This document shows positions 1 through 64,000 of a stretch of DNA of 64,000 bases, in pieces. Position 1 is the first letter of the stretch; every line of letters starts with the position of its first letter. Location: NCBI RefSeq assembly GCF_900116555.1, contig NZ_FPAT01000002.1, positions 248,001 through 312,000 on the forward strand. The letters run 5' to 3'. Under the pieces are notes generated by a model. The model made no database searches and was not told the origin of the DNA. It was given only the letters and a program-made list of their open reading frames with translations. The position numbers and the translations under genes are program-made. The stretch comes from Actinopolyspora lacussalsi subsp. righensis (lineage in GTDB: Bacteria; Actinomycetota; Actinomycetes; Mycobacteriales; Pseudonocardiaceae).

Positions 1-359
1 CGGCGCGATTTCCCGCGCCGTCCTTCGCGCGGTCGGCCTCTCCCACCTGCCCCTCCCCGCGAACCGGGCTGTGATGCCGACAACTCGAGGTGTGACGTGT
101 GCGCTTCGGCGGGATGAACAACGGGTGTGATCGTGGTCCCACCTTCCCGTTTCAGCTGACACCGTTGCTGCGTGAGAGGCCTTTCGCGGTCTAGCGTGAC
201 TACTGACAGGACCCCAATGGGGTGGTGCTGCGGCGGTTCGGAGTGATCCCGGCCGGCGTGTGCGCTCGATCGGGAACGGGTGACCCCGGCGCCTCGGGCG
301 TCGGACGTACCGCTGGTCGGCGGCAGTACCCCCCAGACTGAGCGCGAGAGGTTCGGAGA
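1..359. other. Intergenic DNA upstream of citrate synthase
   Basis: No gene is supported here; short reading frames lack ribosome binding sites and recognisable content. The stretch presumably holds the promoter of the citrate synthase gene, but no convincing -35/-10 pair with normal spacing was found. A GGAG motif a few bases before the ATG of the next gene is the only clear signal. Confidence 0.5.
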
Positions 360-1664
<1,305 letters not shown>

Positions 1665-1698
1665 ATCCTTCTCGGAATCCTGTTGCGCTCAGGTGCAC

Positions 1699-1734
1699 CG
1701 AACGGGCCGCTCGGATGGTCGAGCGGCCCGTTCG
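1699..1734. terminator. Bidirectional hairpin terminator between gltA and the ABC permease
   Basis: A perfect 15-bp inverted repeat (arm CGAACGGGCCGCTCG) with a 6-nt loop lies between two convergent genes. Position and stem strength suit a terminator serving both strands. There is no long U-tract, which is common for actinobacterial terminators. Confidence 0.8.
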
Positions 1735-1771
1735 CTCGTTCGTGCCCGCGAACACGCCTCTCAGGAGCGCG

Positions 1772-3028
1772 TCAGGAAGCCCGCAGCGCGTCCTTGAGCC
1801 GAACCCTGGCTCCGGTGCGCAGCACCGCGTTCGAGTAGATCCGGCCGCCCAGCCACAGCACGGCCGCGCTCGCCACCAGCGAGAGCACCACCGAGAGCGC
1901 CCCCTGCCACAGCGGCACCCCACCGAGCGCGAGCCGCATCGGCATCAGCATGGGCGAGAAGCCCGGAATCATCGAAAGCACCGTCCCGGCGGTGCCGTCG
2001 GGATTGGTCGGCAGTACCGACACCCCGACGAAGAACGGCACGATCAGCAGCATGATCACCGGGGTTATCACGCTCTGCAGATCCTCCTGGCGCGAGACCA
2101 GCGAGGAAGCCGCCGCGAGCATCGTCGCGTAGAGCGTGAAGCCGAGCAGGAACCACAGCACCGCCCAGCCGAGCAGCCCCGCCACGGTGAAGGTGGGCAG
2201 GGTCAGTACGGCTGTGACGGTGGCAGCGGCGAACCCGAGCACCCCGATCACCGCGAACTGGATCAGCCCGGTGATCCCGATCCCGACGATCTTTCCGGCC
2301 ATCAGCTCGGTGCTGCGGATGGTCGCCAGCAACACCTCCACGACCCTGCTGGACTTCTCCTCCACGACGCCCTGCGAGATCATCTGGCCGGTCATGATCA
2401 GGAACATGTACAGTAGGAAGGTGGAGACCATCGCGATGATCAGTCGCTGGGCCTTCTCCGCGTCGGAGATCCCGGCCATCGGTCCGTCCGCCGCGTCCTG
2501 CGAGCCCCCCATGGAGATGATCGCCACTTCGCCCTGACCGGCCCGGTCGCGCACCGCCCGGGGATCCAGGCCCGCGTCCGACATCTCGGCGTCGAGCTGG
2601 TTGTTGTAGGTGATCGTGGTGAGTGCTCTTTCCAGGTGCGGGAAGACGTGTTCTTCCACGAACAGCTCCGGAGCGGTGGGGGTTCCCGCGACCACCCCGT
2701 CGAGTTCGCCCTCGCGCACCAGGTTCTTGCCCGTCTCGGTGTCGGTGACCTTCCGGACGCTGATGGCGGGCAGGTCCACCCCCGCCTTCCGTTCCAGCGG
2801 TTCGGCGAGCCCGTTCGCGGACTGGGTGATCCCCAGCCGAGTCGTGCTGTCCGAGGCACTCAGGTCGTCCTCGGGTGCGTTAGAAGCGCCAGCGAAGAGC
2901 GTCACCACCGGGAACGCCAGCACCAGCAGTGCCATGAACAGCGTTCCCAGTACGAACGCCCGGGTTCGCACCCTGGTCTGCAGTTCGCGCCGGGCGACCA
3001 GCCATACGGTGTGCAGTGTCCGTTTCAC
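1772..3028 (-). CDS. ABC-2 type transporter permease (NatB-like)
   Basis: Membrane subunit of an ABC exporter. The 418-residue protein has one N-terminal membrane segment (about residues 20-45), a large extracytoplasmic domain of roughly 150 residues, then five or six C-terminal membrane segments, the layout of the ABC-2/NatB family. The segment EEKSSRVVEVLLATI just after the second membrane helix is typical of these permeases. The chosen GTG overlaps the stop of the ATPase gene by 4 bp (GTGA), implying translational coupling. Nat-type systems export Na+ or amphiphilic compounds, but the substrate cannot be read from the sequence. Confidence 0.88.
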   Translation of the reverse strand: MKRTLHTVWLVARRELQTRVRTRAFVLGTLFMALLVLAFPVVTLFAGASNAPEDDLSASDSTTRLGITQSANGLAEPLERKAGVDLPAISVRKVTDTETGKNLVREGELDGVVAGTPTAPELFVEEHVFPHLERALTTITYNNQLDAEMSDAGLDPRAVRDRAGQGEVAIISMGGSQDAADGPMAGISDAEKAQRLIIAMVSTFLLYMFLIMTGQMISQGVVEEKSSRVVEVLLATIRSTELMAGKIVGIGITGLIQFAVIGVLGFAAATVTAVLTLPTFTVAGLLGWAVLWFLLGFTLYATMLAAASSLVSRQEDLQSVITPVIMLLIVPFFVGVSVLPTNPDGTAGTVLSMIPGFSPMLMPMRLALGGVPLWQGALSVVLSLVASAAVLWLGGRIYSNAVLRTGARVRLKDALRAS

Positions 3029-3936
3029 TCGTCGGGCTCCTCGGTTACGGCGTCGCGGAACAGTTCGGTCAGGCTGGGACGGGTTCTGCTGAACTCGTGC
3101 ACCGGGCCGGTTTCCAGTGCGGCACGCAGCACCCGCTGGTCGTCGGCCGTGTCGTCGAGCCGCAGTGTGGTGTGTCCGTTCTCGCTGCTCTCGACGCTCA
3201 CGCCGGGCAGCCCTTCCGCCCAGTCGCGCGGTGCTTCCGGCGCGTGCACGTTCAACCGCACCGGGCCGTTGGACCGCAGTTCCTCGACGGTGCCGTCGGC
3301 GATCATTCTGCCGCGGCGCACGATGCCCACCCGGTCGCACAGTCGCTGCACCAGTTCGAGCTGATGACTGGAGAACACCACCGGAACACCGCGGTCGCGC
3401 ATCTCAAGCAGCACGGTGCTCATCACTTCGACGGCCACGGGGTCCAGGCCGGAGAAGGGCTCGTCGAGGATCAGGACGGCCGGGTCGTGGATCAGCGCGG
3501 CGGCCAGCTGCACCCGCTGCTGGTTTCCCAGACTGAGTTTCTGCAGCTGGTCCTCGCGGCGTTCGGACAGCTCCAGCCGTTCGGTCCACCGGTTCGCGGC
3601 GCGGTCGGCCGCCGCGCGTTCCATGCCGTGCAGCTCGCCCAGGTACCGCAGCTGTTCCAGCACCTTCATCTTCGGGTAGAGCCCGCGTTCCTCCGGCATG
3701 TAGCCGATCCGGCTGCGTGTCATCCGGTCGACGGGCGCGTCGTCGTAGCGCACCTGCCCCGAGTCCGCCGCGAGCACACCCAGCGCGATCCGCATGGTGG
3801 TGGTTTTCCCGGCGCCGTTGCTGCCGACGAACCCCAGCATCTCCCCGCTTCGCACGGTGAGTGACATTTCGTCGAGGGCCACGACGTCCCCGTAGCGTTT
3901 GGAGATCCGGTCGATCTCCAGCGCGCCTTCGGGCAC
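3025..3936 (-). CDS. ABC transporter ATP-binding protein (NatA-like)
   Basis: Nucleotide-binding subunit that powers the permease encoded immediately downstream. The 303-residue protein shows the Walker A motif GSNGAGKTT at residues 38-46, the signature LSLGNQQR near 135, Walker B VLILDEP near 155 and the switch His in SSHQLELV. The roughly 80-residue C-terminal extension beyond the ATPase fold is usual for the NatA/DrrA group. The GTG start has a good ribosome binding site (GAAGGAG). It is the first gene of a two-gene operon. Confidence 0.93.
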   Translation of the reverse strand: MPEGALEIDRISKRYGDVVALDEMSLTVRSGEMLGFVGSNGAGKTTTMRIALGVLAADSGQVRYDDAPVDRMTRSRIGYMPEERGLYPKMKVLEQLRYLGELHGMERAAADRAANRWTERLELSERREDQLQKLSLGNQQRVQLAAALIHDPAVLILDEPFSGLDPVAVEVMSTVLLEMRDRGVPVVFSSHQLELVQRLCDRVGIVRRGRMIADGTVEELRSNGPVRLNVHAPEAPRDWAEGLPGVSVESSENGHTTLRLDDTADDQRVLRAALETGPVHEFSRTRPSLTELFRDAVTEEPDE

Positions 3937-4369
3937 GGAATTCTCCTTCGGTTGTCGTTGACGACGGTGTTCCGCCGTCAGCCACGCGTGTCGTGCTGTG
4001 CTCCGCGCACCGGTGTCATCCGAACGTGGCTACGCACCACACGCGAGTTCGGTTCGAATCTTCACCCTATCGGTGGAAGCGCGGCGGTTGGGAGCTTTCG
4101 CGTCGCTCCGTTACCGGTCGGGAAGGCCCGGACCGAGGGAGGGGCGGCTCCGTGGCACGTTCCGCTGTCCCGGGTGCCGCGATTCTCGGCCATGGAACCT
4201 GCGAGCGACCGGAGATGACTGTGCTGCGGATGGATGGTTGTGCGGAGTTGGCCGCAGGCGCTTGGCCCGGGTGGGTGTCGATTTCTCGCGAAATCGCCGC
4301 GCGGGTGAGGCGCACGGCCCGATCTCCGTCGATTTCTCGCGAAATCGCCGGACCGGGTGGCGGCCCGGA
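3937..4369. other. Intergenic region carrying a pair of dispersed palindromes
   Basis: No coding region is supported in this stretch between two minus-strand genes. It contains the promoter side of the ABC exporter operon and, close to the end of the GlpD-like gene, two copies of the dispersed palindrome listed separately. A T-loop-like string GGTTCGAATC occurs near 4050, but no tRNA fold can be built around it. Confidence 0.5.
4277..4350 (+). repeat. Two copies of dispersed palindrome (arms GATTTC/GAAATC)
   Basis: Two identical 23-bp copies, at 4277-4299 and 4328-4350, begin GTCGATTTC and end GAAATCGCCG, with TCGC between the arms. They are in the same orientation and lie just past the 3' end of the GlpD-like gene. 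The same element recurs at five other loci in the window. A terminator-like or REP-like role is inferred from position and symmetry only. Confidence 0.75.
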
Positions 4370-6001
4370 TCAGTGGTACACGCCGCGCAGCGCCCTGGTC
4401 ACCAGGTCGGCCACCCGGGGCAACGCCCTCGCCCGGATCTCGGGGGGCAGACCGGGCGGCATTCTGCGGTCGAGCACGTCGGCCGCGTTCATCGCTCCCT
4501 CGTGCCGTACCGCCCACACCACCTCGGCGGCGCTGGTCGAGAGCTCGGGGACGACCGGTTCGCCCAGCGCCGGGTCGAGCTCGGTGATCGCCGACACGCG
4601 TTCGGCCTCGGTGCCGTAGCGGTCGATCAGCCGTCGCTCCGCACCCAGTTCGGCGAGTTTCCCCCGATCCGCTGCCCCTACCAGCGGCGTCTTCGCCGTG
4701 CGGCTGTTCCCGGCGCGGAGCCCGCAATCGCGCACGGCCCTGTCGACGGCCTCGACCGCGGCCGTGCGGTACGGCGCGAGAGCACCTCGCAGCACGCTGA
4801 TGACCCCGGCGGGTGAGGTGTGCACGTGGTGCTCCCGGCTTCGGGAGTCCGACAGCGCCTCCAACGTGGCGCCCCCTGTCCCGCGCGAGGCATCCCGTCG
4901 GCTACGGGCTCGCCGGGGAACCACGTGCGACACCACCTGGCTGTCCAGCGGATCCGCGGTGCGCGCCGCCGGACCGAGCAGTTCGGCGGCTGCGGCGAGC
5001 AGCCCGCTCGCCTCGGAGTCGCTCGGCTTCGGTCGTTCAGCGGTTTCCGGGGGAGTGCCGTCGGGTTCGACGCTGCCTGCCGTGACCAGCAGTCGGTCCC
5101 CCGGTTGTGGGACGCACCGCACGGCTTGCCCGGAGTCATCGGCCGTCGGTGCGGTCAGCCCGGTCGCGGTGAGCCCCACGGCCGCGGCATCGAGCACGAT
5201 CCCCGGCGTCCGGAAGGTGCTCAGCGATGGGTGGTCGACCAGCTCGGCCGAGCGCGGACCGGTCGCGTTGATCACCGCACGGGCCTTCAACCGGATCTCG
5301 GAGTCCCCGAGCCGGTCCACCACATCCGCCCCGTCGCGGTGCAGTCGGGTGGCACGGACCCTGGTGAGCACACGTGCGCCGAGTCCGGCGGCAGTGCGCG
5401 CCAGTGCCACCGCCAACCTCGCCCCGTCCGGCAGTTGGGCCCCGAACTCCAGCAGCCCGCCCCGCAGCCCCGGCACGGACAACCCGGGAGCCAGCGCGCG
5501 TGCTTCGGCGGCTGGGATCCGGCGTGGTGCCGGGAGCGTTGTCGCCGGAGTGCCCGCCGCGACGCGCATCGCGTTCGCACTGTTCGACCGGGCCAGCAGC
5601 CCCAGCTCCGCGCCGCGCGGCACTCCGCTGTCCAGCGGCACGAGCAGCGGCAACGTGCGCACCAGGTACGGAGCGGTGGTGCGCAGCAGCACCTCGCGCT
5701 CCACGGCGTCGCGGCGTGCCCGGACGAGTTCCGCCGGACGGCCGTCGCGGGGACGACCGTCCGGCAGGAAGTCCGACCACCGTGGACAGTGGCTCGCCAG
5801 GTCCTCGGCCTCGACCAGCGTGACCGACAGCCCTCGGCGAGCCGCGTCCAGGGCGACGGCGGCGCCGGTGACCCCGCCGCCCACGACCAGCACGTCCGGA
5901 CGCGCCCCGGCTGCCAGTTCCGCGAGTTCCGCGTCGCGCCTGGCCGCGTGCAACGACGTGGCGCGCGGGGAAGTGCCGCTCGGTGATTCGGTCATGATCA
6001 C
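4370..6001 (-). CDS. Divergent FAD-dependent glycerol-3-phosphate dehydrogenase-like oxidoreductase
   Basis: The 543-residue protein resembles the GlpD family, membrane-associated flavoenzymes that oxidise glycerol 3-phosphate. An N-terminal Rossmann FAD motif is clear (VLVVGGGVTGAAVALDAA, about residues 36-53), followed by an FAD/substrate domain with the INATGPRSAEL segment and a helical C-terminal domain of DUF (GlpD C-terminal) type. The usual Ser/Arg-rich 'ASGTSSRSSKL' stretch after the FAD motif is replaced by a His/Trp-containing one, and no glpK or glpF lies nearby, so the substrate may differ. The GTG start sits 5 nt after GGGA; an ATG two codons in is an alternative. Confidence 0.75.
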   Translation of the reverse strand: MIMTESPSGTSPRATSLHAARRDAELAELAAGARPDVLVVGGGVTGAAVALDAARRGLSVTLVEAEDLASHCPRWSDFLPDGRPRDGRPAELVRARRDAVEREVLLRTTAPYLVRTLPLLVPLDSGVPRGAELGLLARSNSANAMRVAAGTPATTLPAPRRIPAAEARALAPGLSVPGLRGGLLEFGAQLPDGARLAVALARTAAGLGARVLTRVRATRLHRDGADVVDRLGDSEIRLKARAVINATGPRSAELVDHPSLSTFRTPGIVLDAAAVGLTATGLTAPTADDSGQAVRCVPQPGDRLLVTAGSVEPDGTPPETAERPKPSDSEASGLLAAAAELLGPAARTADPLDSQVVSHVVPRRARSRRDASRGTGGATLEALSDSRSREHHVHTSPAGVISVLRGALAPYRTAAVEAVDRAVRDCGLRAGNSRTAKTPLVGAADRGKLAELGAERRLIDRYGTEAERVSAITELDPALGEPVVPELSTSAAEVVWAVRHEGAMNAADVLDRRMPPGLPPEIRARALPRVADLVTRALRGVYH

Positions 6002-6108
6002 GTCAGTCCCGTTCCGGCGGTGTGGCGCTGTTCGGGAGTCGGACCAACGCGGCGGGGCGTCGACTCACGTGCGGGCCACCCGACCAGTTACGCGGATTCC
6101 GCTGTGAA

Positions 6109-7128
6109 TCATCGGACGTTGACGATCATCTTGCCCGTGTTGTCCCCGCGAAGCACTCCGAGGAACGCCTCGGGAGCGTTGCGCAGCCCGTCCACCGTGG
6201 TCTCTTCGTAGTGCAGCTTGCCCTCCCGAACCAGCGGGGCGACGTGCTCGAAGAAGTCCCGTTTGCGGTGACCGTTGTCGTTGACGATGAAGCCCCGCAT
6301 GCTCAGCCGCTTGGTCACGAACTGGAACATGTTGCGTGGGCCGGGCTGCGCCTCGGTGACGTTGTACTGCGAGATCGCACCACAGGCGGCGATACGACCG
6401 AAGTCGTTCATCGCGCCGATGGCGGCCTCCAGGTGGTCACCACCGACGTTGTCGAAGTAGACGTCGATGCCGTCCGGAGCGGCCTCGCGCAGCTGCTCTG
6501 CCACCGGGCCGTCCTTGTAGTTGAACGCCGCGTCGAAGCCCAGGTCCTCGGTGAGGTGGCGGACCTTCTCGGCCGAACCGGCACTGCCGATCACGCGCTT
6601 GGCACCGTTCAGCTTCGCGAGCTGCCCCACCAGCGAGCCCACGGCGCCCGCCGCGCCGGAGACGAACACGGTGTCGCCCTCCTGGAACTCGGCCTTGTCC
6701 ATCAGGCCCACGTAGGCCGTCAGGCCGGGCATGCCGAGCACGCTCAGGTAGGCGTTCGGCGGGGCCTCGTCGGAGACCGTGGTCGCCTGCGACTCGTCCA
6801 CCAGGGCGTATTCCCGCCAGCCGAGGCTGTGCAGCACGAGTTGGCCCGCCTCGAACTTCTCCGAGGCGCTGACCACGACCTCGCCGACGGCGCCGCCGTC
6901 CAGCGGCTTGCCGACCTCGAAGGGGGCGACGTAGGACTTGGCCGCGCTCATTCGGCCCCGCATGTAGGGGTCGACGCTCATCACCTTGTTGCGCACCAGA
7001 AGCTGTCCCGACTCCGGCTGGGGGACGGGTGCTTCCGCGACCTCGAAGTTGTCGTGGGTGGGCCACCCCTGCGGACGGGATGCCAGCCGGATTTCCACGC
7101 CCGTGGTCGGGACGGATGAGTCGCTCAC
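6109..7128 (-). CDS. NADP-dependent MDR-family oxidoreductase (CurA/PTGR-like)
   Basis: A zinc-free medium-chain reductase that would reduce activated double bonds (enones, alkenals) with NADPH. Family marks include SVDPYMRGRMS near the N-terminus, the nucleotide-binding loop SGAAGAVGSLVGQLAK around residue 150, and YFDNVGGDHLEAA. Length (339 aa) matches the family. An ATG lies four codons upstream, but the GGAGG inside those codons is placed 6 nt before the GTG chosen here, so GTG is the likelier start. An inverted repeat just upstream may be an operator. The gene stands alone between unrelated neighbours. Confidence 0.9.
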   Translation of the reverse strand: MSDSSVPTTGVEIRLASRPQGWPTHDNFEVAEAPVPQPESGQLLVRNKVMSVDPYMRGRMSAAKSYVAPFEVGKPLDGGAVGEVVVSASEKFEAGQLVLHSLGWREYALVDESQATTVSDEAPPNAYLSVLGMPGLTAYVGLMDKAEFQEGDTVFVSGAAGAVGSLVGQLAKLNGAKRVIGSAGSAEKVRHLTEDLGFDAAFNYKDGPVAEQLREAAPDGIDVYFDNVGGDHLEAAIGAMNDFGRIAACGAISQYNVTEAQPGPRNMFQFVTKRLSMRGFIVNDNGHRKRDFFEHVAPLVREGKLHYEETTVDGLRNAPEAFLGVLRGDNTGKMIVNVR

Positions 7129-7154
7129 GAGAACCTCCATATGCGGAACTAACT

Positions 7155-7177
7155 AGTACCGTAATTTTACCCGTACT
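7155..7177. promoter_or_regulatory. Inverted repeat upstream of the MDR oxidoreductase (operator candidate)
   Basis: Outer arms AGTAC and GTACT flank an AT-rich centre in otherwise GC-rich DNA, about 30 bp before the start of the minus-strand oxidoreductase gene. A TAAAAT string on the minus strand within it could be a -10 element. A repressor-binding role is an inference from symmetry and position. Confidence 0.35.
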
Positions 7178-7309
7178 GCCGGGGTGTCGCCATGTGGCGA
7201 GCCCGCGTGGTGCGATCGTACCGACCGGTCGGTCGGGGTGGTATGACCGAATCAGTGTTCCGGACCGATATGTGGTGAAACTACGAACAACGGCGCCTGG
7301 ATGGGGTGG

Positions 7310-7747
7310 TCAGGTCGGCAGCGACTGGGTCACTGTCACACCGTCGTGGTTGCGGATCGCTGGGGTCGCGGCGAAGGCATCCGAGACGCGTACCGCGTAG
7401 ACCTCGCTCATCCGTCCCAGTGCTTCGGAGAGCTCGAACCATCCGGCGTCTACGCTCTCGTCGGTGGCGCGTGGTTTCCCCGACAGTGGGCGGCAGCGGA
7501 ACACGAGAGCGATGATTCCGCGGGACAGATTCTTGTAGCTGCCGCTGAGGCTTTCTACCGCGACCGACACGCCGGTTTCTTCCAGGATTTCTCGTTTTAC
7601 TCCGTCCTCGAAGGTTTCGTCGAGTTCGAGAACGCCACCCGGTGCTTCCCACCGGCCGTTGTCGCGTCGTTGGATCAACAGAACTCGCTCGTTCTCGTCG
7701 ACCACGACACCGGCCACGCTGACGGAGTGTTTCGGGTCATCCGACAC
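7310..7747 (-). CDS. Nudix hydrolase
   Basis: A 145-residue Nudix protein; such enzymes cleave nucleoside diphosphates linked to another moiety. The full Nudix box is present from about residue 38 (GGVLELDETFEDGVKREILEETGV), with the metal-binding REILEE core intact. The sequence before it (VSVAGVVVDENERVLLIQRRDNGRWEAPGG) is the standard first strand and loop. The substrate cannot be inferred. The gene precedes an accessory region and is not clearly in an operon. Confidence 0.9.
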   Translation of the reverse strand: MSDDPKHSVSVAGVVVDENERVLLIQRRDNGRWEAPGGVLELDETFEDGVKREILEETGVSVAVESLSGSYKNLSRGIIALVFRCRPLSGKPRATDESVDAGWFELSEALGRMSEVYAVRVSDAFAATPAIRNHDGVTVTQSLPT

Positions 7748-7863
7748 GGCGGCCTCCCGAGAAAGTCGTTACCGATCCGATCGTGTACTCGGCAGCTGCT
7801 GGTTCGGAGGCGGTATCCGCGGTCGGCCGTGCGGCAAGACCTCTTCCGGAAGAGGAGCCGTGG

Positions 7864-7892
7864 TCCCGGGGAACGCGAGCGCGTTCCCGGGC
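7864..7892. terminator. Hairpin downstream of the duplicated gene fragment
   Basis: The arms CCCGGGGAACGCG and CGCGTTCCCGGG pair with one bulge around a tiny loop. It follows the 3' end of the minus-strand fragment 7911-8111; the intact paralogue at 9981 also has a hairpin in the matching position, so the terminator may have been duplicated with the gene end. Confidence 0.55.
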
Positions 7893-7910
7893 TCGCGAGG
7901 TGGATCAGTC

Positions 7911-8111
7911 CTACCGCTCCCGGCGACTGAGCCAGCCGGTTGGGATCCAGTTCGGCGCGGACCAGCGCCCCTGCTCCAGCTCCCCGTAGAGGTCCAGGTA
8001 TGCCCGCTGCACGGACCTGATCGCGTCCTCGGGATCGATAGGCCCAGCTATGGTATCCGCCAACGATCCTGCGGTGAGTCTCATTGGGGATGGAGGTATG
8101 GCCCTGGGCAA
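7911..8111 (-). pseudogene. Truncated duplicate of the 3' end of the coiled-coil protein gene at 9981
   Basis: The last 40 codons encode DAIRSVQRAYLDLY.ELEQG and WSAPNWIPTGW.SRRER, almost identical to the C-terminus of the 145-residue protein encoded at 9981-10418. DNA identity is high for about 130 bp (roughly 7910-8045) and then stops, and the upstream codons are unrelated. No ribosome binding site supports an independent start. The simplest reading is a partial duplication; expression as a 66-residue protein cannot be excluded. Confidence 0.65.
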
Positions 8112-8174
8112 CGTGGTTACCGGTGACCGGCGACTCTAGGTGTCGTCAGCGGAGGTAGTGTTCTCCGCTCTGGA

Positions 8175-8390
8175 TCAGCTGTCCAAGCGCCCGGTTCTCA
8201 CGGTGTCGATGAAAGCCCGCCAGCTTCCGGTATCCAGTGCGAGTGGGCCACGCTCCCTGTCCTTGGTGTCTCGTACCAGTCGGAAGCCCTCGGGTGAGGA
8301 CGCGATCTCCACGCAGTTCCCGGTTCCGGTGCTGTAGCTGCTTTTTCGCCATTGCCGACTCGGTAACCCGGTCCGTGGGGCGTTGCTCAA
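8175..8390 (-). CDS. DUF397 domain protein
   Basis: A 71-residue protein with the DUF397 pattern: WRKSSYSTGTGNCVEIA, then a strand with an RDTKD motif, and GPLALDTGSWRAFID. Such proteins are encoded next to Scr1-type XRE regulators throughout actinomycetes and are thought to be their partners, possibly in toxin-antitoxin-like or developmental control. The TTG start overlaps the stop of the XRE gene by 4 bp (TTGA), so the two are translationally coupled. It is the second gene of a two-gene operon. Confidence 0.9.
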   Translation of the reverse strand: MSNAPRTGLPSRQWRKSSYSTGTGNCVEIASSPEGFRLVRDTKDRERGPLALDTGSWRAFIDTVRTGRLDS

Positions 8391-9229
8391 GACAGCTCCT
8401 CGAATGCGCTGTGGACGAGATCCAGTGATTCGCGGGGTGAGAGAGCCTGACTCTGTACAGAGGCCAGGGCGTGCAGATAGCTACGTATCACGCCGTCGCG
8501 CTCGTGTACGGTCCAGGAAGTCACGCCATCAGCATAAACGGCCTCGGGAGTGGTCGTCTCGTCGGGCCACTGAATGATCGCGAAGGATTCACCGAGCGCG
8601 GCGTGGGCGTCCGCGGCGAACGGAACGATCTGGATGGTGACGTCGTGGGTTTCGACCATCCTTTCGATGTGGCGGAGCTGTTCCCGCATGACTTCGCGTC
8701 CGCCGATACGTTGGCGAATCGCGGCTTCGCCGAGGACAGCCGTCAGGCGCACCCCATCGGAAAGACGCTGTTGACGTCGCATCCTTAGCTCCAGGTAGCG
8801 ATCGATGTCGGCTACCCGGATGTGTGGGGACACCGCTGTGATCACTCGTTCGGCGTATTCGCGGGTCTGCAGCAGACCTGGCACGAGGTCGCCTTCGTAG
8901 GTCCTTATCCAGGATGCGTCGGCTTCCAGCTCGATGAGTAGCTGTACGGCTTCGGAGAGGATGTCGCCGTAGTCCTGCCACCAACCGGGCTCTTCCGCTT
9001 TCCTGCGAAGAGTGTCCAGCTGGGTCACGACCTCTTCTGGGATGCGCAATGCTTCAGCGGTCGCCGCGAGCACGGGTGGCGACAGTTTCGCCTTGCCCGC
9101 CTCGATTTTCGACCACGTGGCCTGGTGGATACCGACACGATCAGCCAGCTCGGTACCAGACAGGCCGCTCGCCGTCCGGTAGCTCTTCAGTCTGTTGCCG
9201 AGTCGGCGACTGCGAACTGTTGGTCGCAC
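8387..9229 (-). CDS. XRE-family regulator with DUF5753 domain (Scr1-like)
   Basis: A 280-residue DNA-binding protein. An XRE helix-turn-helix occupies about residues 12-66 (LKSYRTASGLSGTELADRVG, then HQATWSKIEAGKAKLS), and a DUF5753 domain covers about 95-275, with LVPGLLQTREYAERVI and the VTIQIVPF segment typical of the family. The GTG start has a strong ribosome binding site (GGAAGGAG). It forms an operon with the DUF397 gene; these pairs are widespread in Streptomyces and relatives and often sit in accessory DNA, as here. The target genes are unknown. Confidence 0.92.
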   Translation of the reverse strand: MRPTVRSRRLGNRLKSYRTASGLSGTELADRVGIHQATWSKIEAGKAKLSPPVLAATAEALRIPEEVVTQLDTLRRKAEEPGWWQDYGDILSEAVQLLIELEADASWIRTYEGDLVPGLLQTREYAERVITAVSPHIRVADIDRYLELRMRRQQRLSDGVRLTAVLGEAAIRQRIGGREVMREQLRHIERMVETHDVTIQIVPFAADAHAALGESFAIIQWPDETTTPEAVYADGVTSWTVHERDGVIRSYLHALASVQSQALSPRESLDLVHSAFEELS

Positions 9230-9464
9230 GTTGACTCCTTCCGGTGTGGAGATGAGCAGCTCGTATCTTTACCCAACTGATGGATTTCATGCTATGCATA
9301 ATGCACGGCATTATTTTCAACATGGATACGCTACCTAAGGGTGAACGTTAGATCACGAAGCGCATCCATCCGAAGTTGCCTTGTCAACCGACTCCAGTGA
9401 GGCGAGTGCCTCTGATCGGCAGTCGGAACTCCGTCAATCCCGAAGCGCGATACCGAAAGGTCGG

Positions 9465-9902
9465 ATGGCCATGAACCACCAGTCGATCGAAGCGAGCGGA
9501 ATCCGGAACCACGCGCAGCAGCGGGCCACCGAAGACGGGAGGTCGCAACGGCAGGAGCAGGCCGACTGGCTGGACTCGCTGGTTCCCGATCCGTCGGAGG
9601 TGCCGTCGCTCTGCGACGAGCCACGATTCGCCGAGCTGCTGCGAGGCATCGTCGCGGACCACGCTCCCCACGTGTTCGCGATCGTCCAGGAATACGGCGA
9701 GCGGGTCGACGGCCGGGTGGCGGCTTGGGGAATGGCCTTCGACGAGAGGGCCGAGATAGTGACGGTCGAAGGGGACGTGTGGATGAGCCTGCGAAGTCCG
9801 GAAGCGGCGTTGCCCAACTTCCGTTTCGGTACCCGCATCCGATCGAGACTGGTGTGGTTCGACCGCGACGCGATCACCTCGGCAGCAGCGGAGTGCACCT
9901 GA
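9465..9902 (+). CDS. Hypothetical protein
   Basis: I do not recognise a family for this 145-residue protein. It has a polar Gln-rich N-terminus (about residues 1-35), then an alpha/beta-looking region with AIVQEYGERVDGRVAAWGMAFDERAEIV and a strand-rich C-terminus with two Arg/Trp segments. It is transcribed divergently from the XRE/DUF397 pair, which suggests it is a possible target of that regulator. The ATG used here has an AAAGG motif 4 nt upstream; an in-frame TTG 28 codons earlier has none. It ends convergently with the coiled-coil gene, separated by a hairpin. Confidence 0.6.
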   Translation: MAMNHQSIEASGIRNHAQQRATEDGRSQRQEQADWLDSLVPDPSEVPSLCDEPRFAELLRGIVADHAPHVFAIVQEYGERVDGRVAAWGMAFDERAEIVTVEGDVWMSLRSPEAALPNFRFGTRIRSRLVWFDRDAITSAAAECT

Positions 9903-9934
9903 ACAGAAGTCACGGGCGTCAGCCGGTCGAGGCA

Positions 9935-9965
9935 GGGGAGCGTGATCGTGTGCTGCGCGCTCCCC
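9935..9965. terminator. Hairpin between convergent genes
   Basis: The arms GGGGAGCG and CGCTCCCC form an 8-bp stem with a 15-nt loop between the 3' ends of the hypothetical gene and the coiled-coil gene. The position suits a bidirectional terminator. Confidence 0.5.
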
Positions 9966-9980
9966 GAAACCGGATCGGGC

Positions 9981-10418
9981 CTACCGTTCCCGGCGACTGA
10001 TCCAGCCGGTGGGGATCCAGTTCGGCGCGGACCAGCGCCCCTGCTCCAGCTCCTCGTACAGGTCCAGGTAGGCCCGCTGCACGGACCTGATCGCGTCCTC
10101 GGCGTCGGCGGGTTCGGCCGTGGTGTCCGGCGCGGGCAGCTGCGTCACGCGCAGCCAGCGTTCCTCCCACAGCGCCTCCATGGCTGCGTTCCACCGCAGC
10201 CGGACCCCTTCCTCGACCTCCTCCTGCTGCCGTTCGGCCTGCTCGACGAGGTCGCGCTCACCGCTCAGTTCCCGCTCCAGCCGTTCGACACGATCGCGCT
10301 CGAGCTCGTGCAGCCGCTCCACCGCGTCGGTGGCCAGCGCGGCGATCTCCTTGTAGCGCTCGGTATCCGTACCGTGTCGTTCCTCGGGAACCCCGGAAGC
10401 ACCCGCTGCCTCAGTCAT
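9981..10418 (-). CDS. Coiled-coil protein, last gene of the FtsK-like module
   Basis: A 145-residue protein of unknown function. Residues about 20-75 are a long charged heptad-type helix (ERLHELERDRVERLERELSGERD and on), followed by a basic-aromatic segment and a conserved C-terminal tail WSAPNWIPTGW. It overlaps the end of the FtsK-like ATPase gene by 8 bp, so the two are co-translated and probably work together. Its 3' end is duplicated as a fragment 2 kb away (7911-8111). It could be an adaptor of the ATPase; this is inference from the overlap and coiled coil only. Confidence 0.75.
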   Translation of the reverse strand: MTEAAGASGVPEERHGTDTERYKEIAALATDAVERLHELERDRVERLERELSGERDLVEQAERQQEEVEEGVRLRWNAAMEALWEERWLRVTQLPAPDTTAEPADAEDAIRSVQRAYLDLYEELEQGRWSAPNWIPTGWISRRER

Positions 10419-13332
10419 CGGTCGCCTCTTCCCCGGAGATGTTGGACGAAACCGTTTCCGGCCCGCGCGGTCTGGGAAGGTTGTTCGGCTCCGCCGTGAC
10501 CTCCTCCGGTTCCCCGGTGGAACCGTCCACCGCTTCGGAGAGGTCGAACGGCAGGATCACCTCGGGATGCGAGTGCACCGAACGGTCGAAGAACAGGCCG
10601 CGATGTACCCGGGGTGACCACGTGATCAGCTGCCCGGCCGCCAACGGCGCGAGCTCCTGGCCCTGCACGTCGAACGCCACCCAGGCACCGACGTCGTCGG
10701 TGGGTCCCATGCCCAGCGTGTTGCGCAGCCGTTGGGCGCTGCGCCACCAGCCGATGGTGTGCACCCCGCACTCCGGACCCTGCTTGAGCGTCTTGCGCAG
10801 CTGGTCCAGTCCGCTGACCCTGCTCTCCGGCTCCTTGCGCTCCAGTATCGACTGCGCGGCGTCCACCGCGTAGCACAGCAGGTAGTGCGGCACGGCGTCC
10901 GAGCCCGTCCCACCGGACCCGCTGCGTTCGTCGACCAGATCGGACAGTCCTCGCAGCGTCTCACCGAGTTCGCCGGGGCCGATGAAAGTGACCGTGTGCC
11001 CGGCATCGCGCAGGGTGCTCGCGACGGCCCACGCGTCCTCGGAGGTGTCCTCGGTCAGCGTCGCGATCGTGAACGCGGCCCTGCCGGGTGAGAACTGCCG
11101 CCCGAGGGAGAGCGCGCTCGTCCCCAGCACCGCCGTGGCGTCCACCTGGGCCGAGCCCAGCACGGCCAGGTTCCTACCCGGGGAGCGCTCGAACGACAGC
11201 GCCGCGGCCGTGCCCCGCACGTCGATCACCTGCCCCAGCAGCACCCTCGGACGACGTGTCGTCACCGGACGCAGCTCGTCGAAGTCCGAAGTGCCGATCA
11301 GGCCGGGCAGGTGCGAACCGTCGAACAGCCGGGGCGGGAGGGCGTTGCGCCTGCCGGTCTCCCAGAGGTGCCGTTCCCAGAGCCGGTGCTGCAACGAGTC
11401 GAACGTTTCCGAAGCGGTCGCGTCCGGCACGCGGACCACCTCGTTGCCGTGCTTCACACCGGACTCGTGGTTGACCACCGCGTGCCAGCGGGGCAGTTCC
11501 AGGGCGGTGGTGTTGTTGTCCACCAGCACCCGGCGCGCCTTCGGCAGCGCCACCCGGAGGATGAACTGCTCGAAGATGGCGGGCTTCCCCCAGAACGCCT
11601 CGATCCCGGAAACGTCCTGACTGGCCAGCACCAGGTGAATCCCCTGGGATCGCCCACGGCGCGCGACGTCCTCCAGCAGCGTGGCGGCCTGACTGGACAC
11701 CGCGTCGCGTTCGGCGAACAGGTACTGGAACTCGTCGATCACCGACACTATGCGTGGCCATCTTCCCTTCGGATCCCGCTGCCGCAGTTCCTCCAGCTTG
11801 GTGACTTCCTGCTCCTTGGCGGCGTCGGCCCGCCTGCGCATCTCGGTGGCGAGGAAACGCAGCAGCGCCAACCCGAACTCGCGGTCGGTGTTGACGTTGA
11901 CCCCGACCAGTCGTGCGTGCGGCAGCCAACTCGGGTCCCGGTTGCCGGGCGTGAACTGCGCGAACGACACGCCTTCCTTGAAGTCGAGCAGGTACATCTC
12001 CAGCTCGTCCGGGCTGTACCGCGCGGCCAGGCTGCCGAGCATGCCGTACAGAAAGTTCGTCTTCCCCGAACCGCTCGGCCCACCGATCAGCGTGTGCGGG
12101 CTGGTGTCACCGAGCGAGATCCGCACCGGTTCACCCTCGAAGAATCCCACCGGGGCCGACAGGCCGGTGGTGGAGTCCTGCGTCCACAGTTGCTCGGGGA
12201 GCAGGTCGTCGAAGGTGCGCACCCGTGCGCGCCTGGACTGGAACGTTTCCGAGATCGCGGAACAGGCCCTGCTCACGCGCTCCCGGGGCGGGACCTCGTC
12301 CGGGCGGATCGCCAGGTGTGGCCCGGTCATACTGCTGCGAGCCAGATCGGGGGCGAGCAGCGTCACCGATTCCAGCGCGTTGTTGACCGTCATCGGCAGG
12401 TCCACCACGATCAGCTGAATCCCGCAGGCGAGCCCGTTGCGCGCCACACGTTGCAGCTGCTGTTGCTGCTCCTCCTTGAGCGGTTCGCCGTCCCCGAAGA
12501 GCACCGCCACCCGCCAGGGCTCACCGCGGTGACCCGTCTCGGCGGCCAGCGATTTCAGCGAGGTGTGACCGCCGAGCAGCGCGGTGGTGTGGATTCGGCG
12601 GATGTGCTCGGCCAACTCCTCCAGCAGGTCGTCCAGTCTGGTCGGATCGTGTGCGGTGAGCAGTCCGGAACGGGTCAGCGGGAATAGCCCGGGCAACGTG
12701 CCCGTCAGCCGTGCGGTGTCCCAGACGTGCACCCGGATCAAGCCGGGTTCGTAGTAGGACAGCATGCGCAGCAGCAGGTTCTGCACCAGCGATTCCGCGG
12801 TGTCCCTCGTGGCGCTTTCCAACGTTCCGGAGCGGCAGGTGATCCGCAGGTGCGACTCGTCGAGCAGCGGAACGGCCGCCGGGAATTCGGCCGCTTCCGG
12901 AGCGTCCGGGGCGTGGGCGGTGCCGAAACGCCACAGCGTGGGGGCGGGGATACGGGCGTCCGCCGTGCCGATGCTGCCGAGCCATTCCCGCCACGGCGCA
13001 GCGGCGGTGCCGGGAGCGGCCTCGGCAACCAGCTCGCCGAGCTGTCCCGGGCCGCGCGCGGTCCACTCGGAGAACACCTCGGTACGTTCCTCGACCGCTT
13101 CCTCCAGGGCGCGGCGGAACTCGGCCTGTTCCGAACCCTCCAGTTCCCCCGGATCGCGTGCGGCGGCCGTAACCCCGTGCCGCGCGATGCGCAGCGCGTG
13201 TTCCCGCTTGGCGCTTTCCGCCCTGACACGCGCGAGTTCGTTGGCCGCCGCTCCACGAGCCGTGGCGGCAGTGGCGCTCAGCCGATCGAAGGCTGCCTGG
13301 ATGGCGCCGCGCCGTTCGTTGCGTTTACGCAC
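10411..13332 (-). CDS. FtsK/SpoIIIE-type (EccC-like) ATPase
   Basis: A 973-residue FtsK-family ATPase without obvious membrane segments. The N-terminal roughly 110 residues are helical and charged. One intact motor domain carries Walker A GGPSGSGKTN near residue 417 and Walker B VSVIDEFQYL near 527, plus the family segment GIHLVLASQDVSG. A second ATPase-like domain after residue 650 (NLAVLGSAQVDATAVLG) has lost the Lys of Walker A. The multi-domain layout with degenerate later domains recalls EccC of type VII secretion more than the chromosome translocase. GAGG lies 6 nt before the GTG used here; upstream in-frame starts lack such a site. Two small helical proteins are encoded upstream. Confidence 0.85.
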   Translation of the reverse strand: MRKRNERRGAIQAAFDRLSATAATARGAAANELARVRAESAKREHALRIARHGVTAAARDPGELEGSEQAEFRRALEEAVEERTEVFSEWTARGPGQLGELVAEAAPGTAAAPWREWLGSIGTADARIPAPTLWRFGTAHAPDAPEAAEFPAAVPLLDESHLRITCRSGTLESATRDTAESLVQNLLLRMLSYYEPGLIRVHVWDTARLTGTLPGLFPLTRSGLLTAHDPTRLDDLLEELAEHIRRIHTTALLGGHTSLKSLAAETGHRGEPWRVAVLFGDGEPLKEEQQQQLQRVARNGLACGIQLIVVDLPMTVNNALESVTLLAPDLARSSMTGPHLAIRPDEVPPRERVSRACSAISETFQSRRARVRTFDDLLPEQLWTQDSTTGLSAPVGFFEGEPVRISLGDTSPHTLIGGPSGSGKTNFLYGMLGSLAARYSPDELEMYLLDFKEGVSFAQFTPGNRDPSWLPHARLVGVNVNTDREFGLALLRFLATEMRRRADAAKEQEVTKLEELRQRDPKGRWPRIVSVIDEFQYLFAERDAVSSQAATLLEDVARRGRSQGIHLVLASQDVSGIEAFWGKPAIFEQFILRVALPKARRVLVDNNTTALELPRWHAVVNHESGVKHGNEVVRVPDATASETFDSLQHRLWERHLWETGRRNALPPRLFDGSHLPGLIGTSDFDELRPVTTRRPRVLLGQVIDVRGTAAALSFERSPGRNLAVLGSAQVDATAVLGTSALSLGRQFSPGRAAFTIATLTEDTSEDAWAVASTLRDAGHTVTFIGPGELGETLRGLSDLVDERSGSGGTGSDAVPHYLLCYAVDAAQSILERKEPESRVSGLDQLRKTLKQGPECGVHTIGWWRSAQRLRNTLGMGPTDDVGAWVAFDVQGQELAPLAAGQLITWSPRVHRGLFFDRSVHSHPEVILPFDLSEAVDGSTGEPEEVTAEPNNLPRPRGPETVSSNISGEEATDD

Positions 13333-13452
13333 ACTCCACCTCGGTACTCGCATCACTGACCGTAAGCAAACTACCACCGATCACACCGTCCGTTCGGCAG
13401 TGTGACCCGTTCCTCGTAGGTATGTCGGGTGATGCCCGCCCGCCGTGGCGGA

Positions 13453-13492
13453 GTCCCGAGCAACCTCCCGTTCGGGAGGTTCCACTCGGGAC
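13453..13492. terminator. Long two-part hairpin between the small helical genes and the FtsK-like gene
   Basis: The outer arms GTCCCGAG/CTCGGGAC (8 bp) enclose a small internal loop and the inner arms AACCTCCC/GGGAGGTT (8 bp) with a 4-nt loop. It lies in the roughly 290-bp gap between the 83-residue gene and the downstream ATPase gene, so it could terminate or attenuate transcription of the module before the ATPase. Confidence 0.55.
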
Positions 13493-13623
13493 GTTCGTCC
13501 TCGGTGGAACGCTCGCTCCGCGTCGCGAGCGCTCTCGGAGTCGGGAGCGGTACCGGACTTCCGAACGCGGCGTGTCCGCGACCGTCGTTCGACACGCGCG
13601 GACACGCCACAGCACGAAGTGCG

Positions 13624-13875
13624 TCACAAGCCGGTGACGAACCGGCGAACGGTTTCGTCCACCTGTTCCACGGTGGACAGGGTGCGTTCGATCTGATCGT
13701 CGGCGCGGTGCATCCCCTGCGGCACCACGGTTTCCGGGTTGTCCGGATCCATCCGTCGCAGCGCCGACTCCGCCTGGTGCAGCGCGGTACGCGAGGTCAC
13801 CAGCTGCCGCTGGGCCTGTTCGAGGTGATCCGATACCGTCCGCAGTGCCTGCTGGAGCTCTTCGAGTGCCGACAC
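13624..13875 (-). CDS. Small helical protein of the FtsK-like module (83 aa)
   Basis: An all-helical protein of WXG100 size but without a WXG motif. It has two amphipathic helices (ALEELQQALRTVSDHLEQ onward and the GMHRADDQIERTLSTVEQ region) separated by a Pro/Asp/Asn-rich turn near residue 45. The GTG start lies 4 bp after the stop of the 86-residue gene upstream, suggesting coupled expression. The gene pair precedes the EccC-like ATPase, which is why an ESX-like substrate or structural role is considered. That role is inference, and the family is not recognised. Confidence 0.7.
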   Translation of the reverse strand: MSALEELQQALRTVSDHLEQAQRQLVTSRTALHQAESALRRMDPDNPETVVPQGMHRADDQIERTLSTVEQVDETVRRFVTGL

Positions 13876-13879
13876 GGTG

Positions 13880-14140
13880 TCAGAGCCGTCCCGCGTAGTT
13901 CTCTGCCGAGGTGATGCTGGCGTTGATGGTGCCCTGGATGCCGTTGAGGCTCTGCGCCGCCTCGGCCAGCATTCCGTAGGCGTGCTGGATCTCCTCCTGC
14001 CCACTGCCCTGCGTGGCCGTCGCCAGTGCCTGCTGCGCCTCCTCCAGCGAGAGGGTGGCCTGTTGTAACGCGGCCACACTCTCCGATGCCTTCTGGTTGG
14101 CGAGCGCGATCCCCGCGCGAACCTCTTCCACACCTGCCAT
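13880..14140 (-). CDS. Small helical protein of the FtsK-like module (86 aa)
   Basis: An 86-residue protein made of two long Ala/Gln-rich helices with a short TQGSGQ break near residue 45, the general outline of ESAT-6/WXG100 proteins, although no WXG is present. The start chosen is the ATG opening MAGVEEVRAG; the long upstream reading frame is rich in Arg and Pro and is not coding in character. The next gene begins 4 bp after its stop and encodes a similar-sized helical protein, so the pair may form a heterodimer. Function unknown. Confidence 0.7.
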   Translation of the reverse strand: MAGVEEVRAGIALANQKASESVAALQQATLSLEEAQQALATATQGSGQEEIQHAYGMLAEAAQSLNGIQGTINASITSAENYAGRL

Positions 14141-14331
14141 CTGTTTCGAGCCCCCTCCGGGATGGTCGTTGTCGGATGCCCCTTGCCGACCGTTCGGTCG
14201 TCCTGGCCGAACACCGATGTCGATCACCAAGTTAGCGCTCCGTGTGCGCCCGGCCGTTCTCAGGTGGCCACCGGGCGTGTCCGTGTGAGACAGGCACGCG
14301 AAGCCGACCACGGTCCCGGCCGTACCCGTTC

Positions 14332-14385
14332 GACGGGCCGGGTCGGTTCGAGAGGCCGGGTCGGTTCGACGGGCCACACCGGTTC
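14332..14385. repeat. Three tandem 18-bp repeats
   Basis: Three direct copies of an 18-bp unit beginning CGACGGGCCGGG and ending GTCGGTT, with substitutions in the second and third copies. They lie in the gap after the 157-residue gene and before the small helical genes. They may be a multi-copy binding site or simple slippage; nothing favours one. Confidence 0.6.
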
Positions 14386-14396
14386 GATGTTCGGGA

Positions 14397-14870
14397 TCAA
14401 CCGGGGCGCCGATTGCCCTGACGCGGAGAGCGATCGGAGGTGTCCGGTGCGCCGGTGCCGGTGTTCGGGGCGGTGGAACCGCTCTGCCACGCCTCCAGCA
14501 GCATGCGTTCACCCCCGGGGACCAGTTCGCCGACCAGCTCCGGAGCGTCCACGACCGTCCACGCGCTCGGTGGTTCGCAGGAGACCCGACTTCCGGTGAA
14601 TCCACTGCCGAGCGTGTGCAGTGTGTTCCGCACCGCCCGTGCCAGGGTCGCCGAGGGGTTACCCGTGCTCGGATCGGCGGTTTTCCGACTGATCGTCACC
14701 GAACGGCAGCCCGGCTCCTCGTCGGAGCAGTCGGTCGTTCGGACCACACGGCCGTCGAGGAGCTCGACCACGCCGGCGCAGGCATCACGAGCCGTCGCCT
14801 CGTCCTCGGCGGCCACCACCACGGTGATCAGCAGTTCCATGCCGGACTCATAAGCGGTCACGTCCGACAT
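14397..14870 (-). CDS. Hypothetical protein upstream of the FtsK-like module
   Basis: A 157-residue protein I do not recognise. The N-terminal part is alpha/beta (MELLITVVVAAEDEATARDACAGVVELLDG), the middle holds three Cys residues, and the last 30 residues are a disordered Ser/Thr/Gly/Pro tail. The N-terminal Met-11 is an alternative start, but the first ATG has a GGGAG motif at proper spacing. It is on the same strand as the small helical genes, separated by about 250 bp containing tandem repeats, so common transcription is possible but not certain. Confidence 0.6.
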   Translation of the reverse strand: MSDVTAYESGMELLITVVVAAEDEATARDACAGVVELLDGRVVRTTDCSDEEPGCRSVTISRKTADPSTGNPSATLARAVRNTLHTLGSGFTGSRVSCEPPSAWTVVDAPELVGELVPGGERMLLEAWQSGSTAPNTGTGAPDTSDRSPRQGNRRPG

Positions 14871-14948
14871 TGTCCCGCTCCCCGCCGCGGTGCTGTCGAT
14901 CGTCCGATGCGTTGACGTCGCACCGGCGAATCGCCCGGAAGAACCGGT

Positions 14949-15482
14949 TCAGTCGGCCTTGCGGTGCTTGCCGCCCGTACCGTCCTCGGGGCGGGGGATC
15001 AGGTGTCCCGGTCGCGGTTCCGACTCCGGCCGGTGGTGTCTGCCGAATTCCGAGGTGGTCATCGCCTCGGCCGGTACCACGCGGGGCCCGGAGTGGGGCT
15101 CGCGCTGCTCCGGTGTCCGCGCGGCCGTGTCGTGTGTCGAGGAACCACGCGGTTCCGGAACGGTCACACCGGCGAGTTCGTAGTGCTCACGAAGCCGTCT
15201 GCCGTCCTCGTCCGAGAGGTGGCCGTGCTCCGCCTCCACGCGCGGAGCCGTACGCACCTGCTCCCGGGAGACATCGAGGTTGAGCGCCCCCTCGGCGGCA
15301 GCGGCGTCGCCGAGCGGTACGAAGCTCTCCCGCACTCCCAGTGGCCCGGAGCGCACCGTGATCCATTCCGGCCGGTGCGTCGCGTCGTCCACGTAGACGT
15401 TGCCGACACGTCCGATACGCGATCCGTCCCGGTCGTAGACTTCGTTTCCGATCAGGTCCTGCGCGGCTGGCACGTCGTTCAT
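14949..15482 (-). CDS. PRC-barrel domain protein
   Basis: A 177-residue cytosolic protein with an N-terminal PRC-barrel (about residues 8-80: LIGNEVYDRDGSRIGRVGNVYVDD and PEWITVRSGPLGVRESFVPL), followed by a helical DUF2382-like linker (RTAPRVEAEHG, then a helix ending LREHYELAG) and a disordered His/Arg/Pro-rich tail. PRC barrels occur in RimM and in photosystem reaction centres; in actinomycetes such short forms are often stress-linked, but the function is unknown. The ATG used has GAGG and GGAG motifs immediately upstream; a longer in-frame extension lacks a site. Confidence 0.85.
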   Translation of the reverse strand: MNDVPAAQDLIGNEVYDRDGSRIGRVGNVYVDDATHRPEWITVRSGPLGVRESFVPLGDAAAAEGALNLDVSREQVRTAPRVEAEHGHLSDEDGRRLREHYELAGVTVPEPRGSSTHDTAARTPEQREPHSGPRVVPAEAMTTSEFGRHHRPESEPRPGHLIPRPEDGTGGKHRKAD

Positions 15483-15648
15483 GGACTCCGCCTCGATCGT
15501 ACGGTCGGGTACCGAGTCGTGGTTCGGGAGCGGCGATGCGCTCCGAAAACTCACGCTGCCTGGGCCGGGATCCACCCGCAACCCGTTCGAGGAGGCCCTT
15601 CACGCTTTCGAGTGACCATTCGGCAGGAGTTCCACCCGTGCGGCGGAA

Positions 15649-16452
15649 TCAGGTATTTAGTTCTCTCCCGATGAAAGTCACTACATCGTGTAGTACTTCC
15701 TCGGTGTTGGTCTCGTGGAACAGGTCGTGCCGGGCACCCGCGTAGCCGTGCTCGTGGAACTCCGGGCCGCGCAGCTGTTCCATGCCCTCCCGGCTGTCGG
15801 CCTCCGGAACCAGCTCGTCCTCCTCACCGTGCAGCCACAGCGTGGGCACGGCCAGGCCGGGTCCGCTCCGAATCGTGCGCAGGATCTTCGCCACGGCTGT
15901 CAGCGTGTGGCGCGGAAACGGTCCGTGATAGACCAGCGGATCCGCGAGGTACTCCCGACCGACCTCCGGATCCCGCGAGAGGCTCGCCGGATCGATCGGG
16001 GTGCGCGGGATGTGCTCGTCCGCCAGCAGGTCCAGCGCGTTGAAGGTTCCCAGAATCGGAGCCGACAGCACCAGCGCCACCAGGTGCTGCTGGTACGACT
16101 GGGCGTGCCGCACCGCCACCGTGCCCCCGAGCCCGTGCCCGATGGACACCACGGGCAGTCCCGGGTACCACTCGGTAGCCCGGAGTCGGAGGGTCTCCAG
16201 ATCGGCCACGAGGCGTTCGACGTCCTCCACCACGCCGGCTTCGCCCTCCGACTCGCCGTGTCCCACCATGTCGGCGGCACACACCACGGCCCGCGAAGCG
16301 GCCAGCTTCTCGGCCAGCCGTCGATAACGTCCGGCGTGCTCGGCGTAGGCGTGCGAGAACAGCGCGATCCAGCCCGGTTTGTTGCCCACCCAGCTGTGCA
16401 CGGCCAACCGGCCCTCGTTGCCCGAAAGTGTCCACCGCTTCGACTCGATCAT
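15649..16452 (-). CDS. Alpha/beta hydrolase of monoacylglycerol lipase type lacking the Ser nucleophile
   Basis: A 267-residue alpha/beta-hydrolase fold protein of the serine aminopeptidase S33/monoacylglycerol lipase group: SHAYAEHAGRYRRLAE near the N-terminus (oxyanion region), the nucleophile elbow near residue 110, a lid, the acid segment LHGEEDELVPEADS and the His segment GARHDLFHE. The elbow reads VSIGHGLGG instead of GHSMGG: the codon is GGG, so the catalytic Ser is Gly. The acid and His are retained. The enzyme may be inactive or use another mechanism. The start is uncertain; TTG or GTG codons 11-12 positions earlier are alternatives. Confidence 0.85.
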   Translation of the reverse strand: MIESKRWTLSGNEGRLAVHSWVGNKPGWIALFSHAYAEHAGRYRRLAEKLAASRAVVCAADMVGHGESEGEAGVVEDVERLVADLETLRLRATEWYPGLPVVSIGHGLGGTVAVRHAQSYQQHLVALVLSAPILGTFNALDLLADEHIPRTPIDPASLSRDPEVGREYLADPLVYHGPFPRHTLTAVAKILRTIRSGPGLAVPTLWLHGEEDELVPEADSREGMEQLRGPEFHEHGYAGARHDLFHETNTEEVLHDVVTFIGRELNT

Positions 16453-16494
16453 GCGATCAACCCCAGCACACGTTCCGGCAGCCACCAACTCCGC

Positions 16495-17238
16495 TCAGTG
16501 AAACGCCGTGGCGCTGACGTGCCCGTTACCGCAGACTCGACCGTAGTCCCACCGCAGGTGGAACATCTCGGTCTCGTCGGGAGGAGTCACCCGCAACGTC
16601 GACGGCAGTGGTTCGCAATCGCCGTCCCCGGAGCCGCTGCCACTGGGAACGACTCCCCAGTGCAGCGTCGTCGAGGTGGTCTCACCGGGAGCGAGCCGCA
16701 CGTTCGACGGTCCCGGATCCGCGGCCCACTCCACGTCGGTGGGCAGCGCCGTTCCGTTGGAGCCGGTGAACTCCAGGCCGGGATAGCCGTACACGACGCA
16801 GGTCCTTCCGGTGGTGTTGCGCAGCGTCAGCTCCGCGTAACGCTGCCCCGCGCCGGGGTGACCTCCCTCCATCGAGGCCGCCATCATCGAAGTGTGGCAG
16901 CGCGAGGACCCGGAACCCTGCTTCGTGGCCGTGTCCTCGGCCCCAGCCGCGTCCGCGTTCCCGCCTCCCGTCCCCGTGTCGGTCGACGTCTTCGTTTCCC
17001 GGTGATCCGCCGGAGCGGCCGAGTTACCCGAGTCATCACCCGTGGAACCCGTCGCCTCGTTCGTCGGTGTCGTGGTGTCCGACCCCGACTGTTGCTCCAA
17101 CGCGTTGCCCGCCGAGTCGGCTACTCCGTTCGTGCTCGCCGGTTGCTGTCCGCATCCTCCGAGCAGCGCGCCCGCGAGCAGCGTGGTCGACACGGCGAGC
17201 ACGCGAGTACCGAGTTTGTTCGATCGGTGCGGGACCAT
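16495..17238 (-). CDS. DUF4232 lipoprotein
   Basis: A 247-residue secreted lipoprotein. A signal peptide with lipobox LLGGC is seen at about residues 10-30, giving a lipid-anchored Cys. A roughly 70-residue low-complexity Ser/Thr/Gly/Asp linker follows, then a DUF4232 domain (TLRNTTGRTCVVYGYPGLEF, the LAPGETTSTTLHWG segment) with four Cys residues that may form disulfides. The function of DUF4232 proteins is unknown. The ATG has a strong GGGAGGT site; upstream in-frame codons do not. Confidence 0.9.
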   Translation of the reverse strand: MVPHRSNKLGTRVLAVSTTLLAGALLGGCGQQPASTNGVADSAGNALEQQSGSDTTTPTNEATGSTGDDSGNSAAPADHRETKTSTDTGTGGGNADAAGAEDTATKQGSGSSRCHTSMMAASMEGGHPGAGQRYAELTLRNTTGRTCVVYGYPGLEFTGSNGTALPTDVEWAADPGPSNVRLAPGETTSTTLHWGVVPSGSGSGDGDCEPLPSTLRVTPPDETEMFHLRWDYGRVCGNGHVSATAFH

Positions 17239-17982
17239 TGAGGTCACCTCCCGTTCCCACCATGTCGCGGTGGGCTCGTCGTTGCCCGGTTCTTGTTGTC
17301 CCGTAAGACGTGTCGGTCGCGGCGGGGTTGTTTCCGTATTCCCGGATTGGGCGAGATCACGCCGCATTTCCGTTTTGTGTGACCTGCTGCGAAACCCCTT
17401 CGATTCGTCGCGGCGGGTGGCTTTCCGTCCCGTCCGACCTCACGACTCGTCGCCGGGCGACAGCGCCGAGTGTTCCCCGGCTACCCGTTCGTGTGGGGTC
17501 ACTCACTGCGCAGCGGGAAAAGTCGATCTCACCGAGTGCTCGGACCGCCTCCGTTCCGGCCGTCGATGTGCTGGTGTGCGGTCCGATCCGGTACGCGGGG
17601 ACGAACACCACCGATTCACCGGAGTGGCCCGGCTGTTCACCTGATGTGTTCTACAGTCGTGCGCGGGGATGTCCGAGTCGCGCCGCGGTCGGCCCCGCGG
17701 TGATGCGTCCGTGCCGGACGGTGTGCCGTTTTCCGTGGCGGCCGAGCGCACGGGCCGGTCGCGGTATCCGCCCGACCGTGTCGGGGTCACATGCGGGAGA
17801 GTCGGGGGTGAACCCCGATGCCGGTGAGGCCCCGGTGGGCGAGATTGGTCTCGATACAGTTCCGGAGGAGCCACATGGGAGGTTCGAGGCACATCCGATA
17901 CCCGAAACGATCCCGGACACTCGAAACGAGACGGCGTCACCGGTGCGATGGACGGCGGTCTCATGAGCGGACGTGATCTGAC
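17239..17982. other. Long intergenic region with no supported gene
   Basis: This divergent region of about 740 bp separates the DUF4232 lipoprotein and DMT transporter genes. Reading frames on both strands overlap each other, are Arg/Pro/Ser-rich and lack ribosome binding sites and recognisable domains. It must contain the promoters of both flanking genes. No repeat or hairpin stood out. Confidence 0.45.
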
Positions 17983-18906
17983 ATGACCACGATCGCGGTG
18001 TTACTCGCGGCGGTGGCGGCTTTCGGCAACGCCTTCGGTGCCCACCTGCAACACGGTGCGGTACATGCCACGATCTCCGATCGCAAACTGGGGGTTCGCA
18101 GTCAGCTGCGGCTGGTGGGCAACAGCCGTTGGCTGTTGGGACTGATCTGTCTGGGTGGCGGAACGGTGTTGCACGCCCTGTCACTGGGGTTGGCGCCACT
18201 GACCGTGGTACAGCCACTCGGGGTGCTGGCACTGCCGCTGACCGTCCTGCTGAGATCCCGCGAATCGGGGATCGGCCTGGACAGGTTGCCGCGCTCCTCG
18301 GTGCTCGCCGCGCTGGCCATAACCGCCGGGGTGTCCGCGTTCGTCTTCCTCGCGGTGCGCAGCGCCACCCCCACCGCCGTGAGCCCACAGGCAGCGGGAA
18401 CGGCGATCGAGCTGGTGACGGTGGCCGTGCTCACGATCGGGCTGATCGGGTTGTTGACCAGCGGATCGATGCGCTGCATCGCCTACGCGTCCGGGTGCGC
18501 CGTCGCCTACGGCCTGGTCTCGCTGTTGTTGCGGGCGGTTTCCCAGCAGGTCACCTCGGGGCGGCTCGCCGACATCGAGTTGTGGTTGCTGCTCGGTATG
18601 GGTGTGTCGGTGCTGATCGGTGGGTGGCTGTTGCAGCACGCCTACGCCAGTGGTCCGCCGGACCTGGTCGTCGCCTGCCTCACGGTGATAGATCCGCTGG
18701 TCGCGGTCGGGCTGGGAATCGGTTTGCTGGGGGAGGCCGACGCCGTCGGTCCCGGGACCGCCTTCGCCGAGGGGGTGTGTGCCGCCGTGGCCTGTGCCGG
18801 TGTCTTCGCGTTGGCGCGTTACCACCCGGACAACCGCGGCAGCGGCGCACATACCGTGACCCCCAACGGCAGTGACCGACGGGTAACCTCGGTCGATAGT
18901 TCGTAA
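17983..18906 (+). CDS. DMT-superfamily membrane transporter
   Basis: A 307-residue integral membrane protein with about nine hydrophobic segments in two related halves, as in EamA/DMT permeases. Clear segments include VLLAAVAAFGNAFGAHLQHG at the N-terminus, LSLGLAPLTVVQPLGVLALPLTVLL and GPPDLVVACLTVIDPLVAVGLGIGLL, the last resembling the second-half 'P.......V..P' motif. The substrate is unknown. The gene ends 1 bp into a TAATG junction with the glycosyltransferase gene, so the two form an operon; a lipid or sugar-lipid precursor role is possible from context but unproven. Confidence 0.85.
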   Translation: MTTIAVLLAAVAAFGNAFGAHLQHGAVHATISDRKLGVRSQLRLVGNSRWLLGLICLGGGTVLHALSLGLAPLTVVQPLGVLALPLTVLLRSRESGIGLDRLPRSSVLAALAITAGVSAFVFLAVRSATPTAVSPQAAGTAIELVTVAVLTIGLIGLLTSGSMRCIAYASGCAVAYGLVSLLLRAVSQQVTSGRLADIELWLLLGMGVSVLIGGWLLQHAYASGPPDLVVACLTVIDPLVAVGLGIGLLGEADAVGPGTAFAEGVCAAVACAGVFALARYHPDNRGSGAHTVTPNGSDRRVTSVDSS

Positions 18907-18917
18907 TGGGAGTAGCA

Positions 18918-20153
18918 GTGACTTCGCAACCCAGTGGGCGGCCGCTGCGGATCGTGCTCGGAGCAGTCATGTATCCGCCCGATGTCAACGGTGCCGCCAG
19001 TTTCGCCCACCGCCTGGCCACAGGACTGGCCGCACGTGGCCACGAGGTACACGTGATCTGCCACGCCCCGGACCGCCGTTCGTACACCGCGACCGAGGAC
19101 GGCGTCACCGTCCACCGGGTCAGCTCCTACGGCACCCCGGCACATCCGACGACGCGGGTCTGCCCGCCCTGGCGGGCCTCCGCCGAGGCCAAACGCCTGC
19201 TGCGCGAGATCCGACCGGACGTGGTGCACGTCCAGTCGCACTTCTTCATCGGCCGTGGTGTGATCAACGCCGCCCGCCGTATGGGGATTCCACTGGTGGC
19301 GACCAACCACTTCATGCCGGAGAACATCTTCGGTTATCTGCCGATCCCCCGCTTCCTGCAGTCCACGGCCGCCGCCGTGCTGTGGCGCAACCTGGTCAGG
19401 CACTACAGCAAGGCCGCCACCGTCACAGCGCCGACCCCTCGCGCGGTACGGCTGTTGCGGGAGCACGGTTTCGACAAGCGGGCACTGCCGATCTCTTGCG
19501 GCATCGAGATCGACCGCTATCGCAGCGCCGCGGCCGAGTACCGGGAACAGCATCCCGCCCCGGCAGTGCGCACCGTGCTGTTCGTCGGCAGGCTCGACGA
19601 GGAGAAACACGTCGACGATCTGCTGCGGGCCATGTCCCTGCTGCACACCGACGCCGCCACCCGCTTGGAGATCATCGGTGACGGCAGCAGGCGTGAGTCG
19701 CTCGAACAGCTCGCGGCGGAGCTCGGTATCGCCGACCGGGTGTGCTTCGCCGGGTTGGTCGACGAGGAGGAGCTGCTCGCCGCCTACGCGCGTGCCGACG
19801 TGTTCTGCATGCCGAGCATCGCGGAACTGCAGAGCCTGGCGACGATGGAGGCGATGTCCGCCCGAACCGCCGTGGTGCTGGCGAACGCGATGGCACTGCC
19901 GCACCTGGTGCGGCCGGGACGCAACGGCTGGCTCTACCCGCCGCGCGACGTGCACGCCCTGGCGAAGGCCATCGACGAGGTCGTCACCGAACGCGCCACC
20001 ATCGACGGCATGGGGGCGTTCAGCCAGCACATCATCTCCGAGGCCCACGACATCGAAGCCGTGCTCGCCCGGTTCGAGTCGGTCTACCACCACCTGATCG
20101 ACCCGGTGCACACCGACGACCCGGCCGAGGTTCACACCGAGCTGGCCGGCTGA
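18918..20153 (+). CDS. GT4-family glycosyltransferase
   Basis: A 411-residue GT-B fold glycosyltransferase of family GT4, probably using a nucleotide- or GDP-sugar at the inner membrane face. The N-terminal Gly-rich loop (YPPDVNGAASFAHRLATGLA), the hinge segment TVLFVGRLDEEKHVDDLLRA and the donor site PSIAELQSLATMEAMSA with its E-x7-E pair are visible. GGGAG is placed 5 nt before the GTG chosen; the ATG four codons earlier overlaps the DMT stop and is the alternative. It is similar in outline to PimB/MgtA-type mannosyltransferases, but the acceptor is unknown. Confidence 0.92.
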   Translation: MTSQPSGRPLRIVLGAVMYPPDVNGAASFAHRLATGLAARGHEVHVICHAPDRRSYTATEDGVTVHRVSSYGTPAHPTTRVCPPWRASAEAKRLLREIRPDVVHVQSHFFIGRGVINAARRMGIPLVATNHFMPENIFGYLPIPRFLQSTAAAVLWRNLVRHYSKAATVTAPTPRAVRLLREHGFDKRALPISCGIEIDRYRSAAAEYREQHPAPAVRTVLFVGRLDEEKHVDDLLRAMSLLHTDAATRLEIIGDGSRRESLEQLAAELGIADRVCFAGLVDEEELLAAYARADVFCMPSIAELQSLATMEAMSARTAVVLANAMALPHLVRPGRNGWLYPPRDVHALAKAIDEVVTERATIDGMGAFSQHIISEAHDIEAVLARFESVYHHLIDPVHTDDPAEVHTELAG

Positions 20154-20238
20154 GCAGCCACCGCCGAGCGGTCCGCCGCGAGTGCCGTCACCGCGAACGG
20201 AAGCGGTACTCCCGGACGGCCCGCCCGAGCCACGAGGG

Positions 20239-21231
20239 ATGAACCGAAAGGAATCCGAGCCGCCGATGCCAGCAGCCGATCACGAACAGCTCCCGGCCAC
20301 TTCCCTGCGCGGTCGCAGAAGCCGCGAGCGGCTGGACGTCGGCGGCAGCGCGCTGCACTGCTGGCGATACGCCCCCGCCGTGTCCGAGCCTCCGGAGGCC
20401 GGAAGTCCCGAAGCCGATCACCCGTTCGGTGGGAGTGCGGAGCGCTCGCGCCCTCCCACGCTGCTGCTGCACGGGTTGCGAGGCACCCATCACGGGCTGG
20501 AACCACTGGCGGCGGCACTGCCGGAACGGGAACTCCTCATCCCCGACCTGCCGGGCTTCGGCGACTCGGGACCGATGAGCACGCGACGGCACGACGTCGC
20601 CGGATACGCCCGGACCGTGGTCGAGCTGCTGCGCCGACTCGATCACGGCGGGGAACGGATCGACCTGCTCGGGCACTCCTTCGGCTCGGTGATCGCCGCC
20701 GCCGTGGCGGCGGGATCACCGGAGCTGGTACGACGACTGGTGCTGCTCAATCCCATATCCACCCCCGCCTCGCACGGCCCCGCGGCGCTGCTCGCCCGGT
20801 TGACCTCGGTCTACTACCGGATCGGTGAGCTGTTGCCCGCACGGCTGGGCAGAGCACTGCTCTCGAACAGATGGATCGTGCTGGGAGCGAGTCACGCGAT
20901 GCTGCGCAGCCGGGATCCGAGGGTGCGGCGCTTCGTGCACGACAGCCACCTGCGGCATTTCAGCCGGTTCCACAGCCCCGCGCTGCTCGTCGAGACCTAT
21001 CGCTCCTCGATCTCCGACACCGTGGCCGACCACGCCGCCGAACTGACCGTGCCCACGTTGCTGATAGCGGGGGAGACCGACGAGATAGCACCGCTCACCG
21101 GGCAGCGACGGATGCGCGACTCGCTCGTGGACGCCAGGCTGGAGGTCATCGAGGAGGTGGGGCACCTGGTGCACTACGAAGCCCCACGGCACGCGGCCCG
21201 TTCGATCCGACGCTTCCTGGACGCCGCGTGA
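20239..21231 (+). CDS. Alpha/beta hydrolase
   Basis: A 330-residue alpha/beta hydrolase. The oxyanion segment LLLHGLRGTHHGLEPL, the intact nucleophile elbow LLGHSFGS, the acid in AGETDEIAPLTG and the His in EEVGHLVHYEAP form a complete Ser-Asp-His set. It lies between two GT4 genes and overlaps the second by 4 bp (GTGA), so it belongs to a transporter-GT-hydrolase-GT operon and may deacylate or transfer an acyl group on the glycosylated product. The exact start is unclear: candidate codons between 20182 and 20266 all have weak sites. Confidence 0.85.
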   Translation: MNRKESEPPMPAADHEQLPATSLRGRRSRERLDVGGSALHCWRYAPAVSEPPEAGSPEADHPFGGSAERSRPPTLLLHGLRGTHHGLEPLAAALPERELLIPDLPGFGDSGPMSTRRHDVAGYARTVVELLRRLDHGGERIDLLGHSFGSVIAAAVAAGSPELVRRLVLLNPISTPASHGPAALLARLTSVYYRIGELLPARLGRALLSNRWIVLGASHAMLRSRDPRVRRFVHDSHLRHFSRFHSPALLVETYRSSISDTVADHAAELTVPTLLIAGETDEIAPLTGQRRMRDSLVDARLEVIEEVGHLVHYEAPRHAARSIRRFLDAA

Positions 21232-22445
21232 TCCCGCACCCGGATCCCGAGGTCGAGCGCCGCGCCGTTGGGGAGGACGACGGCGGGCAGGAGGACACGG
21301 CGCCGAAACGGGTGTTCGTCGACGCCCGCTGGACACGAACCGACTTCCCGGACGGCATCAGCCGTTACGGAGCCGGGATCGTCGAAGCACTGCACCGCCT
21401 CCGCCCGGTCACCATGCTGATTCACGACAGGCGCCAGTTGCGGCTGCTGCCGGACGGAGTGCCCTACCGGTTGATCAACAGCCCGTTCTCGCCCCGGGAA
21501 CTCCTGGTGTCGCGCACCCTGCGACGGCTGGGGGCCGAAGTGGTGTTCAGCCCGCTCCAGGTGATCGGTGGATTCCGGCGCCGATACGTTCTCGTGCTCA
21601 CGCTGCACGACCTGATCTACTACCGCGATCCTCGCCCGCCCGGTTTCCTGCCGTTGCCGGTCCGGGTCGTGTGGTGGCTGTTCCACCACGCGTGGTGGCC
21701 GCAGCGGCTGCTGCTCAATCGGGCCGACGCGGTGGTCACCGTCAGCGAGACGACCAAGCGGTTGATCGCCCACCACCGCCTGACCGCTCGGTCGGTGACG
21801 GTGGTGCCCAACGCCCCGGGGGAGGCGCACGCCTCGGTCGACCGGCCGGACGCGGTGAGCGGAGCTACCGAGTCGTCCACCGCGACCTCCGAGGACGTCG
21901 CGGTGGACGAGCCCGACCGGGGGGAGGGCGCTCCTCGCGGGGAACTGCTCTACATGGGGTCGTTCATGCCCTACAAGAACGTGGCGACCCTCGTCGCGGG
22001 AATGGCCCGCTTGCCCGGTTATCGTCTTCACCTGCTCAGCCGGATACCGCCCGAGCGGGAACGCGAGCTGCGCCGGATCGTCCCCTCGAATGCCGAAGTG
22101 GTTTTCCACAACGGCATCGAGGAATCCGCGTACCGATCGTTGTTGCGTCGTGCCGCCGCGTTGGTCACGGCCTCGCGGGACGAGGGATTCGGGCTGCCGG
22201 TCATCGAGGCGATGAACGCCGGAACTCCGGTGGTGTGCAGCGACATTCCCATCTTCCGTGAGGTGAGTGGCGGTAACGCGTGGTTTTTCGACGCCGATTC
22301 GGCCGCGGAATTCGCCACGGCGGTGCGCCGCACCGAGAACGTCGAATCGCGCGGTTCCGTGGTCGCGGCGGCGCGTGCGCACGCGGCCGGATACACCTGG
22401 GACGTTTCCGCCCGAAAACTGTCCGAACTGATTTCCCGGTTGTAG
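21228..22445 (+). CDS. GT4-family glycosyltransferase (mannosyltransferase-like)
   Basis: A 405-residue GT-B enzyme. Marks of GT4 are FPDGISRYGAGIVEAL (acceptor-side loop), LTLHDLIYYRDPRPPGF, SETTKRLIAHH, the hinge LLYMGSFMPYKNVATLV and the donor site SRDEGFGLPVIEAMNAGTPVV. An acidic linker of about 35 residues separates the two Rossmann halves, longer than usual. The GTG start overlaps the hydrolase stop by 4 bp. It is the last gene of the run that begins with the DMT transporter. Sugar and acceptor cannot be read from the sequence. Confidence 0.92.
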   Translation: MIPHPDPEVERRAVGEDDGGQEDTAPKRVFVDARWTRTDFPDGISRYGAGIVEALHRLRPVTMLIHDRRQLRLLPDGVPYRLINSPFSPRELLVSRTLRRLGAEVVFSPLQVIGGFRRRYVLVLTLHDLIYYRDPRPPGFLPLPVRVVWWLFHHAWWPQRLLLNRADAVVTVSETTKRLIAHHRLTARSVTVVPNAPGEAHASVDRPDAVSGATESSTATSEDVAVDEPDRGEGAPRGELLYMGSFMPYKNVATLVAGMARLPGYRLHLLSRIPPERERELRRIVPSNAEVVFHNGIEESAYRSLLRRAAALVTASRDEGFGLPVIEAMNAGTPVVCSDIPIFREVSGGNAWFFDADSAAEFATAVRRTENVESRGSVVAAARAHAAGYTWDVSARKLSELISRL

Positions 22446-22501
22446 GTCCGTTCCGCCTGATTCCGCCGCGTCGTTCCCCGGCCTCGGCCGAACTGCCTCC
22501 C

Positions 22502-22542
22502 CGATGTCGTGGCCCCGGAGCGAGAGCCCGCGGGAGGTTCCG
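22502..22542 (+). repeat. Dispersed ~50-bp element, partial copy
   Basis: Contains CGATGTC, then about 10 nt, then AGCGAGAGCC and GGGAGGTTCCG, matching elements at 38125-38177 and (inverted) 32860-32912. It lies between convergent genes. Within the element GCGAGAG tends to be repeated. Its role is unknown. Confidence 0.55.
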
Positions 22543-22581
22543 TCAAGCGAGCACCCCGACAATCCGACCGGAAAGCTCCGA

Positions 22582-23025
22582 TCAGTGCGTCCAGACCTTG
22601 ATCGCCCGCACCACGTACGGTGCGCGGGGTACGAAGCTGCCGCCGGGATAGGTGCTGAAGTCCGCGCTGGTGGCGCATCGCGCGTCCTGGTAGACCGTGA
22701 CCGGTCTGTCCATTCGATTGACGAAGGAACGTGCCTCGATGTCTCCGTTCAGTCGTACGCATTCCTCCATGTTCGTGCCGCGCAGGTCGGAGGAGTGCTC
22801 GTTGCCCGCGTAGTCGGTTTCCGACCAGGCGCAGAACACTCCGACGTCGCAGGGCCGGTCGGTACCGGGCACCGCACCCGCCGCGAGTGGCTGAACCGAT
22901 CCGCCCAGCAGCAGAGCCGCCAGCAGCGGGAACAAGACCCGGCGGACTCGCGGGACGACCGGGACCCGGAAACCGCCGCGCGGGAATCCGTGGTGCGGGT
23001 ACGTGCCGTTGTCGCGAGTGAGCAT
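22582..23025 (-). CDS. Secreted peptidase inhibitor I36-like protein
   Basis: A 147-residue exported protein. A positively charged N-terminus (about 25 residues) precedes a hydrophobic stretch VLFPLLAALLLGGSVQPLAAGA, a signal peptide cleaved near residue 52. The mature part, about 95 residues, has the I36/SMI beta-gamma-crystallin-like pattern: CDVGVFCAWSETDYAG, NMEECVRL, RSFVNRMDRPVTVYQDARC, with four Cys residues. Members from Streptomyces inhibit metalloproteinases, but most are uncharacterised. A GGAAGG motif about 9 nt before the ATG supports this start. Confidence 0.85.
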   Translation of the reverse strand: MLTRDNGTYPHHGFPRGGFRVPVVPRVRRVLFPLLAALLLGGSVQPLAAGAVPGTDRPCDVGVFCAWSETDYAGNEHSSDLRGTNMEECVRLNGDIEARSFVNRMDRPVTVYQDARCATSADFSTYPGGSFVPRAPYVVRAIKVWTH

Positions 23026-23246
23026 GAAACATCACCTTCCGTTCCGTTCGGGGGAAGAGGTGTGATTCCCGATCGGGACACCTGTGATCAACATGCTCAA
23101 CCGGTGCGCGCGCTCGCCAGCGAATCCGTCGGATTCACCCCGGAAGTGTGGTTTTCCGGTTTCGTCGTCGGTCCCGCGCCGGCCGGACGGCGCGATGCTT
23201 CGCGGCCTGGGTGGCGTGTTTCCGGGGTTTTCGATCTCATGGAAGT

Positions 23247-24221
23247 ATGCAGCGGATCGTGTTGGGAAAGACGGATATGGCGGTGTCGCGAATCGCCTTC
23301 GGAACCTGGCAATTGGGTGGCGAATGGGGTTCGTTCGACGAGGAACAGGCCATCGCGGCCATTCGGCACGCACGGGAACTCGGAGTCGATTTCTTCGACA
23401 CCGCCCAGGCATACGGCTTCGGCAAATCCGAAGAGGTTTTGGGTCGGGCGTTGCGCTCCGAACTGGAACGGGACCGTGACAGTCTCGTCATCGCTACCAA
23501 GGGCGGTATCAACCCGGGCGGGGAGCGCCCCAGGGACGCCCGGCGCGCGTCATTGCGGCAGGGAGTCACCGAGAGCCTGCGTGCGCTCGACGTCGACCAC
23601 ATCGATCTCTACCAGGTGCACTGGCCCGACGAACAGACCCCGGCCGAGGAGACCGCCGCCGCGCTGCAGGAGCTCGTCGACGAGGGCAAGATCCGGCACG
23701 TGGGGGTGTCCAACTACGACGCGGCCCAGCTCGCCGACTTCGACCGCACCCGACCAGTGGAGACGCTGCAGCCGCCCTACCACCTGTTCCGGCGGGGTAT
23801 CGAACGGGAGACGTTGCCCTACGCGCGGCAGCACGACATCGGGGTGCTCGCCTACAGTCCACTCGCGAGTGGACTGCTGACCGGCGGACTGCGCCAGGAC
23901 ACCACCTTCGAGGCCGACGACTGGCGTTCGCAGTCCTCCGCCTTCACGGGTGAGACGTTCCGGCGCAATCTGGAGGTGGTCGACCGGCTCACGCGGTTCG
24001 CCGCCGACAAGGGCGCCGACGTCAGTCAGCTCGCGATCGCGTGGGTGCTGGCGCAGGAGGGGGTGCACGTCGCCATCGTGGGGGCGCGGAGTTCCCGCAA
24101 CATCGAGAAGAGCCTCGCCGCCGCGGAGCTGCGGCTCGATGCCGAGGAGCTGGCCGAGATCGAACGCATCACCGCTCCGGGCGTTTCCATCGAGGGCGCC
24201 AGTCCGGAGGGCGTGGCCTGA
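23247..24221 (+). CDS. Aldo/keto reductase
   Basis: A 324-residue TIM-barrel NADPH-dependent aldo/keto reductase. The catalytic tetrad segments are visible: DFFDTAQAYGFGKSEE (Asp and Tyr), VIATKGGI (Lys) and YQVHWPD (His); the cofactor loop IVGARSSRNIEKSLAA is near the C-terminus. It is similar to the YhdN/AKR11-type general stress reductases. The start is the ATG opening MQRIVLGKTDMAVSRI, where the family normally begins; the ribosome binding site (GGAAG) is unusually close. Substrate unknown. Confidence 0.93.
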   Translation: MQRIVLGKTDMAVSRIAFGTWQLGGEWGSFDEEQAIAAIRHARELGVDFFDTAQAYGFGKSEEVLGRALRSELERDRDSLVIATKGGINPGGERPRDARRASLRQGVTESLRALDVDHIDLYQVHWPDEQTPAEETAAALQELVDEGKIRHVGVSNYDAAQLADFDRTRPVETLQPPYHLFRRGIERETLPYARQHDIGVLAYSPLASGLLTGGLRQDTTFEADDWRSQSSAFTGETFRRNLEVVDRLTRFAADKGADVSQLAIAWVLAQEGVHVAIVGARSSRNIEKSLAAAELRLDAEELAEIERITAPGVSIEGASPEGVA

Positions 24222-24231
24222 GCTGTCGCTG

Positions 24232-24271
24232 CCTGACCGGTCAGGGCCTGACCGGTAACGGCCTGACCGGT
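24232..24271. repeat. Three direct repeats with 15-bp period
   Basis: CCTGACCGGT occurs at 24232, 24247 and 24262, exactly 15 bp apart, starting 10 bp after the aldo/keto reductase stop. The first copy extends to the palindrome TGACCGGTCA. The even spacing could suit cooperative protein binding, or may reflect slippage. Confidence 0.65.
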
Positions 24272-24467
24272 CGATGAGGACGTGCGAGCACCACCTCCGC
24301 ACCACGGACGCGGTGCCCCGGAACTCCGGAACCGCTCTTCGGAACCGCTTCGGCGGGGGACTGTCACCACGTGGCCGCGGCGGTTCCGGTTCGTCCACCG
24401 CCGCGGTCCGGCGTGACCTCGGGCCGGGCCACGACCGCAACCGACATCCGGATGGGACGCTGAAGCG

Positions 24468-24773
24468 ATGCACGAGTCCGATCCCTCCTCCTCCACGCCG
24501 CTGGTACTGCGGATCGGCCACGAAGAGCTGCTGATCCGCAAGCGCTACGAAGTGATCAGTATCGCCAACGACATCCTCATCGCGCTGTGGTTCATGGTGG
24601 GCAGCATCCTCTTCTTCTGGGAGGCCACCACCACCGAGGGGACCTGGCTGTTTCTGATCGGCAGTATCGAGCTCGCCATCCGTCCGGCCATCCGGCTCAG
24701 CAGGCGGGTGCACCTGCGCAGACTGCGCGGTCGCCCGTCACGGCACGACAACGACTCCGAGCAGGACTTCTGA
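24468..24773 (+). CDS. YrhK-like membrane protein
   Basis: A 101-residue protein with the YrhK domain: LRIGHEELLIRKRYEVISIANDILIALWF, a second hydrophobic helix TWLFLIGSIELAIRPAIRL, and a basic then acidic tail. Two membrane helices are predicted. The function of YrhK proteins is unknown. The ATG opens MHESDPSSST. The gene is isolated, followed by two copies of the dispersed palindrome that may act as its terminator. Confidence 0.8.
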   Translation: MHESDPSSSTPLVLRIGHEELLIRKRYEVISIANDILIALWFMVGSILFFWEATTTEGTWLFLIGSIELAIRPAIRLSRRVHLRRLRGRPSRHDNDSEQDF

Positions 24774-24783
24774 GCCCTGCCCA

Positions 24784-24850
24784 CGGCGATTCCGCGAGAG
24801 ATCGACGGGGCGAGGGCCGTGCCGACCCGACGGTTTCGCGAGAGATCGAC
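24784..24850 (-). repeat. Two copies of dispersed palindrome (minus orientation)
   Basis: Copies at 24784-24808 (GGCGATTCCGCGAGAGATCGAC core) and 24832-24850 (GGTTTCGCGAGAGATCGAC) diverge slightly from the consensus arms. They lie directly 3' of the YrhK gene, paired like the copies near 4.3 kb. Confidence 0.6.
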
Positions 24851-25038
24851 ATCCCGCCCGCCGCGCGACGATCGTGCCCGCCGCACAACGATCCGCGAAC
24901 ATCGCGGGGTGATGACGTGGTGCCAATACCCCCGAGCGGGTGATAGACACTACTGTGTCACCAGTCACGCCGACCGGGGCTCGGTCCGTACCGGCTCTCC
25001 CGGGGCGCTCTCACCCCACCAGAACGAAAGAGCCCGAT

Positions 25039-26646
25039 ATGCAGGCACTGATGCAGGACCGTCCGCTCACCATCCCGCACATCTTCCACCGGGCGGAGCG
25101 GCAGTTCCAGGACAAGCGAATCGTCACCACCACGCTGCGCGGCGAGGTCGAAAGCACCTACGCCGAGTGGGCCTCGCGCGTCCGGCGACTGGCCACCGTG
25201 CTCGACCAACTCGGGGTCCCCGAAGGGGCCAGGGTGGCCACGTTCGGCTGGAACACCCAGCGTCACCTCGAACTCTACTTCGGCGTGCCGTGCACCGGAC
25301 GCGTGCTGCACACCCTCAACATCAGGCTGTTCGCCGAACAGGTCTCCTACATCGCCGAGCACGCCGCCGACGACGTGGTGTTCGTGGATCGTTCGCTGCT
25401 CCCGATGCTGTGGCCCGTGGCCGATCAGCTGACCACCGTGCGGTACTTCGTGGTCCTCGACGACGGTGCCGACTCCGAGATCCCGGACGATCCCCGCATC
25501 CGGGACTACGAGGAGCTGCTCGCCGCCGCCGAGCCGTTCCGCGGTCGCTTCGAGGTCGCCGACGAGAACGCGGCCGCCGCGATGTGCTACACCTCCGGCA
25601 CCACCGGTCAGCCCAAGGGCGTGGTCTACTCGCACCGCTCCACGGTGCTGCACTCCCTGGTCAGCCTGACAGTCGATGCGGTGGGGCTCAGCGAACGGGA
25701 CACCATGCTTCCCGTGGTGCCGATGTTCCACGTCAACGCCTGGGGGCTGCCCTACGCAGCGATTTTCGCGGGTACCTCGATCGTGTTCCCCGGTCCGGCG
25801 ATGAAGCCCGAGGCGCTCGTGAGCATGCTGGAGCGCCATCGCGTCACCACCACCGCGGGCGTGCCCACCATCTGGATGGGGATGCTGCCGTTGCTGGGCG
25901 ACCACGACCTGTCCAGCCTGCGGGTGGTCGTCGGCGGGGGTTCCGCCATCCCCACGGCCCTGTCCGAGGGGTGGCGCGAGGCGATCGGCATTCCGATCAC
26001 CCAGGCGTGGGGCATGACCGAGACCAGCCCGCTGGCCTCGGTGGCCAGCCCCCGCAGCCACCACGACGGATTGAGCGCCGAGCAGCTGATCGAGGTGCGT
26101 GCCACGCAGGGCCAGGCCGTGCCGCTGGTGGACCTGCGCATCGTGGACATGGACACCGGGGAGGAACAGCCGTGGGACGGTGCCACGCCCGGTGAGCTGC
26201 AGGCGGCCGGTCCCTGGATCGCCTCGTCCTACTACGGCGACGAGGGGCGGGACGCGTTCACCTCCGACGGGTGGCTGCGCACCGGCGACGTGGCGACGAT
26301 GGACGAGCACGGTTTCGTTCGGCTCGTGGACCGCACCAAGGACCTGGTCAAGTCCGGCGGCGAGTGGATCTCCTCGGTCGAGCTGGAGAACCACATCATG
26401 GCCCACGAGGACGTGGCCGAGGCGGCGGTGATCGCCAAGCCGGATCCGAAGTGGACCGAGCGCCCGGTGGCCTGCGTGGTCACGGAGGAGGGGAAGCAGC
26501 TCACCTCCGAGCAGGTGTTCGACCACCTGCGGCAGCGGGTGGCGAAGTGGTGGCTGCCGGACGAGGTGTGGTTCGTCGACGAGCTGCCCAAGACCAGCAC
26601 CGGCAAGTTCTCCAAGAAGACGCTCCGCGAACAGCTGCTCGGCTGA
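25039..26646 (+). CDS. Medium/long-chain fatty acid-CoA ligase
   Basis: A 535-residue ANL-superfamily adenylating enzyme that activates a fatty acid with ATP and transfers it to CoA. Motifs in order: P-loop YTSGTTGQPKGV near residue 185, the VPMFHVNAWGLPYA segment, QAWGMTETSPLAS near 330, GWLRTGDVATMDEHGFV (the TGD Asp) and the C-terminal lysine region PKTSTGKFSKKTLRE. Length and motif set match FadD-type ligases for medium or long chains. The ATG has a GAAAG motif 8 nt upstream. No other lipid genes adjoin it. Confidence 0.93.
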   Translation: MQALMQDRPLTIPHIFHRAERQFQDKRIVTTTLRGEVESTYAEWASRVRRLATVLDQLGVPEGARVATFGWNTQRHLELYFGVPCTGRVLHTLNIRLFAEQVSYIAEHAADDVVFVDRSLLPMLWPVADQLTTVRYFVVLDDGADSEIPDDPRIRDYEELLAAAEPFRGRFEVADENAAAAMCYTSGTTGQPKGVVYSHRSTVLHSLVSLTVDAVGLSERDTMLPVVPMFHVNAWGLPYAAIFAGTSIVFPGPAMKPEALVSMLERHRVTTTAGVPTIWMGMLPLLGDHDLSSLRVVVGGGSAIPTALSEGWREAIGIPITQAWGMTETSPLASVASPRSHHDGLSAEQLIEVRATQGQAVPLVDLRIVDMDTGEEQPWDGATPGELQAAGPWIASSYYGDEGRDAFTSDGWLRTGDVATMDEHGFVRLVDRTKDLVKSGGEWISSVELENHIMAHEDVAEAAVIAKPDPKWTERPVACVVTEEGKQLTSEQVFDHLRQRVAKWWLPDEVWFVDELPKTSTGKFSKKTLREQLLG

Positions 26647-26760
26647 ACAGCTGCCCGAACGGTTCGCCCGGGGCCGCCCTGGGGATCCTCCCGGCGGTCC
26701 CCGGGCGCCCGCGGTCGAGCGGATTCCCGCGGTGGCGCCGCTCGGGGTCGGATCGAGCCT

Positions 26761-28269
26761 TCACTCCGCTTCGGGCAGCACGAGCCGGAAGGTTGCTCCT
26801 CGCCCGGCGCGGGTGTCCAGCTCGATCCGGCCACCGTGGCTTCCCGCTATGGCCGCGGCTATCGCGAGCCCCAGGCCGCTGCCGCCGTGTTCCCGGGTGC
26901 GGGCCGCGTCGGCCCGGTAGAACCGGTCGAACACCTGACCCGCCTGTTCGGGGGTCAGTCCCGGCCCCGAGTCGGTGACCTCCACGATCGCGGTCGGCGT
27001 GCCCGCCACCAGCTCCGGGCCGGACGCCCACCGCGCGGGGCCGTTGAGCCCGCCGCTCGCGCTGCCTGCCGGGGCCGTGCCCACCCGAACCCGGATATCG
27101 GTGTCCGGCGGGGTGTGCGACAGCGCGTTCGAGACCAGATTGCCCACCACCTGACGCAGCCGGTGGGAGTCCCCGATCACCCGCACGGACTCCAGTTCCG
27201 TGGCGTCCGGGCGCAGCGGGTCCAGCCGTACCCGCGAGGATGACTCCCGGTGCGCGGTCCCGCTGATCGCGTCGGCGGTCACCGAGAGCAGGTCGACCTC
27301 CTCCCGGTCGTAGACCGGCTCCTGGTCCAGCTTGGCCAGCAGCAGCAGGTCTTCCACCAGCAGGCTCATGCGTTCGGCGTTCTGCTCGATCATCCGGTGC
27401 GCCTCGTGCCGCTGCTCCGCGGGCAGGCTCTCGTGCTTGAGCACCAGCTCGGCGAAACCGCGCATCGAGGTGAGCGGTGTGCGCAGCTCGTGTCCCGCGT
27501 CGGCGACGAACCGCCGCAGCCTGGCCTCGGAGGACTCGCGTTCCCGCAGTGCGGCCCGCAGTCGTTCGATCATGGTGTTGAGCACCCGGCCGAGCCTGCC
27601 GATCTCGGTGTGCGGATCGGTCTCGCGCAGGCGCAGGTCCAGGTTCCCCTCGGCTATCGCGCCCGCCGTACGTTCCATCCTGGTCAACGGCAGCAGCCCG
27701 AGGCGCACCACCCACCGGCCGACCGCGATCAGCCCCACCACGGTGGCCAGCAGCAGTGCCGAGTTCAGCCAGAGCAGTTTCGACACGGCCCCTTGCAGCG
27801 TGTCCAGCGGTAGCGCGACCACCGCCGAGCCCTCCCCGGGGACGTCCTGCCGCAGTACTCGCCAGCTGCCACCGCCGGATCTGGCGGGCACGGTGGTCGG
27901 TTCCCGGTACTCGGAGAAGCTCCCGGCCTGCCCCGTCCGCAGTTCCGGGCCGTTCTCGGGTCCGCTGCCCAGCGACTTACGCAACTCGCCGCTCGGGGTG
28001 TAGAAGTACACCCGGAAATCGGAGGGCAGCCGCCGCTGTCCGTCGTCCGGTTCCCCCGGTATCGGGCCACCTATCGCCTCCGGCCGGGGCGGCCGGAAAT
28101 CCTCCAGCTGTTCGTCCACCCTGCCCAGCAGCCAGGAGCGCAGCACGACCACGCCGATCACCTGCGAGGCCAGCACGGCGAGCGTGGCGAGCAGGGTCGC
28201 GCCGATCAGCAGTCTGCGCCGCAACGAGCGGGCACGCAGCCAGTCCGGAACAGTCACCCCACCCGTCAC
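26761..28269 (-). CDS. Sensor histidine kinase
   Basis: A 502-residue membrane kinase that would autophosphorylate and signal to the adjacent OmpR-type regulator. Architecture: N-terminal membrane helix (about 20-48), a 130-residue extracytoplasmic sensor domain, second membrane helix (about 168-190), HAMP, dimerisation domain with H-box DAGHELRTPLTSM (His near 260), N-box GNLVSNALSHT near 375 and G-boxes DSGPGLTPEQAG and HGGSGLGLAIA. It is of the type of mycobacterial TcrY/TrcS kinases. The GTG start overlaps the regulator stop by 4 bp. The stimulus is unknown. Confidence 0.94.
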   Translation of the reverse strand: MTGGVTVPDWLRARSLRRRLLIGATLLATLAVLASQVIGVVVLRSWLLGRVDEQLEDFRPPRPEAIGGPIPGEPDDGQRRLPSDFRVYFYTPSGELRKSLGSGPENGPELRTGQAGSFSEYREPTTVPARSGGGSWRVLRQDVPGEGSAVVALPLDTLQGAVSKLLWLNSALLLATVVGLIAVGRWVVRLGLLPLTRMERTAGAIAEGNLDLRLRETDPHTEIGRLGRVLNTMIERLRAALRERESSEARLRRFVADAGHELRTPLTSMRGFAELVLKHESLPAEQRHEAHRMIEQNAERMSLLVEDLLLLAKLDQEPVYDREEVDLLSVTADAISGTAHRESSSRVRLDPLRPDATELESVRVIGDSHRLRQVVGNLVSNALSHTPPDTDIRVRVGTAPAGSASGGLNGPARWASGPELVAGTPTAIVEVTDSGPGLTPEQAGQVFDRFYRADAARTREHGGSGLGLAIAAAIAGSHGGRIELDTRAGRGATFRLVLPEAE

Positions 28270-29009
28270 GACGGCGCCGTCCCGGTGTGTTCCCGCGGTA
28301 GCCGGAGGCAGTAGCCGACGCCGCGCACGGTGTGTATCAGCGGCGGCTCGAACCGGTCGATCTTGCGCCGCAGGTACCGCACGTAGGTCTCCACGATCCT
28401 GCCGTCACCGGCGAAGTCGTAGTTCCACACCTGATCGAGGATCTGGGTCTTGCTGACCACCCGCGTCGCGTTCGTCATCAGATATGACAGCAGGTTGAAC
28501 TCGGTGGGCGAGAGCTGGATGTACTCGCCCGCCCGGTGAACCTCGTGCGCCGCCTGGTCCAGTTCCAGATCGGCGTAGCGCAGGGTGTCGGAGTCCGCCG
28601 CACCAGTGCTGCCCTCCTCGTGGCCGGTGCGCCGGAGGATCGCCCGGATGCGCAGCAACACCTCGTCCAGGCTGAACGGTTTGGTGACGTAGTCGTCGCC
28701 ACCGGCCGACAACCCCTCGATGCGGTCGTCGACCTCGGTGCGTGCGGTGAGGAACAGCACGGGCGTCTCCAACCCGGCGGCCCGCAGCCCGCGGGTCACC
28801 GCGAACCCGTCCAGATCGGGCAGCATCACGTCGAGCACCACCAGGTCGGGGCGGAAACGTTGCGCTTCCACGAGCGCCTGCTGCCCGGTCTCGGCGACAC
28901 CGACGGTGTAGCCGGCGAGCCGCAGCGTCGATTCCAACAGGATGCGGATGCTCGACTCGTCCTCGACGACCAGGATCCGCCGTTCGACGGCCGCGTCGGA
29001 TTCGCCCAT
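28266..29009 (-). CDS. OmpR-family response regulator
   Basis: A 247-residue DNA-binding response regulator. The receiver domain has the acidic pair ED in LVVEDESS, the phosphoacceptor Asp at about residue 60 (LVVLDVMLPDLDGF), Thr in LTAR and Lys in YVTKPF. The C-terminal winged helix includes LSPTEFNLLSYL and ETYVRYLRRKIDR. The upstream reading frame is open but not coding-like; the ATG opening MGESDAAVER is the natural start. It is first in an operon with the histidine kinase and lies just downstream of the GT39 gene on the same strand. Confidence 0.95.
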   Translation of the reverse strand: MGESDAAVERRILVVEDESSIRILLESTLRLAGYTVGVAETGQQALVEAQRFRPDLVVLDVMLPDLDGFAVTRGLRAAGLETPVLFLTARTEVDDRIEGLSAGGDDYVTKPFSLDEVLLRIRAILRRTGHEEGSTGAADSDTLRYADLELDQAAHEVHRAGEYIQLSPTEFNLLSYLMTNATRVVSKTQILDQVWNYDFAGDGRIVETYVRYLRRKIDRFEPPLIHTVRGVGYCLRLPREHTGTAPS

Positions 29010-29031
29010 GCTGTTCTTCCCGCTCGGTCTT

Positions 29032-31320
29032 TCACTCACACTCGTACAGCGTCGACGACTGCCCCGTGCCCGAACTCGATCCGCCGGAACCGGATCCGGA
29101 CGCGTCACCGTCGTCGCTGCTCTGATTGCCGGTCTGACTCCGGTTGTCGGTCTCGCTCTGACTGTCACTCAGATATTCGGAGGAATCCACCTCGGAGCAG
29201 TTCCGCTCGATCCACTCGCTCCGCTGTTGGGAGTAGCCGCCACCACCACCGGGACCGCCGCCCCGGCCGCCGCCACCGGGACCACCGCCCGAACCGAGGA
29301 CGTACCGCAGTTCGCCGTTGTCGGTCCACTCCGCCAACTGTGACACCGAGGGAGCGTTGTCACTGCCGGTGAAACCGCCCATTCCGATGACCGTGGCGTC
29401 ACTGTGCAGGATATATGACGAGGCCGACATGGAGCCGCCGCTGATCGCCAGCTTGATGCGAGCCGATCCCGAATGCTGGATCGCGTAGTCCAGGATCGCC
29501 TGTTGCCGGTCGCTCAGCGAGGTGCCACCCCGGCCGCCTCCCGGTCCGCCACCTGCCGGGAAACCACCGGAGCCGTTGCCGCCCCGACCACCTCCGGGAC
29601 CGCCACCGCCGAAACCGCCCGTGCTCGACGGCCCGGCCGTCGGGTTGGTTCCTCCCATGCCGGTGGATCCTCCGGCCGGTTCGCTGATCGCCCAGGCACC
29701 CGGCGCCAAGAGTACGGCGACCATCGAGCACGCCGCGGCCAGCGGCAACAGCCGCGACCACTTCCAGCCTACGGCCAGCAGCACGACGGCCAGCGTCCCG
29801 ACACCGAGCACCGCCCAGGCCAGCCAGCCCATCCAGTCGGGAGTGCGTCGGATGATCACTGCCGCCCAGCAGACGGTCGCCACCACACCGAGCATGCCCG
29901 CGGCGGGTACCCAGCGGGACCCAGCACGATGGGCGCGCACCAGCAGCACCACCAGACCGCCGCACAGCGCGGCGACCGCGGGCGCGAGCTGTGTCGTGTA
30001 GTAGGGATGGATCGTGCCCTGCTGGAACGAGAAGACCGCCCCGCAGATCAGCAGCCACAGTCCCCAGAGTGCCCAGCCGTCCGCGGCCAGTGGTTGTCCC
30101 ACGGTTCGATCACCGCCGCGCCGCAGCACGCCGACCGTGATGGCCAGCAGCAGCGCGATCAGGCACAGCGGCAGCAGCCAACTGATCTGGCCGGCCAGCT
30201 GGTCGTTGAAAAGCCGCAGCGGTCCGGCGTTCCCCGCGAAACCACCACCGGGGCCACCGCCCTGGCCGCCGCCTCCGCCCGGGAAACCGCCGCCACCGGT
30301 GAGCTCACCCGTGCCGCCGGGAAGACCGTTCGAACCGCTCGCCGAGCCACTGTCGGAACCGTTACCGGACCCAGTGGCGCCGCCACCCGGACCGCCGGTA
30401 CCTCCGCCGCCGGGGCCTTCGCCGCCGAACACGCGGCCGAGGCCGTTGTAGCCGATGACCAGGCTCCACGCCGAGCCGTCCTCACTGCCACCGATGTAGG
30501 GGTGGTCGCCCGGCCAGAGATCGACCATCGCCACCCACCACAGCGACGACACGAGCAGCGACACCGCCGCCGCCCCCAACTGCGCCAGCTTCGTTCCCCA
30601 GCCGAACCGGGAGCCGATCAGCCAGACCGCGGCGAAAGCGGGCACGACCATCCAGGCGGCCAGCATCTTCGTGAGGAAGCCGCAGCCGATCAGTGCCGCC
30701 GATCCGCACAGCCAGAGCGTGGCGTTCCTACCGCGGGTGGCCCGCGACGCGCGGGTCAGCGCGTAGGCGGCAGCCACCAGGAACAGCATCAGCAGCGGGT
30801 CCGGGTTGTTGTCCCGGTTGATCGCCACCGTGATGGGGGTCAGCGTCAGCACCAGGGCGGCGATCAGCGCCGCGCTCTCACCGGCCCAGCGCCGTACCGT
30901 GCGGTGCAGCAACAGCACGGTGAGCACGCCCTCGACCACCTGCGGCAGGATGAGCGCCCAGCCCTGCGTGCCGAAGATCTTGCTGCTGATCACCTGGGGC
31001 CACAGCGCGGCGGGTGGTTTGTCGACGGTGACGACTCCTGCCGGGTCGAACGACCCGAACAGGAAGTTCACCCAGCTCTCGCCCATCGACTTCACCGCGG
31101 CCGAGTAGTAAGTGTTTCCCCAGCCCAGCGAGCCGATCGCCCAGCCGTACAGTCCGGCCGCGAGCACCAGGATCGCCGCCAGCGCTATCTTCGACCACAG
31201 TGGGCCGCTCGCGGCGCGGTGGCCGGTGGGGCGCTGTTCACCCACCCCGGAGTCACCTACTCCGGGTTCACCTCCCCCGGTCGCATCGGTGATGGTTCCC
31301 GATATCCGCGTGGAACCCAT
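29032..31320 (-). CDS. GT39-type (ArnT-like) membrane glycosyltransferase with Gly-rich inserts
   Basis: A polytopic glycosyltransferase of about 762 residues that would take a sugar from a polyprenyl carrier on the outer face of the membrane. The family motifs are in the first external loop (SWVNFLFGSFDPAGVVTVDKPP, with the acidic residue) and INRDNNPDPLLMLFL. Around ten membrane helices surround two large Gly/Ser-rich external stretches (about residues 300-360 and 590-640) and an acidic Ser/Gly tail. It follows the GT2-GtrA gene; these often form a lipid-linked sugar supply and transfer pair. The ATG used has GGAGG 11 nt upstream; a TTG 11 codons earlier overlaps the GT2 stop. Confidence 0.9.
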   Translation of the reverse strand: MGSTRISGTITDATGGGEPGVGDSGVGEQRPTGHRAASGPLWSKIALAAILVLAAGLYGWAIGSLGWGNTYYSAAVKSMGESWVNFLFGSFDPAGVVTVDKPPAALWPQVISSKIFGTQGWALILPQVVEGVLTVLLLHRTVRRWAGESAALIAALVLTLTPITVAINRDNNPDPLLMLFLVAAAYALTRASRATRGRNATLWLCGSAALIGCGFLTKMLAAWMVVPAFAAVWLIGSRFGWGTKLAQLGAAAVSLLVSSLWWVAMVDLWPGDHPYIGGSEDGSAWSLVIGYNGLGRVFGGEGPGGGGTGGPGGGATGSGNGSDSGSASGSNGLPGGTGELTGGGGFPGGGGGQGGGPGGGFAGNAGPLRLFNDQLAGQISWLLPLCLIALLLAITVGVLRRGGDRTVGQPLAADGWALWGLWLLICGAVFSFQQGTIHPYYTTQLAPAVAALCGGLVVLLVRAHRAGSRWVPAAGMLGVVATVCWAAVIIRRTPDWMGWLAWAVLGVGTLAVVLLAVGWKWSRLLPLAAACSMVAVLLAPGAWAISEPAGGSTGMGGTNPTAGPSSTGGFGGGGPGGGRGGNGSGGFPAGGGPGGGRGGTSLSDRQQAILDYAIQHSGSARIKLAISGGSMSASSYILHSDATVIGMGGFTGSDNAPSVSQLAEWTDNGELRYVLGSGGGPGGGGRGGGPGGGGGYSQQRSEWIERNCSEVDSSEYLSDSQSETDNRSQTGNQSSDDGDASGSGSGGSSSGTGQSSTLYECE

Positions 31321-31349
31321 GTGGTCGTCGTCCTCCGTTGGTTCGGTAC

Positions 31350-32684
31350 TCAATTCGTCTCACCACTTTCCCGCCGTGGTGAGCTGGAGTCGTCGCGGCG
31401 GAACACCGTTGTCCGCAGCAGCAGGAAACGAATGGCGGTGACCAGTACGGAAGCGCATGCCAGCACCACGGATTCCGCGGCGGGGGAGGCGTCGCCCGCC
31501 GCCGAGTCGTAGAGCAGTACGGCCGCCGAGGTCACCAGGTAGCCGAGCAGGAACAGCCCGCCCGCGCCGATGTGGGCCCGGCCCAAACCGGTCTTGGAGT
31601 CCCGGAAGGACAACCTCCGGTTCGCCTCCGTGTTCAGGATCGTCAGCACCAGCAGTGAGACGAAGTTGGCCGCCACGGCGGGCCACCACTGGCGCAGCAG
31701 CCAGTACAGCACCGCCTGGCCGATGGTGCAGAACACCCCGATCAGCGCGAAGTAACCGAGCTGTCCGGACAACCGGGAGCGCTTGGACTCCGGCGCCAGC
31801 ACCGCGTCGGGGTGCTCGGAGGTGACCGGACCGCGTGCGGGGACGGCGACCCGGGCGGCACCGGTGCGTTTGCGGTGGGCGATCCGCCAGAGCCCGCGCA
31901 GATCGTCCACGGCGGTGTTGAACACCTTCACCCTGCTGTCGGTGTCCTCGACCCAGTCGACCGGAACCTCGTGGATCCGCAGGCCGTTGTACTCGGCCAA
32001 CAGCAGCAGTTCGGTGTCGAAGAACCACTCGTTGTCGTTGGCGGCGTGCAGCAGCGGGCGCAGCGCCGGGGTGCGGACGGCCTTGAAACCGCACTGGGCG
32101 TCGCTGAAGCGACTGCCGTGCGTGAGCCTGATCAGCTTGTTGTAGCAGCGCGAGATCAGCTCGCGCCGGGGTCCCCGGACCGTGCGGGCCGCGGGGGCGA
32201 GCCTGCTGCCGATGGCCATGTCGGAGTGACCGCTGGCCAGCGGCGCGACCAGCGGCAGCAGGCCGTCCAACCCGGTGGACAGGTCCACGTCCATGTAGAC
32301 CGCGATGTCGGCGTCGGTGTTTCCCCAGGCCGTGCGAAGCGCGAGCCCGCGCCCCTTGCGATCGAGCCGCAGGCAGTCGACCCCCCTCATCTCCTCCGAG
32401 AGCTGTTCGGCCAGCTCGGGGGTGCTGTCGGTGCTCGCGTTGTCCACGATCGTGATGCGCCAGGGAAACGGGAAGTCGTTTCGCAGCCGTTCGTGCAGCG
32501 TCGTCACACAGCCGCGCAGAGCGCGCTCCTCGTTGTGGACCGGGATGACGATGTCCACCGTGCTCGGGCCCAGCGGCGGGGAGGTGGTTTCCGGGGAGGC
32601 TCGTTCGGTCGTCCCGACCGGCTCCTCGTAGGGAAACTGGAACGTCGCCCCGCAGCGCTCGGGGCTCGTCGGACTCGCGGTCAT
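31350..32684 (-). CDS. Bifunctional GT2 glycosyltransferase/GtrA-like flippase domain
   Basis: A 444-residue fusion. Residues about 43-270 are a DPMS-like GT2 domain (VDIVIPVHNEERALRG, VDNASTDST, YMDVDLSTGLDGL, SDAQCGFKAVR) that should charge polyprenyl phosphate with a sugar. Residues about 300-430 are a GtrA domain with four membrane helices (YFALIGVFCTIGQAVLYWLL onward) implicated in flipping such lipids. Together with the downstream GT39 enzyme this gives donor synthesis, flipping and transfer. The sugar and acceptor (polysaccharide or protein) are not determined by the sequence. Confidence 0.93.
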   Translation of the reverse strand: MTASPTSPERCGATFQFPYEEPVGTTERASPETTSPPLGPSTVDIVIPVHNEERALRGCVTTLHERLRNDFPFPWRITIVDNASTDSTPELAEQLSEEMRGVDCLRLDRKGRGLALRTAWGNTDADIAVYMDVDLSTGLDGLLPLVAPLASGHSDMAIGSRLAPAARTVRGPRRELISRCYNKLIRLTHGSRFSDAQCGFKAVRTPALRPLLHAANDNEWFFDTELLLLAEYNGLRIHEVPVDWVEDTDSRVKVFNTAVDDLRGLWRIAHRKRTGAARVAVPARGPVTSEHPDAVLAPESKRSRLSGQLGYFALIGVFCTIGQAVLYWLLRQWWPAVAANFVSLLVLTILNTEANRRLSFRDSKTGLGRAHIGAGGLFLLGYLVTSAAVLLYDSAAGDASPAAESVVLACASVLVTAIRFLLLRTTVFRRDDSSSPRRESGETN

Positions 32685-32859
32685 GGCTCCTCTAACGCGA
32701 AGGTCGATTCGGCTCTGTGTCTGAACGGATGGGGGAACATCCGTGGGCCCGGTACCGACTCTGGTCCGTTCGACTGGGTGTGGGCGGGGTCGCGACTGGG
32801 AATTCGCCGAGAGTCCCTGGCGATGCTTCGACGGTGCGGCTCGCGTAGGTGGTTACTTG

Positions 32860-32912
32860 GCGGAACCTCTCGCACGGCTCTCGCTGCGGGGCCGGAGACA
32901 TCGGGTAGGTAC
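32860..32912 (-). repeat. Dispersed ~50-bp element, inverted copy
   Basis: Read on the minus strand it runs GTACCTACCCGATGTC, then about 12 nt, then AGCGAGAGCC and GCGAGAGGTTCCGC, matching 38125-38177 over the same 53-bp length. It lies in the divergent gap between the GT2-GtrA and Nudix genes. Confidence 0.65.
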
Positions 32913-32973
32913 TACACAACGTCTCCGGCGTCCTCGCGAGAGCCGCACGGGAGAACCCGCGGCGGTGCCGGCT

Positions 32974-33068
32974 GCGGGGGTGGCCGGAGTTCGCCCCGCG
33001 GGGTGGCCGGAGTTCGCCCTGCGGTGGTGGTTGGAGTGCGGCCTGCGGGGGTGTTCGGGGCTCGGCTC
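32974..33068. repeat. Four tandem 23-24-bp repeats
   Basis: Four successive degenerate units start GCGGGG(G)TG; the first two share GGTGGCCGGAGTTCGCCC and the third and fourth diverge. The array fills part of a gap of about 480 bp (32685-33161) that holds no gene and also carries the inverted 50-bp element and two palindromes. Confidence 0.6.
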
Positions 33069-33083
33069 CGTGTCGGGGCGGCC

Positions 33084-33159
33084 CGGCGATTTCGCGAGAA
33101 ATCGACGGAGCCCGGACCGTGCCGCCCCACTGGCGCGGCGATTTCGTGGGAATTTGACG
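33084..33159 (-). repeat. Two copies of dispersed palindrome before the Nudix gene
   Basis: Copies at 33084-33108 (exact GGCGATTTCGCGAGAAATCG core) and 33136-33159 (mutated right arm, GGGAATTTGAC) lie in tandem. The second ends 2 bp before the GTG of the Nudix gene, so it would be in the 5' leader, unlike most copies, which lie 3' of genes. Confidence 0.7.
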
Positions 33160-33161
33160 TC

Positions 33162-33644
33162 GTGGTCAGAACCAGCGCCGGGATACTGGTCTTCCGGAGA
33201 CGCGAGAGTGGTGCCGAGGTGCTGCTCGGTCACATGGGCGGACCCATCTGGGAAAACCGCGACCAGGGGGCCTGGTCGGTGCCCAAGGGCGAGTACACCC
33301 CCGAGGAGTCGGCCTGGAAGGCAGCCAGGCGGGAGTTCCGCGAGGAGCTGGGGATGGATCCGCCCGCCGGGCGTTTCGAGTCGCTGGGCAGCGCGCGGCA
33401 GTCGGGTGGCAAGGTCGTCACGGTCTGGGCGGTGCCGGGCGAGATCGATCCGCGTTCGATGGTGCCCGGCACCTTCACGATGGAGTGGCCGAAGGGGTCG
33501 GGTCGGATCCGGGAGTTCCCGGAGCTCGACCGCGTAGCCTGGTTCGACATGGATCGGGCGAGTCGCCGGATCCTGCCCGCCCAGCGAGTGTTCCTCGAAC
33601 GGCTCTCTGACCTGCTCGAAGCCGATCCGGGTGAGTGGGACTGA
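33162..33644 (+). CDS. Nudix hydrolase
   Basis: A 160-residue Nudix protein with the box GEYTPEESAWKAARREFREELGM at about residues 44-66, metal ligands intact. The opening RTSAGILVFRRRESGAEVLLGHMGGPIW is the usual first strand of the actinobacterial group often annotated near diadenosine-polyphosphate hydrolases; the specific substrate is unproven. The GTG chosen begins MVRTSAGI, right at the domain boundary. No proper ribosome binding site is visible because a copy of the dispersed palindrome occupies the upstream bases. Confidence 0.88.
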   Translation: MVRTSAGILVFRRRESGAEVLLGHMGGPIWENRDQGAWSVPKGEYTPEESAWKAARREFREELGMDPPAGRFESLGSARQSGGKVVTVWAVPGEIDPRSMVPGTFTMEWPKGSGRIREFPELDRVAWFDMDRASRRILPAQRVFLERLSDLLEADPGEWD

Positions 33645-33698
33645 CCGGCTGTCGAGAGCTTCGGGGCGCTGGCCGTCGCTGCTGGGACGGCCTCGAAC

Positions 33699-34154
33699 TC
33701 AGGAGTCGTTCGGCCGCAGCGTCCAGTACACCGTCATCTCGCCGGTCGTGTTGTGCTCGTCGTCCCGGATGGTGCAGTGCACCGGGAACTCGGGCCGGGT
33801 CCCGCCGTCGAGTTCGGCGCGCACCTCGTCGATCTCACGGCCCAGTACCGCTTCGGCGGTCAGGTCGCCGAGCGCCAGCTTGCGGTAGGCGATCTCGGAG
33901 CGGGTCACGAGTGGCGTGGCGCGGTCCAGCAGCGGGGTGAACGCGGCGAGTGTCACCGCGCCCGAGGCGGTCTCGGCCAGCCCGAACATCACGGCGGCGT
34001 GCGGGCCGCCCACGTGGTTCCGCTGTTCCGCGACATCGCGCAACGAGCACACGACTCGCTGCCGCTCCAGCTCGGAGAACTCGATCCCCGCGGTGGAAAC
34101 CCAGGGCACGGTCTTGTTCATCGCGTCGGCTACCCAGTCGAACTCGGAGGTCAT
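33699..34154 (-). CDS. Hotdog-fold thioesterase (DUF4442-like)
   Basis: A 151-residue hotdog-fold protein. NHVGGPHAAVMFGLAETASG contains the Asn/His and central helix typical of DUF4442/PaaI-like thioesterases, which hydrolyse acyl-CoA. The family's length is about 140-160 residues. There is no good ribosome binding site before the ATG; Met-12 is an alternative, or the mRNA may be leaderless, because an AT-rich TACAGT element on the minus strand lies about 16 bp upstream. It is divergent from the antiporter gene. Confidence 0.78.
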   Translation of the reverse strand: MTSEFDWVADAMNKTVPWVSTAGIEFSELERQRVVCSLRDVAEQRNHVGGPHAAVMFGLAETASGAVTLAAFTPLLDRATPLVTRSEIAYRKLALGDLTAEAVLGREIDEVRAELDGGTRPEFPVHCTIRDDEHNTTGEMTVYWTLRPNDS

Positions 34155-34382
34155 ACCGCGTGATGTTACTGTACGGTAGCTTTCTTGGGTAGTACCGGTT
34201 TGCGGCGCCACCCGCCGCGGTGCCGGTGGCACGGGCTCCCGCCGCACCACGGTGGTCGCGCCGCTGCCGCGCGTTTCCGGTGATCTTGGTGTACTGGATG
34301 GCCCACCCACCGTTGCGTGACGACGCGCGTGCCGGTGCTCGCCACCGCCAACGTCGGCATCCGACCGAGAATCGGGGACGAG

Positions 34383-35879
34383 ATGAGCCTGCAGGAGCTC
34401 TACCTGGCCCTTTTCGCGGGCGGTGTGGTGCTGCTGGCAAGCATCATCGCCACCAGGTTCGCCGCCCGGATCGGGCTGCCCAGCCTGTTGCTGTTCCTGG
34501 TGCTGGGAATGCTTCTGGGGGAGGACGGGCTGGGCATCCAGCTCGACGATCCGCAGTTCGCCCAGAACCTCGGCACCGCCGCGTTGGCCGTCATCCTGGT
34601 AGAGGGCGGGCTGACCACCAAGTGGTCCGACGTGTCCAGAGTGCTCGCCCCTGCCGGTGTGCTGGCCACGCTCGGCGTCGGAATCAGTGCGGGAGTCACG
34701 GCGCTGGCGGCGAACCTGCTGCTGGGGCTCGACTGGCAGCTGGCGCTGCTGCTCGGCGCCATCGTGTCCTCCACCGACGCGGCGGCGGTGTTCTCGGTGC
34801 TGCGCGTACTGCCGATCCCCAGGCGCGCCGCCGGGCTGCTCGAGGCCGAGTCCGGTTTCAACGACGCGCCGACGGTGATCCTCGTCATGCTGCTCAGCTC
34901 CACCCCGTTGCTGATGGGGCCGTGGCACGTGGTGGGCTCGTTGCTCTACCAACTCGGGGCCGGCGCGCTGTTCGGGCTGCTGCTCGGGAGTATCGGGGCT
35001 CTCGTGCTGCCGCGGATAGCGCTGCCCGCCTCGGGGCTGTATCCGCTGGCCACATTCGGCCTGGGGGCGCTGGCGTTCGCCGCGGCGGGAGTGGCGCAGG
35101 CGAGTGGATTCATCGCCGCCTATCTCGCGGGCGTGGTGCTGGCCAACACCGGACTGCCGCACCGCTCGGCGACTCGCTCGTTCGCCGAGGGGCTCGGTTG
35201 GTTGGCTCAGATCGGACTGTTCGTGTTGCTGGGGCTGCTGGTCGATCCCAGCGAGCTCTACCACGAGGTGCTGTCCGCGCTCGTGATCGGATCCGTGCTG
35301 CTGCTGGTGGCGCGTCCGTTCGCGGTGGCGGGCTCGCTGTTGCCGTTCCGGGTTCCCTGGCGCGAGCACGCCTTCCTGTCCTGGGCGGGGTTGCGCGGAG
35401 CCGTTCCCATCGTGCTGGCCACCTTCCCGGTGGTCGCCGGGGTGCGGGGCAGTGATCGACTGGTCGACATCGTTTTCGTGCTGGTCGTCGTCTTCACCCT
35501 CGTGCAGGGGCCGAGCCTGCGTCCGGTGGCGCGACTGCTGGGGATCATCACCCCGGAAGGGGCCCGTGAGGTGCGGGTCGAGTCGGCACCGCTCGACGTG
35601 CTCGACGCGGAGCTGCTGACCGTCTCCGTCCCGGAGGGTTCGCGGCTGCACTACGTCACGGTCATGGAGCTGCAGCTGCCCGAACCGAGCGTGATCGCCC
35701 TGCTGATCCGCCGCGGCTCCGTGTTCGTGCCGCATCCCGAGAGCAGGATCGAGATCGGTGACCAGCTGCTGATCGTGACCACCAGCGCCAAGCGCGCGGC
35801 GACCGAGCGCAGGCTCCGTGCCGTGGGACGCCGGGGGCGGTTGGCCTACTGGTTCGGTGAGTACGGTGAACTCGCCTAG
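34383..35879 (+). CDS. CPA1-family potassium/proton antiporter (CvrA/NhaP2-like)
   Basis: A 498-residue membrane antiporter. About 12-13 hydrophobic helices cover residues 5-390, with conserved ion-path acidic residues in SSTDAAAVFSVLR and ESGFNDAPTVIL. A cytoplasmic TrkA-C domain of about 75 residues follows (LDVLDAELLTVSVPEGSRL to EIGDQLLIVTT), as in NhaP2/CvrA proteins that exchange K+ or Na+ for H+. The ATG opening MSLQELYLALFAGG is preferred, with GGGA upstream; 22 upstream in-frame codons look non-coding. Role: cytosolic pH or K+ homeostasis. Confidence 0.93.
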   Translation: MSLQELYLALFAGGVVLLASIIATRFAARIGLPSLLLFLVLGMLLGEDGLGIQLDDPQFAQNLGTAALAVILVEGGLTTKWSDVSRVLAPAGVLATLGVGISAGVTALAANLLLGLDWQLALLLGAIVSSTDAAAVFSVLRVLPIPRRAAGLLEAESGFNDAPTVILVMLLSSTPLLMGPWHVVGSLLYQLGAGALFGLLLGSIGALVLPRIALPASGLYPLATFGLGALAFAAAGVAQASGFIAAYLAGVVLANTGLPHRSATRSFAEGLGWLAQIGLFVLLGLLVDPSELYHEVLSALVIGSVLLLVARPFAVAGSLLPFRVPWREHAFLSWAGLRGAVPIVLATFPVVAGVRGSDRLVDIVFVLVVVFTLVQGPSLRPVARLLGIITPEGAREVRVESAPLDVLDAELLTVSVPEGSRLHYVTVMELQLPEPSVIALLIRRGSVFVPHPESRIEIGDQLLIVTTSAKRAATERRLRAVGRRGRLAYWFGEYGELA

Positions 35880-36442
35880 CAGCGAATGCTTTACACCTTC
35901 GGGTGAGCATCGGGCGTGCCCCACAAGCTTTCCTCGGGTTTTTCGGTACCGTATTTCCCGGTTTTCCTGGTCGTTGGGAAAACTGTCAACTCCGTGCGCA
36001 CCGCGAAATCTCCGTGATGCGTGCGGCGGGAAGGCCGACGCTGTGAATCGATTCGTTCCTACCGCTGAGTAAGGGTTTCGTGTTGTGACAACAGTATTAA
36101 AGTCCCCGGTGTCCGGAGTGGATCGTGTTTCCGCGCCGGTTCGATGCGGATCTCCGCGCTATTCTCCGGAGTTCTCCGACTCCCGTCGCGAATGCGGTGG
36201 GCACGAGGGTTGGTTACCACCGTTGAGGCCCGGCCGTCAGTGAATTCCGGGAACGGCGAATTCCGTTCCCTAAGTACCCGTACCTACGGTTCCACGGATT
36301 GTTCCTCGGCGGTCGTGGGCCGATCGTTCTGGGCACTGTTCACCGCCACTTCACCGGAGTCGGGTGCCGAAGACCCAGGGCGTGCGCGGTGGACGGAAAC
36401 CGTTCCCGCCGCTCGACAGCGGCGCGATCAGCAGGAGGAACG
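35880..36442. other. Intergenic region upstream of the secreted subtilase
   Basis: No gene is supported in this 560-bp stretch; small frames are low-quality. It is less GC-rich than its surroundings around 36080-36110 (TTGTGACAACAGTATTAAAG), a plausible promoter area for the protease gene downstream. An AGGAGGAA site closes the region. Confidence 0.45.
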
Positions 36443-37951
36443 ATGCAGCACCCGAGAACGGGGCGGCGCAGGTTCGCAGGCCTGTGCCTAGGTGCCGCCG
36501 TGGCGACATCCTTCGGTCTGGCCACGGCACTGCCCGCCCAGGCCGCGACGGGCGAGATCAGGAACGCCGATGCCGAGGCGGCCGTGGCAGGCGAGTACAT
36601 CGTCGTCTTCGAGGACGCCGCGGCCACCGGGCCCGGCGGCGTGAGCGCGACGGCCACCGATCTCAGTCAACGTTACGGCGGTGAGATCCAGCGGACCTAC
36701 GAAACCGCGTTGCGCGGCTACTCCGCCTCGATGAACGAGACGGCGGCCGAACGGCTGGCGGCGGACCCCAGCGTCAAGTACGTCGAGCAGAACCGCCGCG
36801 TGCACGCGCTCGGCACGCAGGACAACCCGCCCTCGTACGGCCTCGACCGGCTCGACCAGCGCGATCTGCCGCTGGACGACTCCTACACCTATCCCAACGG
36901 TGGTGAGGGAGTCACGGCCTACGTGATCGACACCGGTATCAGGACCAGCCACGAGACCTTCGGGGGCCGTGCCTCGAGCGGTTACGACTTCGTCGACGGT
37001 GACTCCGTGGCCAACGACTGTAACGGGCACGGCACGCACGTGGCGGGCACCGTCGGTGGTGCCGAGTACGGTGTCGCCAAGAACGTCGACCTGGTCGGCG
37101 TGCGCGTGCTCGACTGCCAGGGCAGCGGGTCCTACGCGGGTGTCATCGACGGCATCGACTGGGTCACCCAGAACGCCGACGGCCCCGCCGTCGCCAACAT
37201 GAGCCTGGGCGGTTCCGCCAGCAGCGCTGTGGACGACGCGGTGAGCAGTTCCATCGCCGCTGGGGTCACCTACGGTATCGCCGCCGGGAATTCCTCGGCC
37301 GACGCCTGCGACTACTCGCCCGCCAGGGTCGAGGAGGCCATCACGGTCGGTGCCACCAACAGCCAGGACGCCGAGGCCAGCTACTCCAACTACGGTGACT
37401 GCCTGGACATCTACGCGCCCGGCAGCGATATCACCTCCGCCTGGATCGGCAGCGACACCGACACCAACACGATCAGCGGTACCTCCATGGCCACCCCGCA
37501 CGTCGTCGGTGCCGCCGCGCTGCTGCTCGCCGACAGCCCCTCCGCGTCTCCGGCGGAGGTCCGCGACAGCATGGTGAACAACGCCAGCACCGGCAAGATC
37601 TCCGGTATCGGCGCCGGTTCGCCCAACAAGCTGCTCTACGTGGGTGAGAGCGACGGCGGCGACCCGCAGCCGCCGGAGAACAGCGCTCCCACCGCTTCGT
37701 TCACCGTGAACTGCTCCACGGCCGGTTGTGACTTCGACGCCACCGGCTCCAGTGACTCGGACGGTTCCGTGGTGGGTTACTCCTGGCAGTTCGGTGACGG
37801 TGCCACCGCGACCGGAAGCACCGTCGGCCACAGCTACGGCGGCGGCCAGTTCACCGCCACGCTGACCGTCACCGACAACGAGGGTGCCACCGGCTCGGCC
37901 ACGCACCAGATCGATTGCTACGACTTCGGTACGGTGTACTGCTTCGCCTGA
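36443..37951 (+). CDS. Secreted S8 family serine peptidase with C-terminal PKD domain
   Basis: A 502-residue extracellular subtilisin-type protease. It has a signal peptide with twin Arg (TGRRRFAGLCLGAAVATSFGLATALPAQA), an I9 propeptide (about 45-125, GEYIVVFEDAA), and a catalytic domain with Asp near 163 (VIDTGI), His near 196 (NGHGTHV) and Ser near 348 (GTSMATPH), the last two in canonical context. A PKD domain follows (about 417-500, ASFTVNCSTAGCDFDATGSSDSDGS) with two extra Cys and a Cys-containing tail. The protein is notably acidic. The AGGAGGAA ribosome binding site is near-perfect. It resembles the proteinase K/aqualysin group. Confidence 0.95.
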   Translation: MQHPRTGRRRFAGLCLGAAVATSFGLATALPAQAATGEIRNADAEAAVAGEYIVVFEDAAATGPGGVSATATDLSQRYGGEIQRTYETALRGYSASMNETAAERLAADPSVKYVEQNRRVHALGTQDNPPSYGLDRLDQRDLPLDDSYTYPNGGEGVTAYVIDTGIRTSHETFGGRASSGYDFVDGDSVANDCNGHGTHVAGTVGGAEYGVAKNVDLVGVRVLDCQGSGSYAGVIDGIDWVTQNADGPAVANMSLGGSASSAVDDAVSSSIAAGVTYGIAAGNSSADACDYSPARVEEAITVGATNSQDAEASYSNYGDCLDIYAPGSDITSAWIGSDTDTNTISGTSMATPHVVGAAALLLADSPSASPAEVRDSMVNNASTGKISGIGAGSPNKLLYVGESDGGDPQPPENSAPTASFTVNCSTAGCDFDATGSSDSDGSVVGYSWQFGDGATATGSTVGHSYGGGQFTATLTVTDNEGATGSATHQIDCYDFGTVYCFA

Positions 37952-37978
37952 GCACCGGCCCTGTCGGGCACGACCGAA

Positions 37979-38014
37979 GGGGACCTCCCGCCGCTCCCAG
38001 GGCGGGAGGTCCCC
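37979..38014. terminator. Hairpin terminator after the subtilase gene
   Basis: A perfect 14-bp stem (GGGGACCTCCCGCC with its complement) and an 8-nt loop lie 28 bp after the stop codon. It is one of the strongest hairpins in the window. Confidence 0.85.
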
Positions 38015-38089
38015 CGTGTGTGCGGTAGGGATCGTCGTGAGATCCGGCCTCACTCCCGGGCTCGACCCGGTCTGGGATGCAGCGCCGCC

Positions 38090-38112
38090 GTCGATTTCTC
38101 GCGAAATTGAGG
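38090..38112 (+). repeat. Copy of dispersed palindrome
   Basis: GTCGATTTCTCGCGAAATT core, one mismatch in the right arm, between the convergent subtilase and LuxR genes and 12 bp before a copy of the 50-bp element. Confidence 0.7.
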
Positions 38113-38124
38113 CCCCTGGGCGGC

Positions 38125-38177
38125 GTACCTACTCGATGTCGGGGGAGCCACAGCGAGAGCCCGCGAGAGGTTCCGCT
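38125..38177 (+). repeat. Dispersed ~50-bp element
   Basis: GTACCTACTCGATGTC, then about 11 nt, then AGCGAGAGCC and GCGAGAGGTTCCGC. An inverted copy of equal length lies at 32860-32912 and a partial one at 22502-22542. It sits 3' of the LuxR gene in a convergent gap. Confidence 0.65.
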
Positions 38178-38216
38178 ATCCGAGTCCCGAAGCAGCCTGC
38201 TCAGGAGAACTCACAG

Positions 38217-41099
38217 TTACTCGGTCCGGACTTCGGTGCGGGAGGTTACTCCCAGCTTCCGAATCACCTTCGCCACGTGCTGCTCCACGGTTCGCGGCGA
38301 CAGGAACAGCAGCGCGGCTATCTCCCGGTTCGTGTTGCCCAGCCCCACCAGTCTCGCCACGTCACGCTCCCGGGGCGAGAGCTCGGCACCGTACCCCCTG
38401 CGTCCCCGTCGCGACGACGGCGGTGGAACCCCGCTGTCGCGCAGCAGCTGCCTGCAGCGTGCGGCGTCCCTGCTCGCCCCCAGACGTTCGAACGAATCGA
38501 TCACTTCGGACATTCGCGTCGCGGCGGAGTCGTCCCCGGACCGGAGTTGGTGGGCAACGACGCGCTCCCGTGCGAGGGCGGCACTGTACGGCTGCGGCAG
38601 CGCCGCATAGCCCGCCCGGGCCGTTTCCCACCACTCGGCCGCCCCGGCGAACCGTCCCGCGCTCTCGCAGTGGAACGCCCGTGCCGCCGCCGTGGCCGGA
38701 GCGATCAGCGGGCTCCGCCGGTTCGCGGTCGCCGCGGTGAACTCGTCGATCAGCTGTTCTGCCTCGGTGCCCCTGTCGAGTCGCGCGTAGGCAGCCACGG
38801 CGTTGGGCAGCAGCTCGTTCGCCCAGATCCAGATTCCCTTGCGCCGTACCACCCTTACCGCGTGATCCGCCGCGTTCACCGCCCCCGGCGGGTCCCCGCG
38901 CAGCAGCCGCAGCCGCACCCTGGTCGCCCCCGCCGCGATCACCACCGGAGTGAAGGAGTCGTCCGGGGTGTCCACTCCGGTCGCGGTGAGCCACCGTTCG
39001 GCGGCCTCCCAGTCTCCCCGCGTCACGGCGTCCATTCCCAGCACCAGCGCGAGCTCCACCGCCACCGGCCGCAGTTGTCCGTGGTCCCGCAGCAGCCGCT
39101 CCGCGTTCCCGACCAGCTCCTCCCATGCGCCGGTCATCCGGCGCAGCCGGATATCGGTGCTGCGCAGCGTGCTGTCCAGGTAGGGGCTGCCGCCCGCCGC
39201 GCGAGCCAGCCCCAACGCCTCGGTCAGGTGTTCGCGGGCCGCCGAGTACTCCCCCAACCACGTGTAGGCGTCGGCGACGTTGCCGTGGATCCGCGCGATG
39301 TGATGCCGCTCCGGACCCGCCCCGCCCGCGGGGGGCAGCCGTTCGAAGTGCCGCCACGCCGCCGAGCAGCCCCCGCCGAACATCCGGCTGGGCAGCACGT
39401 TGGCGAGCAACTCCGAGCGCACCGCCGTGCTGTCGGTCTCGTCGAGCACGATCTCCGCCCGATCGGTCCATTCCGAACACCGCTCGTACGGCGTGGTTCC
39501 CACGTGTGCCTGCGCCAGCGCCGCCATGCCCACCGCGGCCCGTTCCGGCAGCTCCCGCAGTTCCGCCACGGCGAGCTCCAGCTCACTCCGCGCCGTCGCC
39601 GGGCGGTCGCTCTGCCGCAGCAACAACAGCCCCAGGCTGAGACGCACCTCGCCCCGCGCGGTCGCGGAGAGCCGCTGGTCGGACAGCACTCGCCGCAACG
39701 CGGCCGGGACCGGGTGTTGCCCCAACCCGTCGAGCGCGGCCTGCCCGAAGCGCACCGCGAGCCGATCCACGTCGTCCGTCGACAGCGAGGGTTCCTCGAG
39801 CAGCGAGCACAGCAGCTCCGTGGCGGTGGCGATGTCGCCCGTCTCGATCGCGCGGTCGGCCGCTGCCGTTCCGTAGTGCAGCCAGTCCGCGACCCTGCCG
39901 CAGCCCATGCTGTGTTCGGCGAGCCGGATCAGCGGCGGTCGTTCCTGTTCGGACAGCAGCCGCAGGGCGCGCTCGTGCAGTTCGCGGCGTTCCGGGCCGG
40001 TGAGCGTGTCTTGCACGGCCTGGCGTGCCAGGCAGTGTCGGAATCCGTAACGGAGGTTGCCGTCCTCGTGCAGCACGTTGGCGCGCAGCGCCCACGCGAT
40101 CCGGTGCGCCGCGTCGGGCACGCCCGCGATCCGTCCCAGCAGCCCTGCCTCGGCCGGAATTCCCAGTACCGCCGCCGCGTGCACCAGGCGCGTCACGGGC
40201 TCGGGGAGTGCGCCCAACCGCTCGGCCATCGCGTCACGCAGCAGCACCGGCACGTCGAGCTGTTCGAGCGTTTTCAGCTCTCCGGCCGAGTAGGGTCTTC
40301 GCTCGCGCTGCGCGCGCAGCGTCGGCAGCGTCTCGGCCACGACGAACGGGAGTCCGGCCGTCCGCTCGTGCAGCTCCCGCGCGAATCCCGCTTCGACGGA
40401 CTCGGTTCCGAGCAGGTGCGCGGCCAGGGTGCCCACCTGCTCGATGTTCAGCGGACGCAGCGTCATCACCGCGCTGCACGCCCGCCGCGGATGTCGGTAC
40501 GCCGTCCCCAGTGGGACGCCACCGGCCAGTTCCTCGCGGCGGTAGCTCAGCACGAGGGCCAGCTCGCCGGGCGGATCGGTGATCAGGAAACGCAGCAGTT
40601 CCCTGGTTCCCTCATCGGCCCAGTGCAGGTCCTCGACCACGAGGATCGCCGGAGTGCTCGCTTCGAGCAGCGCGTGCACGCCGCGGAACAACTGGTGTCG
40701 TTCCGCCGCGGTGTCACCGAGGAGCTCCGGGGTCGGGGGCAGGAACTCGCCCAGTTCGGGAAGCAGTCTGCGCAGCGCGCCGGTGACGGGATTGAGGTGT
40801 GCGGGGTCGGGGAACGGATCGAGGGTGCGCAGCGCGTCGATCACCGGACCGTAGGGGAAGGGGTCCTGGAGTGGCTGGCAGGCCCCGGTCAGGATGGTGC
40901 GCTCGATCTCGGGGCGCTCCAGTGATTCGCGGATCAGGCGTGTTTTGCCCACGCCCGCTTCCCCCTCCAGCAGCAGCACGGCAGGAGGGGAGAGCACCAG
41001 CTCCGTAACGGTGTCGAGCTCTTCTTCACGGCCCACCAGTACCGGTGGGACTCGGCTCGACACGGCGAACGATTCGGACGGACGAGTACTACTGAGCAT
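38217..41099 (-). CDS. Large LuxR-family ATPase transcriptional regulator (LAL type)
   Basis: A 960-residue STAND/LAL regulator. The N-terminal AAA ATPase has Walker A LEGEAGVGKTRL near residue 50 and Walker B ILVVEDLHWADEGT near 150. A long alpha-helical TPR-like middle follows, and then the C-terminal LuxR helix-turn-helix (LSPRERDVARLVGLGNTNREIA, SPRTVEQHVAKVIRKLGV, about 905-955). LAL proteins respond to ligands such as maltose or control secondary metabolism; no biosynthetic cluster lies next to it here, so the target is open. The ATG chosen has a GGAAGGGG site; an in-frame ATG 14 codons earlier does not. Confidence 0.93.
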   Translation of the reverse strand: MLSSTRPSESFAVSSRVPPVLVGREEELDTVTELVLSPPAVLLLEGEAGVGKTRLIRESLERPEIERTILTGACQPLQDPFPYGPVIDALRTLDPFPDPAHLNPVTGALRRLLPELGEFLPPTPELLGDTAAERHQLFRGVHALLEASTPAILVVEDLHWADEGTRELLRFLITDPPGELALVLSYRREELAGGVPLGTAYRHPRRACSAVMTLRPLNIEQVGTLAAHLLGTESVEAGFARELHERTAGLPFVVAETLPTLRAQRERRPYSAGELKTLEQLDVPVLLRDAMAERLGALPEPVTRLVHAAAVLGIPAEAGLLGRIAGVPDAAHRIAWALRANVLHEDGNLRYGFRHCLARQAVQDTLTGPERRELHERALRLLSEQERPPLIRLAEHSMGCGRVADWLHYGTAAADRAIETGDIATATELLCSLLEEPSLSTDDVDRLAVRFGQAALDGLGQHPVPAALRRVLSDQRLSATARGEVRLSLGLLLLRQSDRPATARSELELAVAELRELPERAAVGMAALAQAHVGTTPYERCSEWTDRAEIVLDETDSTAVRSELLANVLPSRMFGGGCSAAWRHFERLPPAGGAGPERHHIARIHGNVADAYTWLGEYSAAREHLTEALGLARAAGGSPYLDSTLRSTDIRLRRMTGAWEELVGNAERLLRDHGQLRPVAVELALVLGMDAVTRGDWEAAERWLTATGVDTPDDSFTPVVIAAGATRVRLRLLRGDPPGAVNAADHAVRVVRRKGIWIWANELLPNAVAAYARLDRGTEAEQLIDEFTAATANRRSPLIAPATAAARAFHCESAGRFAGAAEWWETARAGYAALPQPYSAALARERVVAHQLRSGDDSAATRMSEVIDSFERLGASRDAARCRQLLRDSGVPPPSSRRGRRGYGAELSPRERDVARLVGLGNTNREIAALLFLSPRTVEQHVAKVIRKLGVTSRTEVRTE

Positions 41100-41324
41100 G
41101 CGAACCCCTTCCGCGTGCGAGTGGCGTCGGGGTCGGATCAAGTGAAGTAACGGGAAGCGTATCCCTCTAAAGAGTGAAAAACGACGGCCTTAAGAGTGAT
41201 CTTCGTTCCCGGTTTTGCCGAGGTTTCCGGTTGGCGAGAATCGGAAAACCGTGTGTCGCACACAGTGGTCACGCCGCGATCCGGAGGCGGGGAACTCCTC
41301 GTGCTCCCCGGATCACCTTCGGCA

Positions 41325-42110
41325 TCAACCGCCCAGTGCGGCCGGGTTGGTCAACGCCGCCACTCCCACACCGATGGCGATCACCAGCACCACGTAGCCG
41401 AACCAGTGCCGGATCGTCTCCGCCCGCAGTCGCGCGGTCAGCCGCGCGGCCAGTGCCGAGACCAGCAGCGCGGTGATCGCGAACGCCAGCACCACCGGGT
41501 ACTCGATCTCGTCGATGACACCGGAGTGCGCGGCCAACCCGGCCACCGAGTTGATCAGCACCACCAGCAGCGAGGTGGCCACGGCCCGCTGCGCGGCCAG
41601 TCCCAGCAGCAGGGTCAGGGCCGGAACCACCACGAAACCGCCGCCCACTCCGAACAGTCCGGTCAACACTCCGACACCCGCACCGCTGAGTAGCGATTTC
41701 GGCAGGCAGCTGCGCCACTCGACGCCACCGGTGTCGGTACGGCAGGAGCCGCTCGCGGCTTCCCCTCCCGTGAGCATCCGAACCGCGACCACCACCATGA
41801 GCACCGCGAACGACACCAGCAGCCAGCGGTCCGGAAGCAACCCGCCGAGCGCGGCACCCCCGAACGCGGCAGGAACCCCGGCCGCGCCGAACACCAGTGC
41901 CACCGGCCAGAGCACCTTCTCGCGCCGAGCCCGGGGCAGCAGCCCGCCGATCGCCGAGATCGCCACGATCAACAGCGATGCCGGTATGGCGATTCGCAGC
42001 GGCAGGCCGACGCCGTAGACCAACGCCGGAACCGCCAGGATCGAACCACCGGCGCCGAGCAGCCCCATCGCCAGCCCGATGATCACTCCGAACGCGATCG
42101 CCGCGATCAT
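41325..42110 (-). CDS. TauE/SafE-family sulfite/sulfonate exporter
   Basis: A 261-residue membrane protein with about eight helices. The two family repeats start MIAAIAFGVIIGLAMGLLGAGGS and SLLSGAGVGVLTGLFGVGGGFVVVP. TauE/SafE proteins export sulfite, sulfolactate or related anions. It is the last gene of the CstR-type operon, where exporting sulfite made by persulfide dioxygenase is the usual role. The ATG at the domain boundary is preferred; a GTG 21 codons earlier directly abuts the rhodanese stop and is an alternative. Confidence 0.9.
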   Translation of the reverse strand: MIAAIAFGVIIGLAMGLLGAGGSILAVPALVYGVGLPLRIAIPASLLIVAISAIGGLLPRARREKVLWPVALVFGAAGVPAAFGGAALGGLLPDRWLLVSFAVLMVVVAVRMLTGGEAASGSCRTDTGGVEWRSCLPKSLLSGAGVGVLTGLFGVGGGFVVVPALTLLLGLAAQRAVATSLLVVLINSVAGLAAHSGVIDEIEYPVVLAFAITALLVSALAARLTARLRAETIRHWFGYVVLVIAIGVGVAALTNPAALGG

Positions 42111-42173
42111 TCCGGTTCCCGCCACGTCGTGTGCCCGGGCGCGCGATCGTTCCTCGCGATGTCGTACCGGCAC

Positions 42174-42770
42174 TCACGCATGCGGCGCGCCCGGCTCGGC
42201 GGCCGTGACGGCGGACAGCGCGGTGTCCGGATCCAGCGCGCTCCTCCGGTTGTGCGGCAGCATGCCCAGCAGTCGAGCCATCGCGCAGGTGTCACTGATC
42301 GCGGCGAACGTCAGCCCCGCGCCCACGAACCCCGCCAGCCACTTCAGCGGCCGGTAGGCGAGACTGCCCAACACGCCGGTCAGCACCAACGATCCCGCGA
42401 CCAGTCGGACCTGCCGCTCCATCGGCCAGACCCCGTTGCCCCGGTTGACCTCGCCACCTTCCCGCTGCCATTCCTCGATTCCGCCCCGCAGCACGTGGCA
42501 GCCGTCCACTCCCGCCTGTTCCAGCAGTGTTCTGGCCTGCTCGGCACGAGCACCCGAGGCGCACACCAGCACCACCGGGTCGTCGTGCCCACTGTCGAGT
42601 TCGGCTCGCCGCTCGCGTAACAGCTCGATCGGAACGTTGTGCGAGCCCGGGATGTTGACCGAGTCGAACTCGCCGGGGGAGCGGACGTCGATCAGCCTGG
42701 TTCGGGGTTGGGTTCGCAGGTTCTCCCGCAGCTGTGCCGTGTGCAGGAGTTCGGGGGTTTCGCTCGACAA
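42174..42770 (-). CDS. Rhodanese-DUF2892 fusion protein
   Basis: A 198-residue protein. Residues 10-110 are a rhodanese domain with active-site loop VCASGARAEQA (catalytic Cys), which transfers sulfane sulfur. Residues about 125-180 form a DUF2892-type hydrophobic pair of helices (LVAGSLVLTGVLGSLAYRPLKWLAGFVGAGLTF), tethering the enzyme to the membrane. The TTG start has an AAGGGA site 7 nt upstream; no ATG or GTG alternative lies near. It sits between the persulfide dioxygenase and TauE genes of the operon. Confidence 0.9.
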   Translation of the reverse strand: MSSETPELLHTAQLRENLRTQPRTRLIDVRSPGEFDSVNIPGSHNVPIELLRERRAELDSGHDDPVVLVCASGARAEQARTLLEQAGVDGCHVLRGGIEEWQREGGEVNRGNGVWPMERQVRLVAGSLVLTGVLGSLAYRPLKWLAGFVGAGLTFAAISDTCAMARLLGMLPHNRRSALDPDTALSAVTAAEPGAPHA

Positions 42771-42877
42771 TTGGTTCCCTTCCGTTGGTCGTGTTCTCCG
42801 GCGGAGCTCCGTCACCGGTCCCCGCACGGTGCCCTCCGCTCCGTTCCGGAGGAAGAGGGCGGAGACTTCGTCGGTCG

Positions 42878-44311
42878 TCAGGAGGAGGTGAGTTCGAGCC
42901 CCGCGTCCCCTGCCGCGTCGAACCTGTCGTCGACCAGCACCGCCGCGCGGCCGTCCGATTCCAGCAGCGAGGCCGCCGCGGTGGCGCGATAACCGCTGCC
43001 GCAGTGCACCCACACCGTGCCCTCGGGAACCTCACCCACCCGCTTCGGCAGTTCGTACAGCGGGATGTGCACCGCGCCGGTGACGTGGGAGTCGCGGAAC
43101 TCGTTGTTGGTCCGCACGTCCAGCACCACGTCCGCGGGCGGCATCCCGTTGTGCTCGCCGGAGCGCGTGGCAGCGAGGTCGGCGAAGCTCGCCGTGGTGG
43201 TCTCGCGCAGCCGCGCCGGATCGGCGGCCAGCTCGGCGGGCTGGCCGCTCGCCGCCGCCGCGAACTTGTCGATGCCGATGCGGGCCAGCTCGCGCTGTGC
43301 CTCCGCGACCTGCTCGGGCGACTCGCCCAGCAGCGTGATCGGGGAACCCCAGTCGATCATCCAGCCCAGCCAGGTCACCATCGGCCCGTCCAGCCCCAGC
43401 CCGACCGTGCCCGCCAGGTGCGAGCGGACGTATGCCTTCCGCGAGCGCAGGTCCACCACCCACTCGCCGTGATCCAGCCGCCGAGCCAACTCGTCCGGGC
43501 TCGCCTCGGTGGGACGGCGCAGGTCCAGCGGTTCGGGACCGGCGATGTTCCGCACCCCCATGTGCGCGTAGTAGGCGGGGTAGGCGTCCAGCCCGGAGAG
43601 GATGGTCTCGAGGAACTCACCCTCGGACAGCGTCAGCGCGGGGTTGAACTCCCGCTCCTGTTCGATGGTGCTGGAGTCGCCCGACGCCTGGGTGGCCGAG
43701 CAGAAGCTGCCGAAGCCGTGCGTGGGCCATATCCGCGCCCCTTCCGGCAGCACGTCGGCCAGCTTCCGCGCCGAGGCGTGCTGGTACCGGGCGAGCTGTT
43801 CGCTGTGCTGCTCACCGAGCAGGTCGGTGCGGCCGGTGGTGCCGAACAGCAGCGAACCACCGGTGAAGGCGCCGAACGTGCCGGAGTCGTTCTCCAGCAG
43901 GTAGGACAGGTGGTGGAAGGTGTGCCCGGGGGTGGCCAGTGCCCGCACCCGCAGGTTCCCGGAGACCGCCACGACCTCCCCGTCGTGCAGCGGGCGGTGG
44001 TCGAACGGCGCCTCGTCGGCCGCCGCCACCCCGTACTCGGCCCCGGTGAGCCGGGCCAGCTCCAGCCCGCCGGACACGTAGTCGTTGTGGATGTGCGTCT
44101 CCAGCACGAGCCCGATCCGCACGTCGAGACGGCCCGCCAGCGCCAGGACCCGGTCCACATCGCGCTGCGGATCCACCACCACCGCCGTCTCGCCGTCGGT
44201 CGCCAGGTAGCTGCGGTCCCCCAGGGAAGAGGTGGCGATCACCTCGACGTGCGGTGTCTCCGACAGTCGTTGTTCCGGCGGTTGTGTCCTGTCTGTCATG
44301 GTTCGTGTCAT
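42878..44311 (-). CDS. Persulfide dioxygenase-like MBL-fold protein fused to rhodanese domains
   Basis: A 477-residue protein that likely oxidises glutathione- or mycothiol-type persulfide to sulfite. An ETHE1-like metallo-beta-lactamase domain (residues about 20-230) has ETHIHNDYVSGG (metal His, with Tyr in the common actinobacterial variant), PGHTFHHLSYLL and the HGFGSFC segment. Two rhodanese domains follow: one inactive near 275-370 (no Cys) and one at 385-475 with WVHCGSGYRA carrying the active Cys. An AAGGAGGT site precedes the ATG. It overlaps the upstream small rhodanese by 4 bp. Confidence 0.93.
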   Translation of the reverse strand: MTRTMTDRTQPPEQRLSETPHVEVIATSSLGDRSYLATDGETAVVVDPQRDVDRVLALAGRLDVRIGLVLETHIHNDYVSGGLELARLTGAEYGVAAADEAPFDHRPLHDGEVVAVSGNLRVRALATPGHTFHHLSYLLENDSGTFGAFTGGSLLFGTTGRTDLLGEQHSEQLARYQHASARKLADVLPEGARIWPTHGFGSFCSATQASGDSSTIEQEREFNPALTLSEGEFLETILSGLDAYPAYYAHMGVRNIAGPEPLDLRRPTEASPDELARRLDHGEWVVDLRSRKAYVRSHLAGTVGLGLDGPMVTWLGWMIDWGSPITLLGESPEQVAEAQRELARIGIDKFAAAASGQPAELAADPARLRETTTASFADLAATRSGEHNGMPPADVVLDVRTNNEFRDSHVTGAVHIPLYELPKRVGEVPEGTVWVHCGSGYRATAAASLLESDGRAAVLVDDRFDAAGDAGLELTSS

Positions 44312-44628
44312 CGCGCCGCACCTCCTTCGGTGTCCCGGCCGGATTCGATCCACGCGGCTGTGCCACCGGAAACCGAAACCGCGTCGACCCCCGCTTCGCG
44401 GAGGGCTCGGGCGGCCCGCAGGCTGCGGCCACCCGACTGGCAGACCACCCGTACGCCGTCCGGGAACTCACCGGGTGTCCGCAGCAGCTGTTCCAGCGGG
44501 ACGTTGCGCGCTCCGGGGACGTGTCCCTGTGCGTACTCCTCAGGAGAGCGCACGTCGAGGACTTCCGCACCCGCGTCACGGGCGGTAGCCAGGTCCTCGA
44601 CGGTCACTTCGATCGACTCTTCCGGCAT
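44308..44628 (-). CDS. Small rhodanese (sulfurtransferase)
   Basis: A single-domain rhodanese of 106 residues, with EVLDVRSPEEYAQGHVPGARNVPL and the active loop VVCQSGGRSLRA. It would move sulfane sulfur between thiols in the cytosol. The ATG used lies 5 nt after GGAG; an overlapping GTG two codons earlier would fall on that site. The gene follows a GC-rich operator and is the first structural gene after the regulator in the operon. Confidence 0.92.
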   Translation of the reverse strand: MPEESIEVTVEDLATARDAGAEVLDVRSPEEYAQGHVPGARNVPLEQLLRTPGEFPDGVRVVCQSGGRSLRAARALREAGVDAVSVSGGTAAWIESGRDTEGGAAR

Positions 44629-44639
44629 GCTCACTCCTA

Positions 44640-44655
44640 ATACCCCGGGGGGTAT
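44640..44655. promoter_or_regulatory. CsoR/CstR-type operator upstream of the rhodanese genes
   Basis: ATACCCC-GG-GGGGTAT is a perfect 7-bp inverted repeat with a 2-bp centre, the form bound by CsoR/CstR proteins. It sits 11 bp before the first rhodanese start codon, overlapping where RNA polymerase would bind. Confidence 0.85.
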
Positions 44656-44806
44656 ACAACGATTAAACGAGTCCTCCGGTGCTGTGATTCCGGAGTCCGG
44701 GGTTCTGCGGGCCGACTACCGGCGGGCTCCGCTGTCGGCGACTCCGAGATCACGGCGGTCGCGTCGCCGCGCGCGTCGACCCGCTACCCGCGCGGACACC
44801 GCTCGC

Positions 44807-45405
<599 letters not shown>

Positions 45406-46377
45406 TCAGCCGCCGTACTCGCAGAGACCGTTACACACGTACTGCCAGAACGAGCCGCAGCTCCTGTCGACGAACGAGCAGTTCTGGGACTTGTACTGAC
45501 AGTAGTGTCGATCGGGGCAGTACTCGCTCTTGTTGGTGCATTCGCAGGCGGGTGGTGCGGATTCGGTGGCGCGGCGTTCCGTCGGCCCGAGTGTGGCGAT
45601 CACGCGTCCTGCCTCGTCTTTTCCGAACGCTTCCCGCATTTTCCGGTCGACGTTCTCCGCCGCACGTGTCGGAGTGTTTTCCGGGGTGAAATTCACCGGA
45701 TTGGCGGCGATTGCCTCGGCCTCGTCCAGTGCCTGCCGTTGTTCCGTGGAAAGATCGGGATTCTCGACACGGTAACGCTTGAGGTGATCGCTCCAGAACC
45801 GCGCCTTTCGCTCGGGTGAGGATTTCGCGTAGATCGCGCGCCGGTAGGGCATCGGGTAGCCGATGAGTTCGTCGTACCGCGCGGGGAGGTTGTTCGCGTT
45901 GGTCTCGGCCCAGCGCTGCGCTGCCGCACAGCGCTGTTCGGCCAGTGCGGAGGTCTTGCCGAAGAGCACGATCCCGGTCGCCAGCGCCGCGCCGCCGCCG
46001 AGGCGCAGGAAGCCCGCCCGGCCCAGGGTGCTGGACTCGGTGGATTCCAGTGGATGACCGTTCGCCTGCCTGCGCAGCACGCCGAGCGAGCGCAGCACAC
46101 GTGTGGTGGAGCGAAAGCCCAGTCTGCGCAGCAGCGGCGGTGTCATCGCCGGGCCGGTCCAGGCTCGCGTTTCGGTCCGCTCGATCCGCAGCAGGGTGGG
46201 GACGTTCGGAGGGTGCTCGCCGAACTTCTCGTCGCGCCACTGCCGCACTTGCGGGTGGCCCAACGGCAGCACCTCGAGCTTTCCGTCACACGCTCGTGCT
46301 ATTGTGTCGGAGATTTCTTGACATGTCGCACAGGATCCGTCGAAAGCCAGTATCCAACGCTGCTGTTCGCCACTCAA
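45406..46377 (-). CDS. Fulvocin C-related bacteriocin precursor with N-terminal thioredoxin-like domain
   Basis: A 323-residue protein in three parts. Residues 1-75 look thioredoxin/DCC-like, with a CxxC in FDGSCATCQEI. A hydrophobic helix follows (LGGGAALATGIVLFG, near 130) after a basic stretch, as in a signal anchor. A helical region leads to a Cys-rich C-terminus of 46 residues with eight Cys (CEC, SEYCP, YC, NCS, SCGSFWQY, CNGLC). The spacing and neighbours (S.YCP, CG..W.Y) match fulvocin C, the disulfide-rich bacteriocin of Myxococcus fulvus, as I recall it. The TTG start has GGGAGG 7 nt upstream. No exporter or immunity gene adjoins. Confidence 0.75.
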   Translation of the reverse strand: MSGEQQRWILAFDGSCATCQEISDTIARACDGKLEVLPLGHPQVRQWRDEKFGEHPPNVPTLLRIERTETRAWTGPAMTPPLLRRLGFRSTTRVLRSLGVLRRQANGHPLESTESSTLGRAGFLRLGGGAALATGIVLFGKTSALAEQRCAAAQRWAETNANNLPARYDELIGYPMPYRRAIYAKSSPERKARFWSDHLKRYRVENPDLSTEQRQALDEAEAIAANPVNFTPENTPTRAAENVDRKMREAFGKDEAGRVIATLGPTERRATESAPPACECTNKSEYCPDRHYCQYKSQNCSFVDRSCGSFWQYVCNGLCEYGG

Positions 46378-46684
46378 TTCCGTGCCTCCCTGGGGTGGTT
46401 TCCGACATTCGGGTGAGTGCCTGTTGCCTTTCGGTTGGAGATATTATTGTGATCCGGTCGGAAGCAGTAGGGGATCGCTCGGAAATCATTCAATAGTGGT
46501 AGCCGATAACCGACCGCGCGACAAGTGACGATTTCTCAGGAATTTTCGAACCCTCCCCGACTCCGCGCGACGGTGTCTCACATCCGGTTTCCCGGTTCTC
46601 GCCGGGAGCCGCCGTGTCGTCGGTGGTGCGCAGTAGGCTTGCCGTGTTCGTCCCGGCACGAAGTGCGAGAACTCGGAGGTGAAT
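46378..46684. other. Divergent intergenic region between the bacteriocin-like gene and cas3
   Basis: About 300 bp without a supported gene; it contains AT-richer DNA near 46440-46510 (ATATTATTGTGATC), probably the promoters of one or both divergent genes, and ends in the GGAGG site of cas3. Confidence 0.5.
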
Positions 46685-49429
46685 GTGCCGGATCACGTGC
46701 CACCAGTGGCCGACTTACGGTTCTGGGGCAAGGAACGCGGCCTGGGCGGCGCCCGCTACCCGGTGGCGTGCCACGGGCTCGACGCGGCGGCGATGCTGCG
46801 CTGCCTGTGGCGGGAATACGTCTCGCCCGGCCTGCGGGCGCGGATAGCCGAACTCCTCGAACTGTCCGAGGACGAGGCCCGCCGACTGCTGGAGTTCTGG
46901 GCCGCCGCCCACGACATCGGCAAGATCACGCCCTCCTTCCAGTCCCAGGTGGAGATCCCTTCGGGCTACGACTCGGACGACGTGACCGCTCCCCACGACG
47001 AGGCCACGCAGCACGCGCTGTGCCCGTTGCTGATCGAACTCGATTATCCCAAGAGGTTCGCCAAGTGGGCGGCACAGCTGCTCGGCGGCCACCACGGTCG
47101 GTTCACCGAGCTCAACCGGGAGTGTCATTCCCAGGTGAAGGCTCGCGCCCTGGGGCTCGGCGAGGAGGAATGGGCACGGCAGCGCGCCGACACGCTGCGC
47201 GTCTGGCGGGCGGTACTCGAACCGCCCGTGCCCAGTAGTTTCGACACGGCCGCCGCGAACGTGGTCACCGGACTGGTGATACTCGCCGACTGGCTGGCGA
47301 GCCGGATTCCGTACGTGCTGAAACGGTTGCCGGACGTCCCGGAACGGGGCGACGTGTCGTCGCTGGGCTCGTTCTTCCACGGCTCGCTTGCCGAGGCGCC
47401 CGCCGTGGTGGCCGAGGCGGGACTCGCACCGCTGCGACTGCGTTCGGGTTCCTTCGCCGAGGAATTCCCCGAGTTCCCCGCCAACGAGCTGCAACGCGAC
47501 ATCGCCGAGCGGCTGCCGAGCTCGCTCGGCCCCGGCGGGCTGCTCATGATCTCCGCACCCACCGGTTTCGGCAAGACGGAGACGGCGCTGCACGCGGCAC
47601 GCCGCATGTCCGAGGTCACGGGCACCTCCGGCCTGTTTTTCGCGCTGCCGACGATGGCCACCACCGAGCACATGTTCAAGCGCATCGCCCGATACGTGAC
47701 CACGAGAGGGAGCGAGCCCAACTCGCAGGCGATGCTGCACGGCATGGCGTGGCTGAGCCCGGTGGAGGAGATGCTGCGCGAGGAGATGAGCCGTGCCTCG
47801 GTAAGCGGTGCGGACTCGACCCTGGTGCACTGCGCGGAATGGCTGCTGGGCGCCAAGCGCGGGCTGCTGGCCGGCGCCGGAGTGGGCACGATCGACCAGG
47901 CGCTGCTCTCGGTGCTTCCCACCAGGCACAACGCGCTGCGCATGTTCGCGCTGACCGGCAGGACCGTGGTGATCGACGAGGTGCACGCCTTCGACGAGTA
48001 CATGCGGACCCTGCTGTACGTGCTGCTGCGCTGGCTCGGCTACTGGAACGTGCCCGTGGTGCTGCTCTCGGCCACGCTGCCCGCGCCGCTGGCCACCCAA
48101 CTCGCCGCCGCCTACCGCGGCGACAGAGCGGGAACCGAGGAGCGGATCACGGTCCCCTATCCCGGTTGGGTCTACATCGGACACGGTGAGCCGGTTGTTC
48201 CGCGTCCGGTGCCGTTTCCCGACGAGCAGCGTCGGAGGTTGGCGGTGTCCTCCCGTGCCGTCGAGATCCGCGACGGTGAGCCGGACCGGATGCCCGTGCT
48301 GCGGCGGGCTCTTACGCCGTTGGTCGAGGACCGGGGAACCGCGCTGGTGCTGTGCAGCACGGTGGCGCACGCCCAGCGCACGTGGCGGCTGCTGCGCGAG
48401 CACCTCGAAGGCACCGGAGTGGAGCTGCGGCTGCTGCACGCCCGGTTCCCGATACACGTCCGCGAGTCCGTCACCGAGGAGCTCACAGCGCGGTTCGGCA
48501 AACCGACCGAGGAAGATCCGAAGGCGGGCAGAGTCCGGGAGCGTACGATCCTGGTCGCCACCCAGGTCGTGGAGCAGAGCCTCGACGTCGACTTCGACCT
48601 GGTGATAACCGATCTCGCGCCGGTCGAGCTGCTGTTGCAACGCGCGGGCAGGTCGCAACGGCACCCGGCGCTGAACCCGCTGCGGCCGGAGTGGGCCGAT
48701 CCGAATCGCGGTGGGACGCGGGAACTCGTGGTGCTGACCTCGTGAAACGACAAGGGGCCGCCCGGGGCCTGGGCGGCGGTGTATCCCACCGCGAGCCTGG
48801 TTCGCGCGCACCGGTTGCTGGACGAGCACGCCGAGAGCGGCATCCTGGTGCCGGAGGACGTCCAGCGGTTGGTGGACCGGGGCAATCCGGCCGCCGGGGA
48901 CAAGGGTGATCTCGAACTGATCCGTGATTTCGAGGAGGCGGAGACCCGCAGGCAGGCCGACGAGATGATCAAGCGCTCGGAGGGCAAGCGAGTGGGAATA
49001 CCCCGGCCGCGCGGGTTCAAGGCATTGAACGAGTTGTCGGACGGGTTGCTTCCGGAGGAGAGGGCGAGCACGCGGTTCCAGGCCGATTCGGAGCGCGGGC
49101 TGCCGTACTTCGTGGGGGCTGACGGAGTGCCTCGGCTGGACGGGCCGGAAGGTCCTGCGTTGCCCCGGCCGAGCGACGGGAAGCTCTCCCGCGAGGAGTT
49201 GATTTCGGTGATGCGGCGTTCCGTGCCGATGCCGCGCGGGCCGTTGTCGTCGGTGCCGCCCGATCGGCTGCCGAGGTTGCCCCGGCCGTGGTGCGACATC
49301 TGGCCGCTTGGGGAGCTGGTGGCGCTGGAGCACCCCGTTTCCGAGCGTGGGAAGGCCGCTCCGGCGCGGGTCGGCGAGCGGATGTTGTGGTTGGACGACG
49401 ATGTCGGGCTGGAGGAGGTGGCGGAGTGA
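46685..49429 (+). pseudogene. cas3: cas3 (type I-E CRISPR helicase-nuclease) interrupted by an in-frame stop
   Basis: Cas3 unwinds and degrades DNA marked by Cascade. The gene would encode 914 residues: HD nuclease (AAHDIGK near 76, GGHHGRF near 136), SF2 helicase with Walker A APTGFGKTE near 292 and VIDEVHAFDE near 431, QRAGRSQRHP near 651, and the C-terminal domain. TGA at 48743-48745 stops it at codon 687. The reading frame continues without any shift: the codons after it read GPPGAWAAVYPTASLVRAHR, typical Cas3, up to the true end. It is therefore a nonsense change, not a frameshift. A restart at a GTG (48779) has no good binding site. The start has GGAGG 5 nt upstream. No other cas gene follows. 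Confidence 0.9.
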
Positions 49430-49506
49430 ACTCGATCGCGCCCGTCGTCCGGGTTCGATCCTTCGATGTGGTCTTCGGATCGGGTGGTTCCCCGTTGGCA
49501 CGGCGC

Positions 49507-49551
49507 TTTGAAAACGTGCGGCGGGGGTTGTAACGTCGCAGTTCGCAGAGG
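49507..49551 (+). promoter_or_regulatory. CRISPR leader-like sequence 1
   Basis: Core TTGAAAACGTGCGGCGGGGG then TTGTAACGTCGCAG and TTCGCAGAG, directly before the first repeat. The same ordered blocks precede the five other repeat loci. Confidence 0.75.
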
Positions 49552-49641
49552 GTGCTCTCCACGTGTGTGGAGGTGGACCGCGGGCCCAGGATGAGAAAAT
49601 CCGCGCGCTGATGTGCTCTCCACGTGCGTGGAGGTGGACCG
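49552..49641 (+). CRISPR. Mini CRISPR array 1 (two repeats, one spacer)
   Basis: Two 29-bp repeats (49552-49580 and 49613-49641) starting GTGCTCTCCACG and ending GTGGAGGTGGACCG surround a 32-bp spacer. Repeat size, spacer size and the internal hairpin CTCCACG.GTGGAG are those of type I-E systems of actinobacteria. The array begins 122 bp after the end of cas3. Confidence 0.92.
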
Positions 49642-49775
49642 TCACGGTTATCACGGCATGATAGCCAAGCGGTGACCAGACTGGATTCTCGGAACGGACC
49701 GACGACTTGAGTGATCCCGCCACCGATTCGGGAAGCCGTCGACGAATGCTCGGACGAGCCGCGTATCACTGTCGT
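49642..49775 (+). pseudogene. Remnant of the trailer-antitoxin-toxin unit (third copy)
   Basis: The first 30 bp match the conserved trailer that follows arrays 2 and 4 (CACGGTTA.CACGGC.TGATAG). After a deletion, GGATTCTCGGAACGGA and CGACGACTTGAGTGATCCC match the 3' part of the antitoxin gene at 56479, and GTCGACGAA...GGACGAGC matches the toxin gene interior. No complete gene is left. It shows that a third copy of the unit once followed array 1. Confidence 0.7.
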
Positions 49776-49801
49776 CATCAGCTCATTCGGCTAAGGTGGT
49801 G

Positions 49802-50008
49802 ATGATGAAAGCGAAATGGCTGTTCGTGTTCGGTCTGGCCGGAATGACCGTGTCGGCTTCCGCGTTGATGTTGCTCATACCGTCGCTGTTCGACTCGGGC
49901 GAGCAGGGCAACTTCTGGGGTATTGGGGTGCTCGCGTGTCTCGCCGTGGTCTTCGCGGTGGGGATGTTGTACTGGCGTCCATCGACTTCGAGTTCGGACG
50001 GCGGATAG
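49802..50008 (+). CDS. Small membrane protein
   Basis: A 68-residue protein with two hydrophobic helices (KWLFVFGLAGMTVSASALMLLI and FWGIGVLACLAVVFAVGMLYW) joined by a short acidic loop, and a Ser/Asp tail. AAGG lies 5 nt before the ATG used. I do not recognise the family. It stands between the remnant unit and a decayed toxin-antitoxin pair, and could be an orphan from acquired DNA. Confidence 0.55.
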   Translation: MMKAKWLFVFGLAGMTVSASALMLLIPSLFDSGEQGNFWGIGVLACLAVVFAVGMLYWRPSTSSSDGG

Positions 50009-50144
50009 CCCCCGGGCTGGCCCCGTGAAGGTCGTGGCAGAGCCCAGAGATCCCGCTGAGCGGCGCTCTCTGCGGGGGTGGAGGCGTCCGTGAGTGTCTG
50101 TGAGGCTGTTCGTGCCTCTTCGAGTTTCGCACTGGTTTGAAACC

Positions 50145-50342
50145 ATGGAACGTGCTCTGGAGGTTCGGTTCTCCGACCTGGTCAACCAGCCCAAGGACAC
50201 GCTCGCCAAGCTCGATGCGAGCCGTAGCCGTCATCTGTGGCTGCGCTGCCGTGACGACGAGGACCTGGTGCTGACCACCGCTGCCCGGGCCGAGCAGGAG
50301 AACGAGGTCGTCTCGGCCACCGAACCTCTCGACAACGTATGA
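50145..50342 (+). CDS. Phd-like antitoxin, apparently short
   Basis: About 65 residues, from MERALEVRFSDLVNQPKDTL on, resembling 'prevent-host-death' type antitoxins of actinomycetes; the segment DEDLVLTTAARAEQENEVVSAT is characteristic. Relatives usually continue for dozens of residues, while here the protein ends soon after (EPLDNV), so the 3' part may be deleted. The stop overlaps a downstream ATG (ATGA), as in intact pairs. No ribosome binding site is clear; a GTG at 50094 is an alternative start. The partner toxin is broken. Confidence 0.5.
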   Translation: MERALEVRFSDLVNQPKDTLAKLDASRSRHLWLRCRDDEDLVLTTAARAEQENEVVSATEPLDNV

Positions 50343-50598
50343 GCGGTGGCGGAACCCGACGTAAGCAGCGAGTCGCCCCACCAGCGGCGCAGGATCAGTG
50401 GGAGATTCGGTGCGGTACCAGTGAGGCCGGTAAAGGCTGGGACGAACTGTGTCAACAGGCTCCTGCGAGGGGCGCGAACTGCCCGCGTGGCAGATCGAAG
50501 TCACCAGCGGTGGACGCGTTTGGTATCTCCTCGACGAACAGCGCCGCACCGTGTGGCTCACTCACGCCGGTACGGGACACCCCAAGACGACCGAGTAG
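50339..50598 (+). pseudogene. Broken RelE-like toxin gene
   Basis: The first half reads, after an unrelated opening, QWEIRCGTSEAGKGWDELCQ, the N-terminal pattern of actinobacterial RelE-like toxins. From about 50470 the matching frame shifts and reads WQIEVTSGGRVWYLLDEQRR and TVWLTHAGTGHPKTTE up to a TAG, the normal C-terminus. The middle of about 35-40 codons is missing. The deletion plus frameshift should abolish the toxin. The family pattern is from memory of such toxins and not a database match. Confidence 0.6.
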
Positions 50599-50773
50599 CC
50601 GTGTCGTCCACCACGTCATGGACGCTGGCACGAGACGGTCTCGTGGTCCACACGAGATTCCGCTTTGGTTAGCCTCCGGCTAGATGCCGTTGAAGGTGAT
50701 TTTTCGGATGGCTGGGTAACTCGATGTAGTGTTCGCTCATGCGGTGTTGCCAGGAAGCTGGTTCGTGACGCAA

Positions 50774-50842
50774 GGAGGTTTCTCGTTGGTTTGGCGGTGT
50801 GAAAACGTGCGGCGGCGGTTGTAACGTCGCAGGTCGCAGAGG
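50774..50842 (+). promoter_or_regulatory. CRISPR leader-like sequence 2
   Basis: GGAGGTTTCTCGTTGGTTTG, GCGGTGTGAAAACGTGC and GTTGTAACGTCGCAGGTCGC directly before array 2. Nearly identical over about 70 bp to leaders 3 and 5; leaders 1, 4 and 6 share only the last 45 bp. Confidence 0.75.
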
Positions 50843-50932
50843 GTGCTCTCCACGGGCGTGGAGGTGAACCGCTCATCTCCTGCGTCTGGTGCCTCGGGGT
50901 GTGGTGCTCTCCACGTGCGTGGAGGTGGAACG
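50843..50932 (+). CRISPR. Mini CRISPR array 2 (two repeats, one spacer)
   Basis: Repeats at 50843-50871 (variant GGGCGTGGAGGTGAACCG end) and 50904-50932 (last bases GGAACG, a degenerate terminal repeat) with a 32-bp spacer. The trailer that follows is conserved after arrays 1 and 4. Confidence 0.9.
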
Positions 50933-50963
50933 GCACGGTTACACGGCGTGATAGTCAAGCGCT
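50933..50963 (+). other. Conserved 31-nt trailer, spacer-sized
   Basis: GCACGGTTACACGGCGTGAT then AGTCAAGCGCT follows the degenerate last repeat. The identical sequence follows array 4 (56337-56367) and a variant follows array 1. It is almost spacer length and is followed by GTGCTCGCC, which resembles a repeat start (GTGCTCTCC). It may be a fossil spacer or a functional element near the antitoxin promoter. Confidence 0.5.
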
Positions 50964-51074
50964 GTGCTCGCCTCATCCAAGCAGAAGGTCTGCGGGAGAA
51001 GAACTCGCGCGGTCGGGTGGTTTCTGGCTGGTCAGGGGTGCGGTGCGGTTGGTGGTGTTGGCATACTTCGTGCT

Positions 51075-51356
51075 GTGTTCTGGATGAATTCGGAGACTCT
51101 GGCGGTCGAGCGTGACGCGGACGATGTTCGGGAGGCGTTGCGGTTGTACGGCGAGCCGGATGAGCTCATGAAGTTCGATCTGGAGCGGGAGTACGGGTTC
51201 ACCGAGGAGCGGTTCACGGAGTGGTGGGCCACTGCCACCAGTGCCGCGAACCCGCCGACCGAGCGCGACAGGGAGATGATGCGCCGCCTGTTCGAGGACG
51301 GCGACGACACTGGTTTCTACATCCAGAATGACGACGGAAGTTTCACACTGCAGTGA
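51075..51356 (+). CDS. Putative antitoxin, copy A
   Basis: A 93-residue acidic protein of unrecognised family, nearly identical to the product at 56479 over residues about 18-73 (ALRLYGEPDELMKFDLEREY, GFTEERFTEWWATATSAANP). It overlaps the RelE-like toxin gene by 4 bp (GTGA), the classic antitoxin-then-toxin order, which is the basis of the call. The GTG aligns with the ATG of the copy; Met-4 is an alternative. The C-terminal 18 residues differ from the copy, as expected of a toxin-contacting tail that has diverged. Confidence 0.65.
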   Translation: MFWMNSETLAVERDADDVREALRLYGEPDELMKFDLEREYGFTEERFTEWWATATSAANPPTERDREMMRRLFEDGDDTGFYIQNDDGSFTLQ

Positions 51357-51592
51357 CGGCTCAATACCTCATTCGCTGGAGCGAACACGCGAGTCAGACG
51401 TTCAGAGATCTTCCGCGATCAACCCAGAACGCGATCAGAAAATGTACGAACGAACTCTGCGTCGATCCGCACACGGGAACCTATGACAAAGGTCGTTACC
51501 AGTGGAAGACTGCCTTTGACGGTGGTTTGGTCATGTACACCGTTGGTGAACGGATGTTGTTGATCGACGTGCTGCGCATCACCGCGCTCTGA
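51353..51592 (+). CDS. RelE/ParE-like toxin, copy A
   Basis: A 79-residue basic protein with the small RelE/ParE outline: RWSEHASQTFRDLPRSTQNAI (helix 1-2), then GTYDKGRYQWKTAF and GGLVMYTVGERMLLIDVLRITAL (the beta sheet with the terminal strand). RelE-type toxins cleave mRNA at the ribosome, while ParE types hit gyrase; which applies is not determined. It is coupled to the antitoxin by a GTGA overlap. The product at 56781 is 78 residues with an identical last 25. Confidence 0.75.
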   Translation: MTAQYLIRWSEHASQTFRDLPRSTQNAIRKCTNELCVDPHTGTYDKGRYQWKTAFDGGLVMYTVGERMLLIDVLRITAL

Positions 51593-51770
51593 GGTATCGC
51601 GAGGAGCCCCAGCACCGCGTTCGTGGGACTGTGCGTGATGTTCGGTGGGAACCATCGAGGTCCGGTGTGGTTCGGTTCCGGTGAAGTATCGCGGGAATTG
51701 GTGTGCCCGGTCTCCTGTGGCTGGTTCGTGGATACTGTGGTGCGGTCCGGCCGTTGGCCTGTGATCGTGG

Positions 51771-51841
51771 GTGGAGGTTTCTCGTTGGTTTGGCGGTGTG
51801 AAAACGTGCAGCGAGGGTTGTAACGTCGCAGGTCGCAGAGG
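51771..51841 (+). promoter_or_regulatory. CRISPR leader-like sequence 3
   Basis: Same blocks as leader 2 (GGAGGTTTCTCGTTGGTTTG, AAAACGTGCAGCGAGGGTTG, TAACGTCGCAGGTCGCAGAG) directly before array 3. Confidence 0.75.
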
Positions 51842-51992
51842 GTGCTCTCCACGGGCGTGGAGGTGAACCGACGTACAGGAGTGCCTACGTCTCCTCCTCC
51901 GGGTGCTCTCCACGGGCGTGGAGGTGAACCGAACACGTCCCGCTTCCTGCGGGCCGTCCGCGAGTGCTCTCCACGTGCGTGGAGGTGGACCG
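51842..51992 (+). CRISPR. Mini CRISPR array 3 (three repeats, two spacers)
   Basis: Repeats at 51842-51870, 51903-51931 and 51964-51992; the first two have the GGGCG/GAACCG variant and the last the GTGCG/GGACCG form. Both spacers are 32 bp. It is the largest array in the window and ends 71 bp before the dnaE start. Confidence 0.93.
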
Positions 51993-52063
51993 CCCTGTGA
52001 GCGAGGACCGCGCGCGGGGACTAACGTTGCCCCGTAAGTAGTGGGAGCCTCGAAGGGGACGCC

Positions 52064-55000
52064 GTGAGTCAGAGCCAGTTCGTGCATCTTCACGTGCACA
52101 CCGAGTTTTCGATGCTGGACGGTGCGGCCAAGCATGACAAGCTGTTCAGCGAGGTCGCTCGGCTGGAGCAGCCCGCTGTGGCTATGACCGATCACGGCAA
52201 CATGTTCGGCGCGCACAGCTTCTACACTCGGGCGCAGAAGGCCGGGGTCAAGCCGATCATCGGGATCGAAGCCTACGTGGCTCCCGCCAGTCGTCATCAC
52301 AAGAAGCCGGTGTTCTGGGGTAGCCGGGCGACCGGGAAGAAGGACGCTGACGACAAGGAAGTCGGCGGGGACGTCTCCGGCGGCGGTGCCTACACGCACA
52401 TGACGTTGCTCGCGCAGAACTCGACCGGGCTGCGCAACCTGTTCACGCTGTCGAGCATAGCCAGCTTCGAGGGGTTCTTCCGCAAGCCGCGGATGGATCG
52501 GGAGCTGATCAGCCAGTACTCCGAGGGGATCATCGCCACGAGCGGGTGCCTGGCGGGCGAGGTGCTCACCCGGCTGCGGCTGGGTCAGAAACAGGAAGCG
52601 TTGCAGGCGGCCTCGGACTACCGCGACATTTTCGGGCAGGACCGGTTCTTCATCGAGGTCATGGACCACGAGATCGAGATGGAGCGTGGTATCCGGCCGG
52701 AACTGCTCGACATCGCCAACCGGCTGGGGCTGCGGACGGTGGCCACCAACGACAGCCACTACGTCACCGATGACCAGGCCGGTCACCACGATGCGCTGCT
52801 GTGCCTGCAAACCAAGGCGACACTGGCGGACACGAACCGGTTCCAGTTCCAGGGCGGCGGGTACCACATCAAATCCGCCGAGGACATGCGCGATTACTGG
52901 GACTCCGAAGTCCCGGGGGCGTGCGATGCCACGCTGGCGATCACCGAGATGGTCGAGGACTACGAGGAAGCGTTCGCCGAGACCAACCGGATGCCGCAGG
53001 CGAAGATCGAGCCGGGGCGAACCGAGGAAGAGGTACTGCGGGAGGAGATCGAAAGCTACATCCCCTCACGCTTTCCCGAGGGGTTGACCCAGCGGTACCG
53101 CGAGCAGTTGGACTGGGAACTGAAGGTCATCACCGAGAAGGGCTTCAGCTCCTACTTCCTGGTGGTCGGCGACATGGTGCGCTGGGCCAAGGAGCAGGGC
53201 ATCCGGGTCGGTCCCGGGCGAGGCAGCGCGGCCGGGGCGCTGCTGAGCTACATCCTGCACATCATCGACCTCGACCCCATCAAGCACGAGCTGCTGTTCG
53301 AACGGTTCCTCAACCCCGAGCGCAACTCCCCACCGGACATCGACATCGACTTCGATGAACGCCGCCGCGAGGAAGTCATCGCCTACGCCAAGGACAAGTA
53401 CGGCGAGGAGAACTTCGCGAAGGTCATCACCTACGGCACTATCAAGACGAAGGCGGCGTTCAAGGACGCGGCGCGGGTGCATCTGGGCCAGCCCGGTTTC
53501 GCGGTCGCCGATCAGTTCTCCAAAGCGCTGCCCGCCCCCGCCGAGGCCGAGGACATTCCGCTGTCGGGCATCGTCGACCCGGAGCACGAACGCTACCCGG
53601 AGGCATCCGAAGCGCGGGCGCTGATCGAGAACGACGAGACGATGGCCAAGATCTTCGAGACCGCCCGAGGGCTCGAAGGACTTGTCCGCAACGCCGGGGT
53701 GCACGCCTGCGCGCACATCATCAGCCGTGAGCCGCTGTTGGACGTGCTGCCGTTGTGGAAGCGCGACGACGGCGAGATCATCACCGGCTGGGACGGGCCG
53801 CAGTGTGAGGCCGTCGGTCTGCTGAAGATCGATATTCTCGGCCTGAACTTCATGACGATCATCGACGACACCGTCAAGATGATCAAGGCCAACCACGGTG
53901 TCGAGATCGAGCCGCTGTCGCTGCCGCTGGATGACTCCGGCACGTTCGACACGCTGGCGAGTGGTGACAGTCTGGGCCTGTTCCAGATCGAAGGCGGCGG
54001 GATGCAGACGCTGCTGAAGCGGATGCGGCCGAGTGGGTTCGACGACCTCGTGGCCTGCGTATCGCTGTATCGACCCGGCCCGATGGACGTCAACGCGCAC
54101 CTGGACTACGCCGACCGCAAGAACGGGCGCAAGCAGGTCGAGGCGATTCACCCCGAGCTGGCCGACGCGCTGGAGCCCATCCTCGGCGACACCTACGGGC
54201 TGATCGTGTACCAGGAGCAGGTGATGCGAATCGCCCAGCAGCTCGCCGGGTACACGCTCGGACAAGCGGATTCGCTGCGCAAGGCGATGGGCAAGAAGAA
54301 GAAGGACGTCATTGCCGCGGAGCACCCCAAGTTCCTCAGCGGGATGGAAGAACGCGGGTTCACCCGCGACTCCGCGCAGGCGTTGTGGGATGTGATCCTG
54401 CCGTTCGCGGGATACGCGTTCAACAAGTCGCACGCGGCGGCCTACGGGCTGGTGTCGTACTGGAGCGGCTACCTCAAGACGCACTACCCGGCCGACTACA
54501 TGGCCGCGCTGCTGACCGCGTTCTCGCACAACAAGGACAAAACAGCGGCGTACCTGTCGGAATGCCGCCGGATGGGGATCACCGTGCTGCCGCCGGATGT
54601 GACCGAATCCGGGGTGATGTTCAGCGCCACCCCGGACGGGCGGATCCGCGTCGGGCTCGGAGCGGTCCGCAACGTCGGCACCGGCGTAGCCGAGAGCATC
54701 ATCGCCGCCCGCAATGAGACCGACTCCGGCACGTTCACCGGATTCGCGGACTTCCTGTCCAAGGTGCCGCCGCACGTGTGCCAGAAACGCGTCGTGGAAT
54801 CCCTGACGAAAGCGGGCGCGTTCGACGAGCTCGGCTACACCCGCCAAGGGCTCACGGCGGTGCACGAGGACGCGGTCGAAGCGATGACGAGCCTGAAGAA
54901 GTCCGAGTCGCTCGGCCAGTTCGACCTGTTCGGCGGCGGCAACGACGCCGCCGCCGAGGAAGCCAGCCCGCTGGCGCATCTCGCGATCGACGACGAGGAG

Positions 55001-55654
55001 TGGCCGCGCAAGCAGAAACTCGCCTACGAACGCGAGATGCTGGGACTCTACGTCTCGGCCCACCCCCTCGACGGAGCCGAGGGGATTCTGCGCAAACACG
55101 CCAAACCCATCGCCACACTGAAGAACGAGGCACCCGCCGAAGGGGAGGTCCACGTGGCGGGGCTGATCACCAACGTGGACAAGCGGGTGAACAAGAAGGG
55201 TGAGCCGTGGGCGATCGTCACGGTCGAGGACTACGACTCCTCGATCGAGGCGCTGTTCTTCCCCAAGTCCTACTCGGTGGTCGGCGAGGAGCTGGTCACC
55301 GACAGCGCCGTGGCGGTCAAGGGGCGCGTGAACTATCGGGACGAGACCATGTCGATCTTCGCGGACGGGCTGGTCACCCTCGACATCACCTCGGCGGAAC
55401 ACGACCCCACCCCCGTCGCGGAACGGGGCGGGGCGTTCGTGCTGCGGGCCGACGCGTTCAAGCTCGACAAGGAGACGGCGCTGGACCTGCGCACCAGCCT
55501 GCGGGCGCACGCCGGATCGACCCCGGTGCGGGTGATCGTGGCCGGAACCCGCGAGGGAAGGGTGGAACTCCCCGACTACCCGGTCGAGATCTCCCCCGGG
55601 CTCATGGGCGAGATCAAGGGGCTGCCCGGAATCACCGTGCAATCCGCCGGATGA
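52064..55654 (+). CDS. dnaE: DNA polymerase III subunit alpha (DnaE1 type)
   Basis: The replicative polymerase catalytic subunit, 1196 residues, the normal DnaE1 length. Order: PHP domain with HLHVHTEFS near residue 8 and intact metal ligands (proofreading in actinobacterial DnaE1), palm with GPGRGSAAGALLSY near 383 and PDIDIDFDE near 424 (catalytic Asp pair), fingers, KKKKDVI and PFAGYAFNKSHAAAYG, and the OB fold near 1030 (VHVAGLITNVDKRVNKKGEP). AAGGGG lies 5 nt before the GTG. Its neighbours are CRISPR and toxin-antitoxin units, not the housekeeping genes usually near dnaE, so it may be an extra copy. Confidence 0.95.
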   Translation: MSQSQFVHLHVHTEFSMLDGAAKHDKLFSEVARLEQPAVAMTDHGNMFGAHSFYTRAQKAGVKPIIGIEAYVAPASRHHKKPVFWGSRATGKKDADDKEVGGDVSGGGAYTHMTLLAQNSTGLRNLFTLSSIASFEGFFRKPRMDRELISQYSEGIIATSGCLAGEVLTRLRLGQKQEALQAASDYRDIFGQDRFFIEVMDHEIEMERGIRPELLDIANRLGLRTVATNDSHYVTDDQAGHHDALLCLQTKATLADTNRFQFQGGGYHIKSAEDMRDYWDSEVPGACDATLAITEMVEDYEEAFAETNRMPQAKIEPGRTEEEVLREEIESYIPSRFPEGLTQRYREQLDWELKVITEKGFSSYFLVVGDMVRWAKEQGIRVGPGRGSAAGALLSYILHIIDLDPIKHELLFERFLNPERNSPPDIDIDFDERRREEVIAYAKDKYGEENFAKVITYGTIKTKAAFKDAARVHLGQPGFAVADQFSKALPAPAEAEDIPLSGIVDPEHERYPEASEARALIENDETMAKIFETARGLEGLVRNAGVHACAHIISREPLLDVLPLWKRDDGEIITGWDGPQCEAVGLLKIDILGLNFMTIIDDTVKMIKANHGVEIEPLSLPLDDSGTFDTLASGDSLGLFQIEGGGMQTLLKRMRPSGFDDLVACVSLYRPGPMDVNAHLDYADRKNGRKQVEAIHPELADALEPILGDTYGLIVYQEQVMRIAQQLAGYTLGQADSLRKAMGKKKKDVIAAEHPKFLSGMEERGFTRDSAQALWDVILPFAGYAFNKSHAAAYGLVSYWSGYLKTHYPADYMAALLTAFSHNKDKTAAYLSECRRMGITVLPPDVTESGVMFSATPDGRIRVGLGAVRNVGTGVAESIIAARNETDSGTFTGFADFLSKVPPHVCQKRVVESLTKAGAFDELGYTRQGLTAVHEDAVEAMTSLKKSESLGQFDLFGGGNDAAAEEASPLAHLAIDDEEWPRKQKLAYEREMLGLYVSAHPLDGAEGILRKHAKPIATLKNEAPAEGEVHVAGLITNVDKRVNKKGEPWAIVTVEDYDSSIEALFFPKSYSVVGEELVTDSAVAVKGRVNYRDETMSIFADGLVTLDITSAEHDPTPVAERGGAFVLRADAFKLDKETALDLRTSLRAHAGSTPVRVIVAGTREGRVELPDYPVEISPGLMGEIKGLPGITVQSAG

Positions 55655-55665
55655 GCTGTCGAGAA

Positions 55666-55696
55666 CGGGGCTGCCCGCGTTGTGTGGGCAGCCCCG
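55666..55696. terminator. Hairpin terminator after dnaE
   Basis: An 11-bp perfect stem (CGGGGCTGCCC and complement) with a 9-nt loop, 11 bp past the dnaE stop; it also closes the convergent mini-ORF pair. Confidence 0.8.
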
Positions 55697-55714
55697 TCGT
55701 GGGTCGTGCGCGGT

Positions 55715-55819
55715 TCAGCGGGGTATCGACCCCGTCCCGTTGCGCGAATCGCAGTGATCGTCGCGACGACGATCCCACCCGTTACCGTCGCGGTCCGGGC
55801 ACGTCAGCGTATCCGTCAT
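55715..55819 (-). CDS. Mini-ORF (34 aa) coupled to the Cys-rich mini-ORF
   Basis: A 34-residue charged peptide beginning MTDTLTCPDRDGNGWDRRRD and containing two Cys, then Gly/Asn/Pro-rich. Its ATG overlaps the stop of the 27-residue reading frame upstream (TGATG), which suggests coupled translation. It may be a small signalling or structural peptide; no family is recognised. Confidence 0.45.
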   Translation of the reverse strand: MTDTLTCPDRDGNGWDRRRDDHCDSRNGTGSIPR

Positions 55820-55902
55820 CAGTTCTCGCCGCTTCCGGAACAGGTCGCGCAGTCCGGATCATTTCCGGAGCAGTTCGGGCAGGGCTCGCCTTCCATACCC
55901 AT
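55819..55902 (-). CDS. Cys-rich mini-ORF with two CxxC pairs (27 aa)
   Basis: A 27-residue peptide with CPNC and CATC pairs separated by about nine residues, a minimal zinc-ribbon pattern, surrounded by Gly/Ser/Asp/Glu. AAGGAG lies 8 nt before the ATG, an excellent site for so short a frame, and the next mini-ORF starts at its stop. Small zinc-ribbon proteins of this size exist in actinomycetes; the role is unknown. The reading frame was found by eye. Confidence 0.6.
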   Translation of the reverse strand: MGMEGEPCPNCSGNDPDCATCSGSGEN

Positions 55903-56062
55903 GACAGATTCTCCTTACCCGTAACGATCGCTGTTCGTACGTGTCGCGGACAGGCCAGCTGATCGAACCTGCCGTGGTGCTGATCCCCTGACGTTCATCG
56001 ACGTTATTCACGGGTGGGACGATCACGGTCACCCGAATGGCAGTCGCGGCGGCGCCGACGTG

Positions 56063-56194
56063 ATGCGGGAACGACCGGAACCCAAGACCGCCGAGCGGGA
56101 CTTTTCGCGTCTTCGGCTACTGTGGCTGGACGTAGTGCGAAGGGAATGGGTGGATACTTCCCTGGATCAGGGCGCGTTGCCGGCGCTGCGATGA
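56063..56194 (+). pseudogene. Possible gene remnant (43 codons)
   Basis: A reading frame continuing MRERPEPKTAERDFSRLRLL and WLDVVRREWVDTSLDQGALPA has protein-like composition (amphipathic helices), and the same frame stays open for over 40 codons upstream without an in-frame start codon. It may be the tail of a lost gene, truncated where the CRISPR/toxin-antitoxin block B begins. The family is not recognised. Confidence 0.3.
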
Positions 56195-56260
56195 CTCATG
56201 ACCGGAATCGGGTGAGAAGTACCGAACTCGCATTCGAGGTGCGTTATCCCGATGTCGCGA

Positions 56261-56307
56261 TGGCGTGAGAATGTGCGGCGGCGGCTTTGACATCGCGGGT
56301 CGCGGAA
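56261..56307 (+). promoter_or_regulatory. CRISPR leader-like sequence 4 (degenerate)
   Basis: TGGCGTGAGAATGTGCGGCG, then GCGGCTTTGACATCGC, then GGGTCGCGGAA: the same blocks as the other leaders with several substitutions, directly before a single repeat. Confidence 0.6.
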
Positions 56308-56336
56308 GTGCTCTCCACGTGCGTGGAGGTGGAGCG
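56308..56336 (+). CRISPR. Single CRISPR repeat (locus 4)
   Basis: A lone 29-bp repeat with degenerate end (GGTGGAGCG), followed by the 31-nt trailer also found after array 2. It is array-like only by its leader and trailer; no spacer-repeat unit is left. Confidence 0.7.
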
Positions 56337-56478
56337 GCACGGTTACACGGCGTGATAGTCAAGCGCTTTGCTCGCCTCATCCAAGCAGAAGATCTGCGGG
56401 AGAAGAACTCGCGCGGTCGGGTGATTCCTGGCTGATCAGGGGTGCGGGGCGGTTGATGGTGTCGGCATACTCCGGGGC

Positions 56479-56781
56479 ATGTTCCGGATGAATTCTGGGC
56501 CCCTGGTGGTCGAGCGTGACCTGGACGACATTCGGGAAGCGTTGCGGTTGTACGGCGAGCCGGATGAGCTCATGAAGTTCGATCTGGAGCGGGAGTACGG
56601 GTTCACCGAGGAGCGGTTCACGGAGTGGTGGGCCACTGCCACCAGTGCCGCCAATCCGCCGACCGAGCGTGACCGGGAAATGATGCGCCGCCTGTTCGAG
56701 GAAGGCGACGAAACCGGATTCTCGGAACGGATCGACGACTTGAGTGATCCCACCACCCCCCCGATTTGGTTGCGGCACTGA
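56479..56781 (+). CDS. Putative antitoxin, copy B
   Basis: A 100-residue acidic protein paralogous to the product at 51075, identical over most of residues 18-73. The C-terminal tail is different and longer (FSERIDDLSDPTTPPIWLRH); a fragment with this same tail survives in the remnant after array 1, so copy B resembles that lineage. The stop overlaps the toxin ATG by 1 bp (TGATG). A GTG-free, clean ATG start opens MFRMNSGPLVVERD. Function inferred from gene order with a RelE-like toxin. Confidence 0.65.
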   Translation: MFRMNSGPLVVERDLDDIREALRLYGEPDELMKFDLEREYGFTEERFTEWWATATSAANPPTERDREMMRRLFEEGDETGFSERIDDLSDPTTPPIWLRH

Positions 56782-57017
56782 TGGCTCGATACACGATTCG
56801 CTGGGGCGAACAAGCCGATCGGACTTACAACGACCTCCCGTCACGGATCCAAAGAGTTGTCGACGAACGATTGGACGAGCTGCGCGTCGAACCGCGCACC
56901 GGAACTTACGACAAAGGTCGTGACCAGTGGAAAGCCGCTTTCCACGGTGGTTTGGTCATGTACACCGTCGGCGAGCGGATGTTGTTGATCGACGTGCTGC
57001 GCATTACCGCGCTCTGA
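56781..57017 (+). CDS. RelE/ParE-like toxin, copy B
   Basis: A 78-residue basic protein: RWGEQADRTYNDLPSRIQRVV helices, then TGTYDKGRDQWKAAF and the terminal strand pair, identical to copy A over the last 25 residues. The N-terminal half differs more from copy A (roughly half of the residues), which could give different antitoxin pairing. Coupled to the upstream antitoxin by a TGATG overlap. Confidence 0.75.
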   Translation: MARYTIRWGEQADRTYNDLPSRIQRVVDERLDELRVEPRTGTYDKGRDQWKAAFHGGLVMYTVGERMLLIDVLRITAL

Positions 57018-57199
57018 GGTTTCGCGAGGATTTTCGGCACGGCACTCGCGGGTTTGTGCGGGATGCTCAGGGATGAGCTCGCCGAAGTCCGGTGTGGTTC
57101 GGTTCTGTTGAAGAGTCACGGAAATTGGTCGGGTCCGGTGTCGTGTAGTCGGTTCGTGGATACTGTGGTGCTGTCCGGCCGTTGGCTTGTGATCGTGGG

Positions 57200-57298
57200 C
57201 GGAGGCGTCTCGTTGGTTTGGCGGTGTGAAAACGTGCAGCGAGGGTTGTAATGTCGCAGGTCGCAGAGGGTGCTCTCCACGTGCGTGGAGGCGACCTC
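57200..57298 (+). CRISPR. Leader 5 and single degenerate repeat (locus 5)
   Basis: A leader like 2 and 3 (GGCGTCTCGTTGGTTTGGCG onward, 57200-57269) precedes one repeat at 57270-57298 that starts GTGCTCTCCACGTGCGTGGA but whose last eight bases have changed. No spacer follows, so the locus is eroded. Confidence 0.7.
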
Positions 57299-57344
57299 CG
57301 AATTCCTTCGGACCGCTCGTGCGTCCGCTGCCGTGAGGGACGCT

Positions 57345-57369
57345 GTGAATTTCGCGGGAAATCGACAGG
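57345..57369 (-). repeat. Copy of dispersed palindrome
   Basis: GTGAATTTCGCGGGAAATCG core, two changes from the consensus, 17 bp past the 3' end of the VOC-family gene. Confidence 0.6.
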
Positions 57370-57386
57370 GGCGGCTCTGATTCGGC

Positions 57387-57794
57387 TCAGCCGGGACGGT
57401 GGTGCACGTACTCGATGATCGAGTCGTCCGGATGTCGTACCGTCACCCCACTGCCCACCGGGGCGCGGAACGGCTGCTGCACCAGTTCCGCACCTTCCGC
57501 GCGCAGTCGTGCCAGGTAGGGCTCGATGTCCGGCACGAGCAGCGTCCCGACCGTGGCGCGGAACGGTTGCAGCGCTTCCGCCGAACCGCCGATGAGCAGG
57601 AAGCCTCCCACGGCGGTCAGCGTCAGGTTCTTCTCCGGATAGGGCATGACCATGTCCCGCCGGAGCCCCAGCACCCTCTCGTACCACGAGGTGGTCGCTT
57701 CGAGATCGGCGATATCCACGAAGACTCTCACGAACGTTCTCGGCTGCTGAAGGGCGCGGGAATCCGTGAGTTCACGCCAGAGTTGATCGAGCAA
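57387..57794 (-). CDS. VOC-family (glyoxalase/bleomycin resistance fold) protein
   Basis: A 135-residue single VOC module pair. RTFVRVFVDIADLEATTSWYERVLG opens the fold, and the GSGVTVRHPDDSIIEYVHHRPG end carries the usual metal-ligand Glu. Such proteins are isomerases, dioxygenases or drug-binding proteins; the substrate is open. The TTG start has AAGGA 7 nt upstream. It is divergent from an MmyB-type regulator, a common pairing in which the regulator controls the neighbour. Confidence 0.88.
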   Translation of the reverse strand: MLDQLWRELTDSRALQQPRTFVRVFVDIADLEATTSWYERVLGLRRDMVMPYPEKNLTLTAVGGFLLIGGSAEALQPFRATVGTLLVPDIEPYLARLRAEGAELVQQPFRAPVGSGVTVRHPDDSIIEYVHHRPG

Positions 57795-57916
57795 AAGGAT
57801 TCCTTCGGTTGGCTTCCGGCTCGGACACCCCGAGCCTCCTGCCGTGAACCGCAGTCAGCCAGCGGCCGATTCGTACTGTTACCGACACTGACAGGCTCAT
57901 GGAACGTGGAGGGGCG

Positions 57917-58753
57917 ATGCCCGCTACGACGATCCGACGCGAACTAGGTGCGTTCCTGCGGGCCGCGCGCGCTCAGCTCACCCCGGCCGATCTCGGACTG
58001 AGCGTGCACGGCAGTCGCCGGGTCCGTGGCCTGCGACGCGAAGAAGTCGCTGCCGTCTCCGGGATCGGGTTGTCGTGGTACACCTGGCTGGAACAAGGCA
58101 GGGTCGCCACCTCGCGGCAGGTGCTCGACGCGTTGGCGAGCACGCTGCGGCTGGGTGAACAGCAACACCGGCACGTGCTCGTGTTGGGTGGATTCCAGCC
58201 TGAACCCCAGGAAAGTACCGATTCCGCCCGGCTTTCGGCGTTGCTGGCCGAGTGGGCGCGGAGCCCGGCGCTGCTGCTCGACCACCGGTTCGACGTGCAC
58301 GCGGTCAACGAGGTGCACCACGTGGTGTGGCAGCTCATTCCCGAGGTGCGGGAAGGAACGAACCTGCTGCTCGCGATGGCGACCGAGCCAGACTGGCGCG
58401 ACGTGCTCGTCGACGAGCGGGACACGCTGTACGAACTCTTCCTGCGTTTCCGAGCTCAGGCGGACCTACACCCCACCGACCCGAGATGCCACGAGGTGCT
58501 GCGAACGCTGCGGAACAGCCGCCCCGACCTGGCTCACTACTGGGAGTGCCGCGACGTCCGCGATTCCGGAACATGGCCGGTGGTCGTCACCGATGGGAGC
58601 GGAGGCAGGCCGCGATTCGACTTCACGCTGCTGCGTACCGATGGGGCGTCCGGCTCGCTGCTCGTGCAGGTGCCGGGTAACGATGAAACCCGGGAGTGGG
58701 TGCGCGGGCGAATTTCACCGGGCGAGGTTCAAAACGTGCGGCGGCGGTTGTAA
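57917..58753 (+). CDS. MmyB-type XRE transcriptional regulator with CRISPR-leader-derived C-terminus
   Basis: A 278-residue regulator: XRE helix-turn-helix (about 12-70, REEVAAVSGIGLSWYTWLEQGR) and an MLTR ligand-binding domain (about 100-265, LLDHRFDVHAVNEVHHVVWQL, PDLAHYWECRDVRD). The last nine codons (VQNVRRRL and the stop) are the CRISPR leader core read as protein. GGAGG precedes the ATG by 4 nt; an ATG six codons earlier lacks a site. It probably regulates the divergent VOC gene. Confidence 0.9.
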   Translation: MPATTIRRELGAFLRAARAQLTPADLGLSVHGSRRVRGLRREEVAAVSGIGLSWYTWLEQGRVATSRQVLDALASTLRLGEQQHRHVLVLGGFQPEPQESTDSARLSALLAEWARSPALLLDHRFDVHAVNEVHHVVWQLIPEVREGTNLLLAMATEPDWRDVLVDERDTLYELFLRFRAQADLHPTDPRCHEVLRTLRNSRPDLAHYWECRDVRDSGTWPVVVTDGSGGRPRFDFTLLRTDGASGSLLVQVPGNDETREWVRGRISPGEVQNVRRRL

Positions 58754-58770
58754 CACCGCGGTTCGCGAAG
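58728..58770 (+). promoter_or_regulatory. CRISPR leader-like sequence 6, overlapping the MmyB gene end
   Basis: TTCAAAACGTGCGGCGGCGG, TTGTAACACCGCGG, TTCGCGAAG directly before array 6; the TAA of the regulator lies inside the leader. Confidence 0.7.
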
Positions 58771-58860
58771 GTGCTCTCCACGTGTGTGGAGGTGGACCGT
58801 CGATCCCCGCGAGGATTCCTCCTATGTGGTGGTGCTCTCCACGTGTGTGGAGGTGACCCG
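58771..58860 (+). CRISPR. Mini CRISPR array 6 (two repeats, one spacer)
   Basis: Repeats at 58771-58799 and 58832-58860 (the last ending GGTGACCCG) around a 32-bp spacer. No trailer of the conserved type follows; the rest of the gap to the ABC operon (58861-59163) holds no supported gene. Confidence 0.9.
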
Positions 58861-59163
58861 GGTTTGCCGCAGGCGCTTCCCGCGCCGAGCCTGTCATTTC
58901 TCCACCGGCCTTGTGCTGCCTCGGGAGGCCCTCTCACCCTCAGCCAGTCAACCCCTCAACCGCGTTCGTGCCACCGAAGAGGCGGCGGACGACTCGGGAA
59001 AACCGTGACGGGTCCGCTGTCCGATAGGGGAGTGTGCGGTACGCGAGGGACGGACTCGTGGCAGGGCGAGCGAGGGTGTTCGGGACGACTCCCGTCGACA
59101 CGCCACGGCCACGAGTGTTGTTCGCCGGCCGCACTGCGTCGTCGGTGTGGACGGAGATTCGAC

Positions 59164-59934
59164 ATGGTGACTGTCAGGGTGGACGGCTTGCGAGCGCGAT
59201 ACGGCGGGAAGCTCGCGCTGGACGGGGTAAACCTGCGTATGGGGACGGGCATCCACGGTTTGCTCGGACCCAACGGTGCGGGAAAGACCACACTGATGCG
59301 CACGCTGGCGACAGTGGCACGACCGAGTGAGGGCAGCGTTGAGCTGCTCGGGCATGACACCGCGGAACAGGACGGCCGGAAGCGAGTGCGTCGGCGGTTG
59401 GGATACCTGCCCCAAACATTCGGTTACTACCCGGGATTCACCGTGGCCGAGTTCGTGGAGTATATGGCCTGGCTCAAGGAAGTGCCCAAGGACCGTGTGC
59501 CGGAGGCGGTCGAGCGTGCGATCGAGCGGGTCGGTCTGGCCGATCGGGTGGGCTCCAAACTGAGGAAACTCTCCGGAGGAATGCTGCGTCGCGCGGGGAT
59601 CGCACAAGCGATCGTCAATGACCCGGAGCTGCTGTTGCTCGACGAGCCGACGGCCGGACTCGATCCGGAGCAACGGGTGGAGTTCCGGGAACTGCTGCGT
59701 GACATCGGCTCGACCAACACCGTCGTCGTCAGCACACACCTGGTCGAAGACGTCTCCATCGCCTGCGACGAAGTCACCCTGTTCGACAGCGGGAAGCTGA
59801 TTTTCCGTGGAACACCGAACGAATTGGCCGAGTTCGGCACTTCCGAGGCGGATGACGCCCGCGGCGGGGACACCGCTCTGGAACGCGGCTACACCGCGGC
59901 GCTGCGCGCCTCCCGGGAAAGGACGGTGGCATGA
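59164..59934 (+). CDS. ABC transporter ATP-binding protein
   Basis: A 256-residue ATPase of the CcmA/BcrA group: Walker A GPNGAGKTTL near residue 39, Q-loop LPQTFGYYPGF, signature KLSGGMLRRAG and Walker B LLLLDEPTAGLDP, with the His switch in VVSTHLVED. The signature lacks the usual Gln (LSGGM). It is the first gene of a five-gene overlapping run with two membrane proteins, an ECF sigma factor and its anti-sigma factor, so it likely powers an exporter or sensor linked to envelope stress. Confidence 0.93.
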   Translation: MVTVRVDGLRARYGGKLALDGVNLRMGTGIHGLLGPNGAGKTTLMRTLATVARPSEGSVELLGHDTAEQDGRKRVRRRLGYLPQTFGYYPGFTVAEFVEYMAWLKEVPKDRVPEAVERAIERVGLADRVGSKLRKLSGGMLRRAGIAQAIVNDPELLLLDEPTAGLDPEQRVEFRELLRDIGSTNTVVVSTHLVEDVSIACDEVTLFDSGKLIFRGTPNELAEFGTSEADDARGGDTALERGYTAALRASRERTVA

Positions 59935-61226
59935 CCGCACGTGTGCTTTGGCACGAGATTCGCCGTAGCGGCCTGCCGCTCTGGATCACTCCGCTGTTGC
60001 TTCTCGTCTCGGGACTGGTGTTCACCCGGACTCTGCTGCGGACGGGAGGACAGCGTTTGGAGTGGGCCACCTCGATTTTCTACGACATGACGCCGATGGT
60101 CGTGCTGGCCAGCACACTGGCTTTGGCGGTCGCGGCGTGGCGGGCCGGGCGTGAACGCCGAAGAGGCGTAGCTGAACTGATCGAATCCACTCCGCGCGCA
60201 CGTTCGCAGCGTGCGTTGCTCTCCTGGATTTCCGTGACGATCTGGCCCGTCGTTTCCTGCTTGCCCGCCGTAGTGGCATTCGGGTCGCTCAGCCGCGAGG
60301 CGGTTTCCGGTCCACCACTGTTCGGGGTACTGACCGCGGCTGTCTCCACAGTGGTCGCCTACGCCGCGCTCGGTTTCGCCGTAGGTACTTTTGTTCCCGG
60401 CAGACTCACGACTCCGGTGGCTGGTGTCGTCTCCTTCGTTGTCATGATCGCTCTCGGCTCGTGGGTACCCCACGGTTTGCTGTCCGTTGTTCCGCAGCCC
60501 ACCTACGGCACCATCGCGACCAATCGTTCCGGTGTCGGACTCTGGGATCGACCGGTGTGGTGGTTCGCACCCGCTGCCGCGCTGTGGTTCGTGGCGCTGA
60601 CTGTCGCGCTGCTGGTAGTGGCTACGGCGCGACGTCGCCCGCTCGCGGTAGTGCCGTCAGTACTCGCGGTGCTCCTCGCGATCCCGTTGACGCAAACCCA
60701 GGTTTGGCGTATCGACACCGCGAGCCCGCTGTTGAGCTGCAGTGACGGCAGTGTGCGTGTTTGCGTGCCGAACGAGATCGGTGTGGCTCCGAACGCTGTG
60801 GCCGCCTCGACGAAACCGGTCCGAGCACGTCTGGCCGACCTTCCCACCGTCGCCCCGCTGGGAGCCGTCGATTCGAGTTCAGCCAGTGCGTATGTCTGGC
60901 CGCAGAACTGTCGTGCTTACTTGGAACGGATCAGCTGCAATTCGCCGCGTCCTTCGACGGCCGGTGAGAAGCTCGCCGAGCGAATTTCCGGCTGGCAGTG
61001 TTCGTCATCGTCCTCACCGGGAACACCCATGTACACCTCTCCGGCGCCGCGATTGGAACGCGGAGTGCGGGACTGGCTGCTCGGGCGGACGGGTGATTCC
61101 GCGTCCGGGATCGTCCGACACCTCGCCACGCTTCCCGACGACGAACGACACGAATGGCTGAGCCGCTATCTGCTCGCCGCTGAGCGGTGTGACGTTTCCG
61201 CTGTCACGGGATTGCGGGGTTCCTGA
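59931..61226 (+). CDS. ABC-2-like membrane protein of the sigma-factor operon
   Basis: A 431-residue membrane protein. Six hydrophobic helices are visible in the first 260 residues (from LPLWITPLLLLVSGLVFTRTL to PLAVVPSVLAVLLAIPL), followed by an extracytoplasmic domain with four Cys (LLSCSDGSVRVC, NCRAY, ISC). The ATG overlaps the ATPase stop (ATGA). It probably is the permease half of the exporter; the exposed Cys-rich domain could sense the outside. Confidence 0.8.
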   Translation: MTARVLWHEIRRSGLPLWITPLLLLVSGLVFTRTLLRTGGQRLEWATSIFYDMTPMVVLASTLALAVAAWRAGRERRRGVAELIESTPRARSQRALLSWISVTIWPVVSCLPAVVAFGSLSREAVSGPPLFGVLTAAVSTVVAYAALGFAVGTFVPGRLTTPVAGVVSFVVMIALGSWVPHGLLSVVPQPTYGTIATNRSGVGLWDRPVWWFAPAAALWFVALTVALLVVATARRRPLAVVPSVLAVLLAIPLTQTQVWRIDTASPLLSCSDGSVRVCVPNEIGVAPNAVAASTKPVRARLADLPTVAPLGAVDSSSASAYVWPQNCRAYLERISCNSPRPSTAGEKLAERISGWQCSSSSSPGTPMYTSPAPRLERGVRDWLLGRTGDSASGIVRHLATLPDDERHEWLSRYLLAAERCDVSAVTGLRGS

Positions 61227-61825
61227 TGGTGTCCGGGCGTTTTCTGCGGTTGTATCTCCGGTCCCGGAATATCCCCGCTGTGGTCGGAGGAATGGTTTCG
61301 CTGCTCGTTCTCAGCGGTTGGAACGGGCAGTGGTTGGGGTGGACTCTACCGAGAGTCGTCCTGATGTTCGTGGTGGTGCTCGCGGCGGTTCTGCTGGCAG
61401 GCAGTTTCGCCACGCCGAGTCCGGAGCTCGATGCCGGTGCCGTTGTGCCGTGGTGGCGGTGGCATCTCGGGCATGCTCTGGTGGGCATCGCCGGATGTGG
61501 GGTGTCGCTGGCGCTCGCGGTGTTCGTGCATCGGCACGGCACGCCGGGTCTCGATCTCGCCGTGCTGCGCGATCTTCTCGGCTTCAGCGGGTTGGCGCTG
61601 TTGACGGGTGCGTCGCTCGGAGTTCGGTTGTCCTGGACAGTTCCGTTCGTCTACGCCCTCGTCGTATGGGTTTTCTCCTCGGTGACCGCTCCCTGGGGCA
61701 GAGTGCTCCTGTGGCCAGTGCTGTCCCCGACAGCGGAGGTTTCCTGGTGGGCCGCCATCGGGTGCTGCGGCATGGGCACCACGCTCATCGCCGTTCGCGG
61801 TACGACACCGGAGATCAGGCAGTGA
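61226..61825 (+). CDS. Membrane protein of the sigma-factor operon
   Basis: A 199-residue protein with about five hydrophobic helices and no recognised family (MVSGRFLRLYLRSRNIPAVV start). The ATG shares a base with the preceding stop (TGATG). It likely forms the second membrane subunit of the exporter. Function beyond that is inference from operon position. Confidence 0.75.
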   Translation: MVSGRFLRLYLRSRNIPAVVGGMVSLLVLSGWNGQWLGWTLPRVVLMFVVVLAAVLLAGSFATPSPELDAGAVVPWWRWHLGHALVGIAGCGVSLALAVFVHRHGTPGLDLAVLRDLLGFSGLALLTGASLGVRLSWTVPFVYALVVWVFSSVTAPWGRVLLWPVLSPTAEVSWWAAIGCCGMGTTLIAVRGTTPEIRQ

Positions 61826-61879
61826 GCGTCCCGCGAAAACCACGACGGATATTTCATCCGATACAGGAGTGTGCGGGCC

Positions 61880-62416
61880 ATGAGACACGGTCGGCCGTCC
61901 GACGAACGGCTGATGCGAGCTGTCGCCAGGGGAGACGCGGAAGCTCTGGCGGAGTTGTACGACAGGCACGCGCCGTGGCTGTTCCTCAGGCTCAAGCGTC
62001 GTTGCTCCGATCAGGGGGTCGTCGAGGAAGTCGCCCAGGACACTTTCCTGGGGGTGTGGCGTTACGCCAAGCGGTACGAGCGGGGAAACATCGGTGGCTG
62101 GATCTGGACCATCGCTGCTCGGCGTCTCATCGACGCCCAGCGGGCACGGGGTGCCAGACCCGAACAGGCGAGCGAAGTAATCGACACCGCCCGTACGACT
62201 CCATCGGCCGAGCAGCACGCACTCAGCGGTGTCGAACACGGTGAACTGGGCGCGGCGCTGTACGGCTTGTCGCCGGAACTCCGGGACGTCGTGCGGGCCA
62301 CGATCATCGACGGCATGAGCATGGCGGATGCGGCCACCGTGCTCGGAATTCCGGAGGGAACCGTCAAGACCCGCGTCCGACGCGCCCGAGTTCTGCTGCG
62401 GGAGGCCCTGGCATGA
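61880..62416 (+). CDS. ECF-type RNA polymerase sigma factor
   Basis: A 178-residue sigma-70 family protein with only regions 2 and 4. Region 2 includes ELYDRHAPWLFLRLKRRC and EEVAQDTFLGVWRYAKRY (the -10 recognition helix), and region 4 is LSPELRDVVRATIIDGMSMADAATVLGIPEGTVKTRVRRAR. AGGAG lies 10 nt before the ATG; a GTG three codons earlier is too close to it. The anti-sigma gene overlaps its stop by 4 bp, so the two should be made in balance. Confidence 0.95.
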   Translation: MRHGRPSDERLMRAVARGDAEALAELYDRHAPWLFLRLKRRCSDQGVVEEVAQDTFLGVWRYAKRYERGNIGGWIWTIAARRLIDAQRARGARPEQASEVIDTARTTPSAEQHALSGVEHGELGAALYGLSPELRDVVRATIIDGMSMADAATVLGIPEGTVKTRVRRARVLLREALA

Positions 62417-63255
62417 CGTACCCGAGGAAGATTGATATGGACTGGCACGTTCCCGAGGATCAGCTGGACGCGTATGTCTCCGGGGAGAGCGGAGAGACCC
62501 AGGCCTGGTCCGTGGAATCACATCTCGTCGAGTGCGCGAGGTGTTCCGATCGGGTCGCTCGGGCCGTGGCGAACACCGAACTGGCACCGCCGGTCGAGAG
62601 CGTGCGCGAACGAGTACTCGGCCACATCAACGATGAAGCACACCCTCGAACAGCGTTTTCCCGGTCACGCATCCGGCGGCTCCTCGCCGCGGCCCCCGCC
62701 CTGCGCTTGCCCTGGTTGGTGGCAGCGGTGTTCGTCGTCGCGTGTGCCGCCGCGTTGAGCCTGCTCAGCAGTGGGCCGGAACAAGCGGGGTCCGTGCTGC
62801 TCCTCAACGCACCACTGCTGCCCCTGGCCGGAGTGGCGCTGAGCTATGGGCCTGGGATGGATCCCGCATACGAACTCACGCTGACGACTCCGTACTCGGG
62901 GCTGCGGTTGTTGCTGTTTCGCACGATCGGTGTGTTGGCAGTGACGATTCCGTTGCTACTGGGCACGAGCTTCGTTTTCCCCACAGGGGGGATGTCCGCC
63001 GTTGCCTGGTTGCTGCCCTGCCTAGCGCTCGTACTGGTGACACTGCTGCTGGGAAGCTGGATCGAACACCGTCTCGCCGCGGTGCTCGTCGGTGCGGCGT
63101 GGAGCGCTGCGGTGCTCGTGCCCCGGTTTCTGCTCGTGGTCGATGTGTCACGGGTGTTCGATCCGTTGTTCCAGTTGACCTGGGGTGGAGTGGTTGTGCT
63201 CAGCGCGGTGACGCTGATCGGGCGACGCTCGGCTTTCGACAGGATGGGCAGTTGA
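62413..63255 (+). CDS. Zinc-finger anti-sigma factor, membrane-anchored
   Basis: A 280-residue protein. The N-terminal 60 residues hold a zf-HC2 anti-sigma domain (DQLDAYVSG, then HLVECARCSDRV with the H-x3-C-x2-C ligands), and then about six membrane helices. Such proteins bind the sigma factor until a signal releases it. Most zf-HC2 anti-sigmas have a single helix; six suggest that the membrane part itself senses or forms part of the exporter. The ATG overlaps the sigma stop by 4 bp. Confidence 0.88.
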   Translation: MTYPRKIDMDWHVPEDQLDAYVSGESGETQAWSVESHLVECARCSDRVARAVANTELAPPVESVRERVLGHINDEAHPRTAFSRSRIRRLLAAAPALRLPWLVAAVFVVACAAALSLLSSGPEQAGSVLLLNAPLLPLAGVALSYGPGMDPAYELTLTTPYSGLRLLLFRTIGVLAVTIPLLLGTSFVFPTGGMSAVAWLLPCLALVLVTLLLGSWIEHRLAAVLVGAAWSAAVLVPRFLLVVDVSRVFDPLFQLTWGGVVVLSAVTLIGRRSAFDRMGS

Positions 63256-63270
63256 TATGTCCGGGTCCCT

Positions 63271-63293
63271 GTGGATTTCGCGAGAAATTGACG
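63271..63293 (-). repeat. Copy of dispersed palindrome
   Basis: GTGGATTTCGCGAGAAATTG core, 15 bp past the anti-sigma stop and 22 bp from the TetR stop, between convergent genes. Confidence 0.7.
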
Positions 63294-63314
63294 CGCCCCT
63301 GGCCGGGTACAGCC

Positions 63315-63914
63315 TCAGCCACCCGCCTCCTCCCGGAGCAGCCGGAGCGCCGCCCGGTGGGCCCGGTGCAGCGGGGTGGCGTCCTTGCGCAGCGTCGCGC
63401 GCACCACGGCTCCCTCCAGCAGCAGGAACCACTCCTCGGCCACGTCGGACGGATCGGGGCACCCGGCCGCCTCGGCGATCTCCGCCAGCCACGTGCGGAT
63501 CCCTTCCTTGTTCCGCTCGATGATCTCGCGCCCGGGGTGCTCGGGGTCGGTCAGCTCCACTCCGGCGTTGACGAATCCGCACCCCCGGAATCCGTCCGCC
63601 ACGGTCCACTCCTCGTAACCGTCGAACACCGCCGACAGCCGCTGCTCGGTCGTCTCGCTACCCGCGGACACGCGTTCCAGGGTTTCCCGCCAGCGCCGGT
63701 CCCGCTCGGCCAGGTGCTCGGCCACCAGCCCGTCCTTCGAGCCGAAGTGCGCGTACAGCGTCACCTTGGTCACCCCGGCACGCGCCGCGAGCGTGTTGAC
63801 CCCCACCGCCCGGATGCCGGACTCGTAGAACAGCCGCGATGCCGTTCGCAGGATGCGTTGCCTTGCCGAACCGGGTTCGCTCGTCACCGACCCACTGTGC
63901 TTCGTATCCACCAT
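63315..63914 (-). CDS. TetR-family transcriptional regulator
   Basis: A 199-residue repressor. The N-terminal helix-turn-helix (about 17-63) reads ARQRILRTASRLFYESGIRA and VTKVTLYAHFGSKDGLVAEHL; the rest is the all-helical ligand domain, with one Cys in FRGCGFVNAGVE. It faces a gene that starts at the window end, with a palindromic operator candidate between them. It probably represses that gene and itself. Confidence 0.93.
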   Translation of the reverse strand: MVDTKHSGSVTSEPGSARQRILRTASRLFYESGIRAVGVNTLAARAGVTKVTLYAHFGSKDGLVAEHLAERDRRWRETLERVSAGSETTEQRLSAVFDGYEEWTVADGFRGCGFVNAGVELTDPEHPGREIIERNKEGIRTWLAEIAEAAGCPDPSDVAEEWFLLLEGAVVRATLRKDATPLHRAHRAALRLLREEAGG

Positions 63915-63926
63915 CGGTTGCCACTA

Positions 63927-63942
63927 TACAAACCGGTATGTA
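63927..63942. promoter_or_regulatory. Operator candidate between the TetR gene and its divergent neighbour
   Basis: TACA-A-ACCGGT-A-TGTA is a palindrome with one mismatched pair, in the AT-rich gap between two divergent starts. The half-site spacing suits TetR-type dimers. Confidence 0.6.
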
Positions 63943-63992
63943 GGGTACGGCTGCCGGTGTCCCCGGCGGCATTTCGAGACGGAGGTAGTTCG

Positions 63993-64000
63993 ATGAGCAC
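63993..64000 (+). CDS. Start of a gene truncated by the window end
   Basis: The ATG is preceded by GGAGG at 7-nt spacing. Only two complete codons (Met-Ser) are inside the window, so the product is unknown; it is divergent from the TetR gene. Confidence 0.6.

Follow-up and report, generated by a model that had tools for sequence, protein, structure and literature searches.

The window, a 64,000-nucleotide stretch of the genome of Actinopolyspora lacussalsi subsp. righensis, most probably holds what decay has left of a type I-E CRISPR-Cas island with several leaders, in which a foreign dnaE took over from the native gene. The evidence comes from the repeats, leaders and genes of the window strain (G000) and from comparison with a second strain of the same species (G005) and with congeners. 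The assembly is a draft; the window lies within one contig. The features discussed below are the following (leader scores are matches to a 41-bp consensus).

44250-63338, no strand: extent of the whole island, set against the empty site of outgroups G002 and G004; left edge placed to within a few bases
46679-49429, +: cas3 (type I-E; Pfam Cas3_HD/Cas3-like_C, PADLOC Cas3e)
49511-49641, +: locus 1; leader 49511-49551 (38/41), repeats 49552-49580 and 49613-49641, one spacer; G005 has another spacer at this site
50063-50091, +: weak repeat relic, 18/24, equal to the shuffle maximum and not significant alone
50802-50932, +: locus 2; leader 50802-50842 (40/41), repeats from 50843 and 50904, one spacer; G005 site has 12 repeats and the same terminal repeat
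50904-51866, +: duplicated unit (terminal repeat, TA pair, leader, first repeat), copy 1, 963 bp
51084-51592, +: putative toxin-antitoxin (TA) pair, copy 1, by gene layout; antitoxin-like 51084-51356, toxin-like 51353-51592
51801-51992, +: locus 3; leader 51801-51841 (39/41), repeats from 51842, 51903 and 51964, two spacers; G005 site has 6 repeats
52064-55654, +: dnaE (DNA polymerase III alpha) of foreign type; no other intact copy found in the genome
56268-56336, +: locus 4; degraded leader from 56268 (31/41), one repeat from 56308; placed by alignment of units and leader score
56308-57294, +: duplicated unit, copy 2, 987 bp
56479-57017, +: TA-like pair, copy 2, native type; 95% identical to G001, 91% to G007, 88% to G009 and G003
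57229-57298, +: locus 5; leader from 57229 (38/41), one hybrid repeat from 57270; repeat-recombination scar
58731-58860, +: locus 6; leader 58731-58770 (34/41), repeats from 58771 and 58832, one spacer; repeat/leader scan

Repeats, leaders and cas genes in the window

The initial annotation described six loci with one to three type I-E repeats of 29 bp and spacers of 32 nt, and these proved to be real. Eleven repeats and five spacers (period 61) lie in six clusters, and 11 of 11 repeats scored 23-24 at 24 core positions, compared with a best score of 18 across 20 Markov-1 shuffles of the window. The attributes of I-E arrays (palindromic repeats of about 29 bp, spacers of about 32 nt and a leader adjoining the first repeat) were all present, the leader at each of the six clusters. 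Shuffled sequence reached at most 28/41 in the leader scan, and thirteen outgroup stretches (247 kb) gave no match at 26/41 or above. The earlier description of identical leader blocks before each locus holds in that every cluster has a copy, but the copy at locus 4 is degraded and that at locus 6 differs. By score the locus 4 leader is barely above chance; its position immediately 5' of the repeat adds support, and its upstream flank is of the type carried by array units behind XRE-DUF397 genes. The relic at 50063 has a better-kept counterpart in G007 (L208:4814), ahead of the same gene. None of the five spacers matched IMG/VR (first 22 nt, exact), nor was the repeat pattern found there, and an Rfam search of the window gave no match.

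The cas complement of the window is reduced to an interrupted cas3. This gene has an in-frame TGA at 48743-48745 and aligns without gaps, at 97.2% identity, to the uninterrupted cas3 of G005; cse1-cas2, found in G005, are gone, and genome G000 had no match to I-E cas1 (TIGR03638). PADLOC reported a second I-E operon, lacking cas1, on contig C22 of the window strain. This operon might process the window repeats, a possibility that counts against decay.

Comparison with a second strain of the species

In G005 the locus begins with cas3, followed by arrays of 2, 12 and 6 repeats (a TA pair lies between the 12 and the 6) and dnaE. After dnaE come a single repeat, a TA pair, an array of 9, the genes cse1-cse2-cas7-cas5-cas6e-cas1-cas2, and arrays of 7 and 6 repeats. 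This amounts to seven repeat clusters in one locus, with further ones elsewhere. The cse1, cse2, cas7 (in part), cas5, cas6e, cas1 and cas2 products exceeded NCBIfam cut-offs; cas3 passed only those for the generic Cas3 domains. The two strains agree in leader positions and trailing flanks. The first description's view of one to three repeats as the native state is not supported: the same sites in G005 hold up to 12 repeats with a full cas set alongside, and the small size of the window arrays probably reflects decay. Leader-bearing clusters had a median of 6 repeats in G005 (n = 9) and medians of 2-3 in the other five genomes (n = 34; Mann-Whitney p = 0.004, or p = 0.015 with leaderless clusters added, the clusters not being independent).

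None of the five window spacers matched any G005 spacer, and because no spacer is common to both strains the loss of repeats cannot be followed directly, a point against decay. Another such point is that the polarity (decay here, not growth in G005) is taken from a fragment of cas3 in G009 and from remnants of the leader in sister genomes, not from a reconstruction.

Type I-E systems typically have two or more arrays, with duplication, horizontal transfer and splitting given as origins in the excerpt of PMC12814883. The G005 locus resembles such systems in its 29-bp repeats, 32-nt spacers and I-E cas set, but differs in having seven clusters in one locus and in the TA pairs and dnaE that separate cas3 from cse1. 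The window differs further in the loss of the effector genes. One species offers two strains with a CRISPR-Cas locus, with and without effector genes, and a recombination join legible to the base; the strain set makes the rise and death of multi-array systems testable.

Recombination joins and the empty site

Locus 5 had been counted as an ordinary leader-repeat locus. Its leader bears this out, but its repeat is a hybrid whose 3' end comes from another array. Positions 57201-57291 match the TA-side leader and repeat (the leader side as in G005 array 5), and 57270-58794 is 94.4% identical to G001 from the terminal repeat upstream of its glyoxalase gene onward; the overlap at the scar is 22 bp of repeat. 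On this alignment locus 5 joins repeats that belong to two different arrays, a product of recombination. Another such join is indicated by a gene that separates two G005 arrays and is absent from the C5 locus of G000. The excerpt of PMC8047081 describes deletions that run through repeats, trailer ends that stay conserved, and arrays that may collapse. The window join is like the collapse described there in acting through repeats but differs in that it joins two different arrays, at the place where G005 has its cas operon.

The whole island is missing from two outgroups: the site measures 205 and 233 bp in G002 and G004 compared with 19.1 kb in the window. Empty sites at the individual loci, proposed as a check in related genomes, were not found there. 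The regulator once listed as cargo and the glyoxalase gene are flanking genes common to G001, G007 and G009.

The most probable course of events, decay of a multi-leader island, can be outlined as follows. In the ancestor, TA pairs and cas genes would have lain among several separate arrays, every one behind a leader of its own, and the leader-array units may have multiplied by homologous recombination with one another, taking along a DUF397 gene end or a TA pair. The ancestor shared with G005 would already have had a phage-related dnaE in its present place between two TA-leader-repeat copies, and this gene would have taken over from the native one, now fragments. In the window strain, comparison shows that cse1-cas2 and arrays are gone and that repeats of two arrays are joined at locus 5; the same join may have removed the cas genes. 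The cas3 gene carries its stop as well. Without cas1-cas2 the arrays could presumably only shrink or stay short. In G001 the two arrays joined at locus 5 are still apart and the cas genes are already absent, and cas loss may predate the join in the window lineage too.

A dnaE of foreign type inside the CRISPR-Cas locus

A replicative polymerase gene is usually thought too embedded to be swapped. The window dnaE is nevertheless a predicted replicative polymerase gene of foreign, phage-related type. Residues 4-1189 of its product align to DNA polymerase III alpha 7pu7, indicating a full-length protein of the DnaE1 type. It is only 62-63% identical to DnaE of four close congeners, compared with 88-98% for marker proteins, and groups with that of Saccharomonospora phage PIS 136. 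The gene is the sole intact copy found in G000 and in G005, and only fragments of the native dnaE are left, at its original site. Full-length DnaE like that of the window occurs in phage PIS 136 (68.1%), and a plasmid in Amycolatopsis sp. AA4 encodes another (61.9%). Unlike these mobile copies, the window gene is the only intact copy found in its host, with the native gene fragmented.

Within the CRISPR-Cas locus the gene has a copy of the TA-leader-repeat unit on either side. Its proposed status as cargo stands in so far as its foreign type and the native-gene fragments indicate that it was brought in; leader-repeat units may have carried it. No title in the literature searched deals with a dnaE lying in a CRISPR locus or with a dnaE that a phage-type copy has replaced. 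Replacement by a phage-related polymerase inside an immune locus is relevant to genome evolution, phage-host conflict and replication. Two ideas about the swap were set aside. Nargenicin-type resistance was one; the other was a G005 spacer as driver, which mismatches the host dnaE at 6 positions and that of phage PIS 136 at 9 and suggests only contact with some dnaE-bearing DNA.

TA pairs and the spread of leader-array units

The two copies of the TA-leader-repeat unit are 82.6% identical. TA copy 1 has a mosaic structure: its identity to G001 falls to 59-87% over about 51260-51680, compared with mostly 83-97% elsewhere, and G001 has a 176-nt relic 90% identical to its start. For this reason we rejected the arrival of a foreign TA pair with dnaE as one block; the mosaic does not show one foreign segment from TA to dnaE, and together with the G001 state it lowers confidence both in decay and in the recombination platform considered below. 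Copy 1 had no family in Pfam (E 0.001) or PADLOC (E 0.01) and one unrelated weak match in NCBIfam (E 0.1), and the toxin fold model (mean pLDDT 50.6) was too poor for structure search. Both pairs are putative, identified by gene layout and appearance.

The leader was present in 43 of 53 repeat clusters at several chromosomal sites in the stretches analysed of six congeneric genomes. Many units have long flanks in common, either a TA pair or a DUF397 3' end with a terminator-like stem and leader extension, which points to homologous recombination among units. Together with the duplicated TA unit, this largely upholds the proposal that leader-repeat units were copied as units. Tentatively, the dispersed units could form a recombination platform that shifts cassettes between sites and lineages; one such event might have brought the phage-lineage dnaE, which displaced the native replicative polymerase and, as an essential gene, would now pin the CRISPR-Cas remains.

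Active mobility of the units, by transposition or off-target Cas1-Cas2 integration, is unlikely. Their dispersal and their occurrence behind different XRE-like genes would fit, as would 4 of 17 aligned secondary-site units that lack the DUF397 flank, so that the flank does not explain every copy. However, the long shared flanks are what homologous recombination predicts, no transposase was noticed incidentally beside the units, and Cas1-Cas2 adds a repeat and a spacer, not a leader; leader-repeat insertion, offered earlier as a route, found no support.

Somewhat less probable still is that the small arrays are kept as CreTA-like regulators of neighbouring TA pairs. A palindrome-like stretch of 32 nt lies directly 3' of the terminal repeat at loci 1, 2 and 4, near perfect at locus 2 of G005, and a TA pair follows loci 2 and 4, with only TA remnants after locus 1. 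Yet the palindrome is degraded in the window, and the Cascade genes of the locus and I-E cas1 are gone from the window strain, the Cascade on C22 notwithstanding.

Least probable is one continuous ancestral array split by inserted TA pairs, dnaE and cas genes: the six clusters share orientation and similar repeats, but each has its own leader (34-40 of 41 matches at five of six), leader units also occur at other chromosomal sites, and G005 has several separate arrays, most closing with their own diverged terminal repeat, and not the single array in related strains that had been named beforehand as the contrary case.

Self-targeting

Decay of the island might have followed self-targeting, and deletion of cas cassettes as an escape from it is described in the excerpt of PMC6990116. 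We compared 110 spacers with 144 overlapping stretches (1.19 Mb, covering the genome in part), allowing up to 5 mismatches outside arrays. None of the 12 G000 spacers matched within this partial coverage, and self-targeting was rejected as the cause of decay in the window strain, which differs in this from the cases in that excerpt. Apart from two array ends truncated by locus borders, the only matches were the G001 spacer for cas7 and the G005 spacer for dnaE. Sister genome G001 does resemble the excerpted cases: one of its spacers matches cas7 of G005, and at this site it had no cas genes called.

Six leader-bearing CRISPR clusters

The six CRISPR clusters of the window together contain 11 repeats and five 32-nt spacers, and a leader stands in front of every cluster. 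The source genome (G000), in which the window is C12:248001-312000, measures 4.92 Mb in 22 contigs and is 99.94% complete. The features discussed here are as follows.

42881-44353, metallo-hydrolase gene
49511, start of locus 1
50802, start of locus 2
50904-51866, duplicated unit, copy 1 (terminal repeat, toxin-antitoxin-like (TA) pair, leader, first repeat)
51801, start of locus 3
52064-55654, dnaE
56268, start of locus 4
56308-57294, duplicated unit, copy 2
57229, start of locus 5
58731, start of locus 6
63315-63914, TetR gene

Repeats scored 23-24 of 24 and the leaders of loci 1-6 scored 38, 40, 39, 31, 38 and 34 of 41. These values exceed the shuffle maxima of 18 for repeats and 28 of 41 for leaders (20 Markov-1 shuffles of the window). 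The six loci are real. No leader at 26/41 or better was found in 13 outgroup stretches (247 kb). The most likely reading is that the loci are remnants of a type I-E island with several leaders, and that their "mini" state is decay. Type I-E systems with several arrays, and the collapse of arrays, have been described before (PMC12814883, PMC8047081). The gene names XRE, DUF397, tsaE, enolase family, SDR, RibD-like, P450, rluD, TetR, metallo-hydrolase and ABC transporter were given by eye.

A same-species genome with a cas operon

The one-contig assembly G005 is listed as the species of G000. Its order is cas3, an array of 2 repeats, an array of 12, a TA pair, an array of 6 and dnaE, followed by a single repeat, a TA pair, an array of 9, cse1, cse2, cas7, cas5, cas6e, cas1, cas2, arrays of 7 and 6 repeats, and an ABC transporter that also follows in the window. 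The seven genes from cse1 to cas2 were above NCBIfam cut-offs (cas7 for the portion within fetched stretch L060) and cas3 was above generic Cas3 domain cut-offs. The window cas3 is 97.2% identical to that of G005, ungapped, and carries an in-frame stop; the cse1-to-cas2 block is absent from the window, and no match to type I-E cas1 was found in the G000 genome. A second type I-E operon (cas3, cse1, cse2, cas7, cas5, cas6e) lies on G000 contig C22 at 2118-10259 of stretch L027 (C22:636000-655000), and no direct repeats were found in the surrounding 19 kb. Elsewhere in G000, a cas6e-like gene above the family cut-off (L028:9786-10661, G000:C12:86025) had no other cas gene in the neighbouring gene list, read by eye. 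In G005 array 5 (L059:16502) the first two spacers are duplicated as a block (spacers 1-2 equal 3-4), an in-array duplication.

Spacers were compared at equal lengths within the fetched stretches of six genomes (110 spacers, 12 from G000 and 55 from G005). The five window spacers had no match of 24 or more bases among the rest, and only two pairs matched across genomes: a 33-nt spacer adjoining the last repeat on G000 contig C5 and in G007 (33/33), and a spacer of G005 (L062) with one of G003 (L184; 29/32). At loci 1-3, the leader sites and the flank 3' of the last repeat are common to G000 and G005; their terminal repeats match exactly at locus 2, with one base changed at locus 1 and two at locus 3. 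The sites of loci 1-3 are orthologous between the two genomes and their contents are not, since leader sites and trailing flanks are shared and spacers are unshared.

The island in sister genomes

The metallo-hydrolase and TetR genes are adjacent in outgroup genomes G002 and G004, where the unaligned gap separating the two matches measures 205 and 233 bp; in the window it is 19.1 kb. Because the two genes are neighbours there, the 19.1-kb island is either an insertion in the G000 clade or sequence that the outgroups lost. The only empty site found was that of the whole island in these two genomes; none was found for a single array. The sister congeners G001, G003, G007 and G009 retain leaders and short arrays at the island site, and no cas operon was seen among the genes called there (the G007 site is split over two contigs). 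Matches to I-E cas1 lie only elsewhere in the genome in G001, G003 and G009 and are absent in G007; G009 has a cas3 fragment of 343 aa at the site. One of the few remaining G001 spacers (L185:6401) matches G005 cas7 at 31/32, with AAG, the E. coli type I-E motif, immediately upstream, which fits self-targeting followed by cas loss in G001. For G000 no such sign was found: none of 12 spacers matched at 5 or fewer mismatches in the stretches compared.

Joins between arrays

Locus 5 resembles G005 array 5 from the leader through repeat base 22; its repeat and what follows are 94.4% identical over 1.5 kb to G001 sequence starting at the terminal repeat upstream of a glyoxalase gene. Locus 5 joins two arrays and has the pattern left when two CRISPR repeats recombine and the DNA between them is lost. 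The counterpart position in G005 holds the cas operon. The cas genes may have been lost before the join, because G001 still has the two arrays apart, with no called cas gene in the interval. A second joined-array case lies on contig C5, where G000 has one array series and G005 has two with a RibD-like gene between. Arrays border that gene on both sides in G005 and G007 (close to tsaE) and in G003 (close to an SDR gene); on C7 of G000 and C29 of G001 it has no arrays beside it. In both G000 (L022:11040-11245) and G005 (L061:6545-6761), some 210 bp carrying a small ORF (about 60 aa) occupy a spacer position between CRISPR repeats.

Spread of leader-array units

The leader pattern (3 or fewer mismatches) occurred in 6 of 297 sampled family genomes, all from the genus of G000 (1 of 46 genera), and in 6 of the 10 genomes within that genus. 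Fetched loci of the six genomes hold at least 53 repeat clusters, and in at least 43 of them the leader scores 29/41 or better, a level reached at 47 of 54,000 random positions; among the clusters counted, ten had no leader at that score, including the 7-repeat array after cas2 in G005. Away from the island, units are found close to genes that include tsaE, an enolase-family gene and an SDR gene. When 17 of these were aligned and read by eye, 11 had a common flank (several being one site in different genomes), 2 a degraded flank and 4 none. This flank consists of the 3' end of a DUF397-like gene followed by a terminator-like stem and reaches up to the leader, and the starts of the DUF397-like genes differ from site to site. 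A pattern matched 13 DUF397 ends, ten of them 143-241 bp 5' of a leader and three with no leader nearby (two with the same end, one with another). It had no match in 15 outgroup stretches, a thin control given that it misses DUF397 genes. The proposal that leader-repeat units were copied as units largely stands. XRE-DUF397 pairs of Streptomyces have been put forward as TA systems or regulators (PMC10364602, PMC6262351).

A foreign dnaE between two copies of the unit

The most surprising part is a foreign dnaE lodged in a CRISPR locus, which is worth separate study. It is the sole match at E ≤ 1e-100 in G000, as is its counterpart in G005, and the protein aligns to solved DNA polymerase III alpha over nearly its entire length. 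Identity is 68% to the further congener G006 and 62-63% to the seven remaining congeners; for contrast, the metallo-hydrolase is 96, 95, 88 and 88% identical, and G005 TsaE 98, 98, 93 and 93%, to G001, G007, G003 and G009, respectively. The native dnaE site is flanked by rluD and a P450 gene. There the gene is whole in G001, G005 retains roughly its final 98 codons, and several fragments persist in G000. The dnaE of G006 is also relocated (L173, L198) with no native-site remnant, and is probably a second displacement in the genus. In an excerpt of PMC3919608, C-family polymerases are rare on plasmids (3%) and mostly DnaE2, and a few Actinobacteria are listed as having two DnaE1.

Two DnaE trees were built, one of 30 rows (34 of 90 loci passed the motif filter) and one of 23 (9 dropped, 2 added). 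In both, the window and G005 copies group with Saccharopolyspora sp. HNM0983 (100/100), apart from G001-G004 and G007-G009. The G006 copy falls with the HNM0983 group in the first (95/97) and with a plasmid copy in the second (80/94), so its placement is unsure. DnaE of phage PIS 136, once added to the 23-row tree, joins the window and G005 copies (100/100). This link comes from the tree and not from identity, because window DnaE shares 68.1% with the phage protein, which scores 67-70% against most of the Pseudonocardiaceae copies included. The phage annotation includes an HTH_31 and DUF397 pair. Spacer 3 of G005 array L060:3604 matches conserved dnaE coding DNA of G006 (30/32), Nocardiopsis (29/32) and the AA4 plasmid (28/32), host and congener dnaE at 26-27/32 and phage PIS 136 at 23/32, which suggests only that dnaE-bearing DNA of some kind has been met.

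The gene is flanked by the two copies of the duplicated unit, and a simple account is that it would have been inserted by homologous recombination between units. The locus 4 leader, after dnaE, has the flank of DUF397-type units. The TA pair after dnaE (copy 2) shows 95% identity to G001, 91% to G007 and 88% to G009/G003, and that before it (copy 1) shows 77-79% over its whole length. Copy 1 is a mosaic, divergent only at about 51260-51680 (59-87% to G001 vs 91-99% for copy 2); its ends are mostly 83-97%, apart from one 75-column block at 65%, in which copy 2 fares no better. Alternatively, the unit may have been duplicated within the genome and dnaE added separately. The arrangement of unit, dnaE and unit is older than the G000/G005 split, because each copy of the TA unit is about 96% identical between them.

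The divergent patch of about 400 bp in copy 1 covers the end of the antitoxin-like gene and the toxin-like gene, is far from both copy 2 and G001, and has native-like flanks. Directly 3' of the terminal repeat and 5' of each TA pair lies a 32-nt palindrome-like stretch (50933-50964 and 56337-56368; L059:10308-10339), near perfect at G005 locus 2 and degraded in the window.
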